64,000 bases of DNA from Ancylomarina sp. DW003 (GTDB taxonomy: Bacteria; Bacteroidota; Bacteroidia; Bacteroidales; Marinifilaceae). The stretch's first letter is position 1. The number at the start of each line of letters is the position of its first letter. A program made the position numbers and the translations under genes. Of the stretch, positions 1 to 64,000 are shown piece by piece. The stretch covers positions 1 to 64,000 of the forward strand of contig NZ_JAKJSD010000010.1 in the NCBI RefSeq assembly GCF_029029505.1. The letters run 5' to 3'. Below the pieces are notes generated by a model that had not been told where the DNA came from, did not search any database, and saw only the letters and a program-made list of their open reading frames with translations.

Positions 1-26
1 TGTTTTATTCCCCGATGGGTAATGAT

Positions 27-494
27 CTAGCGTAAGTAAGAATTCAACATCCAAAGTGTTTTTTCTGTTTCTGATATATAATCGCTCATTAAACTAACGG
101 TACCTTCATCCTCAGCATCGCCTGCTAAACTCAAAATCTCGCGTTCTTTAAGAATTAGCATTGAAAAATTCTTCACCACAACCTCAACACCTTCTACGCC
201 ATTGGTGATTCCTTTAGCCTCTTTCAATTCCGATACCTTAAGGTAATCTGAAAAAGTATGCAAAGGCTCTCCTTCCAATGTCAAGATTCTTTCAGCAATC
301 TCATCAACTTTAATTACCGCATCGTTATACAATTCTTCAAACTTTAAATGCAATTCAAAAAACTCACGCCCTTTAATATTCCAATGCAATCCACGTAAAT
401 TTTGGTAGAACATTTGATAGTTTGCCAATAAGTTATTCAATTTTACGCTTAGTACATTTGCTTTTTCTTGATCTATTCCAATTAAATTTTTCAT
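27..494 (-). CDS. dps: Dps-family ferritin-like DNA-protection protein
   Basis: Cytoplasmic ferritin-like protein of the Dps family, which oxidises Fe2+ with hydrogen peroxide, stores the iron in a dodecamer and shields DNA. The 155-residue length is typical. The ferroxidase signature is visible: GLHWNIKG with His37, then VDEIAERI with Asp64 and Glu68. The frame could begin one codon earlier at GTG, giving GTG-ATG; the ATG is preferred. It is divergent from the SulP transporter gene. Family assignment is secure; the exact physiological role (iron storage or DNA binding) is inferred. Confidence 0.93.
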   Translation of the reverse strand: MKNLIGIDQEKANVLSVKLNNLLANYQMFYQNLRGLHWNIKGREFFELHLKFEELYNDAVIKVDEIAERILTLEGEPLHTFSDYLKVSELKEAKGITNGVEGVEVVVKNFSMLILKEREILSLAGDAEDEGTVSLMSDYISETEKTLWMLNSYLR

Positions 495-862
495 CACTTT
501 TATTTTTTTAGTTAATGGCTAAAAGCCTAATATTGATTCTTTTATTTCTGTTTTTTTGACATTACAAATATGGAGTAAAAATCAACATAGATCAAATTGA
601 TTGTTTTTATATTTTCATCAACTAAGACTATTAGGCATTTCATAACACCTATAAAATCTATCAATTTACATGGTTCAGTATCTCTTTATTTTTTTCTTAA
701 AACTGAATTTAATTCAATTGTACGATTCAAATCAACACAAAATTGAAGAGCGCCATCGATTCCGCTCAAAAAATCTCTATTTAAGTTGAGGTATATCACT
801 GTGATAGAATAAAATTCATTACTTTTGCCGCCTTTAAAAACAAAAAATTTGACAAGATAAGT
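495..862. other. Intergenic region between dps and the SulP gene
   Basis: Divergent, A+T-rich promoter region. I see no open frame with a recognisable product. It should hold the dps promoter, which I could not place with confidence, and the SulP promoter near its right end. Confidence 0.6.
820..827 (+). promoter_or_regulatory. Bacteroidota -7 box upstream of the SulP gene
   Basis: TACTTTTG matches the Bacteroidota -7 consensus TAnnTTTG exactly and sits about 35 bases before the ATG. A clear TTTG -33 element at the usual spacing is not obvious, so this is a good but unproven promoter call. Confidence 0.5.
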
Positions 863-2515
863 ATGGTAGAATTTTTCAAACGGAAAGCCGCGAATTCAAA
901 AGATGATATTCTTTCAGGTTTAACAGTTGCTTTAGCACTTGTTCCGGAAGCCGTAGCATTTGCCTTTGTAGCGGGAGTTGATCCATTAGTTGGTCTATAT
1001 GCAGCTTTCATGATTGGGTTGATTACTTCAATTTTCGGTGGTCGTCCGGGAATGATTTCAGGAGCAACCGGAGCATTAGCAGTTGTGATGGTTAGTCTTG
1101 TAAAAGATGGAAACCAAATGGGACTTGATATGGTAGAACCTGTTCAGAATATGGGTTTAAATTATCTGTTCGCAACCGTCGTTCTGGCTGGAGTTCTTCA
1201 GTTTTTAGCTGGTGTATTCAAGTTTGGTAAATTTGTCAGACTCATTCCTCATCCAGTCATGATGGGATTTGTTAATGGTTTGGCCATTGTAATTTTCATG
1301 TCGCAATTAGGCATGTTCCCACAAGTAATAAACTGGGATGCCATAACGTTTGTAGATAATGCCATATATCTAAATCGCGATTTATTTTGGGTTGCAGATA
1401 AGACCTTATATATAATGGTTGGTTTGGTTGTATTAACCATGGGTATCATGTACCTACTACCTAAGGTCACAACTAAAGTTCCCGCAGCTTTAGCAGCTAT
1501 TCTTACTGTTTCGGCTATAGCAATTTTTAGTGGGTTAGATGTGAGCACTGTAGGTTCATTTATTCGTGATGGTGGTGGAACAGGTTTAAAAGGGGGACTT
1601 CCAAGCTTTCAAACTCAATTATTTACTCTGGTTCCATTTGATTTAACAACAATCAAATTTATTCTACCATATGCTGCAATTATTGCTGCTATCGGATTGA
1701 TTGAGTCCTTAATGACGCTTAACCTTCTTGATGAGATTACAGAAACGCGTGGAAATGGTAACCGCGAATGTATGGCTCAGGGAGCTGCTAATATCGTAAC
1801 CGGATTCTTTGGTGGTATGGGTGGATGTGCCATGATTGGTCAGTCACTTATTAATGTAAAATCTGGTGGGCGTGGTCGCTTATCTGGTATTATCGCTGCT
1901 TTAACTTTATTAGCATTTATACTTTTTGCTTCTCCGCTTATCGAGCAGGTACCTATTGCTGCTTTGGTTGGTGTGATGTTTATGGTTGTAATCGGAACAT
2001 TTGCCTGGGCTACCTTTGGAATCATGAATAAAATTCCTCGCACAGATGCCTTTGTTATTATACTCGTAACTGGTTTAACAGTTATATTCGACCTTGCCAT
2101 TGCCGTATTAGCTGGTGTTATTGTATCTGCCCTTGTGTTTGCCTGGCAGGATGCAAAACGTATTCGTGCTCGTAAATCCTTTAAGGATGATGGCACAAAG
2201 GTTTATGATATTTGGGGACCACTCTTCTTTGGTTCAATCACCACATTTAATTCGAAATTCGATGTTCATGGCGATCCTCAGACTGTTGAAATCGACTTTA
2301 TAGAATCGAGAGTTGCTGACCATTCGGGAATTGAGGCCATCAGCAATTTGGTTGATAAATATGAAAATGCAGGAAAAAGTATTAAATTGAAACACCTAAG
2401 TGCTGACTGTATCACATTATTACAACGTGCTGATGCTCGTTTTTCTAAGGTTATCATTCGTGATATCGATGATCCTCGTTATTATGTAGTAACTGATAAT
2501 ATGAAGATCGAATAA
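863..2515 (+). CDS. SulP-family anion transporter with C-terminal STAS domain
   Basis: Inner-membrane secondary transporter of the SulP (SLC26) family, which moves sulfate, bicarbonate or other anions, often with Na+ or H+. Residues 1-420 form the multi-helix membrane domain; the early segment GLTVALALVPEAVAFAFVAG carries the family proline signature. Residues from about 440 form the cytoplasmic STAS domain (IWGPLFFGSITTF). The 550-residue length is usual. Start ATG lies about 35 bases behind a TAnnTTTG box. It is monocistronic, ending at a strong terminator shared with the convergent peptidase gene. Substrate cannot be told from sequence; no carbonic anhydrase gene is adjacent. Confidence 0.93.
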   Translation: MVEFFKRKAANSKDDILSGLTVALALVPEAVAFAFVAGVDPLVGLYAAFMIGLITSIFGGRPGMISGATGALAVVMVSLVKDGNQMGLDMVEPVQNMGLNYLFATVVLAGVLQFLAGVFKFGKFVRLIPHPVMMGFVNGLAIVIFMSQLGMFPQVINWDAITFVDNAIYLNRDLFWVADKTLYIMVGLVVLTMGIMYLLPKVTTKVPAALAAILTVSAIAIFSGLDVSTVGSFIRDGGGTGLKGGLPSFQTQLFTLVPFDLTTIKFILPYAAIIAAIGLIESLMTLNLLDEITETRGNGNRECMAQGAANIVTGFFGGMGGCAMIGQSLINVKSGGRGRLSGIIAALTLLAFILFASPLIEQVPIAALVGVMFMVVIGTFAWATFGIMNKIPRTDAFVIILVTGLTVIFDLAIAVLAGVIVSALVFAWQDAKRIRARKSFKDDGTKVYDIWGPLFFGSITTFNSKFDVHGDPQTVEIDFIESRVADHSGIEAISNLVDKYENAGKSIKLKHLSADCITLLQRADARFSKVIIRDIDDPRYYVVTDNMKIE

Positions 2516-2556
2516 AGATTTTTTTTTCTCTGGGGCGAGAGTCGCAGAGTTTTTTT

Positions 2557-2589
2557 CACCTCTCCAACGCCTGTTGGAGAGGTGTTTTT
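2557..2589. terminator. Bidirectional intrinsic terminator
   Basis: Perfect 12-bp stem (cacctctccaac / gttggagaggtg) around a 4-base loop, T-rich on the right and T-rich also before the stem, so it can serve both the SulP gene and the convergent peptidase gene. The CTCCAAC/GTTGGAG core recurs in the terminator near 57,590. Confidence 0.85.
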
Positions 2590-2602
2590 ATTTTGTAGAG
2601 AT

Positions 2603-3796
2603 TTATTTCAAACCCAACTTCTTTGCTATTGCAGATGGAATAGCATCTTTGTGTATCAGTACAGATACAGTTTTGTACTGCAAGAATGGCTTAGATGCAT
2701 AAAAATAACCTCCATGCGTATTCAAATCTGTTCCCCATGAATTTTTCACCAAGTAGTATTTCGTTCCATTCTGATCTTTAGCCGTTCCTACAATATGCAT
2801 CATATGATCTTCAGTTGATTCATAATTATCGAATGCTACCTGACGCATTTCCTGAGTAATTTCTTTTTCCTTTACAGGATAGTCCGTTCCATAAGCTGAT
2901 TTTTGATCACGACTCATATTCTGCCATTTTGAGATTTCTGAATCTGCCATATTTTTCGACTCCGTTTCAGGCACAACTGCAACACCTTTTCTAAAAGCAA
3001 ATCCTTTCTCACTCACATCGCTCCCCCAAGCAATTGTATACCCTTTCTCAATAGCATGATCAACAACCTGCATCATTTCATCCATTGGAACATTTAAAAC
3101 TTCGCCCAATGACCAATTATCGGCTCCTTCAAAAATAAAGCTCTCATAAAATGGATGATGTGTATAAGAGGTGATTGTCACATAATCGTCCATGTTTAAG
3201 CCTAAATCAGAAGTGAATGATTCTGCAGTGTATTCCTTCCCTTTGTAAGTAAATGATTCTGGAATTTCGCCTAAATAAGCATCTAAAACACCGTCGAAAC
3301 CTTTTCTCCAAATCGGCGTAAGCTTTTTGTTCTTATTTTTAACTACCGCATCTACGTAAGCTTTTAAAATAGCATCCATTTCACCATGAACAGGCAATGT
3401 CTCATCAAAGGTATTTCCTGTGTATACTTCTTGTGGAAGAATGCCAAACTTCTTAATCACATTCAAAGCATCCCAACCTTCAGCTCCTGCCGAGAAACTC
3501 TTCATGCCATGAAAACGCACATAATCTTTAGCTCTTAAATGGTAGTTTCTATTTACAATAAACATTTCTGAAAGATCGAATTCGCCTTTACCCTTACGAA
3601 TCAATTCCGACTCTAAGAAAGAATTCATAGCATAAGCCCAACAAGTTCCCGAACGGTGCTGATCTTTTACTTCGGTAGCTTTCAGCTTTTTCTCTATAGA
3701 AAATTCGTACTTTTTCTTTTCTTCTTTCTTCTTTGCAAATGAAGGGAAAACGAATCCCAAAATTAAGACTGCCGCAACTATAATTCTTGTGTTCAT
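2603..3796 (-). CDS. Exported C1-family (bleomycin hydrolase/PepC-like) cysteine peptidase
   Basis: Papain-fold cysteine aminopeptidase of the C1B (bleomycin hydrolase/PepC) group. Residues 1-21 are a signal peptide ending FPSFA, so it acts outside the inner membrane, unlike cytosolic PepC. The catalytic Cys is Cys52 in DQHRSGTCWAY; the His is in HMMHIVGTA and the Asn in KNSWG near residue 355, so the whole triad is present. Length of 397 residues is slightly short for the family. It stands alone, convergent with the SulP gene and divergent from the M49-type peptidase, so the two exported peptidases share an upstream region. Confidence 0.9.
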   Translation of the reverse strand: MNTRIIVAAVLILGFVFPSFAKKKEEKKKYEFSIEKKLKATEVKDQHRSGTCWAYAMNSFLESELIRKGKGEFDLSEMFIVNRNYHLRAKDYVRFHGMKSFSAGAEGWDALNVIKKFGILPQEVYTGNTFDETLPVHGEMDAILKAYVDAVVKNKNKKLTPIWRKGFDGVLDAYLGEIPESFTYKGKEYTAESFTSDLGLNMDDYVTITSYTHHPFYESFIFEGADNWSLGEVLNVPMDEMMQVVDHAIEKGYTIAWGSDVSEKGFAFRKGVAVVPETESKNMADSEISKWQNMSRDQKSAYGTDYPVKEKEITQEMRQVAFDNYESTEDHMMHIVGTAKDQNGTKYYLVKNSWGTDLNTHGGYFYASKPFLQYKTVSVLIHKDAIPSAIAKKLGLK

Positions 3797-3970
3797 TATA
3801 AATATAAATTTTGATTGTTTAAATAAGTATTGGTATTACAATTCTTTGCTTGTATTTTTGAAGTTCTAAAGTACAAAACTAATGTTTGTTAAAATGATTC
3901 ATAACATCATTAATCAATACTTTGAACAAAAGAAAAAAGTAAACATCAATAAATTTAACAACACAAACAC

Positions 3971-5632
3971 ATGAACAAACTAGCATCCTTGGCATTAATC
4001 GCCATTATTAGTTTAGGATTTACATCTTGTAAAGAAAAAGCTGCTAAAGAAAAACAATGCTGTAAAAAGGAACACGTATCTCCTCTTCAGGAAAAAGTAA
4101 ATGCTTATGCTGAAGTTGAATTAAAAACTGATATTTCGGTTCTTACTGAGAAGGAAAAGCAAATGCTTCCTATTCTGATTGAAGTGTCAGAAATTATGGA
4201 AGAGATTTTCTGGAAAGACGCTATTGGCGACAAAACAGAATACCTTTCAAAACTGACAGATCCTGCTGAGATTGCTTATTCAAAAATCAATTATGGGCCT
4301 TGGGACAGATTAGAAAACAATGCTCCTTTTATTGACACATATGGTAAGAAGCCAGCTGGTGCAAACTTCTACCCAGCTGATATGACTACAGATGAGTTTG
4401 ATGCCATTAAAGATGAGTTAAAGACTAGTACTTATTCTGTTGTTCGTCGCGACGAGAAGGGGAAATTAGTCGTTCTTCCTTACCACGTAGCTTACAAAGA
4501 GCAACACGAAAAGGCATCTGCTTTATTATTAAAAGCTGCTGAGCTTGCTGAAGATACTGGTCTTAAAAAGTATTTAGAGTTACGTGCACAAGCGTTACTT
4601 ACTGATGACTATTTAGCTTCGGATATGGCATGGATGGATATGCAAGACAACACTATTGATTTCGTTGTTGGTCCTATCGAAACTTACGAAGATGCTCTTT
4701 ATGGATACAAAGCTTCTCACTCTGCTCAAATTTTAGTTAAGGATAAAGTTTGGTCTAAGACGCTTTCTCGTTTTGGTGCTCTTCTTCCTCGTCTGCAAGA
4801 AAGTCTTCCTGTTCCTGCAAAGTACAAAGCCGAAAAAGCGAATGCTAATGCAGATATGAATGCTTACGACGTCATTTACTACGGTGGTGACTGTAACGCA
4901 GGTAGCAAGAATATCGCTATCAACCTACCAAACGACCCAAGAGTGCATCTTGCAAAAGGTAGTCGTAAACTTCAGTTGAAGAATGCAATGCAGGCTAAAT
5001 TTGATAAAATTCTAACGCCTATTTCAAACTTATTGATTGATGAATCTCAGCGTAAGCACGTGAAATTCGATGCTTTCTTCGAGAACACAATGTTCCATGA
5101 AGTTGCTCACGGTTTAGGTATCAAATACACACTTGCTGACAAAAACTTAACTGTTCGTAAAGCTCTTAAGGATGCTTATACTTCTATTGAAGAAGGTAAG
5201 GCTGACATCTTAGGTCTTTATATGGTAACTAAGCTTGCTGAGTGGGGCGAAATCAAAGACAAAGATCTAATGGATAACTATGTAACCTTTATGGCTGGTA
5301 TTTTCCGTTCTGTACGTTTTGGTGCTGCAAGTGCTCACGGCAAGGCTAACATGATTCGTTTCTACCACTTTGAAGAAACTGGAGCTTTCACTCGTGATGA
5401 GGCAACAGGAACTTACAAAGTTGATTTCGAGAAAATGAAGGCTGCAATGATCTCAATGGGTGAGATGTTGATGATTCTTCAAGGTGATGCTAACTACGAA
5501 GGCGCTAAGAAATTGATCGCTGAAAAAGGTAACATTCGTGAAGCACTTCAAGCTGACCTTGATCGTGTAAACAATGCTGGTATTCCTAAAGATATCGTTT
5601 ACAAGCAAGGCGTTAAAGTACTAGGTTTGTAA
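3971..5632 (+). CDS. Dipeptidyl-peptidase III-like (M49-type) zinc peptidase lipoprotein
   Basis: Predicted zinc exopeptidase of the M49/DPP III group, releasing dipeptides from N termini. A lipobox SLGFTSC places the lipidated Cys at residue 20, so it is membrane-anchored outside the cytoplasm. The zinc site is HEVAH at residues 376-380 followed by EEGKAD near residue 407. Classical M49 enzymes have the six-residue HExxGH; here it is the plain HExxH form, and the 553-residue length is shorter than the about 700 of classical members. A terminator follows directly. A relic of the 3' end of a second copy lies about 0.9 kb downstream. Family fairly sure, substrate unknown. Confidence 0.85.
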   Translation: MNKLASLALIAIISLGFTSCKEKAAKEKQCCKKEHVSPLQEKVNAYAEVELKTDISVLTEKEKQMLPILIEVSEIMEEIFWKDAIGDKTEYLSKLTDPAEIAYSKINYGPWDRLENNAPFIDTYGKKPAGANFYPADMTTDEFDAIKDELKTSTYSVVRRDEKGKLVVLPYHVAYKEQHEKASALLLKAAELAEDTGLKKYLELRAQALLTDDYLASDMAWMDMQDNTIDFVVGPIETYEDALYGYKASHSAQILVKDKVWSKTLSRFGALLPRLQESLPVPAKYKAEKANANADMNAYDVIYYGGDCNAGSKNIAINLPNDPRVHLAKGSRKLQLKNAMQAKFDKILTPISNLLIDESQRKHVKFDAFFENTMFHEVAHGLGIKYTLADKNLTVRKALKDAYTSIEEGKADILGLYMVTKLAEWGEIKDKDLMDNYVTFMAGIFRSVRFGAASAHGKANMIRFYHFEETGAFTRDEATGTYKVDFEKMKAAMISMGEMLMILQGDANYEGAKKLIAEKGNIREALQADLDRVNNAGIPKDIVYKQGVKVLGL

Positions 5633-5676
5633 CATGAGTAATTAGTTGCAAACTAATTCATACTTAATTTGTAAAG

Positions 5677-5711
5677 AGAGGCTGAATCCAGTAAAGATTC
5701 AGCCTCTTTTC
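5677..5711 (+). terminator. Intrinsic terminator of the M49-type peptidase gene
   Basis: Perfect 12-bp stem agaggctgaatc / gattcagcctct with a 7-base loop followed by TTTTCTT. The 3' end of the convergent DUF6090-like gene lies just beyond it. Confidence 0.85.
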
Positions 5712-5722
5712 TTATTATAGGA

Positions 5723-6490
5723 TTAGTTAAGATTTTGTTGCTTTGCTTCTTTTAATATTTGTTTGGGATCTTTGCTATTAGCAATGAGTTCTTTCTCCAT
5801 TTCGCGTTTCAATTCTTTTAAATCTGGAAGTAAACTTTCGTGAAGCCTTTTATTCTTCTTGTAAACTTCTATCCAAAAAGAAATTAGCAATTTTGCTTGC
5901 TCATCCTTTCGTATTTTTAAATAATTTTCATCTGATAGCTCCAAGCTTTTGTTTGTATACTTTACACACAAAGGAATCATATAGTCACGACTGAATTCAT
6001 CCTGTATCTCTTGGTTTGTTTTTAACCAGTTCAAGCCAGATTCATAATACTCAAATAGTTTTATTTTCAAGCCACTATTCTTCATGACTGAAATACCTTG
6101 ATGTTTGTAACATTCATAAGCACCAGAATTCATAGACATGTAATGTCCTCCAAGCTTAATCTTTAAATTACACTTAAGATCTTTAAAATCAACAGGATTT
6201 TCTAGCTGCAAGCAACTATCAAGATGTTCTAACGGTTTTATGAATATCTTATCATGATTATTAATAATATTTTTCAGTTCCATTGAGTCCTGCACAACAT
6301 CAACATACAAATCAGATATTAACTCAATTTCCAATTGTTTTAGTTTTCGTTCTTCATTCCAGTTATTGAATTGCATGGAGAGAGTTATTCCAATAAAAAT
6401 CATTAAGAATTCAAATAGTTTAGAGCTTTTAAAAAAGCGCAGTGGTAGGTTTTTCATGTAGTGGGTTAGTTTGGTCATGATTTCGATCAA
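5723..6490 (-). CDS. DUF6090-like single-pass membrane protein
   Basis: Function unknown. The N-terminal layout (basic stretch, one transmembrane helix around residues 28-40, FIGITLSMQFNNWNEERK) matches the Bacteroidota family annotated as DUF6090, in which one helix is followed by the NNWNEE motif and an alpha-helical cytoplasmic or periplasmic part. The remaining 200 residues are charged and helical with no catalytic motif that I recognise. It is inserted, in opposite orientation, between the intact M49-type peptidase gene and a relic of that gene's 3' end, which suggests a duplication or insertion event here. Confidence 0.75.
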   Translation of the reverse strand: MIEIMTKLTHYMKNLPLRFFKSSKLFEFLMIFIGITLSMQFNNWNEERKLKQLEIELISDLYVDVVQDSMELKNIINNHDKIFIKPLEHLDSCLQLENPVDFKDLKCNLKIKLGGHYMSMNSGAYECYKHQGISVMKNSGLKIKLFEYYESGLNWLKTNQEIQDEFSRDYMIPLCVKYTNKSLELSDENYLKIRKDEQAKLLISFWIEVYKKNKRLHESLLPDLKELKREMEKELIANSKDPKQILKEAKQQNLN

Positions 6491-6559
6491 AAATAATCAA
6501 TCCAAACTTTATGACAATAACATTATGCTTTAGTTTTTATCTAGCACTCACATCAAACT

Positions 6560-6676
6560 GAGACTGAAACAGCTAATATTCACAAAGATCTTCAAACTGA
6601 CTCAGGTCGTGCAAATAACACTGATATTCCTAAGGATATCGTTTACAAGCAAAGTATGAAAGAGCCATGTTTGTAA
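6560..6676 (+). pseudogene. 3'-end relic of a second M49-type peptidase gene
   Basis: From 6575 the + frame reads NIHKDLQTDSGRANNTDIPK then DIVYKQ and ends at TAA. The intact gene ends NIREALQADLDRVNNAGIPK then DIVYKQ and eleven bases fewer differ than match over the last 100 bases; both stop at equivalent positions (SMKEPCL against GVKVLGL). Upstream of about 6560 the similarity fades and there is no start codon. This is the degraded tail of a duplicated copy. It has its own terminator-like hairpin downstream. Confidence 0.85.
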
Positions 6677-6690
6677 TCCTACAAATAGAA

Positions 6691-6724
6691 AAAAGCGACT
6701 ATCCCATATGGAGTAGCCGCTTTT
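6691..6724. terminator. Intrinsic terminator between the M49 relic and the globin gene
   Basis: Stem aaaagcgacta / tagccgctttt with one mismatch and a 12-base loop, T-rich on both sides. It suits the convergent globin gene and the former M49 copy. Confidence 0.65.
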
Positions 6725-6746
6725 GTATTTTTTAGAGAATTAAGAT

Positions 6747-7196
6747 TTACTCTTTTGTATTCACCATCCAAATTGAGAAAATATTCAGATAGTTCCAGAA
6801 AGAAACAATTAGCTCTTCAGGAGCATCAAGTTTAGGTAAAATTTCTTGATACGCATTTAACCAGATCTTGCGCGCACTTGGAGTAATTTTAAAATGGATA
6901 TGACGACTAACCAACATCGGGCTTCCCTGATTTTGATTAAAATAATCGGGACCACCTAAAGCTTGAATGAAGAAATCTGATGAACGAAGCTTAGCAGCCT
7001 CAAATTCTTTATCCCAACGTGGAAACATTCCACCAATTTCACTTGTGCGTAAAATATCATAGTGATCACTTACCATTTTCCTAACGCCCTCTTCTCCAAT
7101 ACAGTCTAACAATCTGATATCAGGGCGAGTTACTTGAGGTCGACCTCCTCCTTCAGGAACAGGTGCAATTTCTAATTTCATGTTCAATATCTTCAT
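6747..7196 (-). CDS. Truncated haemoglobin-like globin
   Basis: Small haem protein of the bacterial truncated globin family, binding O2, NO or similar ligands in the cytoplasm. The core GVRKMVSDHYDILRTSEIGGMFP leads to the haem-pocket region SRHIHFKITPSARKIWLNAY, with the likely proximal His in that stretch. A proline/glycine-rich N-terminal tail of about 20 residues precedes the globin fold. ATG at 7196 is used; a second ATG five codons in is possible. It is a single-gene unit. Ligand and role (NO detoxification or O2 sensing) are not decidable here. Confidence 0.85.
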   Translation of the reverse strand: MKILNMKLEIAPVPEGGGRPQVTRPDIRLLDCIGEEGVRKMVSDHYDILRTSEIGGMFPRWDKEFEAAKLRSSDFFIQALGGPDYFNQNQGSPMLVSRHIHFKITPSARKIWLNAYQEILPKLDAPEELIVSFWNYLNIFSIWMVNTKE

Positions 7197-7399
7197 ATAA
7201 TAGCCACAATAAAGTCGCCATATTCATCAAAATATGGTTCGTTTCTTTAATTTATTATTCAAATTCAATACAAATTAAATACTTTCAAGTCTTAATTTAG
7301 CATTTTATGAGCAAGATTTTTAATCTGGTTATTTTTTTATAAATTTATAAGGTTAAAAAACTTACAACAAAACAGCATTTCTGTTAAAAATGACACAAA

Positions 7400-7753
7400 A
7401 TGGATACAAGTAAAGTTGACCTTTTCCTGATGACTAACGCTAAGTACTTTGAAAGTTATCAAATCTCTACAATCAAAAATATGATTCAAGATTTAGATGA
7501 TGACAAATTCATTATTTTGCAGACGCTTAATCTAAAAGATCCAACTGTAGCTTTAATATTATCTCTTTTGAATATTGTCGCACCATTTTCGTTCGATCGA
7601 TTCTTTATTGGTGATATAGGTTTGGGTATTATTAAACTACTTACTTGTGGTGGGTTTCTGATTTGGATTATTGTCGATTGGTTTCTAATAATGGAACGTA
7701 CACGTCAGGTTAATTTTGAAAAGCTGCAACAAGCTTTAATGTATAATGCCTAA
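7400..7753 (+). CDS. TM2-domain membrane protein
   Basis: TM2-domain protein: two hydrophobic helices (ALILSLLNIVAPFSFDRFFI and GIIKLLTCGGFLIWIIVDWF) joined by the DRFF/GD turn typical of the family, preceded by about 45 soluble residues. Function of TM2 proteins in bacteria is unknown. The stop overlaps the start of the next gene by 8 bases, so the pair is translationally coupled. Confidence 0.9.
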   Translation: MDTSKVDLFLMTNAKYFESYQISTIKNMIQDLDDDKFIILQTLNLKDPTVALILSLLNIVAPFSFDRFFIGDIGLGIIKLLTCGGFLIWIIVDWFLIMERTRQVNFEKLQQALMYNA

Positions 7754-8159
7754 GAAAAAAATATACGGACTAGTTATTTTGCTTTCAGTTTTAGCATATA
7801 GCTGGCTAATTTACAATGCCTTCTTTCACAAAATTGGTGAAGAAGGCATTACTCTTTGTTGGTTTAAAACCATTAGTGGTTTGCCTTGTCCTGCTTGTGG
7901 TTCTACCAACGGAATTGTTGAAATATTCAGAGGAAATTTCTACAACGCATTTCAATATAATCCATTTGCATTCAGCTCTCTTATCATCTTAATAGTATCT
8001 TCATTTTGGGTAATATATGATCTGATTTTCAAGAAAGATGGGTTTTATAAGTTCTACTCAGCTGTCAATGATAAGCTACAAAAAAAGAGAATAATCATAC
8101 TGATCATCCTCTTGTTCCTTATTATATGGATTTGGAATATTTATAAATTTCTATATTAA
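7746..8159 (+). CDS. DUF2752 membrane protein
   Basis: DUF2752 protein of unknown function. The signature is ISGLPCPACGST (two Cys separated by two residues) followed by NPFAF, flanked by helices at residues 6-25, about 78-95 and 115-134. TM2 and DUF2752 genes are commonly adjacent in Bacteroidota, and the 8-base overlap here fits a joint membrane role. It ends 4 bases into the convergent dehydrogenase gene. Confidence 0.9.
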   Translation: MPKKKIYGLVILLSVLAYSWLIYNAFFHKIGEEGITLCWFKTISGLPCPACGSTNGIVEIFRGNFYNAFQYNPFAFSSLIILIVSSFWVIYDLIFKKDGFYKFYSAVNDKLQKKRIIILIILLFLIIWIWNIYKFLY

Positions 8160-9100
8160 TTCATAATATTTCTTGGCTTTCCCTCCAACCAAAGTTTTAT
8201 ATTATCCATTACAATATCTATTCTCTTATCAAATGATTCATGAGTCGCAAACGCCAAATGTGGTAGCATAATAAGGTTTGGTGCCGTAAACAGGATGTGT
8301 TCTTTTTCCAAAGGAGGCTCCTTCTCGTAAACATCAACAGCTGCTCCGGCAATTTCACCATCTTCAAGTGCCTTACAAAGAGCTTTGCTATTTACAACTG
8401 GTCCTCTGGCTGTATTAATAAGAATCGCAGAATCCTTCATCAACTTAAACTCTTCAGTTCCAATCAAATCTTTAGTTTCAGAAGTCAAAGGTGTATGTAA
8501 TGATACAATGTCTGCTTCTTTTAGTAATGTTGCTTTATCAACAAACTCAATCTTATCAATCTGTTTTTCAGTTCTGCTATAAGCCAAAACTCTACAATTA
8601 AACACCTTTGCTATTTCGGCTACACGAAGCCCTATAGCCCCAGCTCCAATAATCCCAAGACACTTTCCATTCAGTTCAGTACCTAAAAAAGTACCGCGAC
8701 CACCTCCAAAACGCGTGATAGCATCTCCTCCAACTATTTTTCTATACAAAGAAATAATCATTCCTAATGTCAACTCAGCAACAGATTCGTTTGAAAACCC
8801 AGCCGCATTACTCACCAATATGTCTCTATCGTTACAGGCCTGAATATCGATATGATCAACACCTGTGAAGGCGACTGAAATCATCGATAAGTTTGAACAT
8901 TTTTCAACAAAGTTAGCCGAGATTGGAATATTACTTACAACGATCGCATCTGCTCCCTCTGCTCTCTTAATCAATTCATTCTCATCTTCATTTCTGTCGG
9001 AAAAGAAAACAAGTTCATGACCTAGTTGTTCAAAATCCTGCCTCAACTGATTGAATTTGCAAGCACTAATGCCAATGGGTTCTAAAATAGAGATTTTCAT
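8156..9100 (-). CDS. D-isomer-specific 2-hydroxyacid dehydrogenase
   Basis: Cytoplasmic NAD(H)-dependent dehydrogenase reducing a 2-oxoacid to the D-2-hydroxyacid or the reverse. The Rossmann motif GIIGAGAIGLRVAE lies near residue 150, the substrate Arg in TARGPVVN near 232, and the general-acid His in LPHLAFAT near 284. The 314-residue length is standard. Exact substrate (phosphoglycerate, hydroxypyruvate, lactate) cannot be assigned; the lack of an ACT domain argues against a regulated SerA. It is divergent from the DUF6398-like gene and its end overlaps the DUF2752 gene by 4 bases. Confidence 0.92.
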   Translation of the reverse strand: MKISILEPIGISACKFNQLRQDFEQLGHELVFFSDRNEDENELIKRAEGADAIVVSNIPISANFVEKCSNLSMISVAFTGVDHIDIQACNDRDILVSNAAGFSNESVAELTLGMIISLYRKIVGGDAITRFGGGRGTFLGTELNGKCLGIIGAGAIGLRVAEIAKVFNCRVLAYSRTEKQIDKIEFVDKATLLKEADIVSLHTPLTSETKDLIGTEEFKLMKDSAILINTARGPVVNSKALCKALEDGEIAGAAVDVYEKEPPLEKEHILFTAPNLIMLPHLAFATHESFDKRIDIVMDNIKLWLEGKPRNIMN

Positions 9101-9210
9101 TTTGTATTAAATATACGAGTGGAAAAAAGTCAGTTAACTGTTATTCATCACATTAAAAGTGATTTATCATCAATATTTCGTAAATTTAGTCTAACCTAAA
9201 TCTGGAAAAT

Positions 9211-10074
9211 ATGTCTTCAAAAATAGAAATTATAAGGGAACTGCTAAAGAATTTCTGCAATGAAGTCTTAAATAATCAGGAATATGCTCAAATATGTTTG
9301 AAACTCCTTAGCCAGCTTGAAGAACATCCTGATAAACCTTTAGCACGAGGTAAGGAAAACATTTGGGCAGCTGGCATTATGCATGCAGTTGGAAGTATTA
9401 ACTTTTTATTTCATCCTGCATCTGATCCTAATACTAGTTTTAAACAACTCAACCAGTATTTTAAAACAAATTCGAATACAATTAAAAATAAATCGACTCG
9501 CCTTCAGGATTTACTGGGAATAACGCCTTACAATCACTTGTTTTTATTGAGAAAAGGTCAAACAGAAAATCCAATTGATAAAGTAAAAGAAGTCATTATT
9601 AAGAAATTTGGTGTATCAGAATCAGACATTAACGAATTACTCAAGCATGTAGCTCATCCTGACTGTCCAATTATTCCCAAATCTGATTATAGTGCTATTA
9701 CCATTGTTCCAAAACAAAAATTTTGGAACTGGGTTGCAACACAAACTAATTTAGAGGATATATCTCCTTCAATGAAAACAGATTATAATGTTTATTTGGT
9801 ACCTGACATTGAACTAGAATCTTCTCTGGTAATGGAATTACATGAACATTTTAAAGAGATATTTAAGATAGAACTTACACGGTATATCAATGTTGATACT
9901 GATTTTCCGGAAATTAGTTTTGTAGATTTTTTACAGTGGTTCGACATTCGCAGTTCCTCACATGTAATGGATCTTACCGGAGAGTTACTTGATGATTTTG
10001 ATGATGAAAACCCTTTTGACGAGAATATAGAACCTGAAGATAAAAATAAGCCACCAGGTTTTACACTCAATTGA
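9211..10074 (+). CDS. DUF6398-like protein
   Basis: Soluble protein of unknown function. Residues 1-115 match my memory of DUF6398: an N-terminal helix (IEIIRELLKNFC), then ARGKENIWAAGIMHAVGSIN and a helix-turn-helix-looking segment (FKTNSNTIKNKSTRLQDLLG). This part could bind nucleic acid. The C-terminal 150 residues end in a very acidic tail (DDFDDENPFDENIEPED). No signal peptide. Single gene, convergent with the NYN-LOTUS gene. Confidence 0.7.
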   Translation: MSSKIEIIRELLKNFCNEVLNNQEYAQICLKLLSQLEEHPDKPLARGKENIWAAGIMHAVGSINFLFHPASDPNTSFKQLNQYFKTNSNTIKNKSTRLQDLLGITPYNHLFLLRKGQTENPIDKVKEVIIKKFGVSESDINELLKHVAHPDCPIIPKSDYSAITIVPKQKFWNWVATQTNLEDISPSMKTDYNVYLVPDIELESSLVMELHEHFKEIFKIELTRYINVDTDFPEISFVDFLQWFDIRSSSHVMDLTGELLDDFDDENPFDENIEPEDKNKPPGFTLN

Positions 10075-10132
10075 ATTTATCTTAAAAAATGAATGAAATT
10101 GAAGATACAATTTTTCAATCAAGTGGAATATT

Positions 10133-10894
10133 TTATTTTTTCGCCCTGATATACACGTGTTTTATTGTCGCTCTATCTGTTTCTCTTTCATCTATATCAA
10201 AATGTTTTTTAAGAGATTTAATCAAAGGAGTTAGTTTCTCAAAACCATAATTTCGTGGATCAAAATCTGGTCTTTTCTTAATCAATAGAGTTCCTACATC
10301 ACCAAGAAATGCCCAACCATCCTCATCAGCAATATCATTTATACTAGAAGCCACAAGGCTAATTATTTTTTTATCGAGCTTATAAATCGAACTCTTCTTC
10401 ACAACTTCCTGCTTAGGAGCTTCATCAACAACAGAAGATTCGGTAGTACTTGAACTTTTCAGGATCTCCAAGTAAATGAATTTATCACAAGCCACAATAA
10501 AAGGTTTGGGTGTTTTTTGTTCTCCAAAACCAAACACTTTCATCCCCGACTCCCTTAATCTGATTGCTAATCTAGTGAAATCACTATCGCTTGATACAAT
10601 ACAAAAACCATCAACTTTCTCGGTATATAAAATATCCATGGCATCGATGATCATAGCTGAGTCAGTCGCATTCTTACCTGATGTATAACCATATTGCTGA
10701 ATGGGTGTAATGGCATTCTCAAGAAGAACCGATTTCCATCCTGCCAAATTAGGTTTTGTCCAATCACCATAAATTCGTTTAAATGTTGGCACACCATATT
10801 TGGCAATTTCTTCCATCATACTTTTCACATTTCGCGAAGGCACATTATCAGCATCTATTATAACTGCAAGTTTTAAATCGTCTTTTGTTTTCAT
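10133..10894 (-). CDS. NYN-domain ribonuclease-like protein with C-terminal LOTUS domain
   Basis: Residues 1-145 form a NYN (PIN-like) domain: IDADNVP with the first metal Asp, DSAMIIDAMDIL, and SSDSDFTRL with the paired acidic residues expected of a metal-dependent RNase. Residues from about 170 form a LOTUS/OST-HTH domain (RPDFDPRNYGFEKLTPLIKS), an RNA-binding fold. This NYN-LOTUS pairing is common in bacteria and probably acts on RNA in the cytoplasm; the target is unknown. It precedes the patatin gene on the other side of a 73-base gap but in the same direction, so a loose operon is possible. Confidence 0.9.
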   Translation of the reverse strand: MKTKDDLKLAVIIDADNVPSRNVKSMMEEIAKYGVPTFKRIYGDWTKPNLAGWKSVLLENAITPIQQYGYTSGKNATDSAMIIDAMDILYTEKVDGFCIVSSDSDFTRLAIRLRESGMKVFGFGEQKTPKPFIVACDKFIYLEILKSSSTTESSVVDEAPKQEVVKKSSIYKLDKKIISLVASSINDIADEDGWAFLGDVGTLLIKKRPDFDPRNYGFEKLTPLIKSLKKHFDIDERETDRATIKHVYIRAKK

Positions 10895-10967
10895 AATTTT
10901 ACTATAAAGGAATCATCCTGTTTTGAGAATAGAATTTCAAGCTCAACCAATGTCTTCAAGTCGATAT

Positions 10968-12674
10968 TTAACCAACATTTCGCATTTCATCTTTCTCTTG
11001 CTGGTAATGATCGTGCAAATAATAGGGATCTTTAACAAACTCATTCCAATCAGTCAAGAAGATATCAATCATTTCATTCAATAACTCTGGATCTACATTA
11101 GCTTTTGCTTTCTTCAGATCGATACAATATTTCAGAAGATTATAACAAGCCGTATACTGGCCGCAAGCAACCAAATTTTTCAATCTTTCAAGATCTCTAT
11201 CTTTTTCTGTAAACCAAAGTGTTGTATCCATCTCACAAGCAATCTGAGCAGAATTGAATATTAATTCACTCGGATCTTTTATCAAATCTTCCTTTATGTC
11301 CATCTCCTTTTCATCAGAATCACCTTTTTGATATTGATCTTTGGTCAATTCATAGATTAAACTAGTAATACGTCTATTCTTTAAACTATCATCTTTATAA
11401 AGTAGGTCGTAATTCAATCTTCTGATTTGTTTTAAGAAAATATCACTAATCATTTTAAATGACGATGTACCTCTTTCTTCAATCATTCGTTGAATCAACC
11501 TCAACTTAAGATTCTGAAAACGTATTAATTTATCTTTCATGAATTTTGGAACGATACCCATCATCCACGCCCACAGACGAAGCGATTTCTCTTCCATTTT
11601 ACCAATGAAGTATTTCAAGGCAACCGCAAATAAAGCAAACATAGCCATTGCTCCTCCTCCAATAAATAAGCCTACCGATGGTCTGTTCATAAAGCCTGAG
11701 ATCAGTAAACCGAAACTGACAATAAGTGGTAACCAAAGCCACCAGCTCAATTTCAGTTTCTCAACTAATAAATTAAACAATTGCTTTGGGCTTTTTGACC
11801 AGCCAATTCTATCCATTTCAATTTCAGAAGCCTCCCAAGCTTCCATAAAATAGCTTCCAACATCACAAACCATAATCAGATCATATGATTTCCCATCATT
11901 TACTCGCCTAACTTCAGCATTCATAATGCTACCTATGCCCTGATTATCGACAATACCACCATCCATAATACCCACACCTTTTTTAAACTCATCCTTTGCT
12001 TTAATAGCCTTATAAGTTTCCGAATTGTGATCAGACACATAATCATCCGGCATTAATAAAGGTTCAAATCCGATTGGAAAACAAGAAGATGAAGCAATTG
12101 CGTCAGCTATTTTCATATCATCAGCAAGTTGCTTTAAATGTGAGTTGTAAAGTCGGTAATTTCCAAAACGACCTGTTGTTTGAAAACGGAAAGCTAAACC
12201 AAAAGAAAAATCAGTTGCATTAAAACAGATATCCTCTAAATGAGATTTGTTTTGCTTCAGAAATTTGAAATTCTCTTTAGTGAGCAAATCATGATATGCC
12301 AGAGCAAAAGCATTTATAAGAGAACGTCTCTTGTGCGATGCTTTCCATAATTCATCAGAATCGAGTTTTTCCAATGCGACACCCAAAAGCCTATCATCAT
12401 CAAGAACTTTATAAAAATTATCGTAGAAGGTTTCAAACCGCTCACCTTTTGCCATATAACAGGCATAAGTTGCTCCCATCAATGTTCCACCACTGACCGT
12501 ACTTAAACCTTTTACATGTTCCAATAAAGATTTATCCTTGAACTGAACTTGTTTGAGATAAGACAGTACTCCCAAACCAAACGAAGAGGCCCTATAACCA
12601 CCTCCGCTAAAGGCAAGGGCTATATTTTCAAAAAGATTTATTCTTGGCTCATCAATCTTATTAGCATCTTCCAT
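10968..12674 (-). CDS. Patatin-like phospholipase with membrane segment
   Basis: Serine lipid hydrolase of the patatin family. The oxyanion stretch is LAFSGGGYRAS (residues 20-30), the nucleophile is Ser61 in LSTVSGGT (Thr replaces the first Gly of GxSxG), and the catalytic Asp is in MDGGIVDNQG. Residues about 315-360 hold two hydrophobic helices, so the enzyme is likely membrane-tethered. A charged helical C-terminus of about 200 residues has no known match. Patatins are found both in housekeeping lipid turnover and as defence effectors; with no partner genes adjacent I favour neither. Confidence 0.88.
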   Translation of the reverse strand: MEDANKIDEPRINLFENIALAFSGGGYRASSFGLGVLSYLKQVQFKDKSLLEHVKGLSTVSGGTLMGATYACYMAKGERFETFYDNFYKVLDDDRLLGVALEKLDSDELWKASHKRRSLINAFALAYHDLLTKENFKFLKQNKSHLEDICFNATDFSFGLAFRFQTTGRFGNYRLYNSHLKQLADDMKIADAIASSSCFPIGFEPLLMPDDYVSDHNSETYKAIKAKDEFKKGVGIMDGGIVDNQGIGSIMNAEVRRVNDGKSYDLIMVCDVGSYFMEAWEASEIEMDRIGWSKSPKQLFNLLVEKLKLSWWLWLPLIVSFGLLISGFMNRPSVGLFIGGGAMAMFALFAVALKYFIGKMEEKSLRLWAWMMGIVPKFMKDKLIRFQNLKLRLIQRMIEERGTSSFKMISDIFLKQIRRLNYDLLYKDDSLKNRRITSLIYELTKDQYQKGDSDEKEMDIKEDLIKDPSELIFNSAQIACEMDTTLWFTEKDRDLERLKNLVACGQYTACYNLLKYCIDLKKAKANVDPELLNEMIDIFLTDWNEFVKDPYYLHDHYQQEKDEMRNVG

Positions 12675-12843
12675 ATCAGGTTCTTTTGAAAAATTTAAGC
12701 GAGAAGAAACAAATAAAAATCAGACAGATACTGATTATCCTGTTCCCAGAATAAATTTAACAAGAAAATAAAAGCACATCAATAGTTAGACATACTTAAT
12801 GGATATAAATAGGCTTATTAAAATTGAGTCTTAGAACAAAAAT

Positions 12844-13719
12844 TTATTTTTTCTTATTGATCAAATAGACTCCTATCAGAATGAAGAACATACAAACCAA
12901 ATGGAGCATCGTAATTTTTTCATCATCCAGAATTCCCCACATAATGGCAAATATTGGAATAATATAAGTTACGGATGAGGCATAAACCGCTGAGGCGTGA
13001 CGAATTAAACTATTCATCAACAACATAGCGAGTGCAGTTCCTACAATACCCAATCCAGCTAAAGCTAAGAGGTGAATTGGCCAGGAAGGATTTTCAAGAA
13101 CAGGTGCGAAATCTGTGGTTAAAAGGTAAATTAGTGCAGCAGGCCCTGTAAAGAAAAAAGCAAGCGATGTAATTTGCATGCCGGAAAGGTGAGATAATCT
13201 GGCCTTAATCTCGTTTATATTAATCGCATAAAAACAAGTAGCAAGCACTATATACAAAGCATAGGAGTTTATATGACCTATCTCCATTCCATTCCCTGAA
13301 GCAATAAGGCCAACAGCTCCCAACAGTCCCATTACCAAGCCTAAAACCTGTAAAAAGAAAAATTTTGTTCGATGAAAAAGCATGCCCACAAGAAGCGTAA
13401 AAACAGGTGTCATTGAATTTAGCATTCCTGCCAATGCACTATCGATTTGAGTTTGTGCCTTTGTAAATAAAAAGGCTGGGATAAAACTTCCAATGAACCC
13501 AGCTACTAACAAACTTTTAAGATCTTTCTTTTTTAGATACTTTAAATTCTTTATGGAATATGGCAAAAGAACGAGTGATGCCAACAACATTCTGATACCA
13601 GCCGCTTGATCATTTGTAAAGCTTTTCAATCCAATCTTCATAAGAATAAAGGATGACCCCCATACAAAAGCAAGTATTAATAGTATCGTAAACTGAAACC
13701 AAGGTTTTTTCCAAATCAT
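12844..13719 (-). CDS. EamA/DMT-family transporter
   Basis: Ten-helix inner-membrane transporter of the drug/metabolite superfamily with two EamA repeats (residues 1-140 and 150-291). The opening LILAFVWGSSFILMKIGL and the closing helix FFILIGVYLINKKK are characteristic. Substrate unknown. Monocistronic on the minus strand, with a 108-base gap to the DoxX gene. Confidence 0.92.
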   Translation of the reverse strand: MIWKKPWFQFTILLILAFVWGSSFILMKIGLKSFTNDQAAGIRMLLASLVLLPYSIKNLKYLKKKDLKSLLVAGFIGSFIPAFLFTKAQTQIDSALAGMLNSMTPVFTLLVGMLFHRTKFFFLQVLGLVMGLLGAVGLIASGNGMEIGHINSYALYIVLATCFYAININEIKARLSHLSGMQITSLAFFFTGPAALIYLLTTDFAPVLENPSWPIHLLALAGLGIVGTALAMLLMNSLIRHASAVYASSVTYIIPIFAIMWGILDDEKITMLHLVCMFFILIGVYLINKKK

Positions 13720-13826
13720 AAGGCAGAATTTTTAGGTTCTGCAAGATAGTCCGATTCTCTTTTCTTTTAACACATCAGATAAAATTAAATGAAAAAACAT
13801 GGAAGACCGAACGAATACTATAATGA

Positions 13827-14210
13827 TTATAACCTATTTCCAATAAAAGGAATATCTTTTCGTTGATAAAATAAAATGATCAAACTTAAAACAAAAGTTA
13901 CTATTGCCATATAGAACAATTGTCCCGAGTCCCCATTGATTTCGATACCCAATTGTGTTAAATGCATCATAATGGCACCACCTATTATTCCTAATACCAT
14001 ACAAGCACCAAACCATATTGTACGTGGAATTAAAATTAGAATACTGGCAACAAGTTCCAATACCCCAATCCCTATTCGTCCATTAGGTTCTAAACCAACT
14101 TGGGTGAAAATATAAACACTGTCGGGATGGGCAGAAAATTTAAACCAAAGCGTTTGAATAAGAATAATAGCAACTATAAGACGAAAACCCAGGAGTAATT
14201 TCTTTTTCAT
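13827..14210 (-). CDS. DoxX-family membrane protein
   Basis: Four-helix membrane protein of 127 residues fitting the DoxX family: RLIVAIILIQTLWFKFSAHP, then GIGVLELVASILILIPRT, LGIIGGAIMMHLTQLG and a final helix. DoxX proteins are linked to quinone or thiosulfate redox, but most are of unknown function. Divergent from the MarC-family gene. Confidence 0.88.
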   Translation of the reverse strand: MKKKLLLGFRLIVAIILIQTLWFKFSAHPDSVYIFTQVGLEPNGRIGIGVLELVASILILIPRTIWFGACMVLGIIGGAIMMHLTQLGIEINGDSGQLFYMAIVTFVLSLIILFYQRKDIPFIGNRL

Positions 14211-14355
14211 TGAATTTGTATTTTATTAACAATAAAAAAAATCTGATACGACTAAATATACTAATTTTTTAAGCTGACAACAAATTCAAATTTAATCTTA
14301 TTCTGATAAATTAGGATACACATAAATTAACAAGAGAATAACCTAGACTTAACTT

Positions 14356-15027
14356 ATGAAAAGCACCTTCTATCTAGATTTGAATAAAAAACAAATGGAA
14401 TTATTTATTTTATCATTCGGTGCTTTATTCTCAATTATGAACCCATTAGGCACTGTTCCTATCTTCGTAGGATTAACACAAAACAATAATAAACGAGAAC
14501 GAGCTGGCATTGCATTTTGGACCTCTTTCAATGTCTTAATTATCCTTGTATTTTCATTTTTTGCTGGAAAATATTTACTTTCTTTCTTTGGTATCAGCTT
14601 AAACTCCTTGAAGATTGCTGGTGGACTAATTATTGCCTCATCGGGTTTTGCTTTGCTAACAGGAAAGTTTACAGAGCACAAAGGGATGAAGAAAAGTCGG
14701 GTAAAAGACGATATTCATACTCGTTCGGAGATTTCATTAACACCACTAGCCATTCCAATGTTAGCCGGACCCGGAACAATTTCTTTATTAATAGCGTACA
14801 ATCAGGAATACACAAGCATGTTTGACTGTATAGCCATTTTGGGCTCAGTATTAGCTAATAGTTTGAGTATTTACCTCATCCTTAAATCATCACATTATAT
14901 CGTTAAGGTGCTTGGCGCATCCGGAATAAATGCCCTTTCAAGAATTATCGGCTTTATCGTAATTGCTATTGGAATTGAATTAATCATCGTGGCTGTTCTA
15001 AGTATTCTGAAGCTAGCCGGATTTTAA
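14356..15027 (+). CDS. MarC-family integral membrane protein
   Basis: MarC/UPF0056 family, about six helices, function unknown despite the historical multiple-antibiotic-resistance name. Family signature NPLGTVPIFVGLTQ near residue 35 and TPLAIPMLAGPGTIS near 133. The annotated ATG adds 13 residues; many homologues begin at the internal MELFILSF (ATG at 14,395), so the start is uncertain. Confidence 0.9.
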   Translation: MKSTFYLDLNKKQMELFILSFGALFSIMNPLGTVPIFVGLTQNNNKRERAGIAFWTSFNVLIILVFSFFAGKYLLSFFGISLNSLKIAGGLIIASSGFALLTGKFTEHKGMKKSRVKDDIHTRSEISLTPLAIPMLAGPGTISLLIAYNQEYTSMFDCIAILGSVLANSLSIYLILKSSHYIVKVLGASGINALSRIIGFIVIAIGIELIIVAVLSILKLAGF

Positions 15028-15103
15028 ATATATCTCCTGTTGATTATTTATAGAGATCTTTATGTTATGACCAGATCTTACATCCAAATTAGCATTCTTA
15101 ATA

Positions 15104-15192
15104 TTCTACGCAAAGAACGCAGAGAGAAAAACGCCAAATACGCTAAGGAAAATAAAAACAAACACTTTGCAATCTCTGCGTAATTTGAATCA
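15104..15192. repeat. Intergenic inverted repeat of the cgcaaagaacgcagag type
   Basis: Left arm acgcaaagaacgcagaga and, about 60 bases on, the inverted arm ending tctctgcgtaa, with imperfect pairing. A related but rearranged element lies at 39,950-40,020. These short palindromic intergenic elements occur in many Bacteroidota; this one lies between convergent genes and may terminate transcription. Confidence 0.55.
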
Positions 15193-15227
15193 TATATAAC
15201 TTAGCGAGCTTCACGTGAACTTTACAC

Positions 15228-17441
15228 TTAAACCACAAGTAATCCGTTCTCTCTAAGAGTCAAAATAGGCTTGGAATACCAGAACAATTCGAAATTTTCA
15301 AATTGTTTCTCAAAACTTTCTTTTAGTGAGGCAAAAGTAAAAACCTCTTCCTCATTTATCGAAAGTCGATCAAGATTATCTAGAAACCATTCGCCATGCT
15401 CTTTTTCCATGTCTACATCCACAACACCTATTTTATTGTGAAAACTCATCTCAAGAACCTCTCGAATTTTTCCCTTTTTCTTTTTAGTATAAGAAGAAAT
15501 CAGTGGCAATCCTCCTAACCAAATAACTTTTGCAGAAGCTTTACTTACGAATGACTCTTCAGCTTGCAAACAGTTTTGAATAAAACCTCGTTTAATTGTT
15601 GTACGCGGTATTTTAAAGTCAAACCATTCTTGTAAAGGCATATCAAAACCAATATCGTGCATATAGTTATAAAGAGATTTCTTTAAACCAAAACTAAACT
15701 TGTCATGTTTAATTCCTGTTTTGTCTTTAAATTGTACATCGTTATTTGCAAAGCTTATTTTGTCGTAAAGTGGTTTTAACCCATAGGCTTCAGGGTCGAG
15801 ACCAATAGGACTGTGAGCCGTTAAAGCAAATTGATGCCAAAAACCAGACTGGATAATACCTGCTTCAAACAATTGCCTGACCATCTCCAGACTATCTATT
15901 GTTTCCTGAATTGTTTCAGTAGGAAAGCCGTACATCAAGTAGACATGCACCATAATTTCTGATTCTGTCAGATTATTTGTAACACGAGCCACTTGTTCAA
16001 CTGTAGTTCCCTTATTAATTAATGCCAGCATTCGGTCTGAAGCTACTTCTAAGCCTCCGGATACTGCAATACAGCCTGACGCTTTAAGTAAATCACACAT
16101 ATCCTTAGTAAAACCTTTCTCAAAACGAATATTCGTCCACCAGGTCAGGCTTAGCTTTCTCTTGATAATCTCAATAGCGAGTGCTTTCATTAAAGCCGGA
16201 GGTGCCGCCTCATCTACAAAATGAAAACCAGTCTCACCCGTTTGGGCGATCAATTCTTCCATTCTATTAACCAAAGTCACAGCGGAAAGTGGATCAAAGG
16301 TTTTAATATAGTCTAAAGAGCCATCACAAAATGTACACTTTCCCCAGTAACAACCATGTGCCATAGTCAATTTGTTCCAACGACCATCACTCCAAAGACT
16401 ATGCATTGGGTTTGTAATCTCAATAACAGAAATATATTGATCGAGTAATAAATCTGAATAATCGGGTGTCCCTAATTCTTCTTGCTTGTAGTCTTTCAGG
16501 CTTGATTGGTTCTGAAATAAAACCTCTCCTTCTTTACAAAGGTAAGTTCGTTTTAAGTCTATATTATTCGAAGGATTGGAGATATATTGCCATAGTAGAT
16601 CTAAAGGTAATTCACCATCATCCAGAGTGATGAAATCAACAAAATCAAAAACACGAGAATCGGTTAAGCTTCGCAATTCTGTATTGGGGAAACCACCCCC
16701 CATCACGATTTTAATCTCAGGGTAATTTGCTTTTATAAACTGAGCACATCGGAAAGCAGAATATAAATTTCCCGGAAATGGAACTGATAAACAAAATAGC
16801 TTGGGTTGTATGTCTCTTAATTTCGCATCAAGGATCTGCAAACTAATCTCATCAATATAAGTTAACTCTTCTTGAAGCTTAGTATACATCTCATCAAAAC
16901 TCGAAGCCGATCGACCCAAGCGTTCTGCATAACGAGAAAATCCAAAATTCTCATCAATACATTCGATTATAAAATCTGAAATATCTTCCAAATATAAGGT
17001 TGCAATATGCTTAGCCTTATCCTGAAATCCCATCAAGCCAAAAGCTGTCTCCAACTCATTCACTTGATCGAAGCGAGAAGCTTGAGGTAAATAATTATCA
17101 GTGCATATCTGGCGTGCCAGACTTTGATTTTTCCCTTGCACAAAAGCAATAACAGAATCAACAGTTCTTAAATAATCAGCTTTTAAAGCATAAATGCGTT
17201 GTGCATTTTCTGAGTTAATGCGATCCTGTTCAAGTGCAGAATCAAAGATCCCTTCTAAGCTTTCTCTATTGAAAAGTGCCAAGATAACTTCTATACCCAA
17301 ATCCATCTGATAAGATGAAATCCCTTTGGTATTAAAAAAACCTTTCAGATAAGCCGTAGCTGGATAAGGTGTGTTAAGCTGCGTAAAGGGTGGTGTTAAT
17401 AGAAAAATATCTTTCACAATAGAAATGTTTAAATCATACAA
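15228..17441 (-). CDS. B12-type radical SAM protein with CX4CX2C cluster motif
   Basis: Predicted radical S-adenosylmethionine enzyme. Residues about 205-290 form a cobalamin-binding-like Rossmann domain (LRDIQPKLFCLSVPFP, then IVMGGGFPNTEL) without the B12-ligating DxHxxG. The radical SAM core follows; its cluster motif is HGCYWGKCTFCD with Cys364, Cys369 and Cys372, so the first spacing is four residues instead of three. The C-terminal 150 residues are unassigned. Length of 737 residues fits methyltransferase-like or RiPP-maturation-like members. No precursor peptide gene is seen next to it. Product and substrate unknown. Confidence 0.85.
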   Translation of the reverse strand: MYDLNISIVKDIFLLTPPFTQLNTPYPATAYLKGFFNTKGISSYQMDLGIEVILALFNRESLEGIFDSALEQDRINSENAQRIYALKADYLRTVDSVIAFVQGKNQSLARQICTDNYLPQASRFDQVNELETAFGLMGFQDKAKHIATLYLEDISDFIIECIDENFGFSRYAERLGRSASSFDEMYTKLQEELTYIDEISLQILDAKLRDIQPKLFCLSVPFPGNLYSAFRCAQFIKANYPEIKIVMGGGFPNTELRSLTDSRVFDFVDFITLDDGELPLDLLWQYISNPSNNIDLKRTYLCKEGEVLFQNQSSLKDYKQEELGTPDYSDLLLDQYISVIEITNPMHSLWSDGRWNKLTMAHGCYWGKCTFCDGSLDYIKTFDPLSAVTLVNRMEELIAQTGETGFHFVDEAAPPALMKALAIEIIKRKLSLTWWTNIRFEKGFTKDMCDLLKASGCIAVSGGLEVASDRMLALINKGTTVEQVARVTNNLTESEIMVHVYLMYGFPTETIQETIDSLEMVRQLFEAGIIQSGFWHQFALTAHSPIGLDPEAYGLKPLYDKISFANNDVQFKDKTGIKHDKFSFGLKKSLYNYMHDIGFDMPLQEWFDFKIPRTTIKRGFIQNCLQAEESFVSKASAKVIWLGGLPLISSYTKKKKGKIREVLEMSFHNKIGVVDVDMEKEHGEWFLDNLDRLSINEEEVFTFASLKESFEKQFENFELFWYSKPILTLRENGLLVV

Positions 17442-17557
17442 TTTTAACTATCCGCAAAATTACAATGATATAAAGAAAGTCCTTTATTTTCCTATTATTT
17501 ATTATTGTTCTAATAAAGAAAGGTTATTATAAGACACTGGATATACAGCACTAGATA

Positions 17558-17671
17558 TTATAAAACTTTTAAAGTCCCGTTTTTCCAAAATTCAATACCT
17601 ATCAATACTAAAGCTACCAGCACAAAAAATCCCAGAAAATATCCGGGATAAATTTCTACAATTCCTGCTAA
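17558..17671 (-). pseudogene. In-frame continuation of the exported-protein gene encoding a transmembrane helix
   Basis: Immediately after the TAA at 17,672-17,674 and in the same frame lie 37 sense codons and then a second TAA. They encode IYPGYFLGFFVLVALVLIGI followed by EFWKNGTLKVL: one strong hydrophobic helix and a basic tail, the normal end of a type I membrane protein. There is no start codon in the segment. Either the gene carries a nonsense mutation or the first stop is read through; the first is likelier. Confidence 0.6.
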
Positions 17672-18304
17672 TTATAAATTTTTAAATTTCTTGAGAGATA
17701 ATTGAGTATTTTCAACTCGTAATTTTTGAGCGTTTTTTTCCACTTTGAAATGAAACAAATATTCATATCGCTTTGAATCTATCTCAATGGGAAGCAATAC
17801 TCTGATTTCTGTTCCATCAACACTCTCTTCTTTACAAAATAGATAATCAAAAGCCCATGATCCACTAACTGGATTTGCTCGCCATTTCAGATTTTTTATT
17901 GGAACAATACAATCCGAAATCATACTATTCTTTACAACAGTTGTTGGTAGTTGTTCTTCTTCTAAATCTACAACCATTCTTCCTGTATGTATCATCCTTT
18001 GAGAGATATTGTCCGTACAAATATAAGTTAACTCATCCCAAATAAGTTTTAAATTTTTATTTGACTTATTCATCAAATCCATTTTCAAATGAGTCGGTTC
18101 CAAGCTCCAGGCAACGCTAACTATATCATCATAATAATACGGATTTATCAAATTCAACTCTGTTAGTTTATTATCAAATCCTCCTGATTCATTGTCATTA
18201 AGTTCAACACTAAGTAGTTTTAAATTATAAGCTTGGATTTTCTTCCCCAAAAGACTGTTACTGATCAAGAGAGTTAAAATACCTAAAATTAATAATCTTC
18301 TCAT
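17672..18304 (-). CDS. Exported protein of unknown function, apparently truncated at its C-terminus
   Basis: Signal peptide MRRLLILGILTLLISNSLLG puts the protein in the periplasm or envelope. The 210-residue mature part is rich in beta-type sequence and has no motif that I recognise. The frame stays open after the stop for 37 codons that encode a hydrophobic helix, so the present stop seems to have removed a C-terminal membrane anchor (see the entry at 17,558). Followed by the radical SAM gene on the same strand. Confidence 0.6.
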   Translation of the reverse strand: MRRLLILGILTLLISNSLLGKKIQAYNLKLLSVELNDNESGGFDNKLTELNLINPYYYDDIVSVAWSLEPTHLKMDLMNKSNKNLKLIWDELTYICTDNISQRMIHTGRMVVDLEEEQLPTTVVKNSMISDCIVPIKNLKWRANPVSGSWAFDYLFCKEESVDGTEIRVLLPIEIDSKRYEYLFHFKVEKNAQKLRVENTQLSLKKFKNL

Positions 18305-18857
18305 TTTTCTATATTTAAATAGTTATATACATTTTCATAGTTCTTAATAAACATCTAGGACTATTTTTCAATAAAACATGTTCTTTCCCAACATCTTATA
18401 TTAAACATTACGTAAAGCTAAATAAAAAAAACAATTCAAAAATCTGTCAAACCTGTCAAGTCTGTCAAACAAAATATATTACATAAAAGTTATATAATTA
18501 ATGACAGACATCATCATTTCTATTACAAAGAAATACCAGGTTTAAACGTCACTTTATTACTATCATAATTTTAATATGACTATTTAAGGGGAAGATGATT
18601 ATGTTGACATAATATATCTTAACTGAAAATAGAAGCTCTTTTAATTCAAAATAAGAATCTATAAAAGCTACAACCTAATTATTGATTCAAAACTCATAAA
18701 GCATGAAAAGAAATAATATTTTATCAATTAATTGTAGCTCCAAATGAGCAAGGTATGCCTGATGTATCGTTTTATGTGAATTATAGAAATTCTTTAAGTA
18801 TTGTGAGCTTGGAGAGTAAGCTATTCGTGCCAGGATTATTACACTTACGAAAGAATT
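18305..18857. other. Gene-poor, A+T-rich gap with an orphan open stretch
   Basis: No confident gene. Near 18,445-18,475 the heptamer ctgtcaa occurs three times in a row with short spacers. From about 18,740 the + strand is open and reads VAPNEQGMPDVSFYVNYRNS and on into the 3' end of the next gene; it has no good start and no product that I recognise, so it may be the tail of a lost gene. Confidence 0.5.
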
Positions 18858-19889
18858 TTAACGTTTTCTCCTTTTGTTATTCCAATATTGGATATAACTT
18901 GATTGTGAAATTAAACCGATAGATCCTTTATAAATTCCTCCTCCTTGTGATCGATCATACACTCGTACAGTAATCAATAAAGGCTCATCTGATTTAAGTA
19001 GGTTTTCGGGAATATGATAGGCTCTGTTTTGTCTATAACAATCAGATCTCTGATCAACTGTAGACGGCTTAAACGGACCAGATTGGCCTATGAGAACCCC
19101 ATTTATAAACACTTGATCAATATCATCTATTCGTCCAAGAAGCAAAATCATTTTATCTGTGATAATATCCGAATCAATTTGTAATTCGTATGCATAACAA
19201 GCGTAACCATCATAGTTCTTATACCCTTGGTTTTCCCAAAATCCCGGAACTATAATATCATCCCAATCCTTAAAGTTTGCAATATCTTCGTGAGCGTATT
19301 TTCCTGTTTTAAACTTCCATGTTCCTTGCAAGTTGATATATAATGGTAGAGCTGAACGGTCGACAACCAAACTAATATCGCCGCGAATTATTCCACCCTC
19401 TCCAATATCATCATAAACACGAACAGCAATTGTATTTTTCTCTTTAAGATATTCAGTAGGTACGGCATATATACGGTTAGAATTATATGCCGTCGAAAAA
19501 TGTGGAGGAAAACTACCTGATTTACCTATCCGCTTTCCATTTATGAAAACTTCGTCCACATCATCAATATTTCCTAACTGTAAAAAAAGATTTTGTTTAT
19601 TTATATTTTGAGGTTTGTAAAAACTGGTTCGATACCAAGCATAACCATCGTAACCATTAAAACCTTGATTCTCCCATGCAGACGGCACACTTATGTTTTC
19701 CCAATTATAATCGTTGAAATTTGGTGAAGCCCAGTATGTATCGTCACCTATTGAAAATTTCCACTGTCCATTCAAATCGACAATTTTCTGATAATCCTGT
19801 GCAGATACATTATACATATTCATTAACAAACAGAACACTATAAGAAGTGTTCGCTTCAACTTGTCAATATGTTTGTTAAACGTATTCAT
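18858..19889 (-). CDS. Secreted protein of two GH2-type sugar-binding (jelly-roll) modules
   Basis: Signal peptide at residues 1-30, then two copies of a beta-sandwich module like the N-terminal sugar-binding domain of GH2 beta-galactosidases. Module 1 (about 35-165) has LNGQWKFSIGDD, NISVPSAWENQGFNGYDGYA and NTIAVRVYDDIGEGG; module 2 (about 183-335) repeats WKFKTG, IIVPGFWENQGYKNYDGYA and ITVRVYDRSQGGGIYKGSIG. No catalytic barrel is present, so it should bind rather than cut carbohydrate. Its neighbour upstream is a paralogue with the same two-module plan, separated by 35 bases. Role in carbohydrate capture or as a surface lectin is inference. Confidence 0.8.
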   Translation of the reverse strand: MNTFNKHIDKLKRTLLIVFCLLMNMYNVSAQDYQKIVDLNGQWKFSIGDDTYWASPNFNDYNWENISVPSAWENQGFNGYDGYAWYRTSFYKPQNINKQNLFLQLGNIDDVDEVFINGKRIGKSGSFPPHFSTAYNSNRIYAVPTEYLKEKNTIAVRVYDDIGEGGIIRGDISLVVDRSALPLYINLQGTWKFKTGKYAHEDIANFKDWDDIIVPGFWENQGYKNYDGYACYAYELQIDSDIITDKMILLLGRIDDIDQVFINGVLIGQSGPFKPSTVDQRSDCYRQNRAYHIPENLLKSDEPLLITVRVYDRSQGGGIYKGSIGLISQSSYIQYWNNKRRKR

Positions 19890-19924
19890 TCTCCTAAGAT
19901 ATTATTACCAATTGATTTTTAAAT

Positions 19925-20998
19925 TTAATCTATCCACAAATCAAATAAATTTTGCCAACTCGATTTATTTTGATTTTTAATTCTAAGGAGTATTTTATCT
20001 GCTGTTTCCATGCTTCCAACCCCAATTGGTCCTCTATAAATTCCTCCGGGTCCTCCATTATCTGTTACAATAACTTCAATTTTGTTACGCCCGCCTCGCT
20101 TAATCAATTTGGGTGGAATACTGTAAATCCGATAAGTAAAATTATTCGATTTTCTATATTTCTTCCACTTATCCTGCTTGTACCACTTTAGTCTCTCTCC
20201 ATTAAAGTACACCTCTTCCCAATCATCTATTATACCTAAAAACAAACACTTGTCCAATATATTGGGTAAAAGAGGATATTCAAACTCCTTAGTATATTTT
20301 ACCATACCATCTAATCCATTATAACCTAAGGCTTCCCAAAAGCCAGGAACTAATATTTTTCCTTTACGATACGTGATGCAATTCAAATTTCCTTTATCTA
20401 CCTGACTTCCGCACTCAAAATCCCAATAGCCTCTTAAATCAATCTCCATTTTTTCTTGATCGGTATCAATATACAAGCCTATTTCTCCTTTTAAAATTCC
20501 TCCATCATTAAATTCATCGTAAACTCGAACAGCAATCGTATTCTTTTTATTTCCACGAAGCAAACCGGTTGGAATCATATACACTCGTGGTATTTGATAG
20601 GCCGTTTTCACCAAAGGAGGAAAATTTCCTGTTGCTCCAACCAGCTTCCCATTTATATAAACCTCATCCACATCATCAATATAGCCCATATTTAAGTAGA
20701 GAAACTTTTGATTCAATACTCCATCTATTTTAAAGGATTTACGATACCAGGCAAAACCATTATACTCCTCAAAACCGTTACTTTCCCATGATTTTGGTAC
20801 AAAAACAGTTTCCCAATTCGAATCGTCATAATCCTTTTCAGCCCAAGCCATGTCATCTCCAACAGAGAATTTCCAATTGCCCCTAAGATTCACTAAAGTT
20901 TTCACATGCTCTGCATGAGCATCTTCTAACTGAAACAAAAGACTTACAGCTAAAATAATTAAATAAGGTGCTAAACGTATATTGCTCTTCGTATTCAT
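19925..20998 (-). CDS. Secreted protein of two GH2-type sugar-binding modules (paralogue)
   Basis: Same build as the downstream neighbour: signal peptide (about 1-29, ending AEHV), module 1 with LRGNWKFSVGDDMAW, VFVPKSWESNGFEEYNGFA and NTIAVRVYDEFNDGGILKGE, and a more divergent module 2 with LRGYWDFECG, ILVPGFWEALGYNGLDG and GGPGGIYRGPIG. No glycosidase domain. The two genes arose by tandem duplication of a protein that was itself duplicated internally. They follow, on the same strand, a small exported protein and a histidine kinase/response regulator pair that could control them. Confidence 0.8.
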   Translation of the reverse strand: MNTKSNIRLAPYLIILAVSLLFQLEDAHAEHVKTLVNLRGNWKFSVGDDMAWAEKDYDDSNWETVFVPKSWESNGFEEYNGFAWYRKSFKIDGVLNQKFLYLNMGYIDDVDEVYINGKLVGATGNFPPLVKTAYQIPRVYMIPTGLLRGNKKNTIAVRVYDEFNDGGILKGEIGLYIDTDQEKMEIDLRGYWDFECGSQVDKGNLNCITYRKGKILVPGFWEALGYNGLDGMVKYTKEFEYPLLPNILDKCLFLGIIDDWEEVYFNGERLKWYKQDKWKKYRKSNNFTYRIYSIPPKLIKRGGRNKIEVIVTDNGGPGGIYRGPIGVGSMETADKILLRIKNQNKSSWQNLFDLWID

Positions 20999-21036
20999 AT
21001 TATATCATTAATACGTAATCGATTTTCATAACTTAT

Positions 21037-21405
21037 TCACTGTTTCTGATGTTTTTCAAACTTAAACCGGAAGGCCAATTTTTGACCACAAAGTACTGGT
21101 GATGCTTTTATAGCTTTCTTTTCAATCCTTCTTAAAATGGCTTGTTTTAACTTCACATTTACACCAAGAATACTTTTAACAACCACTTCTTCATTATCAT
21201 TCACAACACAACGCAATACCACTTGCTCATGTTCGCCACATTTTACACAATCTATAAAACTGAGAGACGAAATGGTTTTACTTATCTTATTAATTAGCTC
21301 AGCTTTTTCTTTTTCAATAGCTTTTTTTTCTGGTGTTGTAGCTATGGATAAATTTGCACTCAGCAAACAAACCAAAATGATTAGTGTCCTTGTTGTTGTT
21401 TTCAT
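21037..21405 (-). CDS. Small exported protein, TonB-C-terminus-like
   Basis: 122 residues with a signal peptide (ends NLSIA). The C-terminal 60 residues (VVNDNEEVVVKSILGVNVKL, then ASPVLCGQKLAFRFKFEKH) resemble the beta-alpha-beta layout of TonB C-terminal domains, but it lacks a transmembrane anchor and is not a full TonB. It has two Cys at CVKCG and a third near the end. First gene after the response regulator in the same direction. Function unknown. Confidence 0.6.
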   Translation of the reverse strand: MKTTTRTLIILVCLLSANLSIATTPEKKAIEKEKAELINKISKTISSLSFIDCVKCGEHEQVVLRCVVNDNEEVVVKSILGVNVKLKQAILRRIEKKAIKASPVLCGQKLAFRFKFEKHQKQ

Positions 21406-21589
21406 CTTTTTCCCCCTTTTAAATTACCAGTCAGTTTTTTCTTAGAAATTAGAATGGAATCGTACGCCTTCCATTCCTTCATCTATCTTAAACTTCTATT
21501 GGTAAAATTAGGGTGAGAAAAAAACATTTATGTCACAGCAAAATTAACAGATGTCATAAGTTGTCATCGTAATATCTTTTTGCTGTTTT

Positions 21590-22276
21590 TTAATGCACCA
21601 ATCGATACCCTACACCATGTACTGTCAGTATTATTTTAGCATGATTGGAATCGTCTTCAATTTTTTGTCTTAGTTTCAATATAAAATTATCAATGGTTCG
21701 TGAAGTGGGTTGATAATCTGTTCCCCAAACTTGGTCTAACAAATCGTCTCTGCTTACAATTTGATTCTTATTATTCCAGAGAAAGTGTAAGATTTCTACT
21801 TCCTTATGAGACATTTTAACTTCTTCGGTGTCCATAAAACCTTCGAATGAGTTAAAATCAATACTCAAGCGCCCAATCTGAACTTTGCTTTCTTCAATTT
21901 TAGTTTTCAAATTCTTTGAACGACGCAATACCGCTCTTATTCTGGCCAAAAGTTCTCTCAAGCTAAATGGTTTGGTGATATAATCATCAGCACCAAATTC
22001 CAAGCCCAACACCTTATCGATTTCCTCACCCTTTGCCGTAAGCAATATAATTGGAGTCTCGATTCCCTTTTCTCTCACTTTTTTGCAGATATCAAATCCC
22101 GATATCTTCGGAAGCATCACATCTAATAAAACCAAACTATAAGGATTAGAACATATTTTCTCGAGACCGATTTCTCCATCCTCTGCCGTATCAACCTGAT
22201 AAGATTCAAACTCAAGATTATCTTTTAAACCCATTAACATTCCGGGTTCATCTTCAACAACTAATATTGGAAACAT
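21590..22276 (-). CDS. OmpR/PhoB-family response regulator
   Basis: DNA-binding response regulator of 228 residues. The receiver domain has the phosphoacceptor Asp52 in LVLLDVMLPK, the Thr in ILLTAKG and the Lys in YITKPF; the C-terminal winged helix (about 125-228) has YQPTSRTIDNFILKLRQKIE. It is translated 6 bases after the stop of the histidine kinase gene, so the two form an operon. Probable targets are the exported and lectin-like genes downstream, by position only. Confidence 0.95.
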   Translation of the reverse strand: MFPILVVEDEPGMLMGLKDNLEFESYQVDTAEDGEIGLEKICSNPYSLVLLDVMLPKISGFDICKKVREKGIETPIILLTAKGEEIDKVLGLEFGADDYITKPFSLRELLARIRAVLRRSKNLKTKIEESKVQIGRLSIDFNSFEGFMDTEEVKMSHKEVEILHFLWNNKNQIVSRDDLLDQVWGTDYQPTSRTIDNFILKLRQKIEDDSNHAKIILTVHGVGYRLVH

Positions 22277-22282
22277 GCTTTC

Positions 22283-23824
22283 TTATTTTATTTGATGAAT
22301 GGGAAAACACAGGCTAAAACATGAGCCCTCTCCCAATTTACTTTCGACTTCAACTTTACCATTATGAGCATCCATAATATGTTTCACGATGCTGAGACCT
22401 ATACCCGATCCTTTAGCCTTATAGGCCAAATCACCCGAACTAACTCTAAAAAACTTGTCAAATACCAAAGATAAATCGGCACTGGCAATACCGATACCAT
22501 GATCTGTAATTTTAAGACAAGCAAAAGTTTCTTTCATCTCCGTTTCAATTCGAATATACTTGATATTATTTGAGTATTTCATCGCATTATCAATCAGATT
22601 AATAATCGCCTCAGATACAGCCTCTTTATCCATTTTAATATCGGGAAGATTAGCATCCAAAAACATATCTATCTGAAAACCTTTTTTATCAAGATGTTGT
22701 CGGTAGTTTTCAAGCAACGATTCTACTTCCTCTTTCAAATTTCCTTTTGTAAAATGATATTCTCTTCTACCACTTTCAATTTTATTAAAGTTGAGAATAT
22801 TATTTACCATACGCGACAAGCGATTTGCTTCGGTATTAATGACCTTATAGTATTCATGTTTCTTTTCCTCATTTGAAATTCGCCCCATTTCTAAAGTTTC
22901 AGAATACATATTAATCAAAGCCAAAGGGGTTCTTATTTCATGAGAGACATTCGATATAAAATCAGATTTTAATTGAGTCAATCGTATTTGTTGGCGAATA
23001 TTTCTATAAACAAACCAAGCAGCTAATAGTAGAATCACATCCATAATTAACAACAAAATCACATTCGTTCGGGTACGCTTCCTAACCAAGTCTTCAACTG
23101 TATTTCCCTTCATTTGAATCCCCAATTGATAATCTGGGAATAACCAAAAATCTTTTTTCTGCTGAATATTTTTCTCCTCATCTTCATGAACAACATTGGA
23201 ATAAATTTCTTTATTACCGTCTTTTTTGAAAGCTGATATAAAAAATCGATCCTGAGCAATACCCTGAATCTTAGGCCCTAAATTTTCACTTATAAATTTG
23301 TTTGTATTAAGAAGTAAGAAAACACTTCGAACTTTTGAACTATCAATCAAGCTTGCAAAAGCACAGATACTTTTCCCGTAAATATCACAATCAATAAACT
23401 CTATTTTCTGATAGCCGCTCTTTAAATAACGCTGCAAACTTTCCAATTTAGTTAGGTTATCCTGATAAACCTCATCTAATTTATTACCAAGGATCTTTAA
23501 ACTGTCATCAGGTATCTTTTCTTTTGGAAATAATTGGAAATTATTCGAATCAACCAAACAGATAGCATCTATAGAATAATTCTTTTCTAATATTTCTTCT
23601 AAGTTCGCTCCTTCCTTTTCTAATTGATTAGCCCATCCACTCAGCACATCATTAGAATACTGATTTACAGAGAATAATATTGACTCCAATTGACTTAAGT
23701 ATATCGAATCGATAACCTGTTCGTTCTGATTTAGGTTGCCAATTTCGTATGCAGAGAAAAAAAGTGAAGGAAGCACTAGAATAGCACTCAGTATAAGGCC
23801 TATTTTTAATCCAGGTTTAATCAT
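22283..23824 (-). CDS. Membrane sensor histidine kinase
   Basis: Sensor kinase with two membrane helices (residues 6-26 and about 254-272) framing a periplasmic sensor region of about 225 residues with no domain that I recognise. The phosphorylated His is His295 in NVSHEIRTPL, followed by the ATP-binding domain with IINLIDNAMKYS (N box), DHGIGI (G1) and KGSGIGLSIVKHIM (G2). All boxes are intact. It is the first gene of an operon with the response regulator. The signal is unknown; carbohydrate is a guess from the neighbours. Confidence 0.95.
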   Translation of the reverse strand: MIKPGLKIGLILSAILVLPSLFFSAYEIGNLNQNEQVIDSIYLSQLESILFSVNQYSNDVLSGWANQLEKEGANLEEILEKNYSIDAICLVDSNNFQLFPKEKIPDDSLKILGNKLDEVYQDNLTKLESLQRYLKSGYQKIEFIDCDIYGKSICAFASLIDSSKVRSVFLLLNTNKFISENLGPKIQGIAQDRFFISAFKKDGNKEIYSNVVHEDEEKNIQQKKDFWLFPDYQLGIQMKGNTVEDLVRKRTRTNVILLLIMDVILLLAAWFVYRNIRQQIRLTQLKSDFISNVSHEIRTPLALINMYSETLEMGRISNEEKKHEYYKVINTEANRLSRMVNNILNFNKIESGRREYHFTKGNLKEEVESLLENYRQHLDKKGFQIDMFLDANLPDIKMDKEAVSEAIINLIDNAMKYSNNIKYIRIETEMKETFACLKITDHGIGIASADLSLVFDKFFRVSSGDLAYKAKGSGIGLSIVKHIMDAHNGKVEVESKLGEGSCFSLCFPIHQIK

Positions 23825-24054
23825 TCAATTGCTATTTAGTCTTTCAAAGATAAGAATTAAGACCTATAGGTTTACATATATCCGAATTATTCAGTGAACT
23901 AATTATTACTATTTTCTATTGTATCTAATCTTCTCTCAAAAGGTATTCCCTAAAAATATCCCCCATAATGACAGAGTTTCCAGAATGGACATATTCAAAA
24001 ATCATCATTCTGTAATTATGCGAATCTATAAATCTCGTAATTTGAAATTCCTAA

Positions 24055-24513
24055 CTAAAGGTCGTATCCAATCTTATCCGAAGAAGAAATCACAAAGGTA
24101 CTGTTGAATCGAGTCAGGTATTCGAACTTTGAGAGTTTCTCCTGAATAAAATGCTGAAAAGCATTCATATCCTTCACCATAATTTTCACCATCGCATCAA
24201 AATTTCCGGAAGTAATATAAAACTCCATTACCTCAGATAAAGCCAATACTTCAGATTCAAATTTCTCTACCACATCTCGCGTGTGCTTAGTTAACGATAT
24301 GGAGATAAAAACCACCAGATTTCGATCAATTTTCTCCGGATCGAGTACCGCAACATAGTTTTTAATAATTCCACTTCTTTCAAGCTTTTTTACTCGCTCG
24401 TAAACTGGGGTATTACTTAAGTGTAATTTTTCCGCTAACTCTTTGATAGTAATACGACAATCTTGCTGAAGAAGCTGTAAAATTTTGCGATCTGTTCTGT
24501 CTAGTTTATCCAT
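24055..24513 (-). CDS. Lrp/AsnC-family transcriptional regulator
   Basis: 152-residue feast/famine regulator: N-terminal helix-turn-helix (DRTDRKILQLLQQDCRITIK, then LAEKLHLSNTPVYERVKKLE) and a C-terminal RAM ligand-binding domain that usually senses amino acids. It is divergent from the butyrate kinase gene and the long amino-acid-catabolic island, which makes it the obvious candidate regulator of that island. Target and ligand are inferred from position. Confidence 0.93.
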   Translation of the reverse strand: MDKLDRTDRKILQLLQQDCRITIKELAEKLHLSNTPVYERVKKLERSGIIKNYVAVLDPEKIDRNLVVFISISLTKHTRDVVEKFESEVLALSEVMEFYITSGNFDAMVKIMVKDMNAFQHFIQEKLSKFEYLTRFNSTFVISSSDKIGYDL

Positions 24514-24556
24514 GAAAAGAAAATTTATCTGGTAAAATCGTTACAATTAGCATTTT

Positions 24557-24564
24557 CAAAGATA
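24557..24564 (-). promoter_or_regulatory. -7 box of the Lrp-family gene
   Basis: On the minus strand this reads TATCTTTG, an exact TAnnTTTG match, about 45 bases before the ATG. The same 170-base divergent region contains ttgtaaatttacac near 24,641, a partial palindrome that could be an Lrp-type operator for the butyrate kinase gene. Confidence 0.45.
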
Positions 24565-24682
24565 TAAATTCTACAGTAATATCATATAACTAGATCAATT
24601 TTCTATACTTCAGTAAAACACTAGCATATACACCCTACTAATTGTAAATTTACACAAGAAATTAACCTAAACAACCACATCA

Positions 24683-25753
24683 ATGAATCAAGAAATTGTA
24701 ATTGCAATTAACCCCGGTTCCACTTCAACCAAAATTGCTATTTATAATCGCAGTGGAGAACTTGCTTCTGAAAGTATAGGACACAATCAGAAAGAGCTGG
24801 ATAAGTTCGATCGAATTGCCGACCAATTGGAATACAGATATAGCTATCTGGTTCAAACTGTAAATACTTTTTTAAGCGGGAAAGATTATAAAGTTGTGGG
24901 CGTAGTTGGTCGTGGTGGTATTGTAAAACCTCTTGAAGGAGGCACTTACAAAATCAATGAAGAATTCTTGAATCATGCAACTGAGGGCACTTATGGTGAA
25001 CATGCTTCCAATTTAGGTAGCCTATTGGCAAATCGCCTTAAGGAAGAATTCAATTTGGAGAATAGCTATACGGTTGATCCTGTTTCTTCAGGTAACATGT
25101 CAGAAATTGCAAAAATATCGGGTGTCCCTGGCATTATTCGCATTGGTCGTGGTCACCCTCTTAATATGAAAATGACGGCACGTAAAATTGCCAAGAAGCA
25201 AAACATCCCTTTTGAGGATACCAACTATGTGATTGCTCATTTAGGAGGAGGTATCTCAATATCATTGGTTCAAGCAGGTAAACTAGTCGATATAAACGAT
25301 GCTCTATTGGGAATGGGACCATTCTCTCCTAACCGGGCAGGAGCTGTTCCATTGAGAGGAATCATCAAACTGTGCAAAGAGATGTCATTTGATCAAGTCG
25401 CTTCATTACTTTCTAAAAACAGTGGCCTTAAAGGCTATTTGGGAACAGAAGATTTACGCGATGTTCTGAAGATGATAGAAGCTGGAGACGAAAATGCTCA
25501 ACTCATATATGATGCCTTTGTTTACCAAGTGGCAAAAGAGCTTGGTGCCTATTTTGCTGCATCAAAAGGGAAAGCACAAGCGATAATTGCAACGGGTGGT
25601 ATCGCATTCAACGAGAAATTTATTACGGATTTGAAAAGCTATGTTGGTTCATTCACAGAATTTCATGTTTACCCAGGTGAAAATGAAATGGAAGCTCTTG
25701 CAGAAGGTGCTTTTCGTGTAATCGACAATATAGAAATCGCACAAGACTATTAA
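24683..25753 (+). CDS. buk: Butyrate kinase (branched-chain fatty acid kinase type)
   Basis: ASKHA-fold acyl phosphate kinase converting butyryl- or branched acyl-phosphate and ADP to the acid and ATP. Seen: the phosphate-1 motif INPGSTSTKIAIYN at the N-terminus, VIAHLGGGISIS near residue 190, and the adenosine motif AIIATGGIAFNEKF near 306. The 356-residue length is typical of butyrate kinase. It is the first gene of the catabolic island; its partner phosphotransacylase is seven genes downstream. With the Vor genes between them, branched-chain acyl phosphates are the likeliest substrate. Confidence 0.93.
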   Translation: MNQEIVIAINPGSTSTKIAIYNRSGELASESIGHNQKELDKFDRIADQLEYRYSYLVQTVNTFLSGKDYKVVGVVGRGGIVKPLEGGTYKINEEFLNHATEGTYGEHASNLGSLLANRLKEEFNLENSYTVDPVSSGNMSEIAKISGVPGIIRIGRGHPLNMKMTARKIAKKQNIPFEDTNYVIAHLGGGISISLVQAGKLVDINDALLGMGPFSPNRAGAVPLRGIIKLCKEMSFDQVASLLSKNSGLKGYLGTEDLRDVLKMIEAGDENAQLIYDAFVYQVAKELGAYFAASKGKAQAIIATGGIAFNEKFITDLKSYVGSFTEFHVYPGENEMEALAEGAFRVIDNIEIAQDY

Positions 25754-25790
25754 GACAATTATAAAAACAACAAACAAAATCTAAATACAA

Positions 25791-26345
25791 ATGAAAGAAA
25801 TTAGATGGCACGGAAGAGGCGGACAAGGTGGTTTTACTGCTTCACGTCTTTTAGGAATTGCAGCTAGTGTTCACGGTGGTAAGCATGCTTTAGCATTTCC
25901 ATCATTCGGACCTGAGCGTAGAGGTGCTCCGGTATTAGCATTCACCAAAATTGACGATACTAAGATTCACGATCGTAGTGAAGTTCAGAATAGCGACTAC
26001 GTTGTGGTGATGGATGAAACTTTGGTAACTCCTGGCTTTGAAAAAGGAATCAGACCAGGTGCAACTATACTTATTAACACTGAGAATGCTGAAAAGTACC
26101 GTGAGCCTTTAAAAGGATTTCAGGTAGTAGGTATCGATGCATCAAGCTTAGCAATGGAAATTTTAGGTAGACCAATTACCAATACAGCAATGTACGGTGC
26201 TTTAGCTGCTGCATCTGGTTTGGTAAGCAAAGAAGCTGCAATCGCTAGTATTCACACAGAGATGAAACCAAAACTAGCTGCCCTGAATGAAAAAATTGTA
26301 GAGAGAGCCTTTGAAACTATTAATGCACAAGTTGCTGTTTGTTAA
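25791..26345 (+). CDS. 2-oxoacid:ferredoxin oxidoreductase, gamma subunit
   Basis: Gamma subunit of a CoA-dependent 2-oxoacid:ferredoxin oxidoreductase (VorC/PorC type). The opening IRWHGRGGQGGFTASRLLG and the run FPSFGPERRGAPVLAFTKI are diagnostic. It is followed 12 bases later by the ferredoxin-like subunit and then by the alpha and beta subunits, so all four subunits are present. The set most resembles enzymes annotated as 2-ketoisovalerate (VOR) oxidoreductases. Confidence 0.92.
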   Translation: MKEIRWHGRGGQGGFTASRLLGIAASVHGGKHALAFPSFGPERRGAPVLAFTKIDDTKIHDRSEVQNSDYVVVMDETLVTPGFEKGIRPGATILINTENAEKYREPLKGFQVVGIDASSLAMEILGRPITNTAMYGALAAASGLVSKEAAIASIHTEMKPKLAALNEKIVERAFETINAQVAVC

Positions 26346-26357
26346 TAATTGAATATC

Positions 26358-26651
26358 ATGGATAGACCTAAAAAAACGGAATTTAAATTCCCAACTCATA
26401 TAGATGAATACCCAACTGGCCCACAATACGCGGCTGGTTACCTTCCGGAGACCAATGCAGGATGGAGATCAGTTCGTCCTGTAGTTGATCACGATGCTTG
26501 TGTTTATTGTCTTCGTTGCTACCTACTTTGTCCAGATGGCACAGTCGTTAAAGACAATGGTAAAATCACATTCGACATGGATTATTGCAAAGGCTGTGGT
26601 GTATGTGCACACGAATGCCCAAAGGATGCAATTGAAATGGTAAAAGAATAA
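26358..26651 (+). CDS. 2-oxoacid:ferredoxin oxidoreductase, delta (ferredoxin) subunit
   Basis: 97-residue subunit with two [4Fe-4S] motifs, CVYCLRCYLLCPD and CKGCGVCAHECP, passing electrons from the thiamine-bound intermediate to external ferredoxin. ATG at 26,358 is chosen over an in-frame TTG three codons upstream. A 190-base gap with a palindromic repeat separates it from the alpha subunit gene. Confidence 0.92.
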   Translation: MDRPKKTEFKFPTHIDEYPTGPQYAAGYLPETNAGWRSVRPVVDHDACVYCLRCYLLCPDGTVVKDNGKITFDMDYCKGCGVCAHECPKDAIEMVKE

Positions 26652-26704
26652 ATAAGGTTAAAGGAAAAAGGTTAAAGAAGATCAGTAACCTTTTATAAGA
26701 TAAT

Positions 26705-26800
26705 CACCCCATCGCCTACCGGCACTTCCCCTAGGAGGGGAAGAATCAAAACAAAACTCTCCCTTTTTAGGGGAGATGTCCGAAGGACAGAAGGGTGTTT
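26705..26800. repeat. Paired-arm palindromic repeat (family R1, copy 1)
   Basis: Begins caccccatcgcc and ends agaagggtgttt. Each side is itself a hairpin: cttcccctaggaggggaag on the left and ctccctttttaggggag on the right, and the outer ends are inverted relative to each other. Two more copies lie at 31,948 and 34,311. It sits between co-directional genes of one pathway, so it may act on mRNA folding or partial termination. Confidence 0.7.
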
Positions 26801-26841
26801 CTGAACAATGACCAGTCAACAAATGACTAAAAGAAAAAACA

Positions 26842-28032
26842 ATGAAATCAAATAAAATATTCATATCAGGTGATGAAGCTGTTGCTCAGGGCGTGAGATT
26901 ATCTCGTCCACATGTCGTAGCTGCTTACCCAATCACCCCGCAAACCATAACCGTTGAGCGCCTGGCAGAAATGGCAGAATCTGGCGAAATGGAAGGCGAA
27001 TACATGCACGTAGAGTCTGAGCACTCTGCAATTTCAGCAACTATGGGTGCCAGTTCAGTTGGTGCCAGAACATTTACAGCTTCTTCTTCGCAAGGCCTAT
27101 TGTATATGGCAGAAGGTCTGCACTACTGTAGTGGTGGTCGTTGGCCAGTCGTGATGATGAATGCTAATCGTTCGGTGGCTTTGCCATGGAGTATTTACGG
27201 CGATCAGCGTGACTCTTTATCACTATTAGATTGTGGATGGATTCAGGTTTATGTGGAAGATGCACAGGAAGCTTTGGATATGATTATCCAAGCCTACAAA
27301 ATTGCTGAGCACAAAGACGTATTAACACCAATGATGGTGAATTTGGATGGTTTTATCCTAACTCATACATACGAATTGGTTGATATCCCGGAACAAGAAA
27401 TGGTAGATAAATTCTTACCTGCTTTCCAAACGCCAAACAAAATGTCTTTCGAAGAGCCAAAGAACTTAGGTTTTAGCTCTAAGCCAGATGACAATACCGA
27501 ATTCAAATACCAGCAGAACGAAGCGATGTTCAATTCGATACAAGTTCTTAAAGATGTGGATCAGGAGTTTGCTGATACATTCGGAAGAAAGTACGATGGC
27601 ATGGTTGAAGAATACCGTTGCGAAGATGCAGAGGTTGTTCTTGTAGCCTTGGGAAGTGTTTGTGGAACCATTCGTGTCGTAGTTGACAAGATGCGTGCTG
27701 AAGGTAAGAAAGTTGGTCTATTGAAGATTCGCTATATGCGTCCTTTCCCTGAAGCTGAAGTTAAAGATCTAGCTAAGCGTGTTAATGCAATTGGTGTTGT
27801 AGATAAAGATATTTCTTTCGGATACGAAGGAACGGTTTACACCAATGTAAACTCAGCTATCTCTAAAATCGACAAGTACGTTTACAAGAGCAATTTTGTT
27901 GGCGGACTAGGTGGACGTGACATCACTAAAGATGAGATCGAAGAAATGTTCAACAAGCTATTCAGCGGAGTTGAGAATAAGAGTGAAGAAAAAGTAGAAT
28001 TTTTTAGCCTTAACGTAGAAAGCAATGACTAA
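26842..28032 (+). CDS. vorB: 2-oxoacid:ferredoxin oxidoreductase, alpha subunit (VorB type)
   Basis: Alpha subunit with the pyrimidine-binding and CoA-related domains of 2-oxoacid:ferredoxin oxidoreductases. The start FISGDEAVAQGVRLSRPHVV and AAYPITPQT are typical, as is SSSQGLLYMAEGLHYCSG. The 396-residue length with the extra C-terminal domain fits the group annotated as 3-methyl-2-oxobutanoate dehydrogenase VorB. It overlaps the beta subunit gene by 8 bases. Use of branched-chain oxoacids is inferred from family and context; a broader range including 2-oxobutanoate is possible. Confidence 0.9.
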   Translation: MKSNKIFISGDEAVAQGVRLSRPHVVAAYPITPQTITVERLAEMAESGEMEGEYMHVESEHSAISATMGASSVGARTFTASSSQGLLYMAEGLHYCSGGRWPVVMMNANRSVALPWSIYGDQRDSLSLLDCGWIQVYVEDAQEALDMIIQAYKIAEHKDVLTPMMVNLDGFILTHTYELVDIPEQEMVDKFLPAFQTPNKMSFEEPKNLGFSSKPDDNTEFKYQQNEAMFNSIQVLKDVDQEFADTFGRKYDGMVEEYRCEDAEVVLVALGSVCGTIRVVVDKMRAEGKKVGLLKIRYMRPFPEAEVKDLAKRVNAIGVVDKDISFGYEGTVYTNVNSAISKIDKYVYKSNFVGGLGGRDITKDEIEEMFNKLFSGVENKSEEKVEFFSLNVESND

Positions 28033-28933
28033 TCTAGTAGATATCCCAAAAGTGAATGCCAAAAACATGACCGAAAAGGAATTTTTCTATGGTCATAAAG
28101 CTTGCGCCGGATGCGGTGGAAGTATTGCAGTACGATTGGCACTTAAAGTATTAGGTGAGCGCACCTATACAGCACTACCAGCCGGATGTATGTCGGCAGT
28201 AGGATTTATTTATCCACAAATGGCATTCAACACCAATGCTATTATTACAACTTTCCCTGGCTCAGCGAGTATGGCATCAGGAATTGCTGTTGGAGCAAAA
28301 GCTCTGGGGCAAAAAGATGTGAAAACAGTTGTGTTTGCTGGTGACGGTGGAACAGCCGATATCGGATTCCAGGCCCTATCAGGAATGATTGACCGTAACG
28401 ATGATGTGCTTTACATCTGCTACGACAATGAAGCTTATATGAATACAGGTATTCAGAAGAGTGGATTGACGCCTTACGGAACAAAGACAACAACAACACC
28501 TGCTGGTGATAATATCCCCGGAACAATTACTCACAAGAAGAACTTGTTCGAGATTATTGCCGCTCACGATATTGCTTATGCAGCAACTGCAAGTATTGGT
28601 TACCCTCAAGATTTCTTGAATAAGGTAAACAAGGCTAAGCATATCAAAGGTGCAACTTTCATTCACGTGTACGCATCATGTCCAACAGGATGGGGAACAC
28701 CAACCGAAACATCGGTAGAGATTGCTAAAGATGCTGTTGATTGTGGTCTCATTTTCCTTGCAGAATTCGAGGATGGCGAATACAAATTGAACCGTAATCC
28801 AAAACAATTTGCACCTGTACAAGATTATTTAAAGAAGCAAGGTCGATTCAAGCATATGTCTGATGCAGACATGCAATGCGTCATTGACAATCGCGACAAA
28901 AAATGGTCTCGCATGCGTAAGCATTGGTTATAA
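28025..28933 (+). CDS. vorA: 2-oxoacid:ferredoxin oxidoreductase, beta (TPP-binding) subunit
   Basis: Thiamine-diphosphate-binding subunit, 302 residues. The TPP motif GDGGTADIGFQALSG with the downstream CYDNEAYMNTG is intact; Cys residues in HKACAGCGG near the N-terminus ligate a [4Fe-4S] cluster in homologues. Start overlaps the alpha gene by 8 bases. It releases CO2 from the 2-oxoacid and passes electrons to the delta subunit. Confidence 0.93.
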   Translation: MTNLVDIPKVNAKNMTEKEFFYGHKACAGCGGSIAVRLALKVLGERTYTALPAGCMSAVGFIYPQMAFNTNAIITTFPGSASMASGIAVGAKALGQKDVKTVVFAGDGGTADIGFQALSGMIDRNDDVLYICYDNEAYMNTGIQKSGLTPYGTKTTTTPAGDNIPGTITHKKNLFEIIAAHDIAYAATASIGYPQDFLNKVNKAKHIKGATFIHVYASCPTGWGTPTETSVEIAKDAVDCGLIFLAEFEDGEYKLNRNPKQFAPVQDYLKKQGRFKHMSDADMQCVIDNRDKKWSRMRKHWL

Positions 28934-28942
28934 GGCACAATC

Positions 28943-29007
28943 GTAGAGGCGCGATTTATCGCGTCTTTACAACACAATCTGTAAAGACGCAAGATCTTGC
29001 GTCTCTA
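28943..29007. repeat. Two palindromic repeats of the gtaaagacgcaa type (family R2)
   Basis: First palindrome at 28,943-28,970 (gtagaggcgcgattt with its inverted arm atcgcgtctttac), second at 28,981-29,007 (gtaaagacgcaag with arm cttgcgtctctag). Other members lie at 35,810-35,891, 42,231-42,258 and, degraded, near 44,206. They fill the gap between the Vor beta gene and the aminotransferase gene. Confidence 0.75.
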
Positions 29008-29032
29008 GGAAACAATCAAAAAAACAAACAAA

Positions 29033-30256
29033 ATGATCAGCGATTTAAAAGGTACCTTTTCCCAAATCAGTAACAACAATAAACGATCAGCTATACGTGA
29101 AATCTTGAAATTGACTCAGAATCCTGAGATTATTTCATTTGCAGGCGGATTACCAGCTCCGGAATCTTTTCCGGTAGATGCATTAGATACGATTGTTTCG
29201 GATATGTTACGCGAAGAAGGTGCAGCCGTATTGCAATACGATGCAACCGAAGGCGTAAAAGAACTAAGAGAAGTTCTATTAAAGAAATATGAGGCCGAAG
29301 GCACAAAAGCAGATTTAGAGAACCTAATTATCACAACAGGATCACAACAAGGACTAGACCTGGTGGGTAAGGTTTTTGTGAATCAAGGCGATGTGGTTAT
29401 TTGTGGTCTTCCATCTTACCTGGGTGGTATTGGAGCTTTCCAAGGCTATGGTGCAAAAATGGAAGGTGTACCAATGGATGAGCAAGGAATGAGTGCAAAG
29501 CTATTGGAAGCCAAACTGGAAGAATTAAAGCAGCAAGGCATTAAGCCAAAGTTCATTTATGTGATTCCTGATTTCCAAAACCCAACAGGTATTACGATGC
29601 CTGAATCGCGTCGTTTGGAAATTATCGCATTAGCTCACAAATACGATGTTCTTATTGTTGAAGATTGCCCTTACCGCGAAGTGCGTTTCGAAGGAGAGCC
29701 TCAACGTATGATGTATGATTTGGACAATGACAATCACGTGATTACTCTGGGAACTTTCTCTAAGATTTTTGCTCCGGGATTCCGTATTGGCTGGATCTTA
29801 GGACCAAAAGATGTGAACGAGAAAATCGTAATCGCAAAGCAATCGGCAGACTTGTGTACACCAACTTTTGTACAGAAAATTGCTGTTCGTTATATGAACT
29901 CAGGTGTTTTCGAAGCCAATCTTCAAAAAACGATTGATTTATATCACCAGCGTCGTGATGTGATGTTAGCTGAGATGGAAAAACATATGCCTGATTGTGT
30001 AAAATGGACACGTCCTGAAGGTGGTATGTTCCTTTTCATTACCTTACCAGAGCATATGGATGCCTTAGAACTTTTCCACAAGGCTATTGAAAAGAAAGTT
30101 GCTTTTGTAACAGGGAATGTATTTTATTGCGATGGTGGAGGAACAAATACCATACGTTTGAATTTCTCATATGTGAACAATGAGAAAGCAATAACTGGTA
30201 TTAAACGTATAGCTGAGATTATTAAGGCTGAAATACAAACCGAAGCAACTTGCTAA
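29033..30256 (+). CDS. PLP-dependent aminotransferase (class I/II, LysN/2-aminoadipate type)
   Basis: Fold-type I aminotransferase of 407 residues. The PLP-binding Lys is in TLGTFSKIFAPGFRIGW; NPTGITMPESRR and FITLPEHMDA are conserved features. The family includes 2-aminoadipate, aromatic and branched-chain transaminases. Placed between the Vor genes and ptb, it very likely makes the 2-oxoacid substrates of Vor from amino acids. There is no attached MocR DNA-binding domain. Confidence 0.9.
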   Translation: MISDLKGTFSQISNNNKRSAIREILKLTQNPEIISFAGGLPAPESFPVDALDTIVSDMLREEGAAVLQYDATEGVKELREVLLKKYEAEGTKADLENLIITTGSQQGLDLVGKVFVNQGDVVICGLPSYLGGIGAFQGYGAKMEGVPMDEQGMSAKLLEAKLEELKQQGIKPKFIYVIPDFQNPTGITMPESRRLEIIALAHKYDVLIVEDCPYREVRFEGEPQRMMYDLDNDNHVITLGTFSKIFAPGFRIGWILGPKDVNEKIVIAKQSADLCTPTFVQKIAVRYMNSGVFEANLQKTIDLYHQRRDVMLAEMEKHMPDCVKWTRPEGGMFLFITLPEHMDALELFHKAIEKKVAFVTGNVFYCDGGGTNTIRLNFSYVNNEKAITGIKRIAEIIKAEIQTEATC

Positions 30257-30267
30257 TCATTTTTTTT

Positions 30268-30980
30268 GATTTTTAATGCCCCTGCTAAAGCAGGGGACAA
30301 ATAACATTACAAATGAATTGTTGATTTATACACTGCCTCTGGCTTTAGTCAGAGGATATTTAAAAATTGTTTTGTTTAGTAAAAAATTGTATTTTTTCTT
30401 CTTTAAAAAAGTACAATATGCCACATGTAAGAGTATATATCCATCTTGTATGGAGCACAAAATATCGCGAACCATTTTTACATTCAAGTTTACTAAGAAA
30501 GAAGGTTTGGAAACACATCAAGAAGAATGCTGAAGAGAAAGGTATTCATATTGATTTTATTAATGGATATCACGATCATTGCCATTGTTTAGTAGCACTC
30601 CAGTCAGAACAGACTCTGAGTCAAATTATGCAGCTTATTAAAGGGGAATCTTCCTTTTGGATCAATAAAAATAAGTTGTGTAAGGATCATTTCCAGTGGC
30701 AAAACGATTATTATGCGGTATCGGTTAGTAAATCAGCCTTACAGAACGTCCGCAATTACATTAAAAATCAGGAATTTCACCATCAAACGAAATCATTCGA
30801 GGAAGAAGAAGATAAATTGATTGAAAAATATGGATTTATAAACATAGGAGACTCTAAAGCAGGGAACAAATGAATTATTAATTTATCCTTTGCCTCGGTT
30901 TTAACCCGAGAATTATAGATATTTTGAATCATTTTATTTTTAATGTCCCTGCTAAAGCAGGGGACAAATAACATTAAACA
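30268..30980. mobile_element. IS200-like/RAYT element with nested hairpin repeats
   Basis: A transposase gene bracketed by hairpins. The left side has hairpin A (cccctgctaaagcagggg, 30,280-30,297) then hairpin B (cctctggctttagtcagagg, about 30,335-30,354). The right side has a degraded A overlapping the transposase stop codon (ctaaagcagggaacaaatga), hairpin B-like cctcggttttaacccgag, then a perfect A at 30,945-30,962. The A copies share the flank gacaaataacatta. Single-strand transposases of this class cut at such hairpins. The element splits the aminotransferase from ptb. Confidence 0.7.
30418..30873 (+). CDS. IS200-like / REP-associated Y1 transposase
   Basis: Single-domain Y1 (HUH) transposase of 151 residues. 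The HUH site is visible as HDHCHCLVAL near residue 60, and the catalytic Tyr is expected in NVRNYIKNQEFHH near 115-125. MPHVRVYIHLVWSTKYREPF is a typical N-terminus. It appears intact. ATG at 30,418 is used; an in-frame upstream start would extend into the left hairpin region. Its stop codon lies inside a degraded copy of the flanking repeat. Confidence 0.9.
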   Translation: MPHVRVYIHLVWSTKYREPFLHSSLLRKKVWKHIKKNAEEKGIHIDFINGYHDHCHCLVALQSEQTLSQIMQLIKGESSFWINKNKLCKDHFQWQNDYYAVSVSKSALQNVRNYIKNQEFHHQTKSFEEEEDKLIEKYGFINIGDSKAGNK

Positions 30981-31002
30981 CATCTCTAAGACCCTTATAA
31001 AT

Positions 31003-31911
31003 ATGAATGCTATAAAATCGCTTAAAGAAATGGTTTCACACCTTGAGAAGTCGGGTGTGAACAAAAAAATAGCCGTAGCTGTTGCTGAAGACGACAACAC
31101 AATTGGAGCCCTAATTTCAGCATCGAATGCTGGCTTTGCAACCCCAATACTAATTGGTAGCAAGACAAAGATTGTAAGCTTACTTGCAGCTGAAAATGCC
31201 GATCCTAAGAATTTCACAATTGTGGATATTCCGGACCAAGTGGAAGCTGTAACCGAAGCCGTGCGAATGGTGAAGGAAGATGAAGCCGACGTTTTGATGA
31301 AAGGTTTGATTGGGACAGATAAATTTTTGAAAGCCGTTTTGAACAAACAAAAAGGTCTGTTGCCTCCAAAGGCTTGCATGACCTATGTTTGTGCACTCGA
31401 TCTTCCAAAATACGATAAGCTTCTATTCGTTTCTGATACGGCAGTATTGCCTTTTCCTGATTTGAATCAGAAGATAGCTATGGTGAATTACGGTGTGGCG
31501 ATGGCAAAGCGCTTTGGTGTTGAGAAACCAAAAGTTGCTTTAATCAGTGCAACTGAAAAACCAAACCCAGCATTTCCATCGTCTATCGATGATACGATTA
31601 TCTGCAAGATGGCCGATCGTGGTCAAATTAAAGATTGTATTATTGATGGTCCTTTGGATGTTTTCCTTGCCTGTGATAAGGAGAGTATTGCCATAAAAGG
31701 TGTCGAAACGTCAATCAATGGTGAGGCTGATGCCTTAATCTTCCCATCGCTCGAAGCAGCTAATAGCTTTTATAAAGGCTTAATGCTATTTGGTGGTGGC
31801 GAACTGGCTGGACTAATTCAAGGTACCATAAAACCTGTTGTTGTTATGTCACGAAGCGAGAGTCAGCAATCAAAATTCTATTGTATTGCACTTTCTTGTT
31901 TAATGGCTTAA
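31003..31911 (+). CDS. ptb: Phosphate butyryltransferase-type phosphotransacylase
   Basis: 302-residue phosphotransacylase of the Pta/Ptb fold, transferring an acyl group from CoA to phosphate. MKGLIGTDKFLKAVLNK and the C-terminal LIFPSLEAANSFYKGLMLFGG are family features, and the length fits Ptb rather than Pta. ATG at 31,003 is chosen because the longer frame would start inside the palindromic repeat. With butyrate kinase at the head of the same island it completes acyl-CoA to acid plus ATP. Confidence 0.9.
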   Translation: MNAIKSLKEMVSHLEKSGVNKKIAVAVAEDDNTIGALISASNAGFATPILIGSKTKIVSLLAAENADPKNFTIVDIPDQVEAVTEAVRMVKEDEADVLMKGLIGTDKFLKAVLNKQKGLLPPKACMTYVCALDLPKYDKLLFVSDTAVLPFPDLNQKIAMVNYGVAMAKRFGVEKPKVALISATEKPNPAFPSSIDDTIICKMADRGQIKDCIIDGPLDVFLACDKESIAIKGVETSINGEADALIFPSLEAANSFYKGLMLFGGGELAGLIQGTIKPVVVMSRSESQQSKFYCIALSCLMA

Positions 31912-31947
31912 ATCAATTTTAGTCATAAAAAAACAATTTAATTAAAG

Positions 31948-32120
31948 CACCCCTCTGTCCTTCGGACATTTACTCACATTATAAAATTAATCAATGTGTT
32001 CGTGATCCATCGGATTCCCCTAAAAGGGGAGAACAAAAACTAAACTTTGAATTAATTTTCTCTGTTTAGTCTAAAATCCTTTCCCTTTTAGGGAAAGTGT
32101 CGGCAGACAAAAGGGTGTTT
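31948..32120. repeat. Paired-arm palindromic repeat (family R1, copy 2)
   Basis: Begins cacccctctgtccttcggac and ends aaagggtgttt. Left arm matches, inverted, the right arm of copies 1 and 3; right arm (ccctttt-agggaaagtgtcggcag) matches, inverted, the left arm of copy 3. It is therefore in opposite orientation to the other two and has a longer centre of about 90 bases. Occupies most of the ptb to molybdoenzyme gap. Confidence 0.7.
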
Positions 32121-32204
32121 TCTTTAGAATAAGAAACAAAGACGACTCATTTTCCCATTCAAAATTCTTGTGTAAATTGTCATCGCATTAAAGAATCCAA
32201 TTCC

Positions 32205-34259
32205 ATGAAGCTAATCTCATCAGCATGCCCTAGAAATTGCTACAGCACTTGCAGTATAAAAGTGAGAGTAGAGAACAATACCGTAACAGGTATTGAGCCA
32301 CATGCCGAAAATCGTGCCACGCCAGAAGGTCCTTGTATAAAAGGCTTGGCCTATGTGGAACGTGCTAATTCGAAAGATCGAATTTTGTACCCGCAAAAGC
32401 GAGTGGCAGATGGAAAGTATAAGCGAATTACATGGGATGAGGCTTTAGATACGATAACAGAAAAACTAAAGAATTGTAAAGATCAGTTCGGGCCTCATTC
32501 AGTCTTGTATTTCGCTTCGAGTGGCATGTCGGGTTTATTGAATGGAGTCAGTACCTCTTTCTGGAAAATGTTTGGTGGTGCTACAACCACCTATGGCAAC
32601 CTATGTTGGCCTGCAGGCTTGGAGGCAGCTCGCCTAACTATGGGTGCTAACAAGCACAATGCCCCTTGGGATTTAGAGCATGCCAAGCTGATTGTTTTGT
32701 GGGGGAAAAACCCTGCGGAAACGAACATTCAGGAGATGATGCCAATTGAAAAGGCTCAGGAAAGAGGGGCACAATTTGTCGTTATCGACCCAAGAAGAAC
32801 ACCTTCAACCGAACGTGCGAATAGCCTCTTTCAAGTGAAATCGGGAACCGATGCAGCTTTGGCTTTGGGGCTTGCACGAGAAATTATCAAGAACGACTGG
32901 ATAGATCACGACTTTATAGCAAAGAACGTTTTAGGCTTCGAGCAATTTAAGGAACGCGTTGAAGTGTATACAACTGAAAAGGTTTCGGAAATCTGTCGCA
33001 TATCCGAAGCATCCATTCGAGATTTAGCCAAGCAAATAGGAACAATTAAACCTATGACCCTTATTCCGGGCTATGGGATGCAGCGCTACGAAAATGGTGG
33101 TCAGACCACACGTTGCTTACTTGCCCTTTCGGTGATAACAGGGAATGTTGGTAAACAAGGCGCTTGTTGGCATTATGCCAATTTGCAAAGCTATGTGTTC
33201 GACGATTTGAAAGAGCCGGAATCTTATTTTCCAGGCTGTGAACACCCAAGCTTCCGAAGAAAAATATCAGTAGCCAAATTAGGCGAAGATTTACTTAATA
33301 TTGTTGATCCTGAAATAAAAATGATTTGGGTAGAACGAGGTAATCCTCTTGCTCAAAATCCCGATACCAATGCCATTCGCAAGGCTTTTCGCAAAGCAGA
33401 TTTTCGCGTTGTTGTGGAGCAGTTCATGACTGATACGGCTTACGAGGCCGACATTATTCTTCCAGCCAAAAACATGTTCGAGCAATCGGATATTATAGGT
33501 TCGTACTGGAACCCTTATGTGCAATTAAAACAAAAGGTTCTTGAACCTGCGGGCGAAGTAAAACCCGAAACAGAAATATACCATCTACTGGCACAACGCC
33601 TGGGTATGGATCAAACTGAAGTCAGTCAGCATATTCCTGAGCCTACGGATGAAGCCATTGAAAAATATTTAGAGGGATTCCTCGATAAATTTCCTGAATT
33701 GAGTCTTGCAGCCCTAAAAGAAGGACCGCAACTGGCCAATTCATTCGAAGAGATTCCCTTTGCCGATCACAAATTCCCAACAGCATCGGGAAAAATTGAA
33801 TTGTATAGCGAGCAAGCCAAAGAGCTTTGGGGAATAGATCCCCTGCCCGATTATGTGCCATTGCCAGAACAAACGGATTTTCCTTTGCAGATGATTTCAC
33901 CCAATTCGAAAAATAGGATCCATTCACAATTTGGAAACTTAGAGGTAATCAAGCAATTCGAACCAGAGGCCTACCTATTTGTTCATCCACTGGATGCCGA
34001 AGCAAAAGGAATAGTCAATATGGAACTAGTCGAGCTCTTTAACCATCAGGCGAAAGCCGAAGTAAAAGTACAGTTCGATTTGGGTTTGCGACGAGGTAAT
34101 GTGGTTCTCACCAACGGGCATTGGGCCATAAATGGTGCAGCCCCTAACCTTTTCACAGAAGGAAGAGAAACAGATATTGGGCATGGAACGGCCTTTCACA
34201 ATACTTGGGTAGATATTAGAAGAATTACGATCCCGATAACTATCGGGAAGGAATTATAA
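32205..34259 (+). CDS. Molybdopterin-dependent oxidoreductase (DMSO reductase superfamily)
   Basis: Catalytic subunit of a DMSO-reductase-superfamily enzyme. Residues 8-45 hold an N-terminal [4Fe-4S] site, CPRNCYSTC with a fourth Cys in EGPCIKGLA. TTYGNLCWPAGLEAAR near residue 130 is the region of the Mo ligand, for which the Cys is a candidate. No Tat signal: the protein starts at the cluster site, so it should be cytoplasmic. The 684-residue length is usual. The partner gene downstream encodes the electron-transfer and membrane parts. Substrate unknown; polysulfide, thiosulfate or S-oxide reduction are possibilities given the C-S lyase nearby. Confidence 0.88.
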   Translation: MKLISSACPRNCYSTCSIKVRVENNTVTGIEPHAENRATPEGPCIKGLAYVERANSKDRILYPQKRVADGKYKRITWDEALDTITEKLKNCKDQFGPHSVLYFASSGMSGLLNGVSTSFWKMFGGATTTYGNLCWPAGLEAARLTMGANKHNAPWDLEHAKLIVLWGKNPAETNIQEMMPIEKAQERGAQFVVIDPRRTPSTERANSLFQVKSGTDAALALGLAREIIKNDWIDHDFIAKNVLGFEQFKERVEVYTTEKVSEICRISEASIRDLAKQIGTIKPMTLIPGYGMQRYENGGQTTRCLLALSVITGNVGKQGACWHYANLQSYVFDDLKEPESYFPGCEHPSFRRKISVAKLGEDLLNIVDPEIKMIWVERGNPLAQNPDTNAIRKAFRKADFRVVVEQFMTDTAYEADIILPAKNMFEQSDIIGSYWNPYVQLKQKVLEPAGEVKPETEIYHLLAQRLGMDQTEVSQHIPEPTDEAIEKYLEGFLDKFPELSLAALKEGPQLANSFEEIPFADHKFPTASGKIELYSEQAKELWGIDPLPDYVPLPEQTDFPLQMISPNSKNRIHSQFGNLEVIKQFEPEAYLFVHPLDAEAKGIVNMELVELFNHQAKAEVKVQFDLGLRRGNVVLTNGHWAINGAAPNLFTEGRETDIGHGTAFHNTWVDIRRITIPITIGKEL

Positions 34260-34310
34260 ATTACGAATGAGCACCAATTTATTAGGACATAATTGTTTCC
34301 TATTCAATTG

Positions 34311-34438
34311 CACCCTTTCGTCTGTCGACACTTTCCCTAAGAGGGAAAGATTATTAAATTATTCGTAGAATATTTATTCTACATATAGGTACCGTTTCTC
34401 CCTTTACAGGGGAGATGTCCAAAGGACAGAGGGGTGTT
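34311..34438. repeat. Paired-arm palindromic repeat (family R1, copy 3)
   Basis: Begins caccctttcgtctgtcgaca and ends agaggggtgtt, with internal hairpins ctttccctaagagggaaag and ctccctttacaggggag. Same orientation as copy 1. Lies between the molybdoenzyme gene and its fused electron-transfer/anchor gene. Confidence 0.7.
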
Positions 34439-34499
34439 CAATTATTATTTATTTTATAAACAAGCCTTATAAAGTGTTTAGAAACTTTAAACCGGAGTC

Positions 34500-35813
34500 A
34501 TGAAAAAAAATGCATTCATATTTAACACAAACAAATGTGTTGGCTGTATGGCTTGTGTTGCCGGTTGCAGCATAGAAAACGGCACCAGCTTGGGCGTGAA
34601 CTGGCGAGAGGTAAATTGCCACAACAAAATAAAACACCCCAGCCTACCCGTTTTCCATTTCTCACTGGCTTGCAACCACTGCGAAGAGGCACCTTGCATG
34701 AAGAACTGTCCTGCCTTGGCCTATACCCGCGATAAAGAAACGGGCGCCATTATTCATCATGCCGAAGCTTGTATTGGCTGTAAGTATTGCACCTGGGCTT
34801 GCCCTTACGATGCACCAAAATTTAATCCCGCAAGCAGTATTGTAGAGAAATGTAATTTCTGTGTCGATCGTATTTCCGATGGCAAACAACCCGCTTGTGC
34901 ACAGGCTTGTCCTGTGGGTGCTTTGTCATTCGGGCAAGAGGAGGTCAATGAAGAAAACCATCTAACACCAGGCTTTGTGAATATGGGTATCAAGCCATCT
35001 ATTCAGTTGATTCCTCTTCGTGAAGAGCATGCTAAGCCTCAGATTGAAAATACCGATGCAGTAGAAATTGACACAGAAAAATTAGAAAGCTATCTGCCCA
35101 AATCAGAATCGAAAGTGACTCTTGATAAGGAGTGGACTTTAGTACTGTTCACCCTTGCTGTGGCAGCTTTGGTGAGTTGGCAAATCGCCTTCCTATTCGG
35201 AAAAGCTGAGATGCCTCTTATCCCTTTTGCCATCATATCGGTACTAGCCATTGCGCTTACCTCCCTTCATATTGGGAAAAAGTTTCGTATGTGGCGATTC
35301 ATTCTCAATCTGAAAGGTTCCTGGCTAAGTCGTGAGATTTTTTCATTCTCAGCATTCCTCGGATTAACAGGTTTACAAATCATTACAGAAAACTCAATAT
35401 TTGGCTATGGCGCTATGGTATTTGGCATTTTCAGTCTCATATCGGTTGATATGGTTTATAAATTCCTGAAACGAAAAGATGACTTGCGCTTGCATTCAGG
35501 TATGGTTAGCCTAACCGCTATTCTGTTTTTAGCATGGATTGGCGACTACAGCATCCTTATCGAATTAAGCCTTCTGGCAAAAGCCTGTCTGTATGTCTGG
35601 AGAAAACAATCTCTTCGAAAGCAAAAATTAAGCTATTGGCCTGTAGTAAGCATTCTGCGACTATTAGCTTTATTTGTACCTTTTCTCTCTCAAATGGATT
35701 TAGGCATCGCATTGGCCATTCTATTTGTAGGTGAGATTATCGATCGATCAGAGTTCTATTATGAATCGGACATCATTACGCCCAAGGGCAAATTAAGAAA
35801 ATATAAACTGTAA
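34500..35813 (+). CDS. DmsB-DmsC-like fusion: four-cluster ferredoxin with membrane anchor
   Basis: Residues 1-165 form a DmsB-type subunit with four [4Fe-4S] motifs: CVGCMACVAGC, CNHCEEAPCMKNCP, CIGCKYCTWACP and CNFC...CAQACP. Residues about 205-430 hold about eight hydrophobic helices of DmsC type (WTLVLFTLAVAALVSWQIAF, then LTGLQIITENS and a closing helix). In most systems these are two proteins; here they are one. It should link the quinone pool to the molybdoenzyme encoded just upstream. The stop codon is the start of a palindromic repeat. Confidence 0.88.
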   Translation: MKKNAFIFNTNKCVGCMACVAGCSIENGTSLGVNWREVNCHNKIKHPSLPVFHFSLACNHCEEAPCMKNCPALAYTRDKETGAIIHHAEACIGCKYCTWACPYDAPKFNPASSIVEKCNFCVDRISDGKQPACAQACPVGALSFGQEEVNEENHLTPGFVNMGIKPSIQLIPLREEHAKPQIENTDAVEIDTEKLESYLPKSESKVTLDKEWTLVLFTLAVAALVSWQIAFLFGKAEMPLIPFAIISVLAIALTSLHIGKKFRMWRFILNLKGSWLSREIFSFSAFLGLTGLQIITENSIFGYGAMVFGIFSLISVDMVYKFLKRKDDLRLHSGMVSLTAILFLAWIGDYSILIELSLLAKACLYVWRKQSLRKQKLSYWPVVSILRLLALFVPFLSQMDLGIALAILFVGEIIDRSEFYYESDIITPKGKLRKYKL

Positions 35814-35943
35814 AGACACAATATCTTGTGTCTCAACAAACAATATCGTAAAGACGCAATACCGTAAAGACGCAAAATTTTGTGTCTCTACCATTAACAA
35901 CAAAACGCAATAACGTAAGGGCACGACATGCCATGCCCCGACA
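35810..35943. repeat. Cluster of family R2 palindromes plus one R4 palindrome
   Basis: R2 copies at 35,810-35,837, a half copy at 35,848-35,860 and a copy at 35,864-35,891 (gtaaagacgcaaaattttg with arm tgtctctac). The first begins with the TAA of the fused DmsBC-like gene. At 35,914-35,943 lies cgtaagggcacgacatgcca, related to the cgtacggacacgacatgtcg repeat found in and around the transposase gene near 54,600. Confidence 0.7.
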
Positions 35944-35960
35944 GAAATAATATAACGACC

Positions 35961-37127
35961 ATGAAAAAAATCAATGCTAACCACATGCCACTTTACCGCG
36001 AAGCTGGCTTTAATTTACAGAATTCGAAACGCACAAAAGAGGCCTTCGCAGCTGAATTGGATCATGCACACGAGCCAGAAGATTACATTTATTCCCGATA
36101 TAGAAATCCGACGACCGTAGCCGTAGAGAAGCAAATTATGGCACTTGAAGATTGTAAATGGGCATTGCTTGTAGAAACGGGAATGGCTGCTATCGATGTG
36201 GCTGTGTCGGTTTTTCAGAAAGGAAAAGATACCCGACCTAGCTTGTATTTTCATGAGATTTATGGGGGAACGAATTCCTTTATCGATACCGTATTGATTA
36301 AGCGTCGTAATTTGGATGTGCACCGTTTTTATGCCACAGATGGACGTTACGATTTCGTGGAACTGGAACGCATGTTAGCCGAGATTAAACCCGAATTCTT
36401 GTACTTCGAGGCGGTATCGAACCCAATGCTGATTGTTGCCGATGTAAAACGCATTATGGCTTTGGCAAAACAATACGAGGCTAAAATTATTGTTGATAAT
36501 ACATTCGGCACACCATTACTATGGAAACCTTTAATGGATGGAGCTGATTTGGTGATTCATTCAGCTACCAAATACCTTAGCGGACATGGTAATATTACTG
36601 CTGGTGTTATTTGTGGTAACGACGAGGAGCTGATGAAAGAAGCCATAGAGTATCGCAAATGGGCAGGGCATTTCCTAAGTCCGGATGATGCTTACCGATT
36701 GGGTACTCAACTGAAAAGTTTTGAGCTTCGATTCCAGAAGCATTGCGATAATGCCATGGCGTTGGCAACTTATTTAGAGAAGCATCCTCAAATTGAAGAA
36801 GTCTTGTATCCGGGATTGGAATCTCACCCAACCCGAAAAGAGGCTGTGGCTTTATTTGGCGATAAAGGCTTTGGTGGTATGCTAACCTTCGATATAAAAG
36901 GTGATTCTGATACCGATAAAAGAGAAAAGTGTAACCGATTTATAGCTGCCCTGGAAGATACGATTCCATTGGTACCAACATTGGGCGAAGTCGATACGAT
37001 TCTATTGCCTGTAGAACCTGTTTGGGGAGCAAAATATCCTTTGCCTGGTGTTATTCGCCTTTCAGTTGGTATTGAGAATATCGATAAATTGAAAGACCTA
37101 ATTGGCGGGGCATTGGATCAATTATAA
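35961..37127 (+). CDS. PLP-dependent transsulfuration-family lyase (methionine/cystathionine gamma-lyase type)
   Basis: Cys/Met-metabolism PLP enzyme of 388 residues. The PLP Lys is in IHSATKYLSGHGNITAG near residue 200, and VEPVWGAKYPLPGVIRLSVG near the C-terminus is typical. Possible activities are methionine gamma-lyase, cystathionine gamma-lyase or a synthase. As last gene of the island, a lyase producing 2-oxobutanoate would feed Vor, Ptb and Buk. ATG at 35,961 is preferred; an upstream in-frame ATG would take its first 11 codons from a repeat. Confidence 0.88.
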   Translation: MKKINANHMPLYREAGFNLQNSKRTKEAFAAELDHAHEPEDYIYSRYRNPTTVAVEKQIMALEDCKWALLVETGMAAIDVAVSVFQKGKDTRPSLYFHEIYGGTNSFIDTVLIKRRNLDVHRFYATDGRYDFVELERMLAEIKPEFLYFEAVSNPMLIVADVKRIMALAKQYEAKIIVDNTFGTPLLWKPLMDGADLVIHSATKYLSGHGNITAGVICGNDEELMKEAIEYRKWAGHFLSPDDAYRLGTQLKSFELRFQKHCDNAMALATYLEKHPQIEEVLYPGLESHPTRKEAVALFGDKGFGGMLTFDIKGDSDTDKREKCNRFIAALEDTIPLVPTLGEVDTILLPVEPVWGAKYPLPGVIRLSVGIENIDKLKDLIGGALDQL

Positions 37128-37209
37128 AGCAACCTCCTGGTTTAAAAATGTAACTAATCTATTTAGAAAATTTTCGTAACATAGCATATCAAAATATCTC
37201 TATTTAAGA

Positions 37210-37237
37210 AAGGACAGCTCGTGAGCTGTCCTTTTTT
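37210..37237 (+). terminator. Intrinsic terminator closing the catabolic island
   Basis: Perfect 11-bp stem aaggacagctc / gagctgtcctt with a 2-base loop in the drawn form (a 4-base loop in practice), followed by TTTT. About 80 bases after the lyase stop. Confidence 0.85.
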
Positions 37238-37668
37238 AATATTCTAAACTTTCAATGAAACCTTTCCAGCCATTCAAAAAAAGTTTCGTCACCAACATCG
37301 CTTGGGTAGATTTCCAATTATAAGCTACCTATCAAACATATCTTGACTTACTAATATCGATTATGTAACTTCTATTCACTTAAAAAAATAAGGAAATAAT
37401 TTAACCTGCAAATGTATCTATAATATGGTCTCATCTAATAATTGGGGAATTATTAAATCTGACTGTATTATAATCAAAAATTTCCCTATGGTAAATCGTA
37501 GGCAAATATTCTCGTTATCCCCACAGGTCCAATAAATAAAATTCGTTTCATAATCCAGACCTAACTTTTGGTGAGAAAGGACTCATCTACTCTTGTAGAT
37601 TATTAGACTTCTGTTTGACACTGAAGAACTAAACTGTAAATCAATTTTTAACCAAACAATTATAAACC
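37238..37668. other. Intergenic region upstream of the repeat lipoprotein gene
   Basis: About 430 A+T-rich bases without a supportable gene in either strand. It presumably carries the lipoprotein promoter; ctgtttgacac at about 37,610 could be a -33 element but I see no clear TAnnTTTG partner. Confidence 0.5.
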
Positions 37669-39342
37669 ATGAAAAAACTTTATTTTAATTTACATGTTGT
37701 AGTAAGTGCAATTCTATTGCTTGCATTTGTAGCATGTGAAAAAACTGTCGATGATCAAATCACAGACGAGATTACTATTATCCAACAACGTTCTGTTAAA
37801 ACCGGGCAAATCGATCCCTGTGAAGTTGAGCAAGCTTATCTCCAGCTATTCACTAAAGACAATCTTGATGTTGGACACGTTAGTATTATGAATGATGGTA
37901 CGAATGTCTATGTGACTTATTTTGTTGATGAAGGCTGGTTCCTAAAAGAAACGAATCTTTTCATCGGTAAGAAAGAAGATATTCCTCTGAAGAAAAAAGG
38001 GGAGCCTGATAAAAAGAAATTCCCGTACGTCGATAAATTTGACATTCCACTTACTAGCTACGAATACGTTATCCCAATAAAAGAAGGTGATGATTGCTAC
38101 GTGGTATTAGCCTGTGCAAAAGTCAATAATTGTGAGGATGATACAGATTGTGATAATTGCGATGGAAAAGCGACAAAGTTAACCTTAAGATACGATGGTG
38201 ATAGTGGTGCTCAAATTACGGTTGAGCAAAAGAAAGATCAGGTTGTTGTATTCGATGACTTTGTTGATTCTGACGGAGAATTCACTTTTGTAGGTACAGA
38301 TAAAGGAACACTCGGCACTGAAATTACCATAAAGGTTAATGGTGTTGTAAATACTAAAATACACACCAGTTGTTCTCAACCACTATACATTGGTTTGGTC
38401 AAAGGTGAATTTACTCTTGTAGATGGTTACAGCAAAAATGGTGGACAATTCTGCACCGGCAGTATGCCTCCTGATGATATGGACGATTGTGATGACTGTG
38501 AAGGTAAAGTGACGAAACTAAGCATGACCTATGACGGTTCTGAAGAAGCGTTAATTACGGTAAAACAAAAGAAAGATGGTGTCGTAGTTTTTAACGAAAT
38601 GGTAGGTTCTGGTGAAGAATTTTCGTTTGTAGGAACTGACAAAGGAACGTTGGGAACCGAAATTTATCTAAGTGTTGACGGCGAAGAAAACACCGCCATT
38701 CACACCTCATGTTCTAAACCAATTTATATTGGTATGAGTAGTGGTGATTTTACAATTACTGATGGGTACAGTAAAAATGGAGGACAGCTCTGTACAACTT
38801 ATACCGAAAAGTCAAAAACAAAGCATGGTCATCATCACGACGATAAGAAAAAAGAAGAAGAAAAGTGTAAAGACAAAACCGTTTGGGCCGATGGTGGTAT
38901 GATGTTTAAAGAATACTTCGACACTAAAAAATGGGGGCTATTAGGGGAATATTGTCTTGAAGATTGCAATTTAGTAATTGCATTTAAAGCCTATATGACG
39001 AGTGACTGGTCTATTACTTCCGGAGGTCCTGGTAATATTGACTTTTTAGCTTACTATGAATTCAAACCTGACTATGTTGGTAATAAAATCTATTATAACA
39101 CCGATCATCTGAACTCAAATACAGATAATCCTGTCGGAAACATTACGGTTTCAGATTCAGATGGAGATGGTCTATGGGAAGTGACAGTAGATAATAGTGA
39201 TCGACCTGACTTACAATTCTTAGGAGGATCCTACCTTTACGTAGGTCCTGTGGAAGGTTATGATACTTCATTCTTTAGTTACCCATATATTTATCAAATC
39301 AATACGGTTCGAAATTCAATTACATTTCAATTAGATTTCTAG
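37669..39342 (+). CDS. Lipoprotein with two tandem Cys-framed beta repeats
   Basis: Lipobox LLLAFVAC gives the lipidated Cys23, so the protein is anchored in the outer membrane or exposed on the surface. After an N-terminal domain (about 48-155) come two near-identical repeats of about 103 residues, 161-263 and 274-376, each starting with a CD.C.GK motif and ending DGYSKNGGQ.C. Between shared blocks is FVGTDKGTLGTEI in both. A His/Lys/Glu-rich linker (HGHHHDD, near 395) leads to a C-terminal domain. I recognise no enzymatic motif; adhesion or ligand binding is inference. Single gene with its own terminator. Confidence 0.75.
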   Translation: MKKLYFNLHVVVSAILLLAFVACEKTVDDQITDEITIIQQRSVKTGQIDPCEVEQAYLQLFTKDNLDVGHVSIMNDGTNVYVTYFVDEGWFLKETNLFIGKKEDIPLKKKGEPDKKKFPYVDKFDIPLTSYEYVIPIKEGDDCYVVLACAKVNNCEDDTDCDNCDGKATKLTLRYDGDSGAQITVEQKKDQVVVFDDFVDSDGEFTFVGTDKGTLGTEITIKVNGVVNTKIHTSCSQPLYIGLVKGEFTLVDGYSKNGGQFCTGSMPPDDMDDCDDCEGKVTKLSMTYDGSEEALITVKQKKDGVVVFNEMVGSGEEFSFVGTDKGTLGTEIYLSVDGEENTAIHTSCSKPIYIGMSSGDFTITDGYSKNGGQLCTTYTEKSKTKHGHHHDDKKKEEEKCKDKTVWADGGMMFKEYFDTKKWGLLGEYCLEDCNLVIAFKAYMTSDWSITSGGPGNIDFLAYYEFKPDYVGNKIYYNTDHLNSNTDNPVGNITVSDSDGDGLWEVTVDNSDRPDLQFLGGSYLYVGPVEGYDTSFFSYPYIYQINTVRNSITFQLDF

Positions 39343-39378
39343 AGAACTATTAATAAATTGTATTTTATAAATCAGATC

Positions 39379-39410
39379 AACCTCCTAAGCATAAGCTTGG
39401 GAGGTTTTTT
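39379..39410 (+). terminator. Intrinsic terminator of the lipoprotein gene
   Basis: Stem aacctcctaagc / gcttgggaggtt with one mismatch and a 4-base loop, then TTTT. The cctccca/tgggagg core recurs in the terminators near 59,880 and 61,070. Confidence 0.85.
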
Positions 39411-39499
39411 CTAGCCTAAAAATATTTATTCCTTTTCCTGCATCTTTTGCCTGTCGAATCCGACCTATTGGTATGTATTTACATTTTAAACGGATATAG

Positions 39500-39916
39500 A
39501 TGAAAAAAGGAAAATCAACAATCACAGGATTTGGAGCGGCTCTATTAGCCATATTGGGTAGTATTACCTGTTGCGGAGCGCCAGTAGCTGCGGGTATTTT
39601 AGCCTCACTTGGTATTGGAGCCAGTCAATTAACATTCTTAAACACCATACAACCCTACCTTATTGGCATAGCCTTATTCTCATTGGCAATTGGATTCTAC
39701 CGCCTGTACTTTAAAAAGCCATCAGCCTGTTGTGCTACCAGCTCTGAGAATAGTGTACCCCCCGGCAATAAAAAATCAAAAATCTTTCTTTGGATCGTAA
39801 GCATTTTTACACTTGGCATGCTTATTTACACAAACAATAAAAGTGCTGCTTCGTCTCAAGATAGTTGTTGTCCTGCTCCAACGGAAGTTGAGAAGCCTGG
39901 CTGTGCTTGTTCATAA
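39500..39916 (+). CDS. MerT-like membrane protein with C-terminal Cys motif
   Basis: 138 residues, three hydrophobic helices. The first helix carries the vicinal pair of MerT-type mercuric transporters (GSITCCGAPVAAGILASLG), and PYLIGIALFSLAIGFYRLYF is MerT-like. Two more Cys pairs follow, CCAT near residue 76 and CCPAP near 123, and the tail ends CACS. It is the first of a run of metal-related genes (SigZ, ArsP-like permease, CC-rich small protein). Transported ion uncertain: mercury, arsenic/antimony or copper are possible; MerP and MerA are not seen. Confidence 0.75.
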   Translation: MKKGKSTITGFGAALLAILGSITCCGAPVAAGILASLGIGASQLTFLNTIQPYLIGIALFSLAIGFYRLYFKKPSACCATSSENSVPPGNKKSKIFLWIVSIFTLGMLIYTNNKSAASSQDSCCPAPTEVEKPGCACS

Positions 39917-39944
39917 GATCAAGGAAATAAAAAATATTGCTCTT

Positions 39945-40030
39945 TAACCTCGCGCAAAGATCGCAGACGAAACACAAAGAACGCTAAACTCATTATACTT
40001 TGCGAGAAAAATCCCACAAAGGTTGAAGGC
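39945..40030. repeat. Intergenic repeat related to the 15.1-kb element
   Basis: Contains cgcgcaaagatcgcagacg and, inverted, atactttgcgag, similar in words and spacing to the element near 15,104. Lies between the MerT-like gene and sigZ. Confidence 0.4.
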
Positions 40031-40102
40031 TATCTTGCAATAGGGTCAAGCTTGAATTTGCCAGCCTTTTTGCGTATTTTATCATTGTATAAAACAGAAA
40101 TC

Positions 40103-40675
40103 ATGAATTGCGACATTCACCACATCTATCAAAAATATAACAGTCACCTTTTTGCTTTTATCCGTCAACAAATTAAAGACGAATCAACAGCCAACGATGT
40201 GCTTCAGGAAGTCTTCCTCAAAACCATGGAATCCTGCCTCAAGGATAGAGATATTCAAAACCTGAAAAGCTGGTTGTTCTATGTCACCAGAAATACCATC
40301 ATCGATTATTTCAGACGACAAAGTAAAAATATCCGGGAGGAAGATTATATCAATCTAAATCATTTGAACTCTGCCGATTTTCAACAGATCCTTTCCGAAG
40401 ATGTGGCCGATATGATTAGTCTCTTACCCAAAGAATATGCCTTGCCTTTGCAATGGAGCGATATAGATGGTATCCCTCAAAAAGATATTGCAGAAAAATT
40501 AAATATTAGCCTGCCGGGAGCTAAATCGAGAATTCAGCGTGCCCGAAAAAAACTTCGCGAGCTATTTTTTGAGTGTTGCGATATGGAATTCGATGCCCAG
40601 GGCAATATTGTTTCGTGTGAAATTAAAAGTCATTGTACGCCTTTGCTCGAAAAAAGAGTCAATAAAAACAACTAA
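40103..40675 (+). CDS. sigZ: SigZ-type ECF RNA polymerase sigma factor
   Basis: 190-residue extracytoplasmic-function sigma factor: sigma-2 (IKDESTANDVLQEVFLKTM, then SWLFYVTRNTIIDYFRR) and sigma-4 (LPLQWSDIDGIPQKDIAEKL). The Cys-bearing tail FFECCDMEF, then IVSCEIKSHCTPL, is characteristic of SigZ and could sense metal or thiol state. No anti-sigma gene is adjacent. ATG at 40,103 is chosen; an earlier in-frame start would add 17 poorly conserved residues. It probably directs the permease and CC-rich genes downstream. Confidence 0.88.
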   Translation: MNCDIHHIYQKYNSHLFAFIRQQIKDESTANDVLQEVFLKTMESCLKDRDIQNLKSWLFYVTRNTIIDYFRRQSKNIREEDYINLNHLNSADFQQILSEDVADMISLLPKEYALPLQWSDIDGIPQKDIAEKLNISLPGAKSRIQRARKKLRELFFECCDMEFDAQGNIVSCEIKSHCTPLLEKRVNKNN

Positions 40676-40924
40676 AATACAGTCAGATATATAATAAAAG
40701 GGGTGGTTTTCAAAAAAAACGACCCCTTCTTGCATCTTTTATATCCCTACTTCGCCTTTACTACGAACTAAAAATTTAATGAATTCGTAAAATGAAGAAG
40801 AATGAATCTATAATCTGTTACAAACAGATATATGCCCGAAGTGGAAAATCGCTTTGTTGTCCCGGTTAATGCTTGTTGAAAATGTAACAACAATTATTTT
40901 ATAAAAAACAAACAAGAAGAAATC

Positions 40925-41905
40925 ATGCAAGAAAGTATCATATCAGCTTTTCGAAGCTTATTTTATAATTCACTGGGGGTGATACAAACCCCTTTTTACG
41001 ACGGCCTAACCAAAACACTGGGAAATTTCGTTTTTATTACTGCCGAACTTTTTATTCTGTTTATTGCCATCACAGCCATTATCGAATATATCATGATGCA
41101 TGTGAATCAAAACAAACTTCAGAAACTTTTCGAGGGTAAAGGAATTATTGGCAATATAGCTGCTGCTGTATTCGGATCGGTAACACCATTTTGTGCCTGT
41201 TCGACCATACCCATGACAGTTGGTTTTTTAAATGCCAAGGTGCCATTCGGTTCGGTTATGTCATTTTTAATTTCATCGCCCCTGTTAAACCCAATTATCG
41301 TGGCTATGCTTGCCGCAACTGTTGGTGTAGGCAATGCAGCCATTTACTTTGCTTTTGCTTTTACCTTATCGGTATTCTTTGGCTACGTGCTAAATAAGTT
41401 TGGCTTTGCCAAACACGTTAAATCGGTAAAAGTATCGGGTGGCGGACATACCCTTAATAATGGTATCGACACCAGAAGAAGCCTGTCTGTTGGGGCAAAA
41501 ACCAGATTATCACTTAAGGCCGGCTGGGATTCTTTAGTCCCGATTCTCCCCTACCTCTTTGTTGGTGTGGCTGTGGGTGCGGCAATCTACGGCTATTTAC
41601 CAAAAGGAGAAACCATAGCTCAATATGCAGGCGACGGTAATTTCTTTGCGGTTCCAATAGCGTCGGTTGTAGGAATTCCTCTTTACATCAGAGCCGAAAC
41701 AGCTATCCCTATTGCCATGTCGCTTATATCAAAAGGTGTGGGTATGGGTACCGCTATCGCTCTAATTATTGGTGGTGCAGGAATGGCTATTCCTGAGATG
41801 ACGATGCTGGCCAAAATATTCAAAAAGAAACTCTTGATTTCATTTATTACTGTCATCTTTTTGGTCGCTGTTATCACGGGTTATGCATTCAATATTATCA
41901 TGTAA
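40925..41905 (+). CDS. ArsP/SO_0444-type permease (metal or organoarsenical efflux)
   Basis: Inner-membrane permease of 326 residues with about eight helices, DUF318/ArsP family. The key motif is FCACSTIPMTVGFL near residue 95, with two Cys expected to bind the substrate, and the second family motif GIPLYIRAETAIPIAM near 253. A soluble loop (about 165-200) separates the two halves. Members export trivalent organoarsenicals or act on Cu/Zn. The small CC-rich gene directly downstream is a usual partner. Confidence 0.88.
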   Translation: MQESIISAFRSLFYNSLGVIQTPFYDGLTKTLGNFVFITAELFILFIAITAIIEYIMMHVNQNKLQKLFEGKGIIGNIAAAVFGSVTPFCACSTIPMTVGFLNAKVPFGSVMSFLISSPLLNPIIVAMLAATVGVGNAAIYFAFAFTLSVFFGYVLNKFGFAKHVKSVKVSGGGHTLNNGIDTRRSLSVGAKTRLSLKAGWDSLVPILPYLFVGVAVGAAIYGYLPKGETIAQYAGDGNFFAVPIASVVGIPLYIRAETAIPIAMSLISKGVGMGTAIALIIGGAGMAIPEMTMLAKIFKKKLLISFITVIFLVAVITGYAFNIIM

Positions 41906-41939
41906 TAATTCAATTGGAAAATCATTAAAAAAGGAAATC

Positions 41940-42110
41940 ATGTTTGGATTTGGAAAAAAGAAGTCGAGCAACTGTTGCGCACTAAATATCGAAGAGATAA
42001 AAGAAGATAAAAAGCAAAAAGAGAAATCGAACTGCTGCGAGATTAAAATTGAAGAGATTAATCTGGAAGACAAAAATTCGGACAAGACCAATGAGACTTG
42101 TTGTGGATAA
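41940..42110 (+). CDS. Small Cys-pair protein, putative metal-binding partner of the permease
   Basis: 56 residues with three CC pairs in similar settings: SSNCCALNIEEIKED, KSNCCEIKIEEINLED and ETCCG. The first two are an internal repeat of about 26 residues. No signal peptide, so cytoplasmic. It starts 34 bases after the permease stop. Such vicinal Cys pairs bind soft metals (As(III), Sb(III), Hg, Cu), so it may be a metallochaperone that hands metal to the permease; this is inference. ATG at 41,940 is chosen over a longer frame that reads back into the permease gene. Confidence 0.7.
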   Translation: MFGFGKKKSSNCCALNIEEIKEDKKQKEKSNCCEIKIEEINLEDKNSDKTNETCCG

Positions 42111-42230
42111 TCTTTGTTGTTGTCGTGTATCGTTTCTATAAAATCCTACTAAACTCAAGAAAACAGAAACGATACACCAAATGTTGTGGTGATGATTTGG
42201 CTTGTGGGATAGTCAAAAGCATCTTTATTT

Positions 42231-42258
42231 GTAGAGACTCGATTAATCGAATCTCTAC
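42231..42258. repeat. Perfect 28-bp palindrome (family R2)
   Basis: gtagagactcgatt followed by its exact complement aatcgaatctctac. Lies between convergent genes (CC-rich protein and LRR lipoprotein), so it can serve as a terminator though the T-tract is weak. Confidence 0.7.
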
Positions 42259-42277
42259 ATTTGTTTTAGGTTTAATA

Positions 42278-43195
42278 CTAATTACACGTACTACTTAAAT
42301 CCTGATAATCTGATAAGGATACACTTGGAATAGTCTGACCACTCAGAATTTTAATACAGCTAAGCGATTCATTTCGGTCCACCTTTATCTCCACCAGATC
42401 GAGATTATGAGTCAGATCAAGATCGGAAAGTAAATTACTCGATATGTATAAGTGCGTTAGCTTGCCATTATTTTCAAGATTAATCGTTTGGAGTTTATTA
42501 TCAGAAATCAATAGGGTTTCTATCGAACTATTGGTGGTAAAATCAACAGTTTCGAGTTTATTCGATGTCAATAAAACATTTCTAAGATTTATAGCACCAT
42601 GGGTATCTAAGGTTTTCAAATCGTTATTTCTCATGTGTAAAACTTCCAATGATGCATTACGAATACTAAATTCTTCAAAGTAATTCCACGATAAATCCAG
42701 ATCTCTTAAATTTGTTGCATTCGCAAGTCCTACAATTGAGTTGTTCAATGAAAAATCATTCGACTGCAAATCAACAAAAATCAAATTGGTGTTCTTACTA
42801 AGATCGATACTGGTGAGCCTATTTCCTATAAGGTAAATCGTATCCAATAAGGTATTAGCACTTAAATCAATGTCTTCTATTTCTTGGTTAGCTGCGGACA
42901 AAAGTTTTAGGTTCACAAAACCTTCAATTCCTGTTAAGTCAGCAATTTTCCCAAAATTAGTTGTCAGGTTTAAATCTAAGCGAGTTATTTTCTCAGCATC
43001 TGATTTCAGTATTTTTTTATTCAGAACTCCATCCGAATCTATGCCTTGTTCAATTAGTTTCGTTTCAAAATCAGCATCGGGAATGGCAATATACATCTCC
43101 TTTTCAAAATCAGAATTACCATCATCACTGGAACAAGCAACAAAAACATAGCACGATAAAGCCAATACACAGCTTAATATTATTCTTCTTTTCAT
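42278..43195 (-). CDS. Leucine-rich-repeat lipoprotein
   Basis: 305 residues; lipobox YVFVAC with SSDDGNSD behind the lipidated Cys, an acidic stretch typical of Bacteroidota surface lipoproteins. Residues about 65-280 are leucine-rich repeats of about 20-21 residues (IDLSKNTNLIFVDLQSNDF, LDLSWNYFEEFSIRNASLE and so on). The C-terminus has LSCIKI, as in other members of this group. Likely a protein or glycan-binding surface protein. Single gene. Confidence 0.85.
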   Translation of the reverse strand: MKRRIILSCVLALSCYVFVACSSDDGNSDFEKEMYIAIPDADFETKLIEQGIDSDGVLNKKILKSDAEKITRLDLNLTTNFGKIADLTGIEGFVNLKLLSAANQEIEDIDLSANTLLDTIYLIGNRLTSIDLSKNTNLIFVDLQSNDFSLNNSIVGLANATNLRDLDLSWNYFEEFSIRNASLEVLHMRNNDLKTLDTHGAINLRNVLLTSNKLETVDFTTNSSIETLLISDNKLQTINLENNGKLTHLYISSNLLSDLDLTHNLDLVEIKVDRNESLSCIKILSGQTIPSVSLSDYQDLSSTCN

Positions 43196-43496
43196 ATCTA
43201 ACCTCTATTTTATTTCGCCCACCAAATCTATCAGATTTTATTTAGATTCAATCTACAAAAGAATTTTTAACAGAGAAATAACATTCTAATAGACGCAAAA
43301 CTCTTCTCTATTCTTTCTCCAAAGAAAGAAAAAAAAGACCTTACCATCTTATTTATTTTTTCCTTTGTATACAATTCCGTAAATTTAGTTATCTGTAAAA
43401 TTGACCTCCTTTCTCTAATCTTGTCTTCTTGACAATCACATTACTTTTAAACCATAAGCTTCACCGCAATTACAATTGCAAAATCAATTCGTACTT
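43196..43496. other. Divergent intergenic region
   Basis: About 300 A+T-rich bases between the LRR lipoprotein gene and the TapB-like gene. No gene seen; promoters for both are expected here, none with a full consensus. Confidence 0.45.
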
Positions 43497-44189
43497 ATGA
43501 AAAAATTTCTTAGTTTATTCGTCCTAATTGCCTTTTTCAGCACAAATGCTTTAACCCAGGATTGCACCATATTCATTCCCGGAGATGTAGGCACTGAATT
43601 GCATTACGAAATAAAAAATGGGAAAGGAAAACTGCAGGCTACCTATTCCCAAAAGATTATATCGATAAAGGAGAATGGTAGCGAAACTGTTTTTGAATTG
43701 CTTCAAACACATAAAGATCCTAAGGATCCGGAAAACATTATCATGCAAGATACAATTGGCTTCCGCTGCAAGGGAAATGAATTTTACATTGATATGGAAA
43801 AATACCTGAACCAAAAGCAATTGGAAGGATTCAAAAACATGGAAATAAAACTGACCACAGATGATCTGATGTACCCTTCCAAACTTTCGCCAGGTATGAA
43901 TCTAAAAGATGGCTCAATAAGTATAGAGGTTGGCAATGGCATAATGAATATGACGACAAATATTGTAAATCGTAAGGTTGAAGCTCGTGAAGAGGTTACA
44001 ACTCCGGCAGGTAATTTCGATTGCTATAAAATATCAGAAAATGTGCAAAGCAAAGTGGGATTTATCAAAGTAAACATCAGCAATGTGACTTGGATTATAC
44101 AAGATATTGGTACCATTCGAAGTGAATCGTACAATAAAAGAGGTAAACTCGACACCGTTACCGAATTGGTAAAGATTGTTAGAAATTAA
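43497..44189 (+). CDS. TapB-like (DUF3108-type) exported protein
   Basis: 230 residues with a signal peptide (MKKFLSLFVLIAFFSTNALT). The body matches my memory of the TapB/DUF3108 beta-barrel-like fold: GTELHYEIKNGKGK at the start and VTTPAGNFDCYKISENV, then IGTIRSESYNKRGKL near the end. Periplasmic or outer-membrane associated, function unknown. ATG at 43,497 is used because the longer frame lacks a signal sequence. Confidence 0.7.
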   Translation: MKKFLSLFVLIAFFSTNALTQDCTIFIPGDVGTELHYEIKNGKGKLQATYSQKIISIKENGSETVFELLQTHKDPKDPENIIMQDTIGFRCKGNEFYIDMEKYLNQKQLEGFKNMEIKLTTDDLMYPSKLSPGMNLKDGSISIEVGNGIMNMTTNIVNRKVEAREEVTTPAGNFDCYKISENVQSKVGFIKVNISNVTWIIQDIGTIRSESYNKRGKLDTVTELVKIVRN

Positions 44190-44205
44190 GACCTGATACC
44201 CCAAA

Positions 44206-44233
44206 CATAAAGATGCAAAATTTTGTGTTTCCA
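44206..44233. repeat. Degraded family R2 palindrome
   Basis: aacataaagatgcaaaattt with a partly complementary arm tgtgtttccaca. Lies just after the TapB-like gene and may terminate it. Confidence 0.45.
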
Positions 44234-44358
44234 CAAGAACAAAGAAATGAGAGCCTCACCTGTTGTGGCTCTCATTCTGCATTAAAAACAAATCCCCAAA
44301 CAAAGCTGAGAGAATTAGGGGATTTCGCACGCTTCATGATTGAGTACTTTATAAACAT

Positions 44359-45072
44359 TTAATCTATGGTTCCTTCTGAGATCACCTCTTCCTCGATATT
44401 ATTCAATCTTAACAAAGAACTTGGAATTGGAAACCTAAACCTCTTCAATAAGTTTTCGTCCTCTTCGAAAATGATTTGAGCAGCCTTAAAATACAAAGCC
44501 AATTTTTCGTATAGCTTGTTTAATATTTCCACTCTATTCTCAGTAGCTCGCCTACGCTCTAAAATTCTATTATTCTGTCTATTCATAGCAGCTTTCAACT
44601 TATCGCGATGCTCCAAAATAGTTGCAAATTTCTCTTCTGTCCAACCATTTACCAGCAATGTATCTTTGTACCGAACAGCCATAGTATCAAAATCAGTCAA
44701 GAAAATAAACATATTTCCAGGCGACTTTCTAGCCTTCTCATAATCGTTAAATCCAAATTGGTTCCATACCAATTCATCATTAGAAAAAGCCATTTCAATA
44801 TCGATTTTACTATGCTGAAAGAATTCACAGCATATATCGTGCTCAATCTTCACGTCATGGCTTGCCTCAGCCAGAATATTGATAAACACCTTATCACTTG
44901 GAATTGTAGTTATCTGATCGTACAGATCATTTAATTCTTGCAATTTCCCTGGTGTAAAATGTATCGAAAAAGCTTCAAAATTAGAGCGCTTTTCATTAAT
45001 TATTTGAATACTATAACCAGAGCTAGTAATGAAATTAGCATCAGTACCATAATAAAATCTTAATTTGCTCAT
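44359..45072 (-). CDS. Uncharacterised soluble protein flanking the restriction-modification locus
   Basis: 237 residues, no signal peptide or membrane helix, and no family that I recognise. Residues 1-120 look mixed alpha/beta (LRFYYGTDANFITSSGYSIQ); residues about 150-200 form a basic helical region with RQNNRILERRRATENR and a likely coiled coil. It is divergent from vsr across a 460-base A+T-rich gap. Whether it belongs to the defence locus cannot be decided here. Confidence 0.6.
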   Translation of the reverse strand: MSKLRFYYGTDANFITSSGYSIQIINEKRSNFEAFSIHFTPGKLQELNDLYDQITTIPSDKVFINILAEASHDVKIEHDICCEFFQHSKIDIEMAFSNDELVWNQFGFNDYEKARKSPGNMFIFLTDFDTMAVRYKDTLLVNGWTEEKFATILEHRDKLKAAMNRQNNRILERRRATENRVEILNKLYEKLALYFKAAQIIFEEDENLLKRFRFPIPSSLLRLNNIEEEVISEGTID

Positions 45073-45536
45073 AAAATGGTTTATTTTTAATTATTAACAA
45101 TATCTAAATTACAATTATAAAGAATCAAAACAAACGCAATTAATATTAAATTACTATTGAACATTAGCAATATCCTATGTAAAGTCTGTAAACATTAACA
45201 AAACTGAACTCATCTTTTATTTCTATATCATTTCACTTTTCATAAACAATAATCTATATCAACACAAAACCCACATAAACACTACTAAGCAAACAATTTA
45301 CACAAATTAATAATTATCATAAATCACAAAATAATTATAAACTTTTAATAACTTTTTATTCACAATAAAAACACAGAAACAGGAGCAAGAATATTAAGAG
45401 CATATAAAAACATCAATTAAACTCGCACAAATACAAATAATCATAATACATATTCTCGTATTTACAAATATTCCGTACTACACAGTAGACATACAAGAAA
45501 AAGCGGTAAATTTAGACTTGCTTAAGATTCAACACA
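45073..45536. other. Very A+T-rich region before the restriction-modification locus
   Basis: About 460 bases with long A/T runs and no open frame of note. The composition shift marks the left edge of the locus and may hold the vsr promoter. No direct repeat suggesting an attachment site was found by eye. Confidence 0.5.
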
Positions 45537-45950
45537 ATGGCAGACGTTCATTCAAAGAAAATACGCTCATACAATATGTCCCGAATTAAGAATAAGGATA
45601 CCTCCCCTGAAATTCTGGTTCGAAAGTTTCTTTTTGCCAAAGGGTTCAGATACAGACTTAATGTTAAGGACTTACCCGGAACACCTGATATTGTATTGAA
45701 AAAATACAAAACGATTATTTTTGTGAATGGATGCTTTTGGCACGGACACAAAGGCTGCAAGTATTTTGTTTTGCCTAAAACAAGAACCGAATGGTGGCTG
45801 CAAAAAATAAAAGACACTCAAAAACGAGACAAAAAGGCCGAAATAGAACTCAATGTTTTGGGTTGGCGTGTGATTACCATTTGGAGCTGTGAATTAAAAC
45901 CTAAAAAAGTAGAGCAAAGACTTAATTCCCTCATCAACAGTTTGCTTTAA
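45537..45950 (+). CDS. vsr: Very short patch repair (Vsr) endonuclease
   Basis: Endonuclease that nicks DNA beside T:G mismatches left by deamination of 5-methylcytosine, thereby protecting the methylation sites of a cytosine methyltransferase. The 137-residue length is usual. Active-site residues match E. coli numbering: Asp51 in PGTPDIV, His69 and His71 in CFWHGH, with zinc-type Cys66 and Cys74. MSRIKNKDTSPE is the family N-terminus. The methyltransferase gene follows 225 bases later. Confidence 0.95.
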   Translation: MADVHSKKIRSYNMSRIKNKDTSPEILVRKFLFAKGFRYRLNVKDLPGTPDIVLKKYKTIIFVNGCFWHGHKGCKYFVLPKTRTEWWLQKIKDTQKRDKKAEIELNVLGWRVITIWSCELKPKKVEQRLNSLINSLL

Positions 45951-46111
45951 TCCCTCCCTATTTATTATCAAAATATATTCCGAATGTGACTCATAGTCCG
46001 TTGATGTATAAGTTACATTAGAATAGCTTTGGACCAACTAATTACTCCAGACAACACATAATATTATGTGAAAATAAAGACTATAAAAATTGATATTTGA
46101 GATTAAGTTAA

Positions 46112-46119
46112 TATTTTTG
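46112..46119 (+). promoter_or_regulatory. -7 box upstream of the cytosine methyltransferase gene
   Basis: TATTTTTG matches TAnnTTTG, with attg 19 bases upstream as a possible -33 element. It would give a leader of about 50 bases and let the methyltransferase, ATPase and receiver genes be transcribed apart from vsr. Confidence 0.45.
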
Positions 46120-46175
46120 CTAAGGGTAAAAATAAGTATCATAAAACAGCTTTAATTAAAGATATCTACCAATAG

Positions 46176-47282
46176 ATGCGTGTGGGAAGAAAATTAAAAA
46201 ACAAGGCTTTAAAAGCCGTAGACTTTTTTTGTGGCGGAGGCGGCATGAGCTGTGGTATGCAGGAGGCTGGTGTGAAAATATTGGCAGGAATTGATCATGA
46301 AATAAATTGTAAAGAAACCTACGAGACAAATATAAAAGGTGCACAATTTATACAAGCCGATGTTTTCAAGCTTAAAGAGAAAGATTTAAAAAAACAGCTT
46401 AAGCTAGAAAAAAACGATGATGATCTGATATTAATTGGCTGTAGTCCATGTCAATTTTGGAGTATTATTAATACAGACAAAAAGAAATCAGAAGAATCAA
46501 AAAACTTACTAATCGAGTTTGAAAGATTCGTGAAATACTTGAGACCGGGGTATGTTGTAGTTGAGAATGTTCCAGGTGTCCTAAGGAAAAAGAAAGAAAG
46601 TGGCTTGGAAGCTTTTATTGAATGGTTAGAATCTGAAAAATATCAAGTCCATTTTGAGGTTCACAATACCAACGACTATGGTGTACCTCAAAACAGAAAA
46701 CGTTTTACTTTAGTTGCTAATAGAATTAGTGATGAAAAGATATTCCCAATTAAAGATGAAGGGAAAAGGCTTACTGTACGTGATGTGATAGGCGTAAAAA
46801 ATGGCTTTAAAAAAATTAAGACTGGTCATAAAGATAAAACTGACTTCATGCACTCTGTCGCAAACTTAAGTGACATTTGTAAAGAGCGCCTAACCTACGT
46901 TAAAAAAGATGGTGGGAATAGATTAGGTTTTGCACACATACCACATTTGCAATTGAAATGTTTTATTGGACGGGATAACTGTTTTAAGGATACATTTGGT
47001 CGTTTATGGTGGGACAGACCAGCAGGAACGATTACAACAAAATTTTATAGTATCTCCAACGGACGCTTTGTACATCCCGAAGAAGATCGAGCCTTATCAT
47101 TAAGAGAAGGTGCTGTACTACAAACCTTCCCTAAAGATTATAAATTTATAGCTACTAACACAGGAGCAATAGCTAGACAAATTGGCAATGCTGTACCTCC
47201 AGAGTACGCTAAAAGAATAGGACAAGCAATAATCAAAAATCATAAGAAATGGCTAGATTTAGAGCAAAAGCAAGAGCTGTAG
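46176..47282 (+). CDS. DNA (cytosine-5) methyltransferase
   Basis: C5-cytosine methyltransferase of 368 residues with the motifs in order: I VDFFCGGGGMSCGM, IV GCSPCQFWS with catalytic Cys92, VI VVENVPG, VIII QNRKRF, IX AGTITTKFYSISNGR and X RQIGNAVPPEYAKRI. Motif IV has FWS after the PCQ where many enzymes have FS or PFS. Target sequence cannot be read from the protein. The gene overlaps the ATPase gene by 34 bases, so they are translationally coupled. It should mark host DNA against the HNH endonuclease encoded downstream. Confidence 0.95.
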   Translation: MRVGRKLKNKALKAVDFFCGGGGMSCGMQEAGVKILAGIDHEINCKETYETNIKGAQFIQADVFKLKEKDLKKQLKLEKNDDDLILIGCSPCQFWSIINTDKKKSEESKNLLIEFERFVKYLRPGYVVVENVPGVLRKKKESGLEAFIEWLESEKYQVHFEVHNTNDYGVPQNRKRFTLVANRISDEKIFPIKDEGKRLTVRDVIGVKNGFKKIKTGHKDKTDFMHSVANLSDICKERLTYVKKDGGNRLGFAHIPHLQLKCFIGRDNCFKDTFGRLWWDRPAGTITTKFYSISNGRFVHPEEDRALSLREGAVLQTFPKDYKFIATNTGAIARQIGNAVPPEYAKRIGQAIIKNHKKWLDLEQKQEL

Positions 47283-50116
47283 AGTTATTAGGTAAAGGAC
47301 AAATAGCCGATTTACCAACTGCAATCTCAGAACTATGGAAAAATGGTTACGATGCATATGCTAAGAATTTAGAGTGTAAATTGTTTTTAGATTCTTATAA
47401 AGACAACACTTCCCCAATATTTCTTCTTTCTGATGATGGATTTGGAATGTCAAAAGAGGAAATTTTAAATAAGTGGTTTGTTCTAGGTACCGATTCGAAA
47501 GCTAGAAATGAAAGTATTCAATCCGAATTTGGATTAAAAAAGCGAACGCCAATGGGAGAAAAAGGGATAGGTAGACTTTCTGTTTCCTATCTAGGCGCGC
47601 AAATGTTGATGATTACTAAAAAGCAAGGAAAAAAAGCTAATGCATTTTTATTAGACTGGAGAGTACTTGAAAATTATGGATTTTTCCTAGAAGATTTAAA
47701 TATTCCTCTTTTTTCATTTGAATCCGAAAATGAATTTGAGAATAATTTTATTTCTGCAAAGTATGCATTTACAAGTAATTTTAATAAGGAATATTGGAGT
47801 GAACAAACTGAATTACGAGAAAGAATTACCTCTGAATGGGATCTATTAGACACTCGTACATTTATCAATGACGAAATTGTAAGATCTTACTGTGACAGTT
47901 GCCATCACGGGACCTCTTTTATTATTTTCACTCCTCACGAACAACTCCTCGAACTATCTAGTAAAGATCAAATAGCATTAAAAAACGACACATCATTAAG
48001 TTATCTTAGAGCATCATTAAGTGGTCTACATAACGATCTAAAAACTACGAATAAAGATTTTTCTACCAGATTTTTACTTTATGATGCTAGTGGGAAATAT
48101 GACTTAATCGATGATTTTCTCACCCAAGAAGAAATGAAAAATGCTGATCACTGGATGAAAGGAGAGTTTGATGAAAATGGATTCTTCTCAGGTGAAATTA
48201 AAGTTTTTAATAAGAGAGAGAAATATACTTTTCGCCCCAATAGACCACCTGGAAAAACATCCTATGGCCCTTTTAGTATAGAATGGGGTGCTCCTGAAGG
48301 TAATAGAACTAGCTCTGCTTTAAATGAAGAGCAGTACAACAACCTTGACAAAAAATTGCAGATTTTTGGTGGTTTATATGTTTACCGTGATGATTTTAGG
48401 GTATTACCTTATGGAAGAACAGAATATGATTTTTTAGAGTTTGAAAAAAGAAGAACATTAAGTGCAGGTTCCTATTTTTTTAGTCATCGTAAACTTATTG
48501 GATATATTGATCTAAAAAGAGAAAAAAACCCAAAGCTAACTGATAAAGCTGGTAGGGAGGGGTTTATTCAAAACAAAGCGTATCGTGAATTTAAGGATGA
48601 TTTAATTGAATTTTTTATTGATATCGCAAAGCGATACATGCGAGCTGGCAAGAATGATAAATTTGGAACTTTTAGAGAAAGTCAGTTGGCAGAAATAGAA
48701 GCTAAACACTATAAGCAGTTAGAGGCAGCTAAAAGAAAAAATAAGAAAACTAAGGCTGCTTTTCTCGATTCTCTGAGAGATAATCAGCCGCTACTAGAAA
48801 AACTTCAATTTGATTTAGAAGAATTAGAAACAGAACTAATAAATGAAGGAAATAAAATAGAAATAAACTATAACTCGTACAATAATCTTCTTGAGAAACT
48901 CAATGATAAAAAGAGTAAGATTAGAGATGTAAAGGTTCAAAAACCACAAGGTGTTAAGATTACTGAAAGACAAAATCAAACTTATCAATTGTATCAACAA
49001 ACTTTTTATAAACTTGATGCAAAAATGAAAATATGCATTGGGATTGTAGATAAAACAAGAGAAAGAATTAATGTCGAAAATCTTAAGCTCGAATACAATG
49101 AGAAATATCGTTCTCATATCAGATATATTGAACGTCAATTTTCCAATTATCAGAGTATTTCAAAGGATTCCTTTTCAAGAATAAATGATTTATTTCTAGA
49201 TGAAAGATATTCACAGGTTAACTCTTTTATTGAACAATCAAAACAATACAGCCTAAAGGAATCAGACATAAAGGAAGATATTGCACAAAAAATTCTTTCT
49301 GTAGAAGGAATAATTAATGAACAGAAAAAATCAATGGAGAACTCCTTTGAAGGGTTCATTAATCATATAACAAATTTACAAATCGATGTTGATGATGATT
49401 TTTTAAGAGGTTGGTATCAAGAACAGAATGAAACACTTCAAAATAAATTAAGTGACTACGAGGAATTGGCCCAACTAGGAATGTCAATTGAAATAATAGA
49501 TCACCAATTTAATGTAATGTATTCGCAGATGAATGATGCAGTGAAAGAAATCGGACGTTACAAAAACGGAAAGATAGATTTTAGTTATAACCAATTAAAA
49601 AATGCATTTCAACATTTAGAAGGAAATTACAAACTACTCAAACCATTATACAGAACAAGTCGACGTACAAGAGATTATATTTCAGGACAACAAATCAACC
49701 AATATATAAGTAAATTCTTCGAAAATGAATTTGATCGGTACCAGATTAAATTCGAGGTAAATGATGCATTTAAGAAGTTTGAATTCTTCACTTTTGATTC
49801 TATTATAAAACCCGTTTTTCTAAATATTATTAACAATGCTAACTATTGGTTAATATCATCGGAAAAAAGAATTATTAAGATAGAGTTAATTGATGAGGAA
49901 ATTAGAATTGTTAACTCAGGAGCTAGAATTGATGATGCAATGCTTGAAGATATATTTGGTCTATTTTTTACTCGAAAAAGAGATGGTCGAGGGATTGGTT
50001 TATATTTAGCTAAAAAGCATCTGAATTCGATTGGTTATGATCTAAGAGCAACAAATGAACCTGAGTATAATATATTAAATGGAGCTTGTTTTGTAATCTC
50101 CCAAAAAAAGAAATAA
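47249..50116 (+). CDS. Dual GHKL protein: Hsp90/MORC-like ATPase, coiled coil and histidine-kinase-like C-terminus
   Basis: 955-residue soluble protein with two ATP-binding folds. N-terminal GHKL ATPase: ISELWKNGYDAY (Asn32), SDDGFGM (Asp63) and GEKGIGRLS (103-111), complete. The middle (about 480-735) is highly charged and helical, predicted coiled coil. The C-terminus looks like a sensor kinase: H-box-like GMSIEIIDHQFNVM with His752, NIINNANYW (N box), IVNSGARID in place of DNG, FGLFFTRKRDGRGIGLYLAKK (F and G2 boxes). No membrane segment. It overlaps the methyltransferase gene and precedes the receiver gene by 7 bases. Similar MORC/MutL-like ATPases are known in restriction-modification contexts. 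Phosphotransfer to the neighbour is inference. Confidence 0.85.
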   Translation: MARFRAKARAVELLGKGQIADLPTAISELWKNGYDAYAKNLECKLFLDSYKDNTSPIFLLSDDGFGMSKEEILNKWFVLGTDSKARNESIQSEFGLKKRTPMGEKGIGRLSVSYLGAQMLMITKKQGKKANAFLLDWRVLENYGFFLEDLNIPLFSFESENEFENNFISAKYAFTSNFNKEYWSEQTELRERITSEWDLLDTRTFINDEIVRSYCDSCHHGTSFIIFTPHEQLLELSSKDQIALKNDTSLSYLRASLSGLHNDLKTTNKDFSTRFLLYDASGKYDLIDDFLTQEEMKNADHWMKGEFDENGFFSGEIKVFNKREKYTFRPNRPPGKTSYGPFSIEWGAPEGNRTSSALNEEQYNNLDKKLQIFGGLYVYRDDFRVLPYGRTEYDFLEFEKRRTLSAGSYFFSHRKLIGYIDLKREKNPKLTDKAGREGFIQNKAYREFKDDLIEFFIDIAKRYMRAGKNDKFGTFRESQLAEIEAKHYKQLEAAKRKNKKTKAAFLDSLRDNQPLLEKLQFDLEELETELINEGNKIEINYNSYNNLLEKLNDKKSKIRDVKVQKPQGVKITERQNQTYQLYQQTFYKLDAKMKICIGIVDKTRERINVENLKLEYNEKYRSHIRYIERQFSNYQSISKDSFSRINDLFLDERYSQVNSFIEQSKQYSLKESDIKEDIAQKILSVEGIINEQKKSMENSFEGFINHITNLQIDVDDDFLRGWYQEQNETLQNKLSDYEELAQLGMSIEIIDHQFNVMYSQMNDAVKEIGRYKNGKIDFSYNQLKNAFQHLEGNYKLLKPLYRTSRRTRDYISGQQINQYISKFFENEFDRYQIKFEVNDAFKKFEFFTFDSIIKPVFLNIINNANYWLISSEKRIIKIELIDEEIRIVNSGARIDDAMLEDIFGLFFTRKRDGRGIGLYLAKKHLNSIGYDLRATNEPEYNILNGACFVISQKKK

Positions 50117-50123
50117 TATAATT

Positions 50124-51782
50124 ATGAGTTTTGATATAATAGCTAAGGAAGTAATTGTGGATTCCATTCGTTCTGCAATTTGTATTGATGATAGTTATGC
50201 TTCGGCTTATTCTGACGATAAAAATTTAAATCATACAGAACCTAAAGATTTATATGAATCTTTTAGAAATATTGGGAAATGTGATTTAGATATTTACCAA
50301 TTTAAAAATCTTGAAGAAAGCTGGAATAAGGAATATATGCTTTCGAATAAGGATTTAATGATTTTGGATTGGGAGCTTAGCAAAATAGAACCTAAATATT
50401 CTGATACTTTAGCAATATTATCTGATGTGATAAAATCAAATAAAATTCCATTTGTTGTAATTTATACAAGTACGCCAGAACTTGGTAATATTAGTCGTGT
50501 TCTTTTTGAGGATTTTAATTTCATAACTAAGGATTTTGATAGAGATTCTATTATCACATCATTAAATACAGCGTTTGGTAAAGTGCCAAAAGATGGGGAT
50601 GATATTGATTTTGATAATTATCTCGATAGTGATACCTTAAAAGGATTTTTCTTTGATTATTTGAATCAAATAGAAGATAAAGGTGACAGAAAAGATGATA
50701 TTTTAAGTTTTCTAAGAGATCAGATGAAGCTTAAAATTAATAATGAGGCTATTTATGGTGTTCTTAAAAGGGTTTTATTAAAAGAATTACCTACAACAGA
50801 TGATTTATTAAAGGACTTATCTATAATGGCTCTTAACGCAGATGATAATAAAACTAAATCTTATAATATTAAAAGAATAAATGCACAGCCTTTAACTTTG
50901 AAAATTGATGGAACAACAATTTTAATATATCATAAAAAGGAACGAGGAGGTGTAAACCCAGAAGAGTTGTTTGAGGTGTTTTCACAAGCTATTATTGCTA
51001 ACCCTAATAATTATCTTAGTTTACTTTCATTAGAACTAAAAGATCAATTACGTGAAGAATTCTCAAAAATTGGAACGCGTTTTTCAGAAATAAATGAAAC
51101 TGCATTTTTCTATCATATGCAGAATTTTAGAAATAAGGAAAACAAAGAGTTTAATAAGCGAAATATATATGATTTTGTAATAAAAAGTTGGTTACAGGAT
51201 TTAAATACTCACAGGTTAGATGGAAAATCAAAAGTTGTGGGACTAGTTGATACGGCTTTTGATAGAGTTAAAAGTCCTATTCCTCTGGAAATTGACAAAT
51301 CAATTGAGGATCCGCTTATAAAATATTCGGCATTAATCTCAACATCAATTATGAAACGAGAAGATCAAATGTTGCGATTTGGTGATATATTTAAAAAAAA
51401 GGAGACTGATGAGTTTTATGTTTGCATAACGCCACACTGTGACTGTGTAAATCCAAGTGAAAAAATAAATAATAACTTCTACTTTATTAAAGGGAGTGTT
51501 GCTAATAAAGGAAAAGCTATTAGTGAAGCGGAAAAAAAGTTTTATTCATTTTTAGAATTTTCAGGAGAAGGACTTTGCATAAAATGGTCTTGTAAACCTT
51601 TTACTGCATACATTGTAGAAAATAATGTAGAAAATTTAAGTTTCACCTATAAAGGCGAGGATGCTTCGTTTGAATACATTACCACATTAAAAGAAAATTT
51701 TGCTCAACGTTTATCTAATGAATCTTTTGGTTATGGTTATAGGGTAGGTATTGATTTACCACATGCTGTAAGCCCAAATTAA
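50124..51782 (+). CDS. Receiver-like-domain protein paired with the dual GHKL ATPase
   Basis: 552 residues. Residues 15-140 have the four key positions of a receiver domain: acidic pair Asp22-Asp23 (AICIDDSY), phosphoacceptor Asp82 (LMILDWEL), Thr115 (VVIYTSTPE) and Lys136 (FITKDFD), with CheY-like spacing between the last three. The remaining 400 residues match no DNA-binding or enzymatic domain that I know; a Cys/His cluster CITPHCDCV lies near residue 435. It follows the ATPase gene by 7 bases and shares its low G+C. Probable output partner of the kinase-like protein; mode of action unknown. Confidence 0.75.
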   Translation: MSFDIIAKEVIVDSIRSAICIDDSYASAYSDDKNLNHTEPKDLYESFRNIGKCDLDIYQFKNLEESWNKEYMLSNKDLMILDWELSKIEPKYSDTLAILSDVIKSNKIPFVVIYTSTPELGNISRVLFEDFNFITKDFDRDSIITSLNTAFGKVPKDGDDIDFDNYLDSDTLKGFFFDYLNQIEDKGDRKDDILSFLRDQMKLKINNEAIYGVLKRVLLKELPTTDDLLKDLSIMALNADDNKTKSYNIKRINAQPLTLKIDGTTILIYHKKERGGVNPEELFEVFSQAIIANPNNYLSLLSLELKDQLREEFSKIGTRFSEINETAFFYHMQNFRNKENKEFNKRNIYDFVIKSWLQDLNTHRLDGKSKVVGLVDTAFDRVKSPIPLEIDKSIEDPLIKYSALISTSIMKREDQMLRFGDIFKKKETDEFYVCITPHCDCVNPSEKINNNFYFIKGSVANKGKAISEAEKKFYSFLEFSGEGLCIKWSCKPFTAYIVENNVENLSFTYKGEDASFEYITTLKENFAQRLSNESFGYGYRVGIDLPHAVSPN

Positions 51783-51795
51783 AAATGAAATAAAG

Positions 51796-51823
51796 AAAGC
51801 CGAAATTAATCTTCGGCTTTTTT
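51796..51823. terminator. Bidirectional intrinsic terminator between the receiver gene and the HNH gene
   Basis: Stem aaagccgaa / ttcggcttt, 7-base loop, T-run on the right and A-run on the left. The stop codon of the HNH gene lies inside it. Confidence 0.8.
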
Positions 51824-53047
51824 ATTAAGATATTGTTTCCAACGAGTAGCAAGTGATTCTCTAGAAGGTCCTTTACTTTTTGCTGGTAACTTTAAAGGAA
51901 TTCCCTGAAGTTTTAAATACTCCCCTATAGCAGCTTGTGGTTTAATTCTAATAATCAACTTTTCAGGATCAATTCCTAAAAGATCTAAATCAAAAAGCGT
52001 GTGTATATCACTTCGTAGTAACAAACCGTTTTCAGGATGATTATCTTTCTCTCCCCTATAAGGCGCAATATGGGCAGCTTCCAGTACTTCAACTAATTTA
52101 CAGCCCGTAACCATACAACAATCACCATATCGCCTTCTAAGATCTCTTCTAAATGCAGCCTGTCCTTTCCGCTCTGCGATTTGCCTTAAGACTTTGTTTC
52201 TCTCATCCTCACCATTATCAACATACCCAAGTTTATCATCCTTAGCGGATACAAAAGCGGTATTCTCAGGGTATTTGATTGGTACTGCTTGTAATTGACT
52301 TGCAACAGAAGGAAATTGAGTAGAAATAAAATCAAAATTCAACTTTTGAATAGACATATTCCTATTATATCCCTTTATATAATAATCTCTTAATGAAGAG
52401 TTTGATTCACCTCGTACATGATAAAACCCTTCATAGTACGCAGTAAATTGATCAACTTCAATTTCTTCACTATCTCTATTCTCAAACTCATGCCCCTTAT
52501 TACAACGATAAGGAGGTGTCTTGGTTTTCCGTCTTTCAACCTGAGTATTGCCACATTCAGGGCAACGATAACGACTTTTTAAGACGTTTGAACTATTAAT
52601 CTTCTTAATTTTAGCAAAACCAAGGATTTCTTTTTTATTAATTAGAACAATCCAATCCTTTTCCTTTACATTCTTATGGTTAGGGACTGTGGTGTCGTAC
52701 ACATAATACTCATCTATTTTATCAGCGTATCCATCATTCCCTTCGTATGCCCTACCTTCACTTACCGTTTTAAAAACCCAGAGATCCCCTTTGATATTAA
52801 GGAGTGGCAAACTACTTTGTTTTCTAATAGAGCTTTGTTTTCTAAAATAACCTTCAAAGCCAGTATCTAATGAAACAGCAAGTTTTTCAATGGTATCTAT
52901 TTTTGGCTGTCTTTCACCTCTTTCTATCAATCCAATATGATTTGGATGTATATCAGTTAGTTCCGCCAGTTTTTCCTGACTATATCCTTTGTTTATACGG
53001 AGTTTGCGAATATATTCGCCAAATGTAAGTGTATTTTGATTGAGCAT
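51806..53047 (-). CDS. HTH - zinc ribbon - HNH endonuclease, probable restriction enzyme
   Basis: 413 residues with several parts. Residues 9-62 are an XRE-type helix-turn-helix (YSQEKLAELTDIHPNHIGLI), as in controller proteins. Residues about 85-155 look like an EVE/PUA-type small barrel (KDWIVLINKKEILGFAKIKK). A zinc ribbon follows with Cys162, Cys165, Cys182 and His186. The C-terminal HNH_2-type nuclease has CCMVTGCKLVE, LEAAHIAPY (His326), HPENGLLLRSDIHTLFD (Asn340, His349). It converges on the methyltransferase operon and shares its terminator, so it is likely the nuclease of that system. The barrel assignment and modified-base reading are inference. Confidence 0.85.
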   Translation of the reverse strand: MLNQNTLTFGEYIRKLRINKGYSQEKLAELTDIHPNHIGLIERGERQPKIDTIEKLAVSLDTGFEGYFRKQSSIRKQSSLPLLNIKGDLWVFKTVSEGRAYEGNDGYADKIDEYYVYDTTVPNHKNVKEKDWIVLINKKEILGFAKIKKINSSNVLKSRYRCPECGNTQVERRKTKTPPYRCNKGHEFENRDSEEIEVDQFTAYYEGFYHVRGESNSSLRDYYIKGYNRNMSIQKLNFDFISTQFPSVASQLQAVPIKYPENTAFVSAKDDKLGYVDNGEDERNKVLRQIAERKGQAAFRRDLRRRYGDCCMVTGCKLVEVLEAAHIAPYRGEKDNHPENGLLLRSDIHTLFDLDLLGIDPEKLIIRIKPQAAIGEYLKLQGIPLKLPAKSKGPSRESLATRWKQYLNKKAED

Positions 53048-53133
53048 AATTCAAAGAAAAGAACAAATATCCCATAAGACCACACACAACAAGTTTGATT
53101 TAGACCATCAGTATCACTAAAAGTCTCTCGATG

Positions 53134-53236
53134 ATCGGGAGTTATAAGGAACAGGTATCGGGAGTAGTAAGGAACAACAACCAGTAGTAGTAAGGAACTG
53201 GTATCGGTAGTTATAAAGACCAACAATCGGGAGCAC
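53134..53236. repeat. 23-bp tandem repeat, four and a half units, upstream of the HNH gene
   Basis: Units start at 53,134, 53,157, 53,180 and 53,203, each exactly 23 bases, plus a partial unit at 53,226. The core is atcgggagt-g/ta-taaggaac. Units 1 and 3 end in ggt, units 2 and 4 in caaca, so there is also a 46-base period. It begins about 90 bases upstream of the HNH start codon. Confidence 0.85.
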
Positions 53237-53247
53237 GTATAAAATAA

Positions 53248-53272
53248 AAGCCGACTCGTTAAAAGTCGGCTT
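53248..53272. terminator. Intrinsic terminator of the HU-like gene
   Basis: Stem aagccgact / agtcggctt with a 7-base loop, A-rich before and T/A-rich after. In the minus direction it follows the HU-like gene by about 30 bases. Confidence 0.7.
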
Positions 53273-53303
53273 AAAATTTATTCAGAATCTGAGTATTAGA
53301 GTC

Positions 53304-54005
53304 TTAGCTTATTGGAGTCAGGTCAGTTAACAGTCGTCCAGTTCGCATGCTTCTACAATTTTTAAAAATACTTCTTACTTCAATCTGGAAAGTACCTGCA
53401 GTCAGGCTTTCCGGCACAAAGAAAAGAAGCTCCGAAGGTTTGTTCTTTACCACATTGTCGGCACGAGTTTCGGCGCCATCGGCTGCAATAAAAAAGATAC
53501 CTTGATTTGCGTCTTCCTCGTCGAACTTAAGCAAAGCCCCTTTTAGGGAAGCAATCTGCCCCGGGCTAAAACTCTCGTTAATGGTTTTTGTTTTCAGATC
53601 GGTGAATCGCTGAATGACGGGCTGTGGCACGGTCACCTCAACCTTACGCAACTCGATATTCGAAACGGCTTCGGCCAACCGTTTACCTGCGTTTAGGTTT
53701 AAACGAATAGAGTGGCGGTTTTTGTCGAAAGCATCGTGCTCGTCGACAAAAACACCCGACAAGCTTGGATATACCTTAAACAGTTCGGTGTTTACATTAT
53801 TACCTTTGGCAATAGAGTCAACCACAGCATAGTTAAACTCCTCAATTACTGATAGAGCTTCTGCCTTGGTTACCGTTGAACCTTTGCCAATCATTTGTTC
53901 AACAATCTGTTCTGTTGTTATGGTCTCGTTATCGGTAACAAGTCCCATATAGTCATCTGGATCGTCTGTCAGATGATTTAAAATTAAACCGTATCTTAGA
54001 GCCAT
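53304..54005 (-). CDS. HU/IHF-like DNA-binding-domain protein with DUF4469-like C-terminus
   Basis: 233 residues. The N-terminal half has the HU-like layout found in a Bacteroidota family (MALRYGLILNHLTDDPDDYM, then TTEQIVEQMIGKGSTVTKAE), without the full beta-arm of true HU. The C-terminal part (about 135-225) is beta-rich and resembles DUF4469 (ASLKGALLKFDEEDANQGIF). Probably binds DNA in the cytoplasm, role unknown. The second of two adjacent ATG codons is used since homologues start MALRY. A structured leader precedes it. Confidence 0.8.
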   Translation of the reverse strand: MALRYGLILNHLTDDPDDYMGLVTDNETITTEQIVEQMIGKGSTVTKAEALSVIEEFNYAVVDSIAKGNNVNTELFKVYPSLSGVFVDEHDAFDKNRHSIRLNLNAGKRLAEAVSNIELRKVEVTVPQPVIQRFTDLKTKTINESFSPGQIASLKGALLKFDEEDANQGIFFIAADGAETRADNVVKNKPSELLFFVPESLTAGTFQIEVRSIFKNCRSMRTGRLLTDLTPIS

Positions 54006-54032
54006 CATTTTAAATTTTAAGATGAATACTAG

Positions 54033-54104
54033 CAGGCTCCCAAGGGCTGCATCCTCCGCCGTCCAAAGTAGATGATGATCAGCTCATGGGGCCTGTTTTT
54101 TTTT
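54033..54104. other. Structured element upstream of the HU-like gene
   Basis: Outer arms caggctccca (54,033-54,042) and tggggcctg (54,087-54,095) can pair with one bulge, followed on the + strand by a run of nine T. On the + strand this is terminator-like although no + gene ends here; on the minus strand it lies in the leader of the HU-like gene. It is also richer in G+C than its surroundings. It could be a small RNA end or a leader structure; the rest of the gap to 54,339 shows nothing. Confidence 0.45.
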
Positions 54105-54339
54105 AAATTATATGCCGATTCTGAATAAATCCTATTTTGCCGTACCCTACTCTCCTCTTTCTTTCCCTTACGCTTCTATCGGGGTACCATTTATCTTAAA
54201 ACGATATCAATTTAGTAATTTCTTGTAAACAATAATCAAGTCAATAACGTTTTTTCTTATTCGTTAATGAGTTTTAACAAAGGGCATTACCTTAAAACAC
54301 AATTAAATTCAGTAATTTTCTATTTGTTAAACAAAAGAG

Positions 54340-55062
54340 ATGAGAAATAGAAAACATATACGACTCCGAAATTTTGATTACAGCTCAGAAGCCTGGTATT
54401 TTATTACCATTTGCACCAAAAATAGGGCACATACTCTTGGAGAAATTGAACATGGACAAATGCACCTATCGGCAATAGGAAAGCAAGCTAATTTGTATTG
54501 GAACGAGATTCCTAAACATTTTCCTCATACAGAACTGGGCGAATTTATAATTATGCCTAACCATATTCATGGGATTATTGGGATCAATAAAAAAAATAAG
54601 AATACCGCACGGACACGACATGTCGTGTCCCAACCAACGGATAATCTTATTAAATCTCTAAAAAAAATAGAAGAATCAGAATGGATACGACATAGCGAGA
54701 CCCAATCATACAATTCAAAAAATAAAAACAATACCGTACGGACACGACATGGCGATACCCAATTATACAATCCCAAAAATAAGAACAATACCGTACGGAC
54801 ACGACATGTCGTGTCCCAACTAGAAAAAACCAACCAATTTGGAAAAACCATAGCCGGATCCTTATCAGCAATAATAGGCCAATTTAAATCATCATTAACC
54901 CGATGGAGCAGAAAAAATGGCTACGATAATTTTGCCTGGCAAGACCGATTTCACGACCATATTATCCGCAACGACGGCGCTTTTCAACGCATATCCAATT
55001 ACATTAAAAACAACCCTGCTAATTGGCAGAAGGATAAATTTGGCGCTCTCCCAAAGAAATAG
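54340..55062 (+). CDS. REP-associated Y1 transposase with in-frame repeat insertions
   Basis: 240-residue RAYT. The HUH motif is EFIIMPNHIHGII near residue 75 and the catalytic Tyr is in QRISNYIKNNPANW near 222. Between the two, residues about 84-167 are an insert in which the short peptide NTVRTRHVVSQ or a close variant occurs three times. The DNA for this insert is made of the same palindromic repeat (cgtacggacacgacatgtcg...) that also lies just downstream of the gene. The reading frame survives, and the core motifs are intact, so the enzyme may still work. Confidence 0.88.
   Translation: MRNRKHIRLRNFDYSSEAWYFITICTKNRAHTLGEIEHGQMHLSAIGKQANLYWNEIPKHFPHTELGEFIIMPNHIHGIIGINKKNKNTARTRHVVSQPTDNLIKSLKKIEESEWIRHSETQSYNSKNKNNTVRTRHGDTQLYNPKNKNNTVRTRHVVSQLEKTNQFGKTIAGSLSAIIGQFKSSLTRWSRKNGYDNFAWQDRFHDHIIRNDGAFQRISNYIKNNPANWQKDKFGALPKK
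54600..54820. repeat. Family R4 palindromes inside the transposase gene
   Basis: Full copies of ggacacgacatgtcgtgtcc at 54,611-54,630 and 54,797-54,816, a variant at about 54,739, and a degraded copy near 54,683. The spacer cggataatcttattaaatct between them is repeated outside the gene at 55,100. Confidence 0.85.
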
Positions 55063-55063
55063 A

Positions 55064-55225
55064 AATACCGCAGTACGGTCACGACATGTCGTGACCCAAC
55101 GGATAATCTTATTAAATCTCTAAAAAAATAGAAAAATCAGGATGGATACGCCATGGCAATACCCAACTATACAATTCAAAAAAATAAAAACAATACCGTA
55201 CGAACACGACATATCGTGTCCCAAC
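55064..55225. repeat. Downstream copy of the intragenic R4 repeat block
   Basis: Aligns with 54,601-54,767 inside the transposase gene over its whole length with few changes: R4 palindrome (ggtcacgacatgtcgtgacc), spacer cggataatcttattaaatct, then a degraded and a further R4 palindrome (gaacacgacatatcgtgtcc at 55,202). The palindrome ggtcacgacatgtcgtgacc carries matched changes in both arms, which keeps the hairpin. Confidence 0.85.
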
Positions 55226-55239
55226 TTTTCCATCTAAAA

Positions 55240-55821
55240 CTAAAACGAACTCTTATCCAATTCTTTTCTTAATCGGCTAATGGTAACAGGTGACACACCC
55301 AAATAGGAAGCAATATCTTTTAGGGGAACTCTTTCTTTCACGTTTTTATTATTCCCTATCAGATTTAGGTATTTCTCTTTAGCCGTAAGAGCCTTGTATT
55401 CGTCCAGCTCCTTTACGGTTTTTATAAATACATTCTCGATAAAACAACGCCCCCAATTTGCCCAATCGTGATGCGAATTGAACAAGCCTTTCATATGAGA
55501 AATTTTCACTCTGTAGAATAGGCTATCCTCTATCAATTCAGTTGTTTCGTGCATGTACGACATATTGATATATGAATTTAATGACATACAAATATCACCT
55601 TCGAAACCAAACCAAACTGCCTGCTTGTTTCCTTTTTCGTCGATATAATGATTCTTTACAGCTCCCTCTTCGATAAAATACAAGTAGGGTGATGGCCCAT
55701 GTTCATGTATTAGAACATCACCTTTTTTCAAACGAAAAGGTTCAAGCTCATTAATGATAAGATCTTTGCTTGGACCCGATAACTTATAGTATCTATCGAT
55801 GGCAGACTGAACATTTCTCAT
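55240..55821 (-). CDS. Crp/Fnr-family transcriptional regulator
   Basis: 193 residues: cyclic-nucleotide-type sensory barrel (DVLIHEHGPSPYLYFIEEGA) and a C-terminal winged helix with PLKDIASYLGVSPVTISRLR. No Cys set for an Fnr-type cluster. The ATG at 55,821 is used because it gives the normal family start; an upstream in-frame start would add 16 residues. Divergent from the MATE transporter, its likeliest target. Confidence 0.92.
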   Translation of the reverse strand: MRNVQSAIDRYYKLSGPSKDLIINELEPFRLKKGDVLIHEHGPSPYLYFIEEGAVKNHYIDEKGNKQAVWFGFEGDICMSLNSYINMSYMHETTELIEDSLFYRVKISHMKGLFNSHHDWANWGRCFIENVFIKTVKELDEYKALTAKEKYLNLIGNNKNVKERVPLKDIASYLGVSPVTISRLRKELDKSSF

Positions 55822-56155
55822 AAAAATAATTTTTGATTGGGGCTTAACAAATGTAAAGCAAATTGCCATTAGACTAAAATATATTTGCAGTCGAAAAAAT
55901 CAGAATATAGAATTATAACGACTCACTTACATCGTATGTTTGTTTTGCCACATTTCTCAGCTTGAAATCCGAAACGCCAGTTTCGAAAAGAGTACAAGAC
56001 AAAAGATGTAAACAAAAGGAAAAGCTTTCGTTTTATTCACATTTCATTTATTAACAACATCTGTATTTCAATAATGAGAGATCGCACTATCGGCCCGGAT
56101 GCTGCTAGCTGTTGAGTTTCTCTACCGGGGTATGCATGTCAATTTTAAACTTATT
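55822..56155. promoter_or_regulatory. Divergent promoter region of the Crp/Fnr and MATE genes
   Basis: Contains two TAnnTTTG boxes: TACATTTG on the minus strand at 55,848-55,855, giving a leader of about 20 bases for the regulator, and TATATTTG on the plus strand at 55,880-55,887, giving a leader of about 260 bases for the transporter. A perfect 6-bp inverted repeat cgaaac/gtttcg with a 4-base spacer lies near 55,972 and could be an operator. Confidence 0.5.
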
Positions 56156-57493
56156 ATGAAATTTTGGAAACAAGAGGCTGGCGAATACAAAAAAACACTT
56201 TCGCTGAGTATTCCTGTAATTATTGCACAGGCAGGACAAATTACAGTCGGACTAATCGACAATATGATGATTGGTCAATTGGGTACCACGCCATTTGCTG
56301 CCGCATCGTTTACGAATACCTTATTTAGTTTGGTATTGATATTTGGAATGGGCTACTCGTTTGCCTTAACGCCACTAATTGGTAAAAGCTGGGGCGAAAA
56401 AGATGACGTTTCCATTGGTTCGTGGATTAAAAACGGGCTACTGGCTAATGCCTTTATGGGCGTGGTATTGGCCTTACTATTACTCGTTTTATATATGCTT
56501 ATCCCTTTTATGGGACAACCCGAATCTATTCTAAAACCCTCACGAGATTATTTAGCTATTCTTATGGTATCGGTTATACCGATGATGATATTTTATGGCT
56601 ACAAACAGTTTGCTGAAGGCATTGGCGATACGAAAACAGCCATGAAAATTATGCTTTGGGCCAATGTGATAAATACTGTGGGTAATTATGTGTTTATGTA
56701 TGGTAAATTTGGAGCTCCCGAAATGGGACTTATGGGTGCTGGCATCGGCACCTTAATGGCTCGTATATTTATGGCTCTCTCTTTTATCATTCTCTTCTAT
56801 AATAATCAGAAATACAAGCTATTTACTAAACTATACAGACAAAGTATTTTTTGCTGGAGTCGATTTGTTCAAGTTGTAAAACTGGGTATTCCTTTGGGCG
56901 GTCAGATTGTGATGGAAGCCAGTGCTTTTGGTTTATGTGCCATTATGATGGGCTGGCTAACTGAAGCCGACCTAGCTGCACATCAGGTAGCCATTACACT
57001 TTCGACCTTGGGGTTCATGATTTATCAGGGACTGGGGGCCGGCACAACCATACGTGTGAGTCACTATAAGGGAGAGAATAATAATGATAAAATTATTAGA
57101 GCGACTAAAACTGCTATGAATTTAATGTATCTCTATTCTACTTTTATTGTTATTGTATTTATTGGTGCACGCCATCTGTTACCCCTACTGTTTACAAGTG
57201 ACACAAGGGTTATAAATTTGGCAGCACAAATGCTAATTGTTTGCAGTGTATTCCAACTGCTAGATGGTATACAAATTATACTTGCCGGAACGTTAAGAGG
57301 TTTTGCCGATGCCAGAATTCCTGCCATCATCACCTTTATCTCCTATTTCCTGATATCAATTCCATTTAGTTATATGTCTGCTTTTAAATGGGGTTTTGGA
57401 GCGGTTGGTATTTGGTTCGGTTTTCCTGTCGGTCTCCTTGTTTGCTCAGCTCTTTTCCAGATGCGATATAAATATATTCTTAAGAAAGTTTAA
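56156..57493 (+). CDS. MATE-family multidrug/cation efflux transporter
   Basis: 445-residue, 12-helix inner-membrane antiporter of the MATE family (NorM type), expelling drugs or metabolites with Na+ or H+. Seen: SLSIPVIIAQAGQITVGLID near the N-terminus, AGIGTLMARIFMALSF, and GLGAGTTIRVSHYKG in the second half. ATG at 56,156 (MKFWKQEAGEY) is chosen over a longer frame. Followed by its own terminator. Confidence 0.93.
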   Translation: MKFWKQEAGEYKKTLSLSIPVIIAQAGQITVGLIDNMMIGQLGTTPFAAASFTNTLFSLVLIFGMGYSFALTPLIGKSWGEKDDVSIGSWIKNGLLANAFMGVVLALLLLVLYMLIPFMGQPESILKPSRDYLAILMVSVIPMMIFYGYKQFAEGIGDTKTAMKIMLWANVINTVGNYVFMYGKFGAPEMGLMGAGIGTLMARIFMALSFIILFYNNQKYKLFTKLYRQSIFCWSRFVQVVKLGIPLGGQIVMEASAFGLCAIMMGWLTEADLAAHQVAITLSTLGFMIYQGLGAGTTIRVSHYKGENNNDKIIRATKTAMNLMYLYSTFIVIVFIGARHLLPLLFTSDTRVINLAAQMLIVCSVFQLLDGIQIILAGTLRGFADARIPAIITFISYFLISIPFSYMSAFKWGFGAVGIWFGFPVGLLVCSALFQMRYKYILKKV

Positions 57494-57574
57494 TCGAAAC
57501 TCCAGGAAGATAAAGCTTGCAATATACCGTCAGGTTTGATCGCGTTTTTCTTAGATAATTAGACAAAACACAAG

Positions 57575-57607
57575 CCCCTCCCCAATCCATGTTGGAGAGG
57601 GGGTTTT
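57575..57607 (+). terminator. Intrinsic terminator of the MATE gene
   Basis: Stem cccctccccaa / ttggagagggg with one mismatch, then TTTT. Shares its core with the terminator at 2,557. Confidence 0.75.
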
Positions 57608-57947
57608 ATTTATATCCAAGCTCTAAATTAAAAACATAATAGTGACAAAACCGGACTAAATGAGCTCCCAAGATTGAGAAATAAATGGACATAGTACCAG
57701 CCTAAATCCTTATTATGAAAAAAAATACTTACTTTTGATTCACCTAAAAACAATTGATGTTAAAAATTAAGAAGGATTTGGTGAAGTAAATAAGCTGTGG
57801 TGTTCTACCAAGCTTATCCCCTGGTATAAGTCAGACATATTCTTGTCAGACTTATTTTCACGTCTATACATTAGTAATAATTTGAAACTTGGTATAAAGC
57901 GAATCAATGAGCTTATACCCTGATTTCGAACACCAAATTTTAACATC
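57608..57947. other. Intergenic region upstream of the first methyltransferase gene
   Basis: No gene that I can support. Inverted words ggtataag (about 57,822) and cttatacc (about 57,910) and the near-palindrome aagtcagac...tgtcagactt suggest secondary structure in the leader of the methyltransferase gene. A 60-codon minus-strand frame ([20 protein letters not shown]) is present but has no known match. Confidence 0.4.
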
Positions 57948-58721
57948 ATGAGTAAAGAAAATACTTCAATTCACGAATTCGATATCAATCTAATCTGCGA
58001 ATACTACGCAAGCGTAGAACGACAAGGGCCCGGTAGTCCTGAAATAACGCGTAAAGCTTTAAGTTTTGTCGATAATTTGAACAAGGATTCGCGCATTGTG
58101 GATCTTGGTTGCGGTACAGGCGGGCAAACCCGAGTGCTAGCACAACATTCGCCGGGAACTGTTACAGGTATCGACTTGTTTCCCAAATTTATCGAACTTT
58201 TCAACAGAAATTCTCGTCAAGCAAATCTTCAAGACAGAGTAAAGGGGATCGTTGGTTCAATGGACGACCTGCACTTTAAGGATGAAGAGCTAGACCTCAT
58301 TTGGTCGGAAGGAGCTATCTATAATATCGGTTTTGAACGTGGCCTAAATGAGTGGCGAAAGTTTCTAAAAACAGGTGGCTATATTGCTGTTTCAGAAGCT
58401 TCATGGTTCACACAAGAGAGACCTAAGGAAATAGAAGACTTTTGGATGGATGCTTATCCGGAGATAGATACGATTCCAAATAAAGTCGCTCAAATGCAAA
58501 AGGCCGGCTATATGCCAACAGCCACCTTTATTCTACCCGACACTTGCTGGACAGAGGAGTTTTATCCACCGCAAGTTGAGGCGCGAGAGGCCTTCTTAAA
58601 AAAACATGCCGGTAACAAAGCTGCCGAAGGCTTTATCGCCAATCAAAGGCATGAAACCCAATTATACAACACGTATAAAGGCTACTATGGCTATGTGTTT
58701 TATATCGGGAAGAGGATTTAA
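57948..58721 (+). CDS. Class I SAM-dependent methyltransferase
   Basis: 257 residues with the Rossmann-fold SAM site [18 protein letters not shown] (motif I) and [17 protein letters not shown], then [13 protein letters not shown]. It resembles small-molecule methyltransferases; substrate unknown. 58 bases before rsgA in the same direction, so possibly co-transcribed. Confidence 0.88.
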
Positions 58722-58779
58722 ATCAAATTAGTAAGGATTGCTCTGCTTCAAGGGCAATCCTTCAATCAAATGAAACACA

Positions 58780-59838
58780 ATGACTAACTTATTATTATAT
58801 GGTTGGAACGACTTATTGTTCCAACAAAAGCAAGAATCAATTTTCAAGGATTGCTTACACGGACGAGTTTCACTAACACACAAAACCTGTTATCAGGTTG
58901 TTTCGGAGCAAGGCCAATTTTCTTGTGATCTCGCGGGGAATATACTTCATAGCAGAGACGCTTCTGAATATCCCTGTACGGGAGATTGGGTTATTTTTCA
59001 AGCAATTGATGATAACAAAGGTATTATCCTCGACATATTAGATCGTAAAAAAACGCTTTACCGATTAAAAGCCGGAGCCATATCCGAAAAACAGGCCATA
59101 GCCTCGCACGTCGATAAAGCCTTTATCGTTCAAAGTCTTGACAATAACTTTAATGTACGACGGATTGAACGTTTTCTTTTGCAGCTTGCCGATGAAGCTA
59201 TACAGCCTGTATTAGTATTAACAAAAACAGACTTAGAATTCGATAAAAATGAAGTGGAAAATGCGCTGAGTCACTTATCGCATAAAATACCTGTTTTCTA
59301 TACAAGTAATCAGTCTCCATCTAGTATTGATGCATTGCGAGAGTCTATTTTACCAAGCGAAACAGTCGTTTTTACAGGTTCTTCGGGTGTAGGTAAAAGT
59401 ACTTTAATCAATGCACTCTGTAATGATGAAATTCTGCAAACAGCTTCGATTAGTGATTCAACCGGAAAAGGTAAACACACGACAACAAGCAGAGAAATGG
59501 TTTTAATGGAACAATCGGGCATATTAATTGATACACCAGGCATAAAGGTGTTTGGCGTTACCAGTGATAATCCCGACACACTTTCTGAGGTATTTGATAT
59601 GAGTAGCTTCGAAGAGCAGTGCCGTTTCAAAGATTGTCAACATATCAACGAAAAAGGCTGTGCTGTAATTGAGGCTGTTGAAAATGGAGATATGGATAAG
59701 GGGGTATATACCAATTATCTTAAGCTCCGAAAAGAGGCATCTCATTATGCAGCTTCTGTCCACAAGAAGCGAAAGCAAGAAAAATCATTTTCAAAAATGG
59801 TTAAAGGGATCAAGAACAGTCCTTTTAAAAAGGGTTAA
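58780..59838 (+). CDS. rsgA: Ribosome small-subunit-dependent GTPase A
   Basis: Late 30S-subunit assembly GTPase (RsgA/YjeQ). N-terminal OB-fold, then a circularly permuted GTPase with G4 TKTDLEF, G1 GSSGVGKSTLINAL and G3 DTPGIKVFG in that order, and a C-terminal zinc finger (CRFKDCQHINEKGC). The 352-residue length is typical. It is followed by a strong terminator. Confidence 0.95.
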   Translation: MTNLLLYGWNDLLFQQKQESIFKDCLHGRVSLTHKTCYQVVSEQGQFSCDLAGNILHSRDASEYPCTGDWVIFQAIDDNKGIILDILDRKKTLYRLKAGAISEKQAIASHVDKAFIVQSLDNNFNVRRIERFLLQLADEAIQPVLVLTKTDLEFDKNEVENALSHLSHKIPVFYTSNQSPSSIDALRESILPSETVVFTGSSGVGKSTLINALCNDEILQTASISDSTGKGKHTTTSREMVLMEQSGILIDTPGIKVFGVTSDNPDTLSEVFDMSSFEEQCRFKDCQHINEKGCAVIEAVENGDMDKGVYTNYLKLRKEASHYAASVHKKRKQEKSFSKMVKGIKNSPFKKG

Positions 59839-59867
59839 TCCTTGTCGAGTAACCCGAACTAAAAACA

Positions 59868-59901
59868 AATCCTCCCAAACTTCTGCTTGGGAGGATTTTT
59901 T
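59868..59901. terminator. Bidirectional intrinsic terminator between rsgA and the second methyltransferase gene
   Basis: Perfect 11-bp stem aatcctcccaa / ttgggaggatt with an 8-base loop followed by TTTTT. Near-identical to the stem at 61,052. Confidence 0.85.
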
Positions 59902-59918
59902 AGTTCAAGCCAAAAGGC

Positions 59919-60764
59919 TTATTTATTATTAGTAGCCTTGCAAAAGGTTACATTATCACCATTCCAAAGGTCACCTTCAGGAAGTACATTCTCGTGAAAG
60001 CTAAGCTCATCGAAGCCATTTACTTCAAGTATGTTTCTTAGGTCATCGTGTGAGAAGAAGCGAGTCCAAAAACGATAAACCTTAAGCGTGTCTTCCTCAT
60101 CGAGCACCAGGTGCTGATAAAGAATCACCTTGGCCTCATCGTAAACAAAAGATTCGGAAAGGGCCATATAAGGTTTGCTATCCCAAAAGCCTCCTTTAGA
60201 AACTTCCCAATTCTTAGGGCTTATTTTATTGTGAATATTCCTATCGTTGAGTACATCGAAAATAAAAACACCTCCAGGCTTAAGCACCTTTTTAATCACG
60301 CCTAGTAGTTGTTCTCTTTCTTTAGGCAATAGAGGTCCGAAATCAGTAAAAATCAAAATAACCAAATCGAAGCTATTTTCTTCCAGTCTCAGATTTAGGT
60401 AATTCTCTTTCAAATAAGTAATGTCGAGCAGCTTCTTTTCAGCCTCATTTCGTGCATAATTTATTGAGTTCTCCGAGAAATCGACACCTGTCACTTTGTG
60501 CCCTTTCTTTGCAAGTAGTTCAGAATATAGTCCTGGTCCACAACCCAAATCGAGAATAGAAAGCTGTTCCTTATCGGTATTCTCGAGCACCCAATCTACG
60601 GTACTAATTATCGTTTTTGTTTTTCTACTGCCAAGGTCGAGCTCCGCGTTCAAATGGACATGAAGCAGCTGTTTCGAAATATGGGTGTCAGTCCACATAA
60701 CTGAATTTCCTTTTTCGTATAGTGCTGGCTTAATCGTTTTGTTATGAATATCTACGAGTTTCAT
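59919..60764 (-). CDS. Class I SAM-dependent methyltransferase
   Basis: 281 residues with motif I LSILDLGCGPGLYSELLAKKG, motif II VTGVDFSENSINYARNE and LVILIFTDFGPLLP. ATG at 60,764 (MKLVDIHNKTIK) is chosen; an upstream in-frame start would add 18 residues. Substrate unknown; convergent with rsgA. Confidence 0.88.
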   Translation of the reverse strand: MKLVDIHNKTIKPALYEKGNSVMWTDTHISKQLLHVHLNAELDLGSRKTKTIISTVDWVLENTDKEQLSILDLGCGPGLYSELLAKKGHKVTGVDFSENSINYARNEAEKKLLDITYLKENYLNLRLEENSFDLVILIFTDFGPLLPKEREQLLGVIKKVLKPGGVFIFDVLNDRNIHNKISPKNWEVSKGGFWDSKPYMALSESFVYDEAKVILYQHLVLDEEDTLKVYRFWTRFFSHDDLRNILEVNGFDELSFHENVLPEGDLWNGDNVTFCKATNNK

Positions 60765-61119
60765 TTTGTAGTTTTTTCCATACGGATAGACACCATAAGA
60801 CATATGCTTATAGACCAAACCGTATCAGTTCTTAAATAAAAATTGATTGTATTGAAACTTGATATTGCAAAGCATCTACCATTTAGAATAATGGCATGCA
60901 TTGAATCGTTTCAATGGCTTCAGGATTGAAGCTTCGTATATGTGGATTACTTAATCATAACAGCACAAAAGTATTTAAATCTCCTGAATTTCAAAACAAA
61001 TGCCTGACTATAACCGCCCAGATCTTTACAACTCAATAAAGTTTTTAACCTAAAAATCCTCCCAAACTTAGTTTGGGAGGATTTTTCTGTAATTCAACAA
61101 ACACAAACTAAAAACAAGT
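60765..61119. other. Intergenic region with a terminator at its right end
   Basis: About 350 bases. No gene seen. The left end should hold the methyltransferase promoter; the right end has the terminator listed separately. Confidence 0.5.
61052..61086. terminator. Intrinsic terminator of the M16 peptidase gene
   Basis: Perfect 16-bp stem aaaaatcctcccaaac / gtttgggaggattttt with a 3-base loop. T-rich in both directions; it follows the M16 gene by about 35 bases. Confidence 0.85.
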
Positions 61120-64000
61120 TTATTTGGTATATAAACTTTTTTCTTTAATGAATTGAATTTTGCCATACTTGCCCAATTCATTCATATTAATTTTCGATTT
61201 ATCACCTACAATCATCGTAACAATAGCCTGGTTTTTAATGTTTCTCTTATAGAAGTTTGAGATATCATCAAAGGTCATATTTTTGGCTTTCTCATCAATC
61301 AAAATTGATGGGTCAGACGTGTATCCTAATTCTTTCCAAGCACTAATACTGAAGGTCAGATCTCTAAAAGCAGGGCGAGCCGTAATGCAGGTTTGAGCCA
61401 AATAAGGTTGAATAAAACTCATACGTTCCGGTTTTTCAGGCATATCTTTTTTCAAATCGTAAAAAACTTTCATAGCATCCAGTGTTTTATCGGCCTGAGT
61501 CCCTATCATACCTATAAAGTAATTATTTAAGCCAGCATGTGCCGGTGAAGCATACCATGCTCCCGCCGAATAAGCCAAGGAGCGGTATTCGCGGATTTCT
61601 TGCAATGCCAAACCTGAAAAACCACCGCCAAAATAAGTATTGAAAGCTTCCTGTGCAGGCACCTCATCCTTCACAAAAGTCTTACCATTCACTAAAAAGA
61701 AAATATTGGATTGAATGGCATCCTTACGGTTTACAAAATAAATCAGGTTTTCCTGATAATTGTTTACTTGGATATGCCCCAGCTGATCGTCTGCTTTAGG
61801 GTTTACAGCAAATTTAATGTGCTTGGCAAGCATGTTTTTCACTTGATTGGCATCAGTGCTACCTGCATAATGCACATCGCACTCGTAAGCAAATGCCTGG
61901 GTCCAGATGCGATAAAAATCAGCAATTTCGAAACGCTTAATCGCCTTTTTCGACATACGATGAATTGATTTTGCATTATCGCCATACATGGTATGAGCCA
62001 ATAAAACCTGTGCAACCTCTGCAGGATCTTCACGCTCGTATTTTCGTTCTGATAAAATATTATCCTTTGCTATTTCCAGATCTTCTTTCTTAAGCTGAGG
62101 TGCTGCCATTAGCTTACCAATAAGTTGATAGGCCCGGTCCAAATCTTTTTCCATACCTGTAATAGCAACTTTTATCTGTTCGCTGTCGCTCGAGAACTCG
62201 TATGTGCAACCTATTTCAGCAAATTCTTTTTGCAAAGCATCACGACTCATCCCCTGAGTACCTGCTCTATTCATAAGCTCTGCAACCAAACCAATTTCCT
62301 TAATTTTTAAGTTTCCCACCTTAAAAACAAAGGTCGATGTATAAATATCGTTCTTCGTATTTTTAGCACAATACAAATTAATTCCCTTGCCTATATTCAA
62401 GCTTTGGATATCCTTTTCAAAATCAACAAAATCAGGTTCAATCCCGGCCTCTGCAATATTCTGAAACTGCTTTGCAAACTTCGATACGCCTTTGGTATTG
62501 GTTTTTATAGCATCGTAGTTGGGCTTACTTAGCTTCTCCTTTTCAGGCGATCCCATTTTCGAATAAAAAGCCAGATAATTATCACCGTAGTATTTTTTTG
62601 CTACTCGTATTAGGTCTGTTTTGCTTATCGCATTAATTCGGTTTGAATAGGCTGCCAGATCACCCATATCCTTATCTAATAGAAACAATTGAGCGATGGA
62701 ATTCGCTTTTTCCTCAGCATCCTCCATTTTTAATTGAAACGCAACATACATTTCCTTCTTTGCCTGTTCCAGGTCTGCCTCATCGAAATTACCATCGCGA
62801 ACACTTTTGAGAGCATTCAAAGCCAAATCTTCGGCAGTACGCATTTTCTGCCCAATTAATTTAGGGATGACCATAAAGATATTTGCACCATAATCCTGAT
62901 AATGCATAGAAAAGGCTTCAATCGCCATTACTTCCCCATCCTGAGCCAATTTGTTTAATACGCCTGTTCCTTTTTCGTTATGAATAAGTTTATTGAATAG
63001 TTCCAGAGCCAGTTCGTCCTGATGCCCTTCCGGAACTGTTCTAAAGCCTAACAGGGCCATTTTTATTGGACTAAACTTACCGGTTACTTGCTCACGTCCC
63101 TTGAATTCAGCTTCGACATACTGCTCTTGCTTAGGTAATTCTCCATGCTTCCACTTTCCAAATTTCTCTTTCAGTATGGGTAGAGCTGTTTCGGTATCGA
63201 AATCGCCGATTAAAATCACAGCCATATTATTAGCCACATAATAAGTCTCAAAAAACTCGTACATCTTGGTTAACGATGGGTTCTTTAAGTGCTCAGTTGT
63301 TCCAATAATCGTTTCCTGTCCATAGGGATGTTGCTTGTAGAAGTTCTTGTTAAATGCTTCAAGTAAACCGGTAATAAAGTTGTCCTGATACATATTTTTT
63401 TCTTCGTAAACAGTCTCCAATTCCGATTGAAACGCTCTAAAAACAGGGTTCATAAATCGGTGGCTATACAATTCAGCCCATCGCTCTACCTGATTAGGTG
63501 GAAATGCATTATAATAAACCGTTTGATCCCAACCGGTACCCGCATTTAAATTGGTTCCTCCCATTTGATTAATCAAAGTACTGGTTTCGTTAAGAATAGA
63601 ATACTGACCAGCTTCTATGGACTCCAAATTAATTTCCTTCTGGATTTTTAAACGTAAACTATCGTTTTTAGTTTTCCCCAACTTGTCGTAAAGTGCAATA
63701 ATACGATCGATATGCGGTTTCTCTTTTTCCCAATCGCTGGTTCCCAACTCTGTGGTTCCCTTAAACAACATATGCTCCTGATAATGGGCCATACCTGTAG
63801 CATCTTTGGGGTCGTTTTTTGCGCCTGCTTTTACCACAAGCATTCCAAACACCTCCTTTTTAGTATGATCTTCATTTAGAATAATGGTTAAACCATTATC
63901 TAATTTAAATTGCTTTATTTCGCTTTTTTGCGCTTTAAGCGTACTAACTGACAAAAGCATAAAAGCCATTATCAGCAATCTGTAAAATCCTTTTTGTTTC
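61120..64000 (-). CDS. M16-family (insulinase-like) zinc metallopeptidase, 5' end at the window edge
   Basis: Two-half M16 peptidase of about 960 residues. The inverted zinc motif is HYQEH in GMAHYQEHMLFKG, with the third ligand Glu expected in ELETVYEEKNM. The second half (from about 520) is the non-catalytic M16_C partner with GGGFSGLALQEIREYRSLAY. A signal peptide is visible (KQKGFYRLLIMAFMLLSVST, then LKAQ), so it acts in the periplasm. The frame is open to the last base; that base is a G in third codon position, so the ATG may straddle the window edge. Confidence 0.9.
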   Translation of the reverse strand, partial: KQKGFYRLLIMAFMLLSVSTLKAQKSEIKQFKLDNGLTIILNEDHTKKEVFGMLVVKAGAKNDPKDATGMAHYQEHMLFKGTTELGTSDWEKEKPHIDRIIALYDKLGKTKNDSLRLKIQKEINLESIEAGQYSILNETSTLINQMGGTNLNAGTGWDQTVYYNAFPPNQVERWAELYSHRFMNPVFRAFQSELETVYEEKNMYQDNFITGLLEAFNKNFYKQHPYGQETIIGTTEHLKNPSLTKMYEFFETYYVANNMAVILIGDFDTETALPILKEKFGKWKHGELPKQEQYVEAEFKGREQVTGKFSPIKMALLGFRTVPEGHQDELALELFNKLIHNEKGTGVLNKLAQDGEVMAIEAFSMHYQDYGANIFMVIPKLIGQKMRTAEDLALNALKSVRDGNFDEADLEQAKKEMYVAFQLKMEDAEEKANSIAQLFLLDKDMGDLAAYSNRINAISKTDLIRVAKKYYGDNYLAFYSKMGSPEKEKLSKPNYDAIKTNTKGVSKFAKQFQNIAEAGIEPDFVDFEKDIQSLNIGKGINLYCAKNTKNDIYTSTFVFKVGNLKIKEIGLVAELMNRAGTQGMSRDALQKEFAEIGCTYEFSSDSEQIKVAITGMEKDLDRAYQLIGKLMAAPQLKKEDLEIAKDNILSERKYEREDPAEVAQVLLAHTMYGDNAKSIHRMSKKAIKRFEIADFYRIWTQAFAYECDVHYAGSTDANQVKNMLAKHIKFAVNPKADDQLGHIQVNNYQENLIYFVNRKDAIQSNIFFLVNGKTFVKDEVPAQEAFNTYFGGGFSGLALQEIREYRSLAYSAGAWYASPAHAGLNNYFIGMIGTQADKTLDAMKVFYDLKKDMPEKPERMSFIQPYLAQTCITARPAFRDLTFSISAWKELGYTSDPSILIDEKAKNMTFDDISNFYKRNIKNQAIVTMIVGDKSKINMNELGKYGKIQFIKEKSLYTK

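Follow-up and report, generated by a model that had tools for sequence, protein, structure and literature searches.

A methyltransferase, a MORC-type ATPase/histidine kinase hybrid and a receiver protein form a constant gene trio in Ancylomarina sp. DW003 and in related loci: a possible methylation-guarded defence module

The closest described relatives of the locus reported here are the HEF_HK kinases and their Response_reg_2 partners, which were named by Bellieny-Rabelo et al. 2021 (PMC8011034) and linked there to C5 methyltransferases, Vsr and HNH_2. In that paper a kinase-receiver linkage of 91.6% is given and no output domain is assigned to the receiver protein. This kinase-receiver family is thus already predicted from sequence since 2021, and it is found widely. 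Among the matches listed in our literature search there was no experimental work on it. Further relatives are the MORC-type ATPases of restriction-modification (R-M) operons, among which, according to the excerpt of Iyer et al. 2008 (PMC2292703), paraMORC3 has an RE-fold nuclease while a TIR domain is found in paraMORC4, and the GHKL-Shedu protein VcSduA, which, as the excerpt of the corresponding paper reports, is inactivated by changes in either its ATPase or its nuclease site (PMC12137116).

The locus lies in a window of 64,000 nt (positions 1 to 64,000 of contig NZ_JAKJSD010000010.1), to which all coordinates refer. Re-checking of the ORF coordinates confirmed the five genes of a preliminary description of this DNA. 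On the plus strand, a gene for an accessory Vsr-like endonuclease of 137 aa (45537-45950; Pfam Vsr, 3.9e-33) is followed by the three core genes, which encode a C5-cytosine DNA methyltransferase of 368 aa (46176-47282; Pfam DNA_methylase, 1.3e-57), a hybrid of a MORC-type ATPase and a histidine kinase with 955 aa (47249-50116; assigned by Pfam, predicted structure and structure matches) and a receiver protein of 552 aa (50124-51782; Response_reg_2, PF19192, 9.8e-20). A second accessory gene converges on them from the minus strand (51806-53047) and encodes a protein of 413 aa with an HTH, a zinc-ribbon-like and an HNH_2 part (Pfam HTH_3 8.3e-13, HNH_2 6.8e-13; the zinc-ribbon matches are all below the cut-off). 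It matches C.BclI (2e-9) and the HNH endonuclease 6yex (2.8e-4).

As claimed earlier, the ATPase gene begins within the methyltransferase gene (34 bp are shared) and ends 7 bp before the receiver gene. One transcription unit, as proposed there, appears likely for these three genes and less so for Vsr. Since the Vsr gene is located 225 bp upstream of the methyltransferase gene and differs in third-position GC content (0.38, as compared to 0.28 for the methyltransferase, 0.22 for the kinase and 0.18 for the receiver gene), only the trio looks like a tight unit; the gap, the base composition and the presence of Vsr in 19 of 58 loci (see below) weaken its candidacy as an operon member. The low values across the trio fit horizontal gain, and the HNH gene (0.23) resembles the trio in this respect. 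Between the converging genes there is indeed an inverted repeat (51796-51820, no strand assigned) which extends into the end of the HNH gene and could form the shared terminator suggested before, but the terminator scan as a whole did not rise above chance (4 terminators, as compared to 3.6 expected). Matches to sigma-70 and Bacteroidota-like promoter patterns were non-selective.

How constant this arrangement is was analysed in 80 loci drawn by kinase similarity, 58 of which have 6 kb on both sides. In all 58 the methyltransferase, kinase and receiver genes occur together, with a C5 methyltransferase within 2.5 kb in 58 and the receiver gene within 300 bp in 57; in the exception, L059, the receiver gene follows a split kinase gene. 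Samples drawn by the receiver family instead gave the trio in the window and in 7/7 and 9/9 further loci (16/16), three of the 16 being contigs that are also among the 80 kinase-drawn loci. Pairwise identities of kinases and receivers are correlated (0.88, as compared to a maximum of 0.15 in 200 permutations). Several loci define the limits of these counts. The phylum sample contained 16 receiver-family matches in 15 genomes, and the eight below the Pfam cut-off were all left out of the receiver-first count; two of them, L010 and L016, resemble ordinary response regulators by eye. Also left out were one and four below-cut-off matches in the two further receiver samples, three genomes already counted (G000, G084, G099) and the copy L107. 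L077, L084 and L088 show no methyltransferase, but their contigs stop a short way from the system; where an ORF of the methyltransferase, kinase or receiver is split or shortened (L059, L087, L090, L098, L143, L151), it was taken as it stands. The core of the system consists of methyltransferase, kinase and receiver, while Vsr and HNH are variable.

The preliminary description had treated the latter two as parts of the system, which as fixed parts of the whole family are not supported: within 6 kb, Vsr is found in 19 of the 58 loci, the HNH family of this locus in 14, both in 5 and neither in 30. The downstream slot is taken by nucleases of several families (HNH_2, HNH, NOV_C, YhcG/PDDEXK_7). 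In L059, L033 and L044, the three nearest relatives, an HNH protein of the same family as here does lie beside the receiver gene. Because of this and of the trio-like GC content of the HNH gene, the HNH protein may be integral to the system in this clade, although its distribution disfavours it as a fixed restriction enzyme of the whole family. In 15 of the 30 loci with neither gene, a scanned downstream neighbour matches no nuclease family, nine of these neighbours matching a non-nuclease family and six no family at all. Scanning extended to upstream neighbours in only four of these 30 loci, and in four no downstream neighbour was scanned; for these reasons, and because of the six family-less neighbours, such loci may have nucleases that were overlooked.

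The methyltransferase is the sole C5 enzyme found in the genome, and its nearest solved relatives are M.HaeIII and DNMT1. Variation in the presumed target-recognition region is about as slow as in the remainder of the protein, a hint that these methyltransferases may share a motif or have related ones. Further, in 91 of 488 pairs with methyltransferase identity above 0.6 the kinase identity is below 0.42, so that C5 enzymes appear to have been swapped between distant kinase lineages. In L043 no C5 methyltransferase was found in the flanks covered, which extend over 2.5 kb on the upstream and 9 kb on the downstream side; an N6-adenine methyltransferase adjoins the receiver gene and probably stands in place of the C5 enzyme. 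Both this replacement and the exchange of C5 enzymes would be expected if methylation itself is the requirement. Homologues occurring mainly without a methyltransferase, which according to the preliminary description would speak against the link, were looked for, and the link was not refuted.

The 955-residue protein was predicted in that description to combine a GHKL ATPase with kinase H-box chemistry, and our models suggest a MORC-type ATPase that is connected by long helices to a histidine-kinase core. Three Pfam families match above the cut-off (HATPase_c_3 1.6e-14, HEF_HK 8.5e-21, HATPase_c 4.8e-9). The structure model has a pLDDT of 81.7 and a pTM of 0.57, and because of the latter the arrangement of the domains is uncertain. 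The N-terminal GHKL and S5 module (approximately residues 5-484; 47261-48700, plus strand) is assigned by structure matches and conservation: residues 5-478 match MORC3 (5ix2_A; Z 19.8, 340 aligned, rmsd 4.3), Foldseek found MORC4 at 7.0e-13, and E28, N32, D62, G64, G66, K105 and K433 are kept in 75 of 75 kinases. The ATP-site motifs are thus intact, as in MORC and paraMORC ATPases. The HEF_HK dimerisation and His-phosphotransfer domain (DHp; residues 742-806; 49472-49666, plus strand; Pfam) contains His752 (codon 49502-49504), which is kept in all 75 kinases and is followed by Gln in 21, including this locus, and by Glu in 54. Model confidence around His752 is among the lowest in the protein, residues 741-752 having a pLDDT below 50. 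The catalytic ATP-binding (CA) domain (HATPase_c; residues 855-951; 49811-50101, plus strand) was found by Pfam and by structure match, the kinase core aligning with ThkA (3a0t; Z 18.0, 143 aligned, rmsd 2.4). N859, N863, G891, G913, G915 and G917 are present in 75 of 75 kinases; at residue 889, a position of the ATP-site motif that is usually Asp, Asn is found in 62 and Asp in 13. Structure matches that span both domains, e.g. 4biw_B (Z 16.8, 194 aligned, rmsd 5.0), agree with the layout of two-component kinases, in which the DHp domain with its phospho-accepting His precedes the CA domain. For the kinase, PADLOC gave only a type II restriction enzyme match, and tblastn against plasmids gave 91 records, three of them with at least 80% of the query.

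The receiver model is of higher confidence (pLDDT 89.5, pTM 0.86). Its receiver fold, which matches PorX (8tef_D; Z 9.2, 116 aligned, rmsd 2.9), has the acidic pocket, Asp, Thr/Ser and Lys of two-component receivers: D22 and D82 are conserved in 71/71 sequences, T115 in 60/71 (Ser in 11) and K271 in 68/71. The predicted phospho-acceptor is Asp82 (codon 50367-50369). Thus the claim of receiver chemistry beside a methyltransferase was corroborated at the level of residues and modelled folds. PADLOC gave no match for our receiver protein, no relatives of it were found in viral contigs, and tblastn against plasmids gave no match. Detocs-type systems are kinase/receiver defence systems as well.

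The C-terminal output domain of the receiver protein (residues 416-543; 51369-51752, plus strand) is perhaps MazF/PemK-like in shape, a borderline assignment made by structure match only. In VIA these residues align with MazF 9g48_B (Z 8.2, rmsd 3.6, 100/114 aligned), which was one row among 50, and the fold search barely covered this part of the protein. With the whole receiver model, Foldseek found MazF 6kyt_J (probability 0.99, E 0.035) and, in BFVD, two PemK-like rows (E 0.043 and 0.22), the matched query range being given for none of them; no match at E <=0.001 was counted in either library. Profile similarity to PF02452 was absent, as 19 of 60 local and 51 of 60 global decoys were equally good. 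When 43 of the 71 C-termini were scanned with Pfam, none matched PemK, and a profile search of PDB sequences gave no match; on these grounds we rejected the C-terminus as a proven MazF. It has a conservation pattern of its own (G420 and C439 71/71, C434 66/71, D440 67/71, R529 65/71, R540 68/71). By eye and post hoc, the conserved arginines in MazF and in this domain are similarly spaced, which we do not count as evidence.

From these data we infer DNA sensing, phosphotransfer, the action of the output domain and a role in phage defence, and as the best reading we tentatively favour a defence-type module of three genes which is guarded by DNA methylation; its chances are somewhat short of even. 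The methyltransferase would mark the cell's own DNA. The MORC-type part, a sensor by analogy, would act as an ATP-driven clamp which is joined by the long helices to the kinase core and closes on phage or plasmid DNA without the mark. Closure would turn on the kinase core, resulting in self-phosphorylation of His752, and the phosphate would pass to Asp82 of the receiver protein. This could release or activate the C-terminal domain, which would be the constant effector and may act directly or recruit one of several exchangeable neighbour nucleases, here the HNH protein. A more specific version, in which the effector is a MazF/PemK-like toxin and unmarked DNA triggers suicide of the cell through the MORC sensor and the kinase relay, is decidedly unlikely; if true, modification without a restriction enzyme would still give immunity.

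Other readings share parts of this evidence. The kinase and receiver could form an ATP-driven restriction complex in which the MORC clamp finds unmethylated sites, the two-component fold serves as a conformational switch rather than a phosphorelay, and DNA would be cut by the receiver C-terminal domain or a recruited nuclease. The loci with the trio and no recognised nuclease alongside are in line with this, as are the excerpts in which gene neighbourhoods serve to predict MORC/MutL-like ATPases in R-M operons (PMC2292703) and the GHKL ATPase-nuclease fusion VcSduA restricts phage (PMC12137116). However, every or almost every copy retains the residues for phosphoryl transfer, and among the matches listed for either model the only nuclease fold is that of the MazF/PemK rows, a ribonuclease; we regard this complex as rather unlikely.

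The same intact His and receiver residues, together with the linkage of the pair to R-M genes, would suit a two-component system that regulates expression or activity of the neighbouring R-M system, a speculation found in the discussion of Bellieny-Rabelo et al. 2021 (PMC8011034). Against it, Pfam recognises no DNA-binding output domain in the receiver protein, a good share of the loci lack a recognised separate restriction enzyme to control, and the trio is one tight unit, so that the main target of regulation would be this unit itself. Such a regulator seems unlikely. Very unlikely is an ordinary type II R-M system with the HTH-HNH protein as the restriction enzyme, Vsr as its repair partner and the ATPase and receiver as accessories. 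A DNA methyltransferase, Vsr and HNH are all at the locus, the HTH part resembles controller proteins such as C.BclI, and a candidate cognate enzyme of the same HNH family is present in the nearest relatives, but family-wide it is Vsr and HNH that come and go while kinase and receiver are constant. Even in near relatives the slot varies, with HNH_2 of different length and orientation in L033 and L044 and an AAA protein in L087.

With a near-constant methyltransferase, a variable nuclease and a candidate output fold, what was a loose association becomes specific enough to ask whether it is by a phosphorelay that a methylation system tells self from non-self. If true, bacterial two-component signalling would be joined to restriction-modification, and the MORC ATPases of eukaryotes, part of which have a role in gene silencing (PMC8011034, discussion), would gain a tractable bacterial cousin.

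Compared with known systems, the BbrUII/HgiDII restriction enzymes (NCBIfam NF050001) match kinase residues 10-202 at 9.1e-17; the score is 60.8 bits where the cut-off is 550, and the GHKL start is all that the best stretch covers. The MazF/PemK toxins (PF02452) share with the output domain a structural alignment of borderline strength and differ from it in profile and in conserved residues, which here include two Cys and an Asp. Like our kinase, VcSduA fuses a GHKL ATPase to another module, and it is phage-tested; its effector is a fused PD-(D/E)xK nuclease, and the excerpt (PMC12137116) mentions no kinase core, receiver or methyltransferase partner. The paraMORC ATPases, as described in the excerpt of PMC2292703, share with this locus the GHKL and S5 domains with intact ATP-site residues and the methylase, Vsr and HNH neighbours, whereas the kinase described here adds long helices and a DHp-CA core and has a receiver partner. 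The closest system is group 1 of HEF_HK/Response_reg_2 (PF19191, PF19192), which has the same order of HATPase_c_3, HEF_HK and HATPase_c in one protein, an adjacent Response_reg_2 gene, a C5 methyltransferase upstream and Vsr and HNH_2 as neighbours. The kinases of group 1 are further characterised as soluble proteins lacking transmembrane segments. The locus is a new copy of this group and nothing sets it apart as a kind; the combination that stood out in the preliminary description was published in 2021. To the description of group 1 our analysis adds a methyltransferase which, in smaller samples, is as constant as the kinase and probably a near-constant third partner, a nuclease as variable fourth, and a MazF-like fold proposed as candidate output of the receiver.

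The locus at 45537-53047 contains all five ORFs at exactly the positions claimed in the preliminary description. Pfam assigned Vsr to the first gene (45537-45950, plus strand), a C5 DNA methyltransferase to the second (46176-47282, plus strand), HATPase_c_3, HEF_HK and HATPase_c to the 955-aa kinase (47249-50116, plus strand) and Response_reg_2 to the 552-aa receiver protein (50124-51782, plus strand). The convergent gene (51806-53047, minus strand) carries HTH_3 and HNH_2, and a hairpin (51796-51820) lies between the converging receiver and HNH genes. The methyltransferase is the sole C5 enzyme found in the 4.8-Mb genome, where the kinase-like domain was also found once. The spacing between vsr and the methyltransferase gene is 225 bp. 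Third-position GC is 0.38 in vsr versus 0.28, 0.22 and 0.18 in the methyltransferase, kinase and receiver genes; it is 0.23 in the HNH gene and 0.34-0.43 in five other flanking genes.

Several further features were seen around this locus. Upstream of vsr, the ORF at 44359-45072 (minus strand) matches the PQLLE family weakly, with 35 bits at a cut-off of 80. A 23-bp unit is present in four tandem copies (53134-53225) between the HNH gene and an HU/DUF4469 gene. Further downstream, an IS200-like Y1-transposase gene (54340-55226), which we take to be of the RAYT type, harbours several palindromic 47-nt repeats inside its own CDS and just downstream; allowing up to two mismatches, no copy of their core palindrome was found elsewhere in the genome assembly.

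To compare gene neighbourhoods across genomes, 11 aligned kinases served as the query against genome contigs. The best 80 of at least 555 relatives were taken, and neighbours were counted in the 58 loci whose contigs extend 6 kb or more to either side. Each of these 58 loci, selected for similarity of the kinase, has a C5 methyltransferase no more than 2.5 kb from it: in 53 the enzyme is encoded upstream in the same orientation, and in five downstream, four of these on the opposite strand. The receiver gene follows the kinase gene within 300 bp in 57 loci; the exception is L059, where the kinase gene ahead of it is split.

Since these loci were drawn by kinase similarity, sampling by receiver family was added. 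The family scored above cut-off in 8 of 296 genomes of the phylum sample, the genome of the window included, and in 8 of 395 genomes of the class sample, three of them seen before. In the class of Citrobacter (locus L107), 369 genomes yielded five places above cut-off in four genomes, one being L107 itself. The family occurs above cut-off in about 1-3% of the sampled genomes. Besides the window, methyltransferase, kinase and receiver stand side by side in 16 of 16 such loci (seven from the phylum sample and nine others); three of the 16 (L027, L028 and L031) sit on contigs that, judged by length and position, coincide with those of L071, L076 and L052 in the 80-locus set, and two contain broken ORFs (the kinase in L143, the receiver in L151). 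The linkage to a methyltransferase proposed in the preliminary description was recovered in kinase-chosen (58/58) and receiver-chosen (16/16) loci alike. On the three plasmids with a full-length kinase, receiver and methyltransferase adjoin it in each case; for the Pantoea plasmid locus L019, an incomplete gene table lists no annotated nuclease beside the trio.

The broken kinase of L143 belongs to a second copy of the trio in Citrobacter youngae, the genome of L107, and is split into ORFs of 791 and 239 residues, the other two ORFs being intact. Shorter two-HATPase proteins of 722-738 aa were seen in L023, L024 and L026 (first pair), with a receiver-like or unassigned partner and no HEF_HK match. 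A C5 methyltransferase adjoins such proteins in Campylobacter and Burkholderia plasmids, and a full trio is nearby in L026. These pairs are perhaps a sister kind.

That Vsr and the HNH protein are parts of the system, as had also been proposed, finds no support as a family-wide rule: within 6 kb, Vsr is present in 19 of the 58 loci, the HNH family of the window in 14, both in five and neither in 30. Other nuclease families occupy five of these 30 loci: HNH (L051, L054, L097), NOV_C (L048), and YhcG with PDDEXK_7 (L047). An AAA ATPase of approximately 600 residues, forming one family according to clustering (with Pfam on L035), is present in five (L034, L035, L038, L042, L087), and L079 encodes an ORC-CDC6-like protein that includes a kinase domain. 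In 15 loci the scanned downstream neighbour, small ORFs being skipped, matched no nuclease family; other families were matched in nine of them (L045, L060, L066, L073, L086, L098, L102, L103, L111) and none in six (L070, L076, L096, L099, L107, L110). These counts cover all of the 30 loci except L056, L057, L075 and L095, and the upstream scan covers L066, L073, L076 and L107. The cleanest locus, L066, is flanked by DNA polymerase I upstream and an ABC-type ATPase downstream. Among the recognised nucleases, then, none serves the whole family as a constant effector. The window's three nearest relatives by kinase identity point the other way (74% for L059, 70% for L033 and 69% for L044, among the best 80 of at least 555): in each of them an HNH gene of the window's family adjoins the receiver gene, and the HNH protein may thus be a regular part in this clade.

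Additional observations concern other genes beside these systems. Downstream of the receiver gene, an AAA_15/AAA_21 ATPase of approximately 600 residues is encoded in seven loci, the five named above together with L147 (by eye) and L148; according to PADLOC, the L035 and L148 proteins resemble HEC-04/AriA/OLD-type defence ATPases. Related proteins adjoin the HNH gene in L052 (13626-14453) and L083 (13534-14388), and the L052 copy has matches to DUF6602 and a NucC-like effector. In L111, a GlmS-like gene (13973-15847) with SIS and glutamine amidotransferase domains lies at the end of the trio; mobile elements are known to insert at genes of this kind.

Pairwise identities of kinases and receivers in 76 systems are correlated with a coefficient of 0.88 (maximum of 200 permutations, 0.15), and those of kinases and methyltransferases with 0.75. 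The methyltransferases of the window (46176-47282) and of L068 (815-1897), a Sulfurimonas-labelled MAG contig, are 88% identical and the adjoining kinases 37%, which possibly reflects a methyltransferase swap or a mis-binned contig. Among pairs with methyltransferase identity above 0.6, kinase identity is below 0.42 in 91 of 488; among those with kinase identity above 0.55, methyltransferase identity is below 0.42 in 22 of 336. In L043, a 995-residue N6-adenine methyltransferase (7230-10217, Eco57I/MmeI-like) comes after the kinase-receiver pair, and no C5 enzyme was found within 2.5 kb upstream and 9 kb downstream. Taken together, the apparent exchange of methyltransferases and the N6 enzyme of L043 suggest that the pair may depend less on one particular enzyme than on the genome being methylated.

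In the predicted structure of the kinase (pLDDT 81.7, pTM 0.57), residues 5-478 match MORC3 (Z 19.8, rmsd 4.3 over 340 aligned residues) and residues from about 740 to 955 match histidine-kinase cores, the catalytic domain matching, for instance, ThkA (3a0t; Z 18.0, 143 aligned, rmsd 2.4). Long helices, taken for a coiled coil in the model, join the two parts. Invariant in 75 sequences are E28, N32, D35, D62, G64, G66, K105, G106, G108 and K433 in the MORC part and H752, N859, N863, G891, G913, G915 and G917 in the kinase part. Model confidence is low at residues 741-752 (pLDDT below 50). In 54 of the 75 sequences H752 is followed by Glu, and in the other 21, the window's kinase among them, by Gln. 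At position 889, where Asp is usual in kinases, 62 sequences have Asn and 13 Asp.

The receiver model (pLDDT 89.5, pTM 0.86) aligns with receiver structures from residue 13 to about 290 (PorX 8tef_D: Z 9.2, 116 aligned, rmsd 2.9). In this model the receiver fold comprises about residues 14-130 and 249-292 with a mostly helical insertion between them, which places Lys271, following strand 264-270, in the position of the beta5 lysine. D22 and D82 are conserved in 71 of 71 sequences and Lys271 in 68, and position 115 holds either Thr or Ser in all 71. Past residue 292, the model has a helical region (296-406) and a mostly beta domain (416-543). For the latter, the only covering row of 50 in the VIA comparison is MazF 9g48_B (Z 8.2, rmsd 3.6, 100 of 114 aligned). 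Foldseek with the receiver model (query range not given) returned MazF 6kyt_J (probability 0.99, E 0.035, TM 0.57 by target). Against the viral library it placed one PemK-like protein at rank 5 (E 0.043, TM 0.25 by target) and another at rank 18 (E 0.22, TM 0.30 by target); no match at E of 0.001 or below was counted in either library. Compared with 26 MazF sequences, the domain's profile scored no better than shuffled controls: 19 of 60 decoys reached the local score of 11.75, and 51 of 60 the global one. PemK was found by Pfam in none of 43 C-terminal sequences scanned (of 71), and searching PDB sequences with a profile of the C-terminal domain returned nothing relevant. The domain has conserved residues of its own: G420 and C439 (71/71), C434 (66/71), D440 (67/71), R529 (65/71) and R540 (68/71). 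Judged by the model, it is perhaps MazF-like in shape.

In the most likely reading, the trio would work by methylation-marked self, a MORC clamp and a relay to the receiver output. The methyltransferase would mark self DNA, and the clamp, by analogy with MORC and MutL-type clamps, would close on unmarked DNA, upon which the kinase core would fire. The conserved residues suggest that the receiver protein would then be phosphorylated by relay. Its output domain would act, as proposed from the borderline fold match and from the trio being the constant part, with the exchangeable nuclease as optional help.

Kinase and receiver could instead be a regulatory pair, or form an ATP-driven restriction complex without true phosphotransfer; both are rivals of the clamp-and-relay reading. 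An ordinary type II system with kinase and receiver as accessories is disfavoured, since the distribution of the genes across loci counts against it.

MORC and paraMORC ATPases in restriction-modification operons were described by Iyer et al. 2008 (PMC2292703, in its accessible part). According to the accessible part of a 2025 Vibrio paper (PMC12137116), VcSduA, which was tested there, is also a GHKL fusion, yet of other make-up than the window's kinase. HEF_HK (PF19191) and Response_reg_2 (PF19192) were defined by Bellieny-Rabelo, Pretorius and Moleleki 2021 (PMC8011034), whose accessible text already contains their pairing exactly as in the window, with 91.6% linkage across 644 regions and the three-domain form as the main kinase architecture (174/222). 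Restriction-modification genes are over-represented around the pair there, with C5 methyltransferases often upstream, Vsr nearby in 20 genera and HNH_2 as the best-represented nuclease domain. The same text assigns no output domain to the receiver protein and offers control of restriction-modification systems by the pair as speculation; the literature matches listed included no experimental study of the pair. Among the matches listed, two other papers cite the 2021 title and one further paper mentions HEF_HK. The window's arrangement is real and interesting, but it belongs to a family already in print since 2021. What is added to that description is that, in these samples, the methyltransferase is a constant third partner whereas Vsr and HNH vary. 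As far as the predicted structures indicate, the MORC assignment is also new, as are the finer detail of the receiver's anatomy and the hint of a MazF-like output domain.
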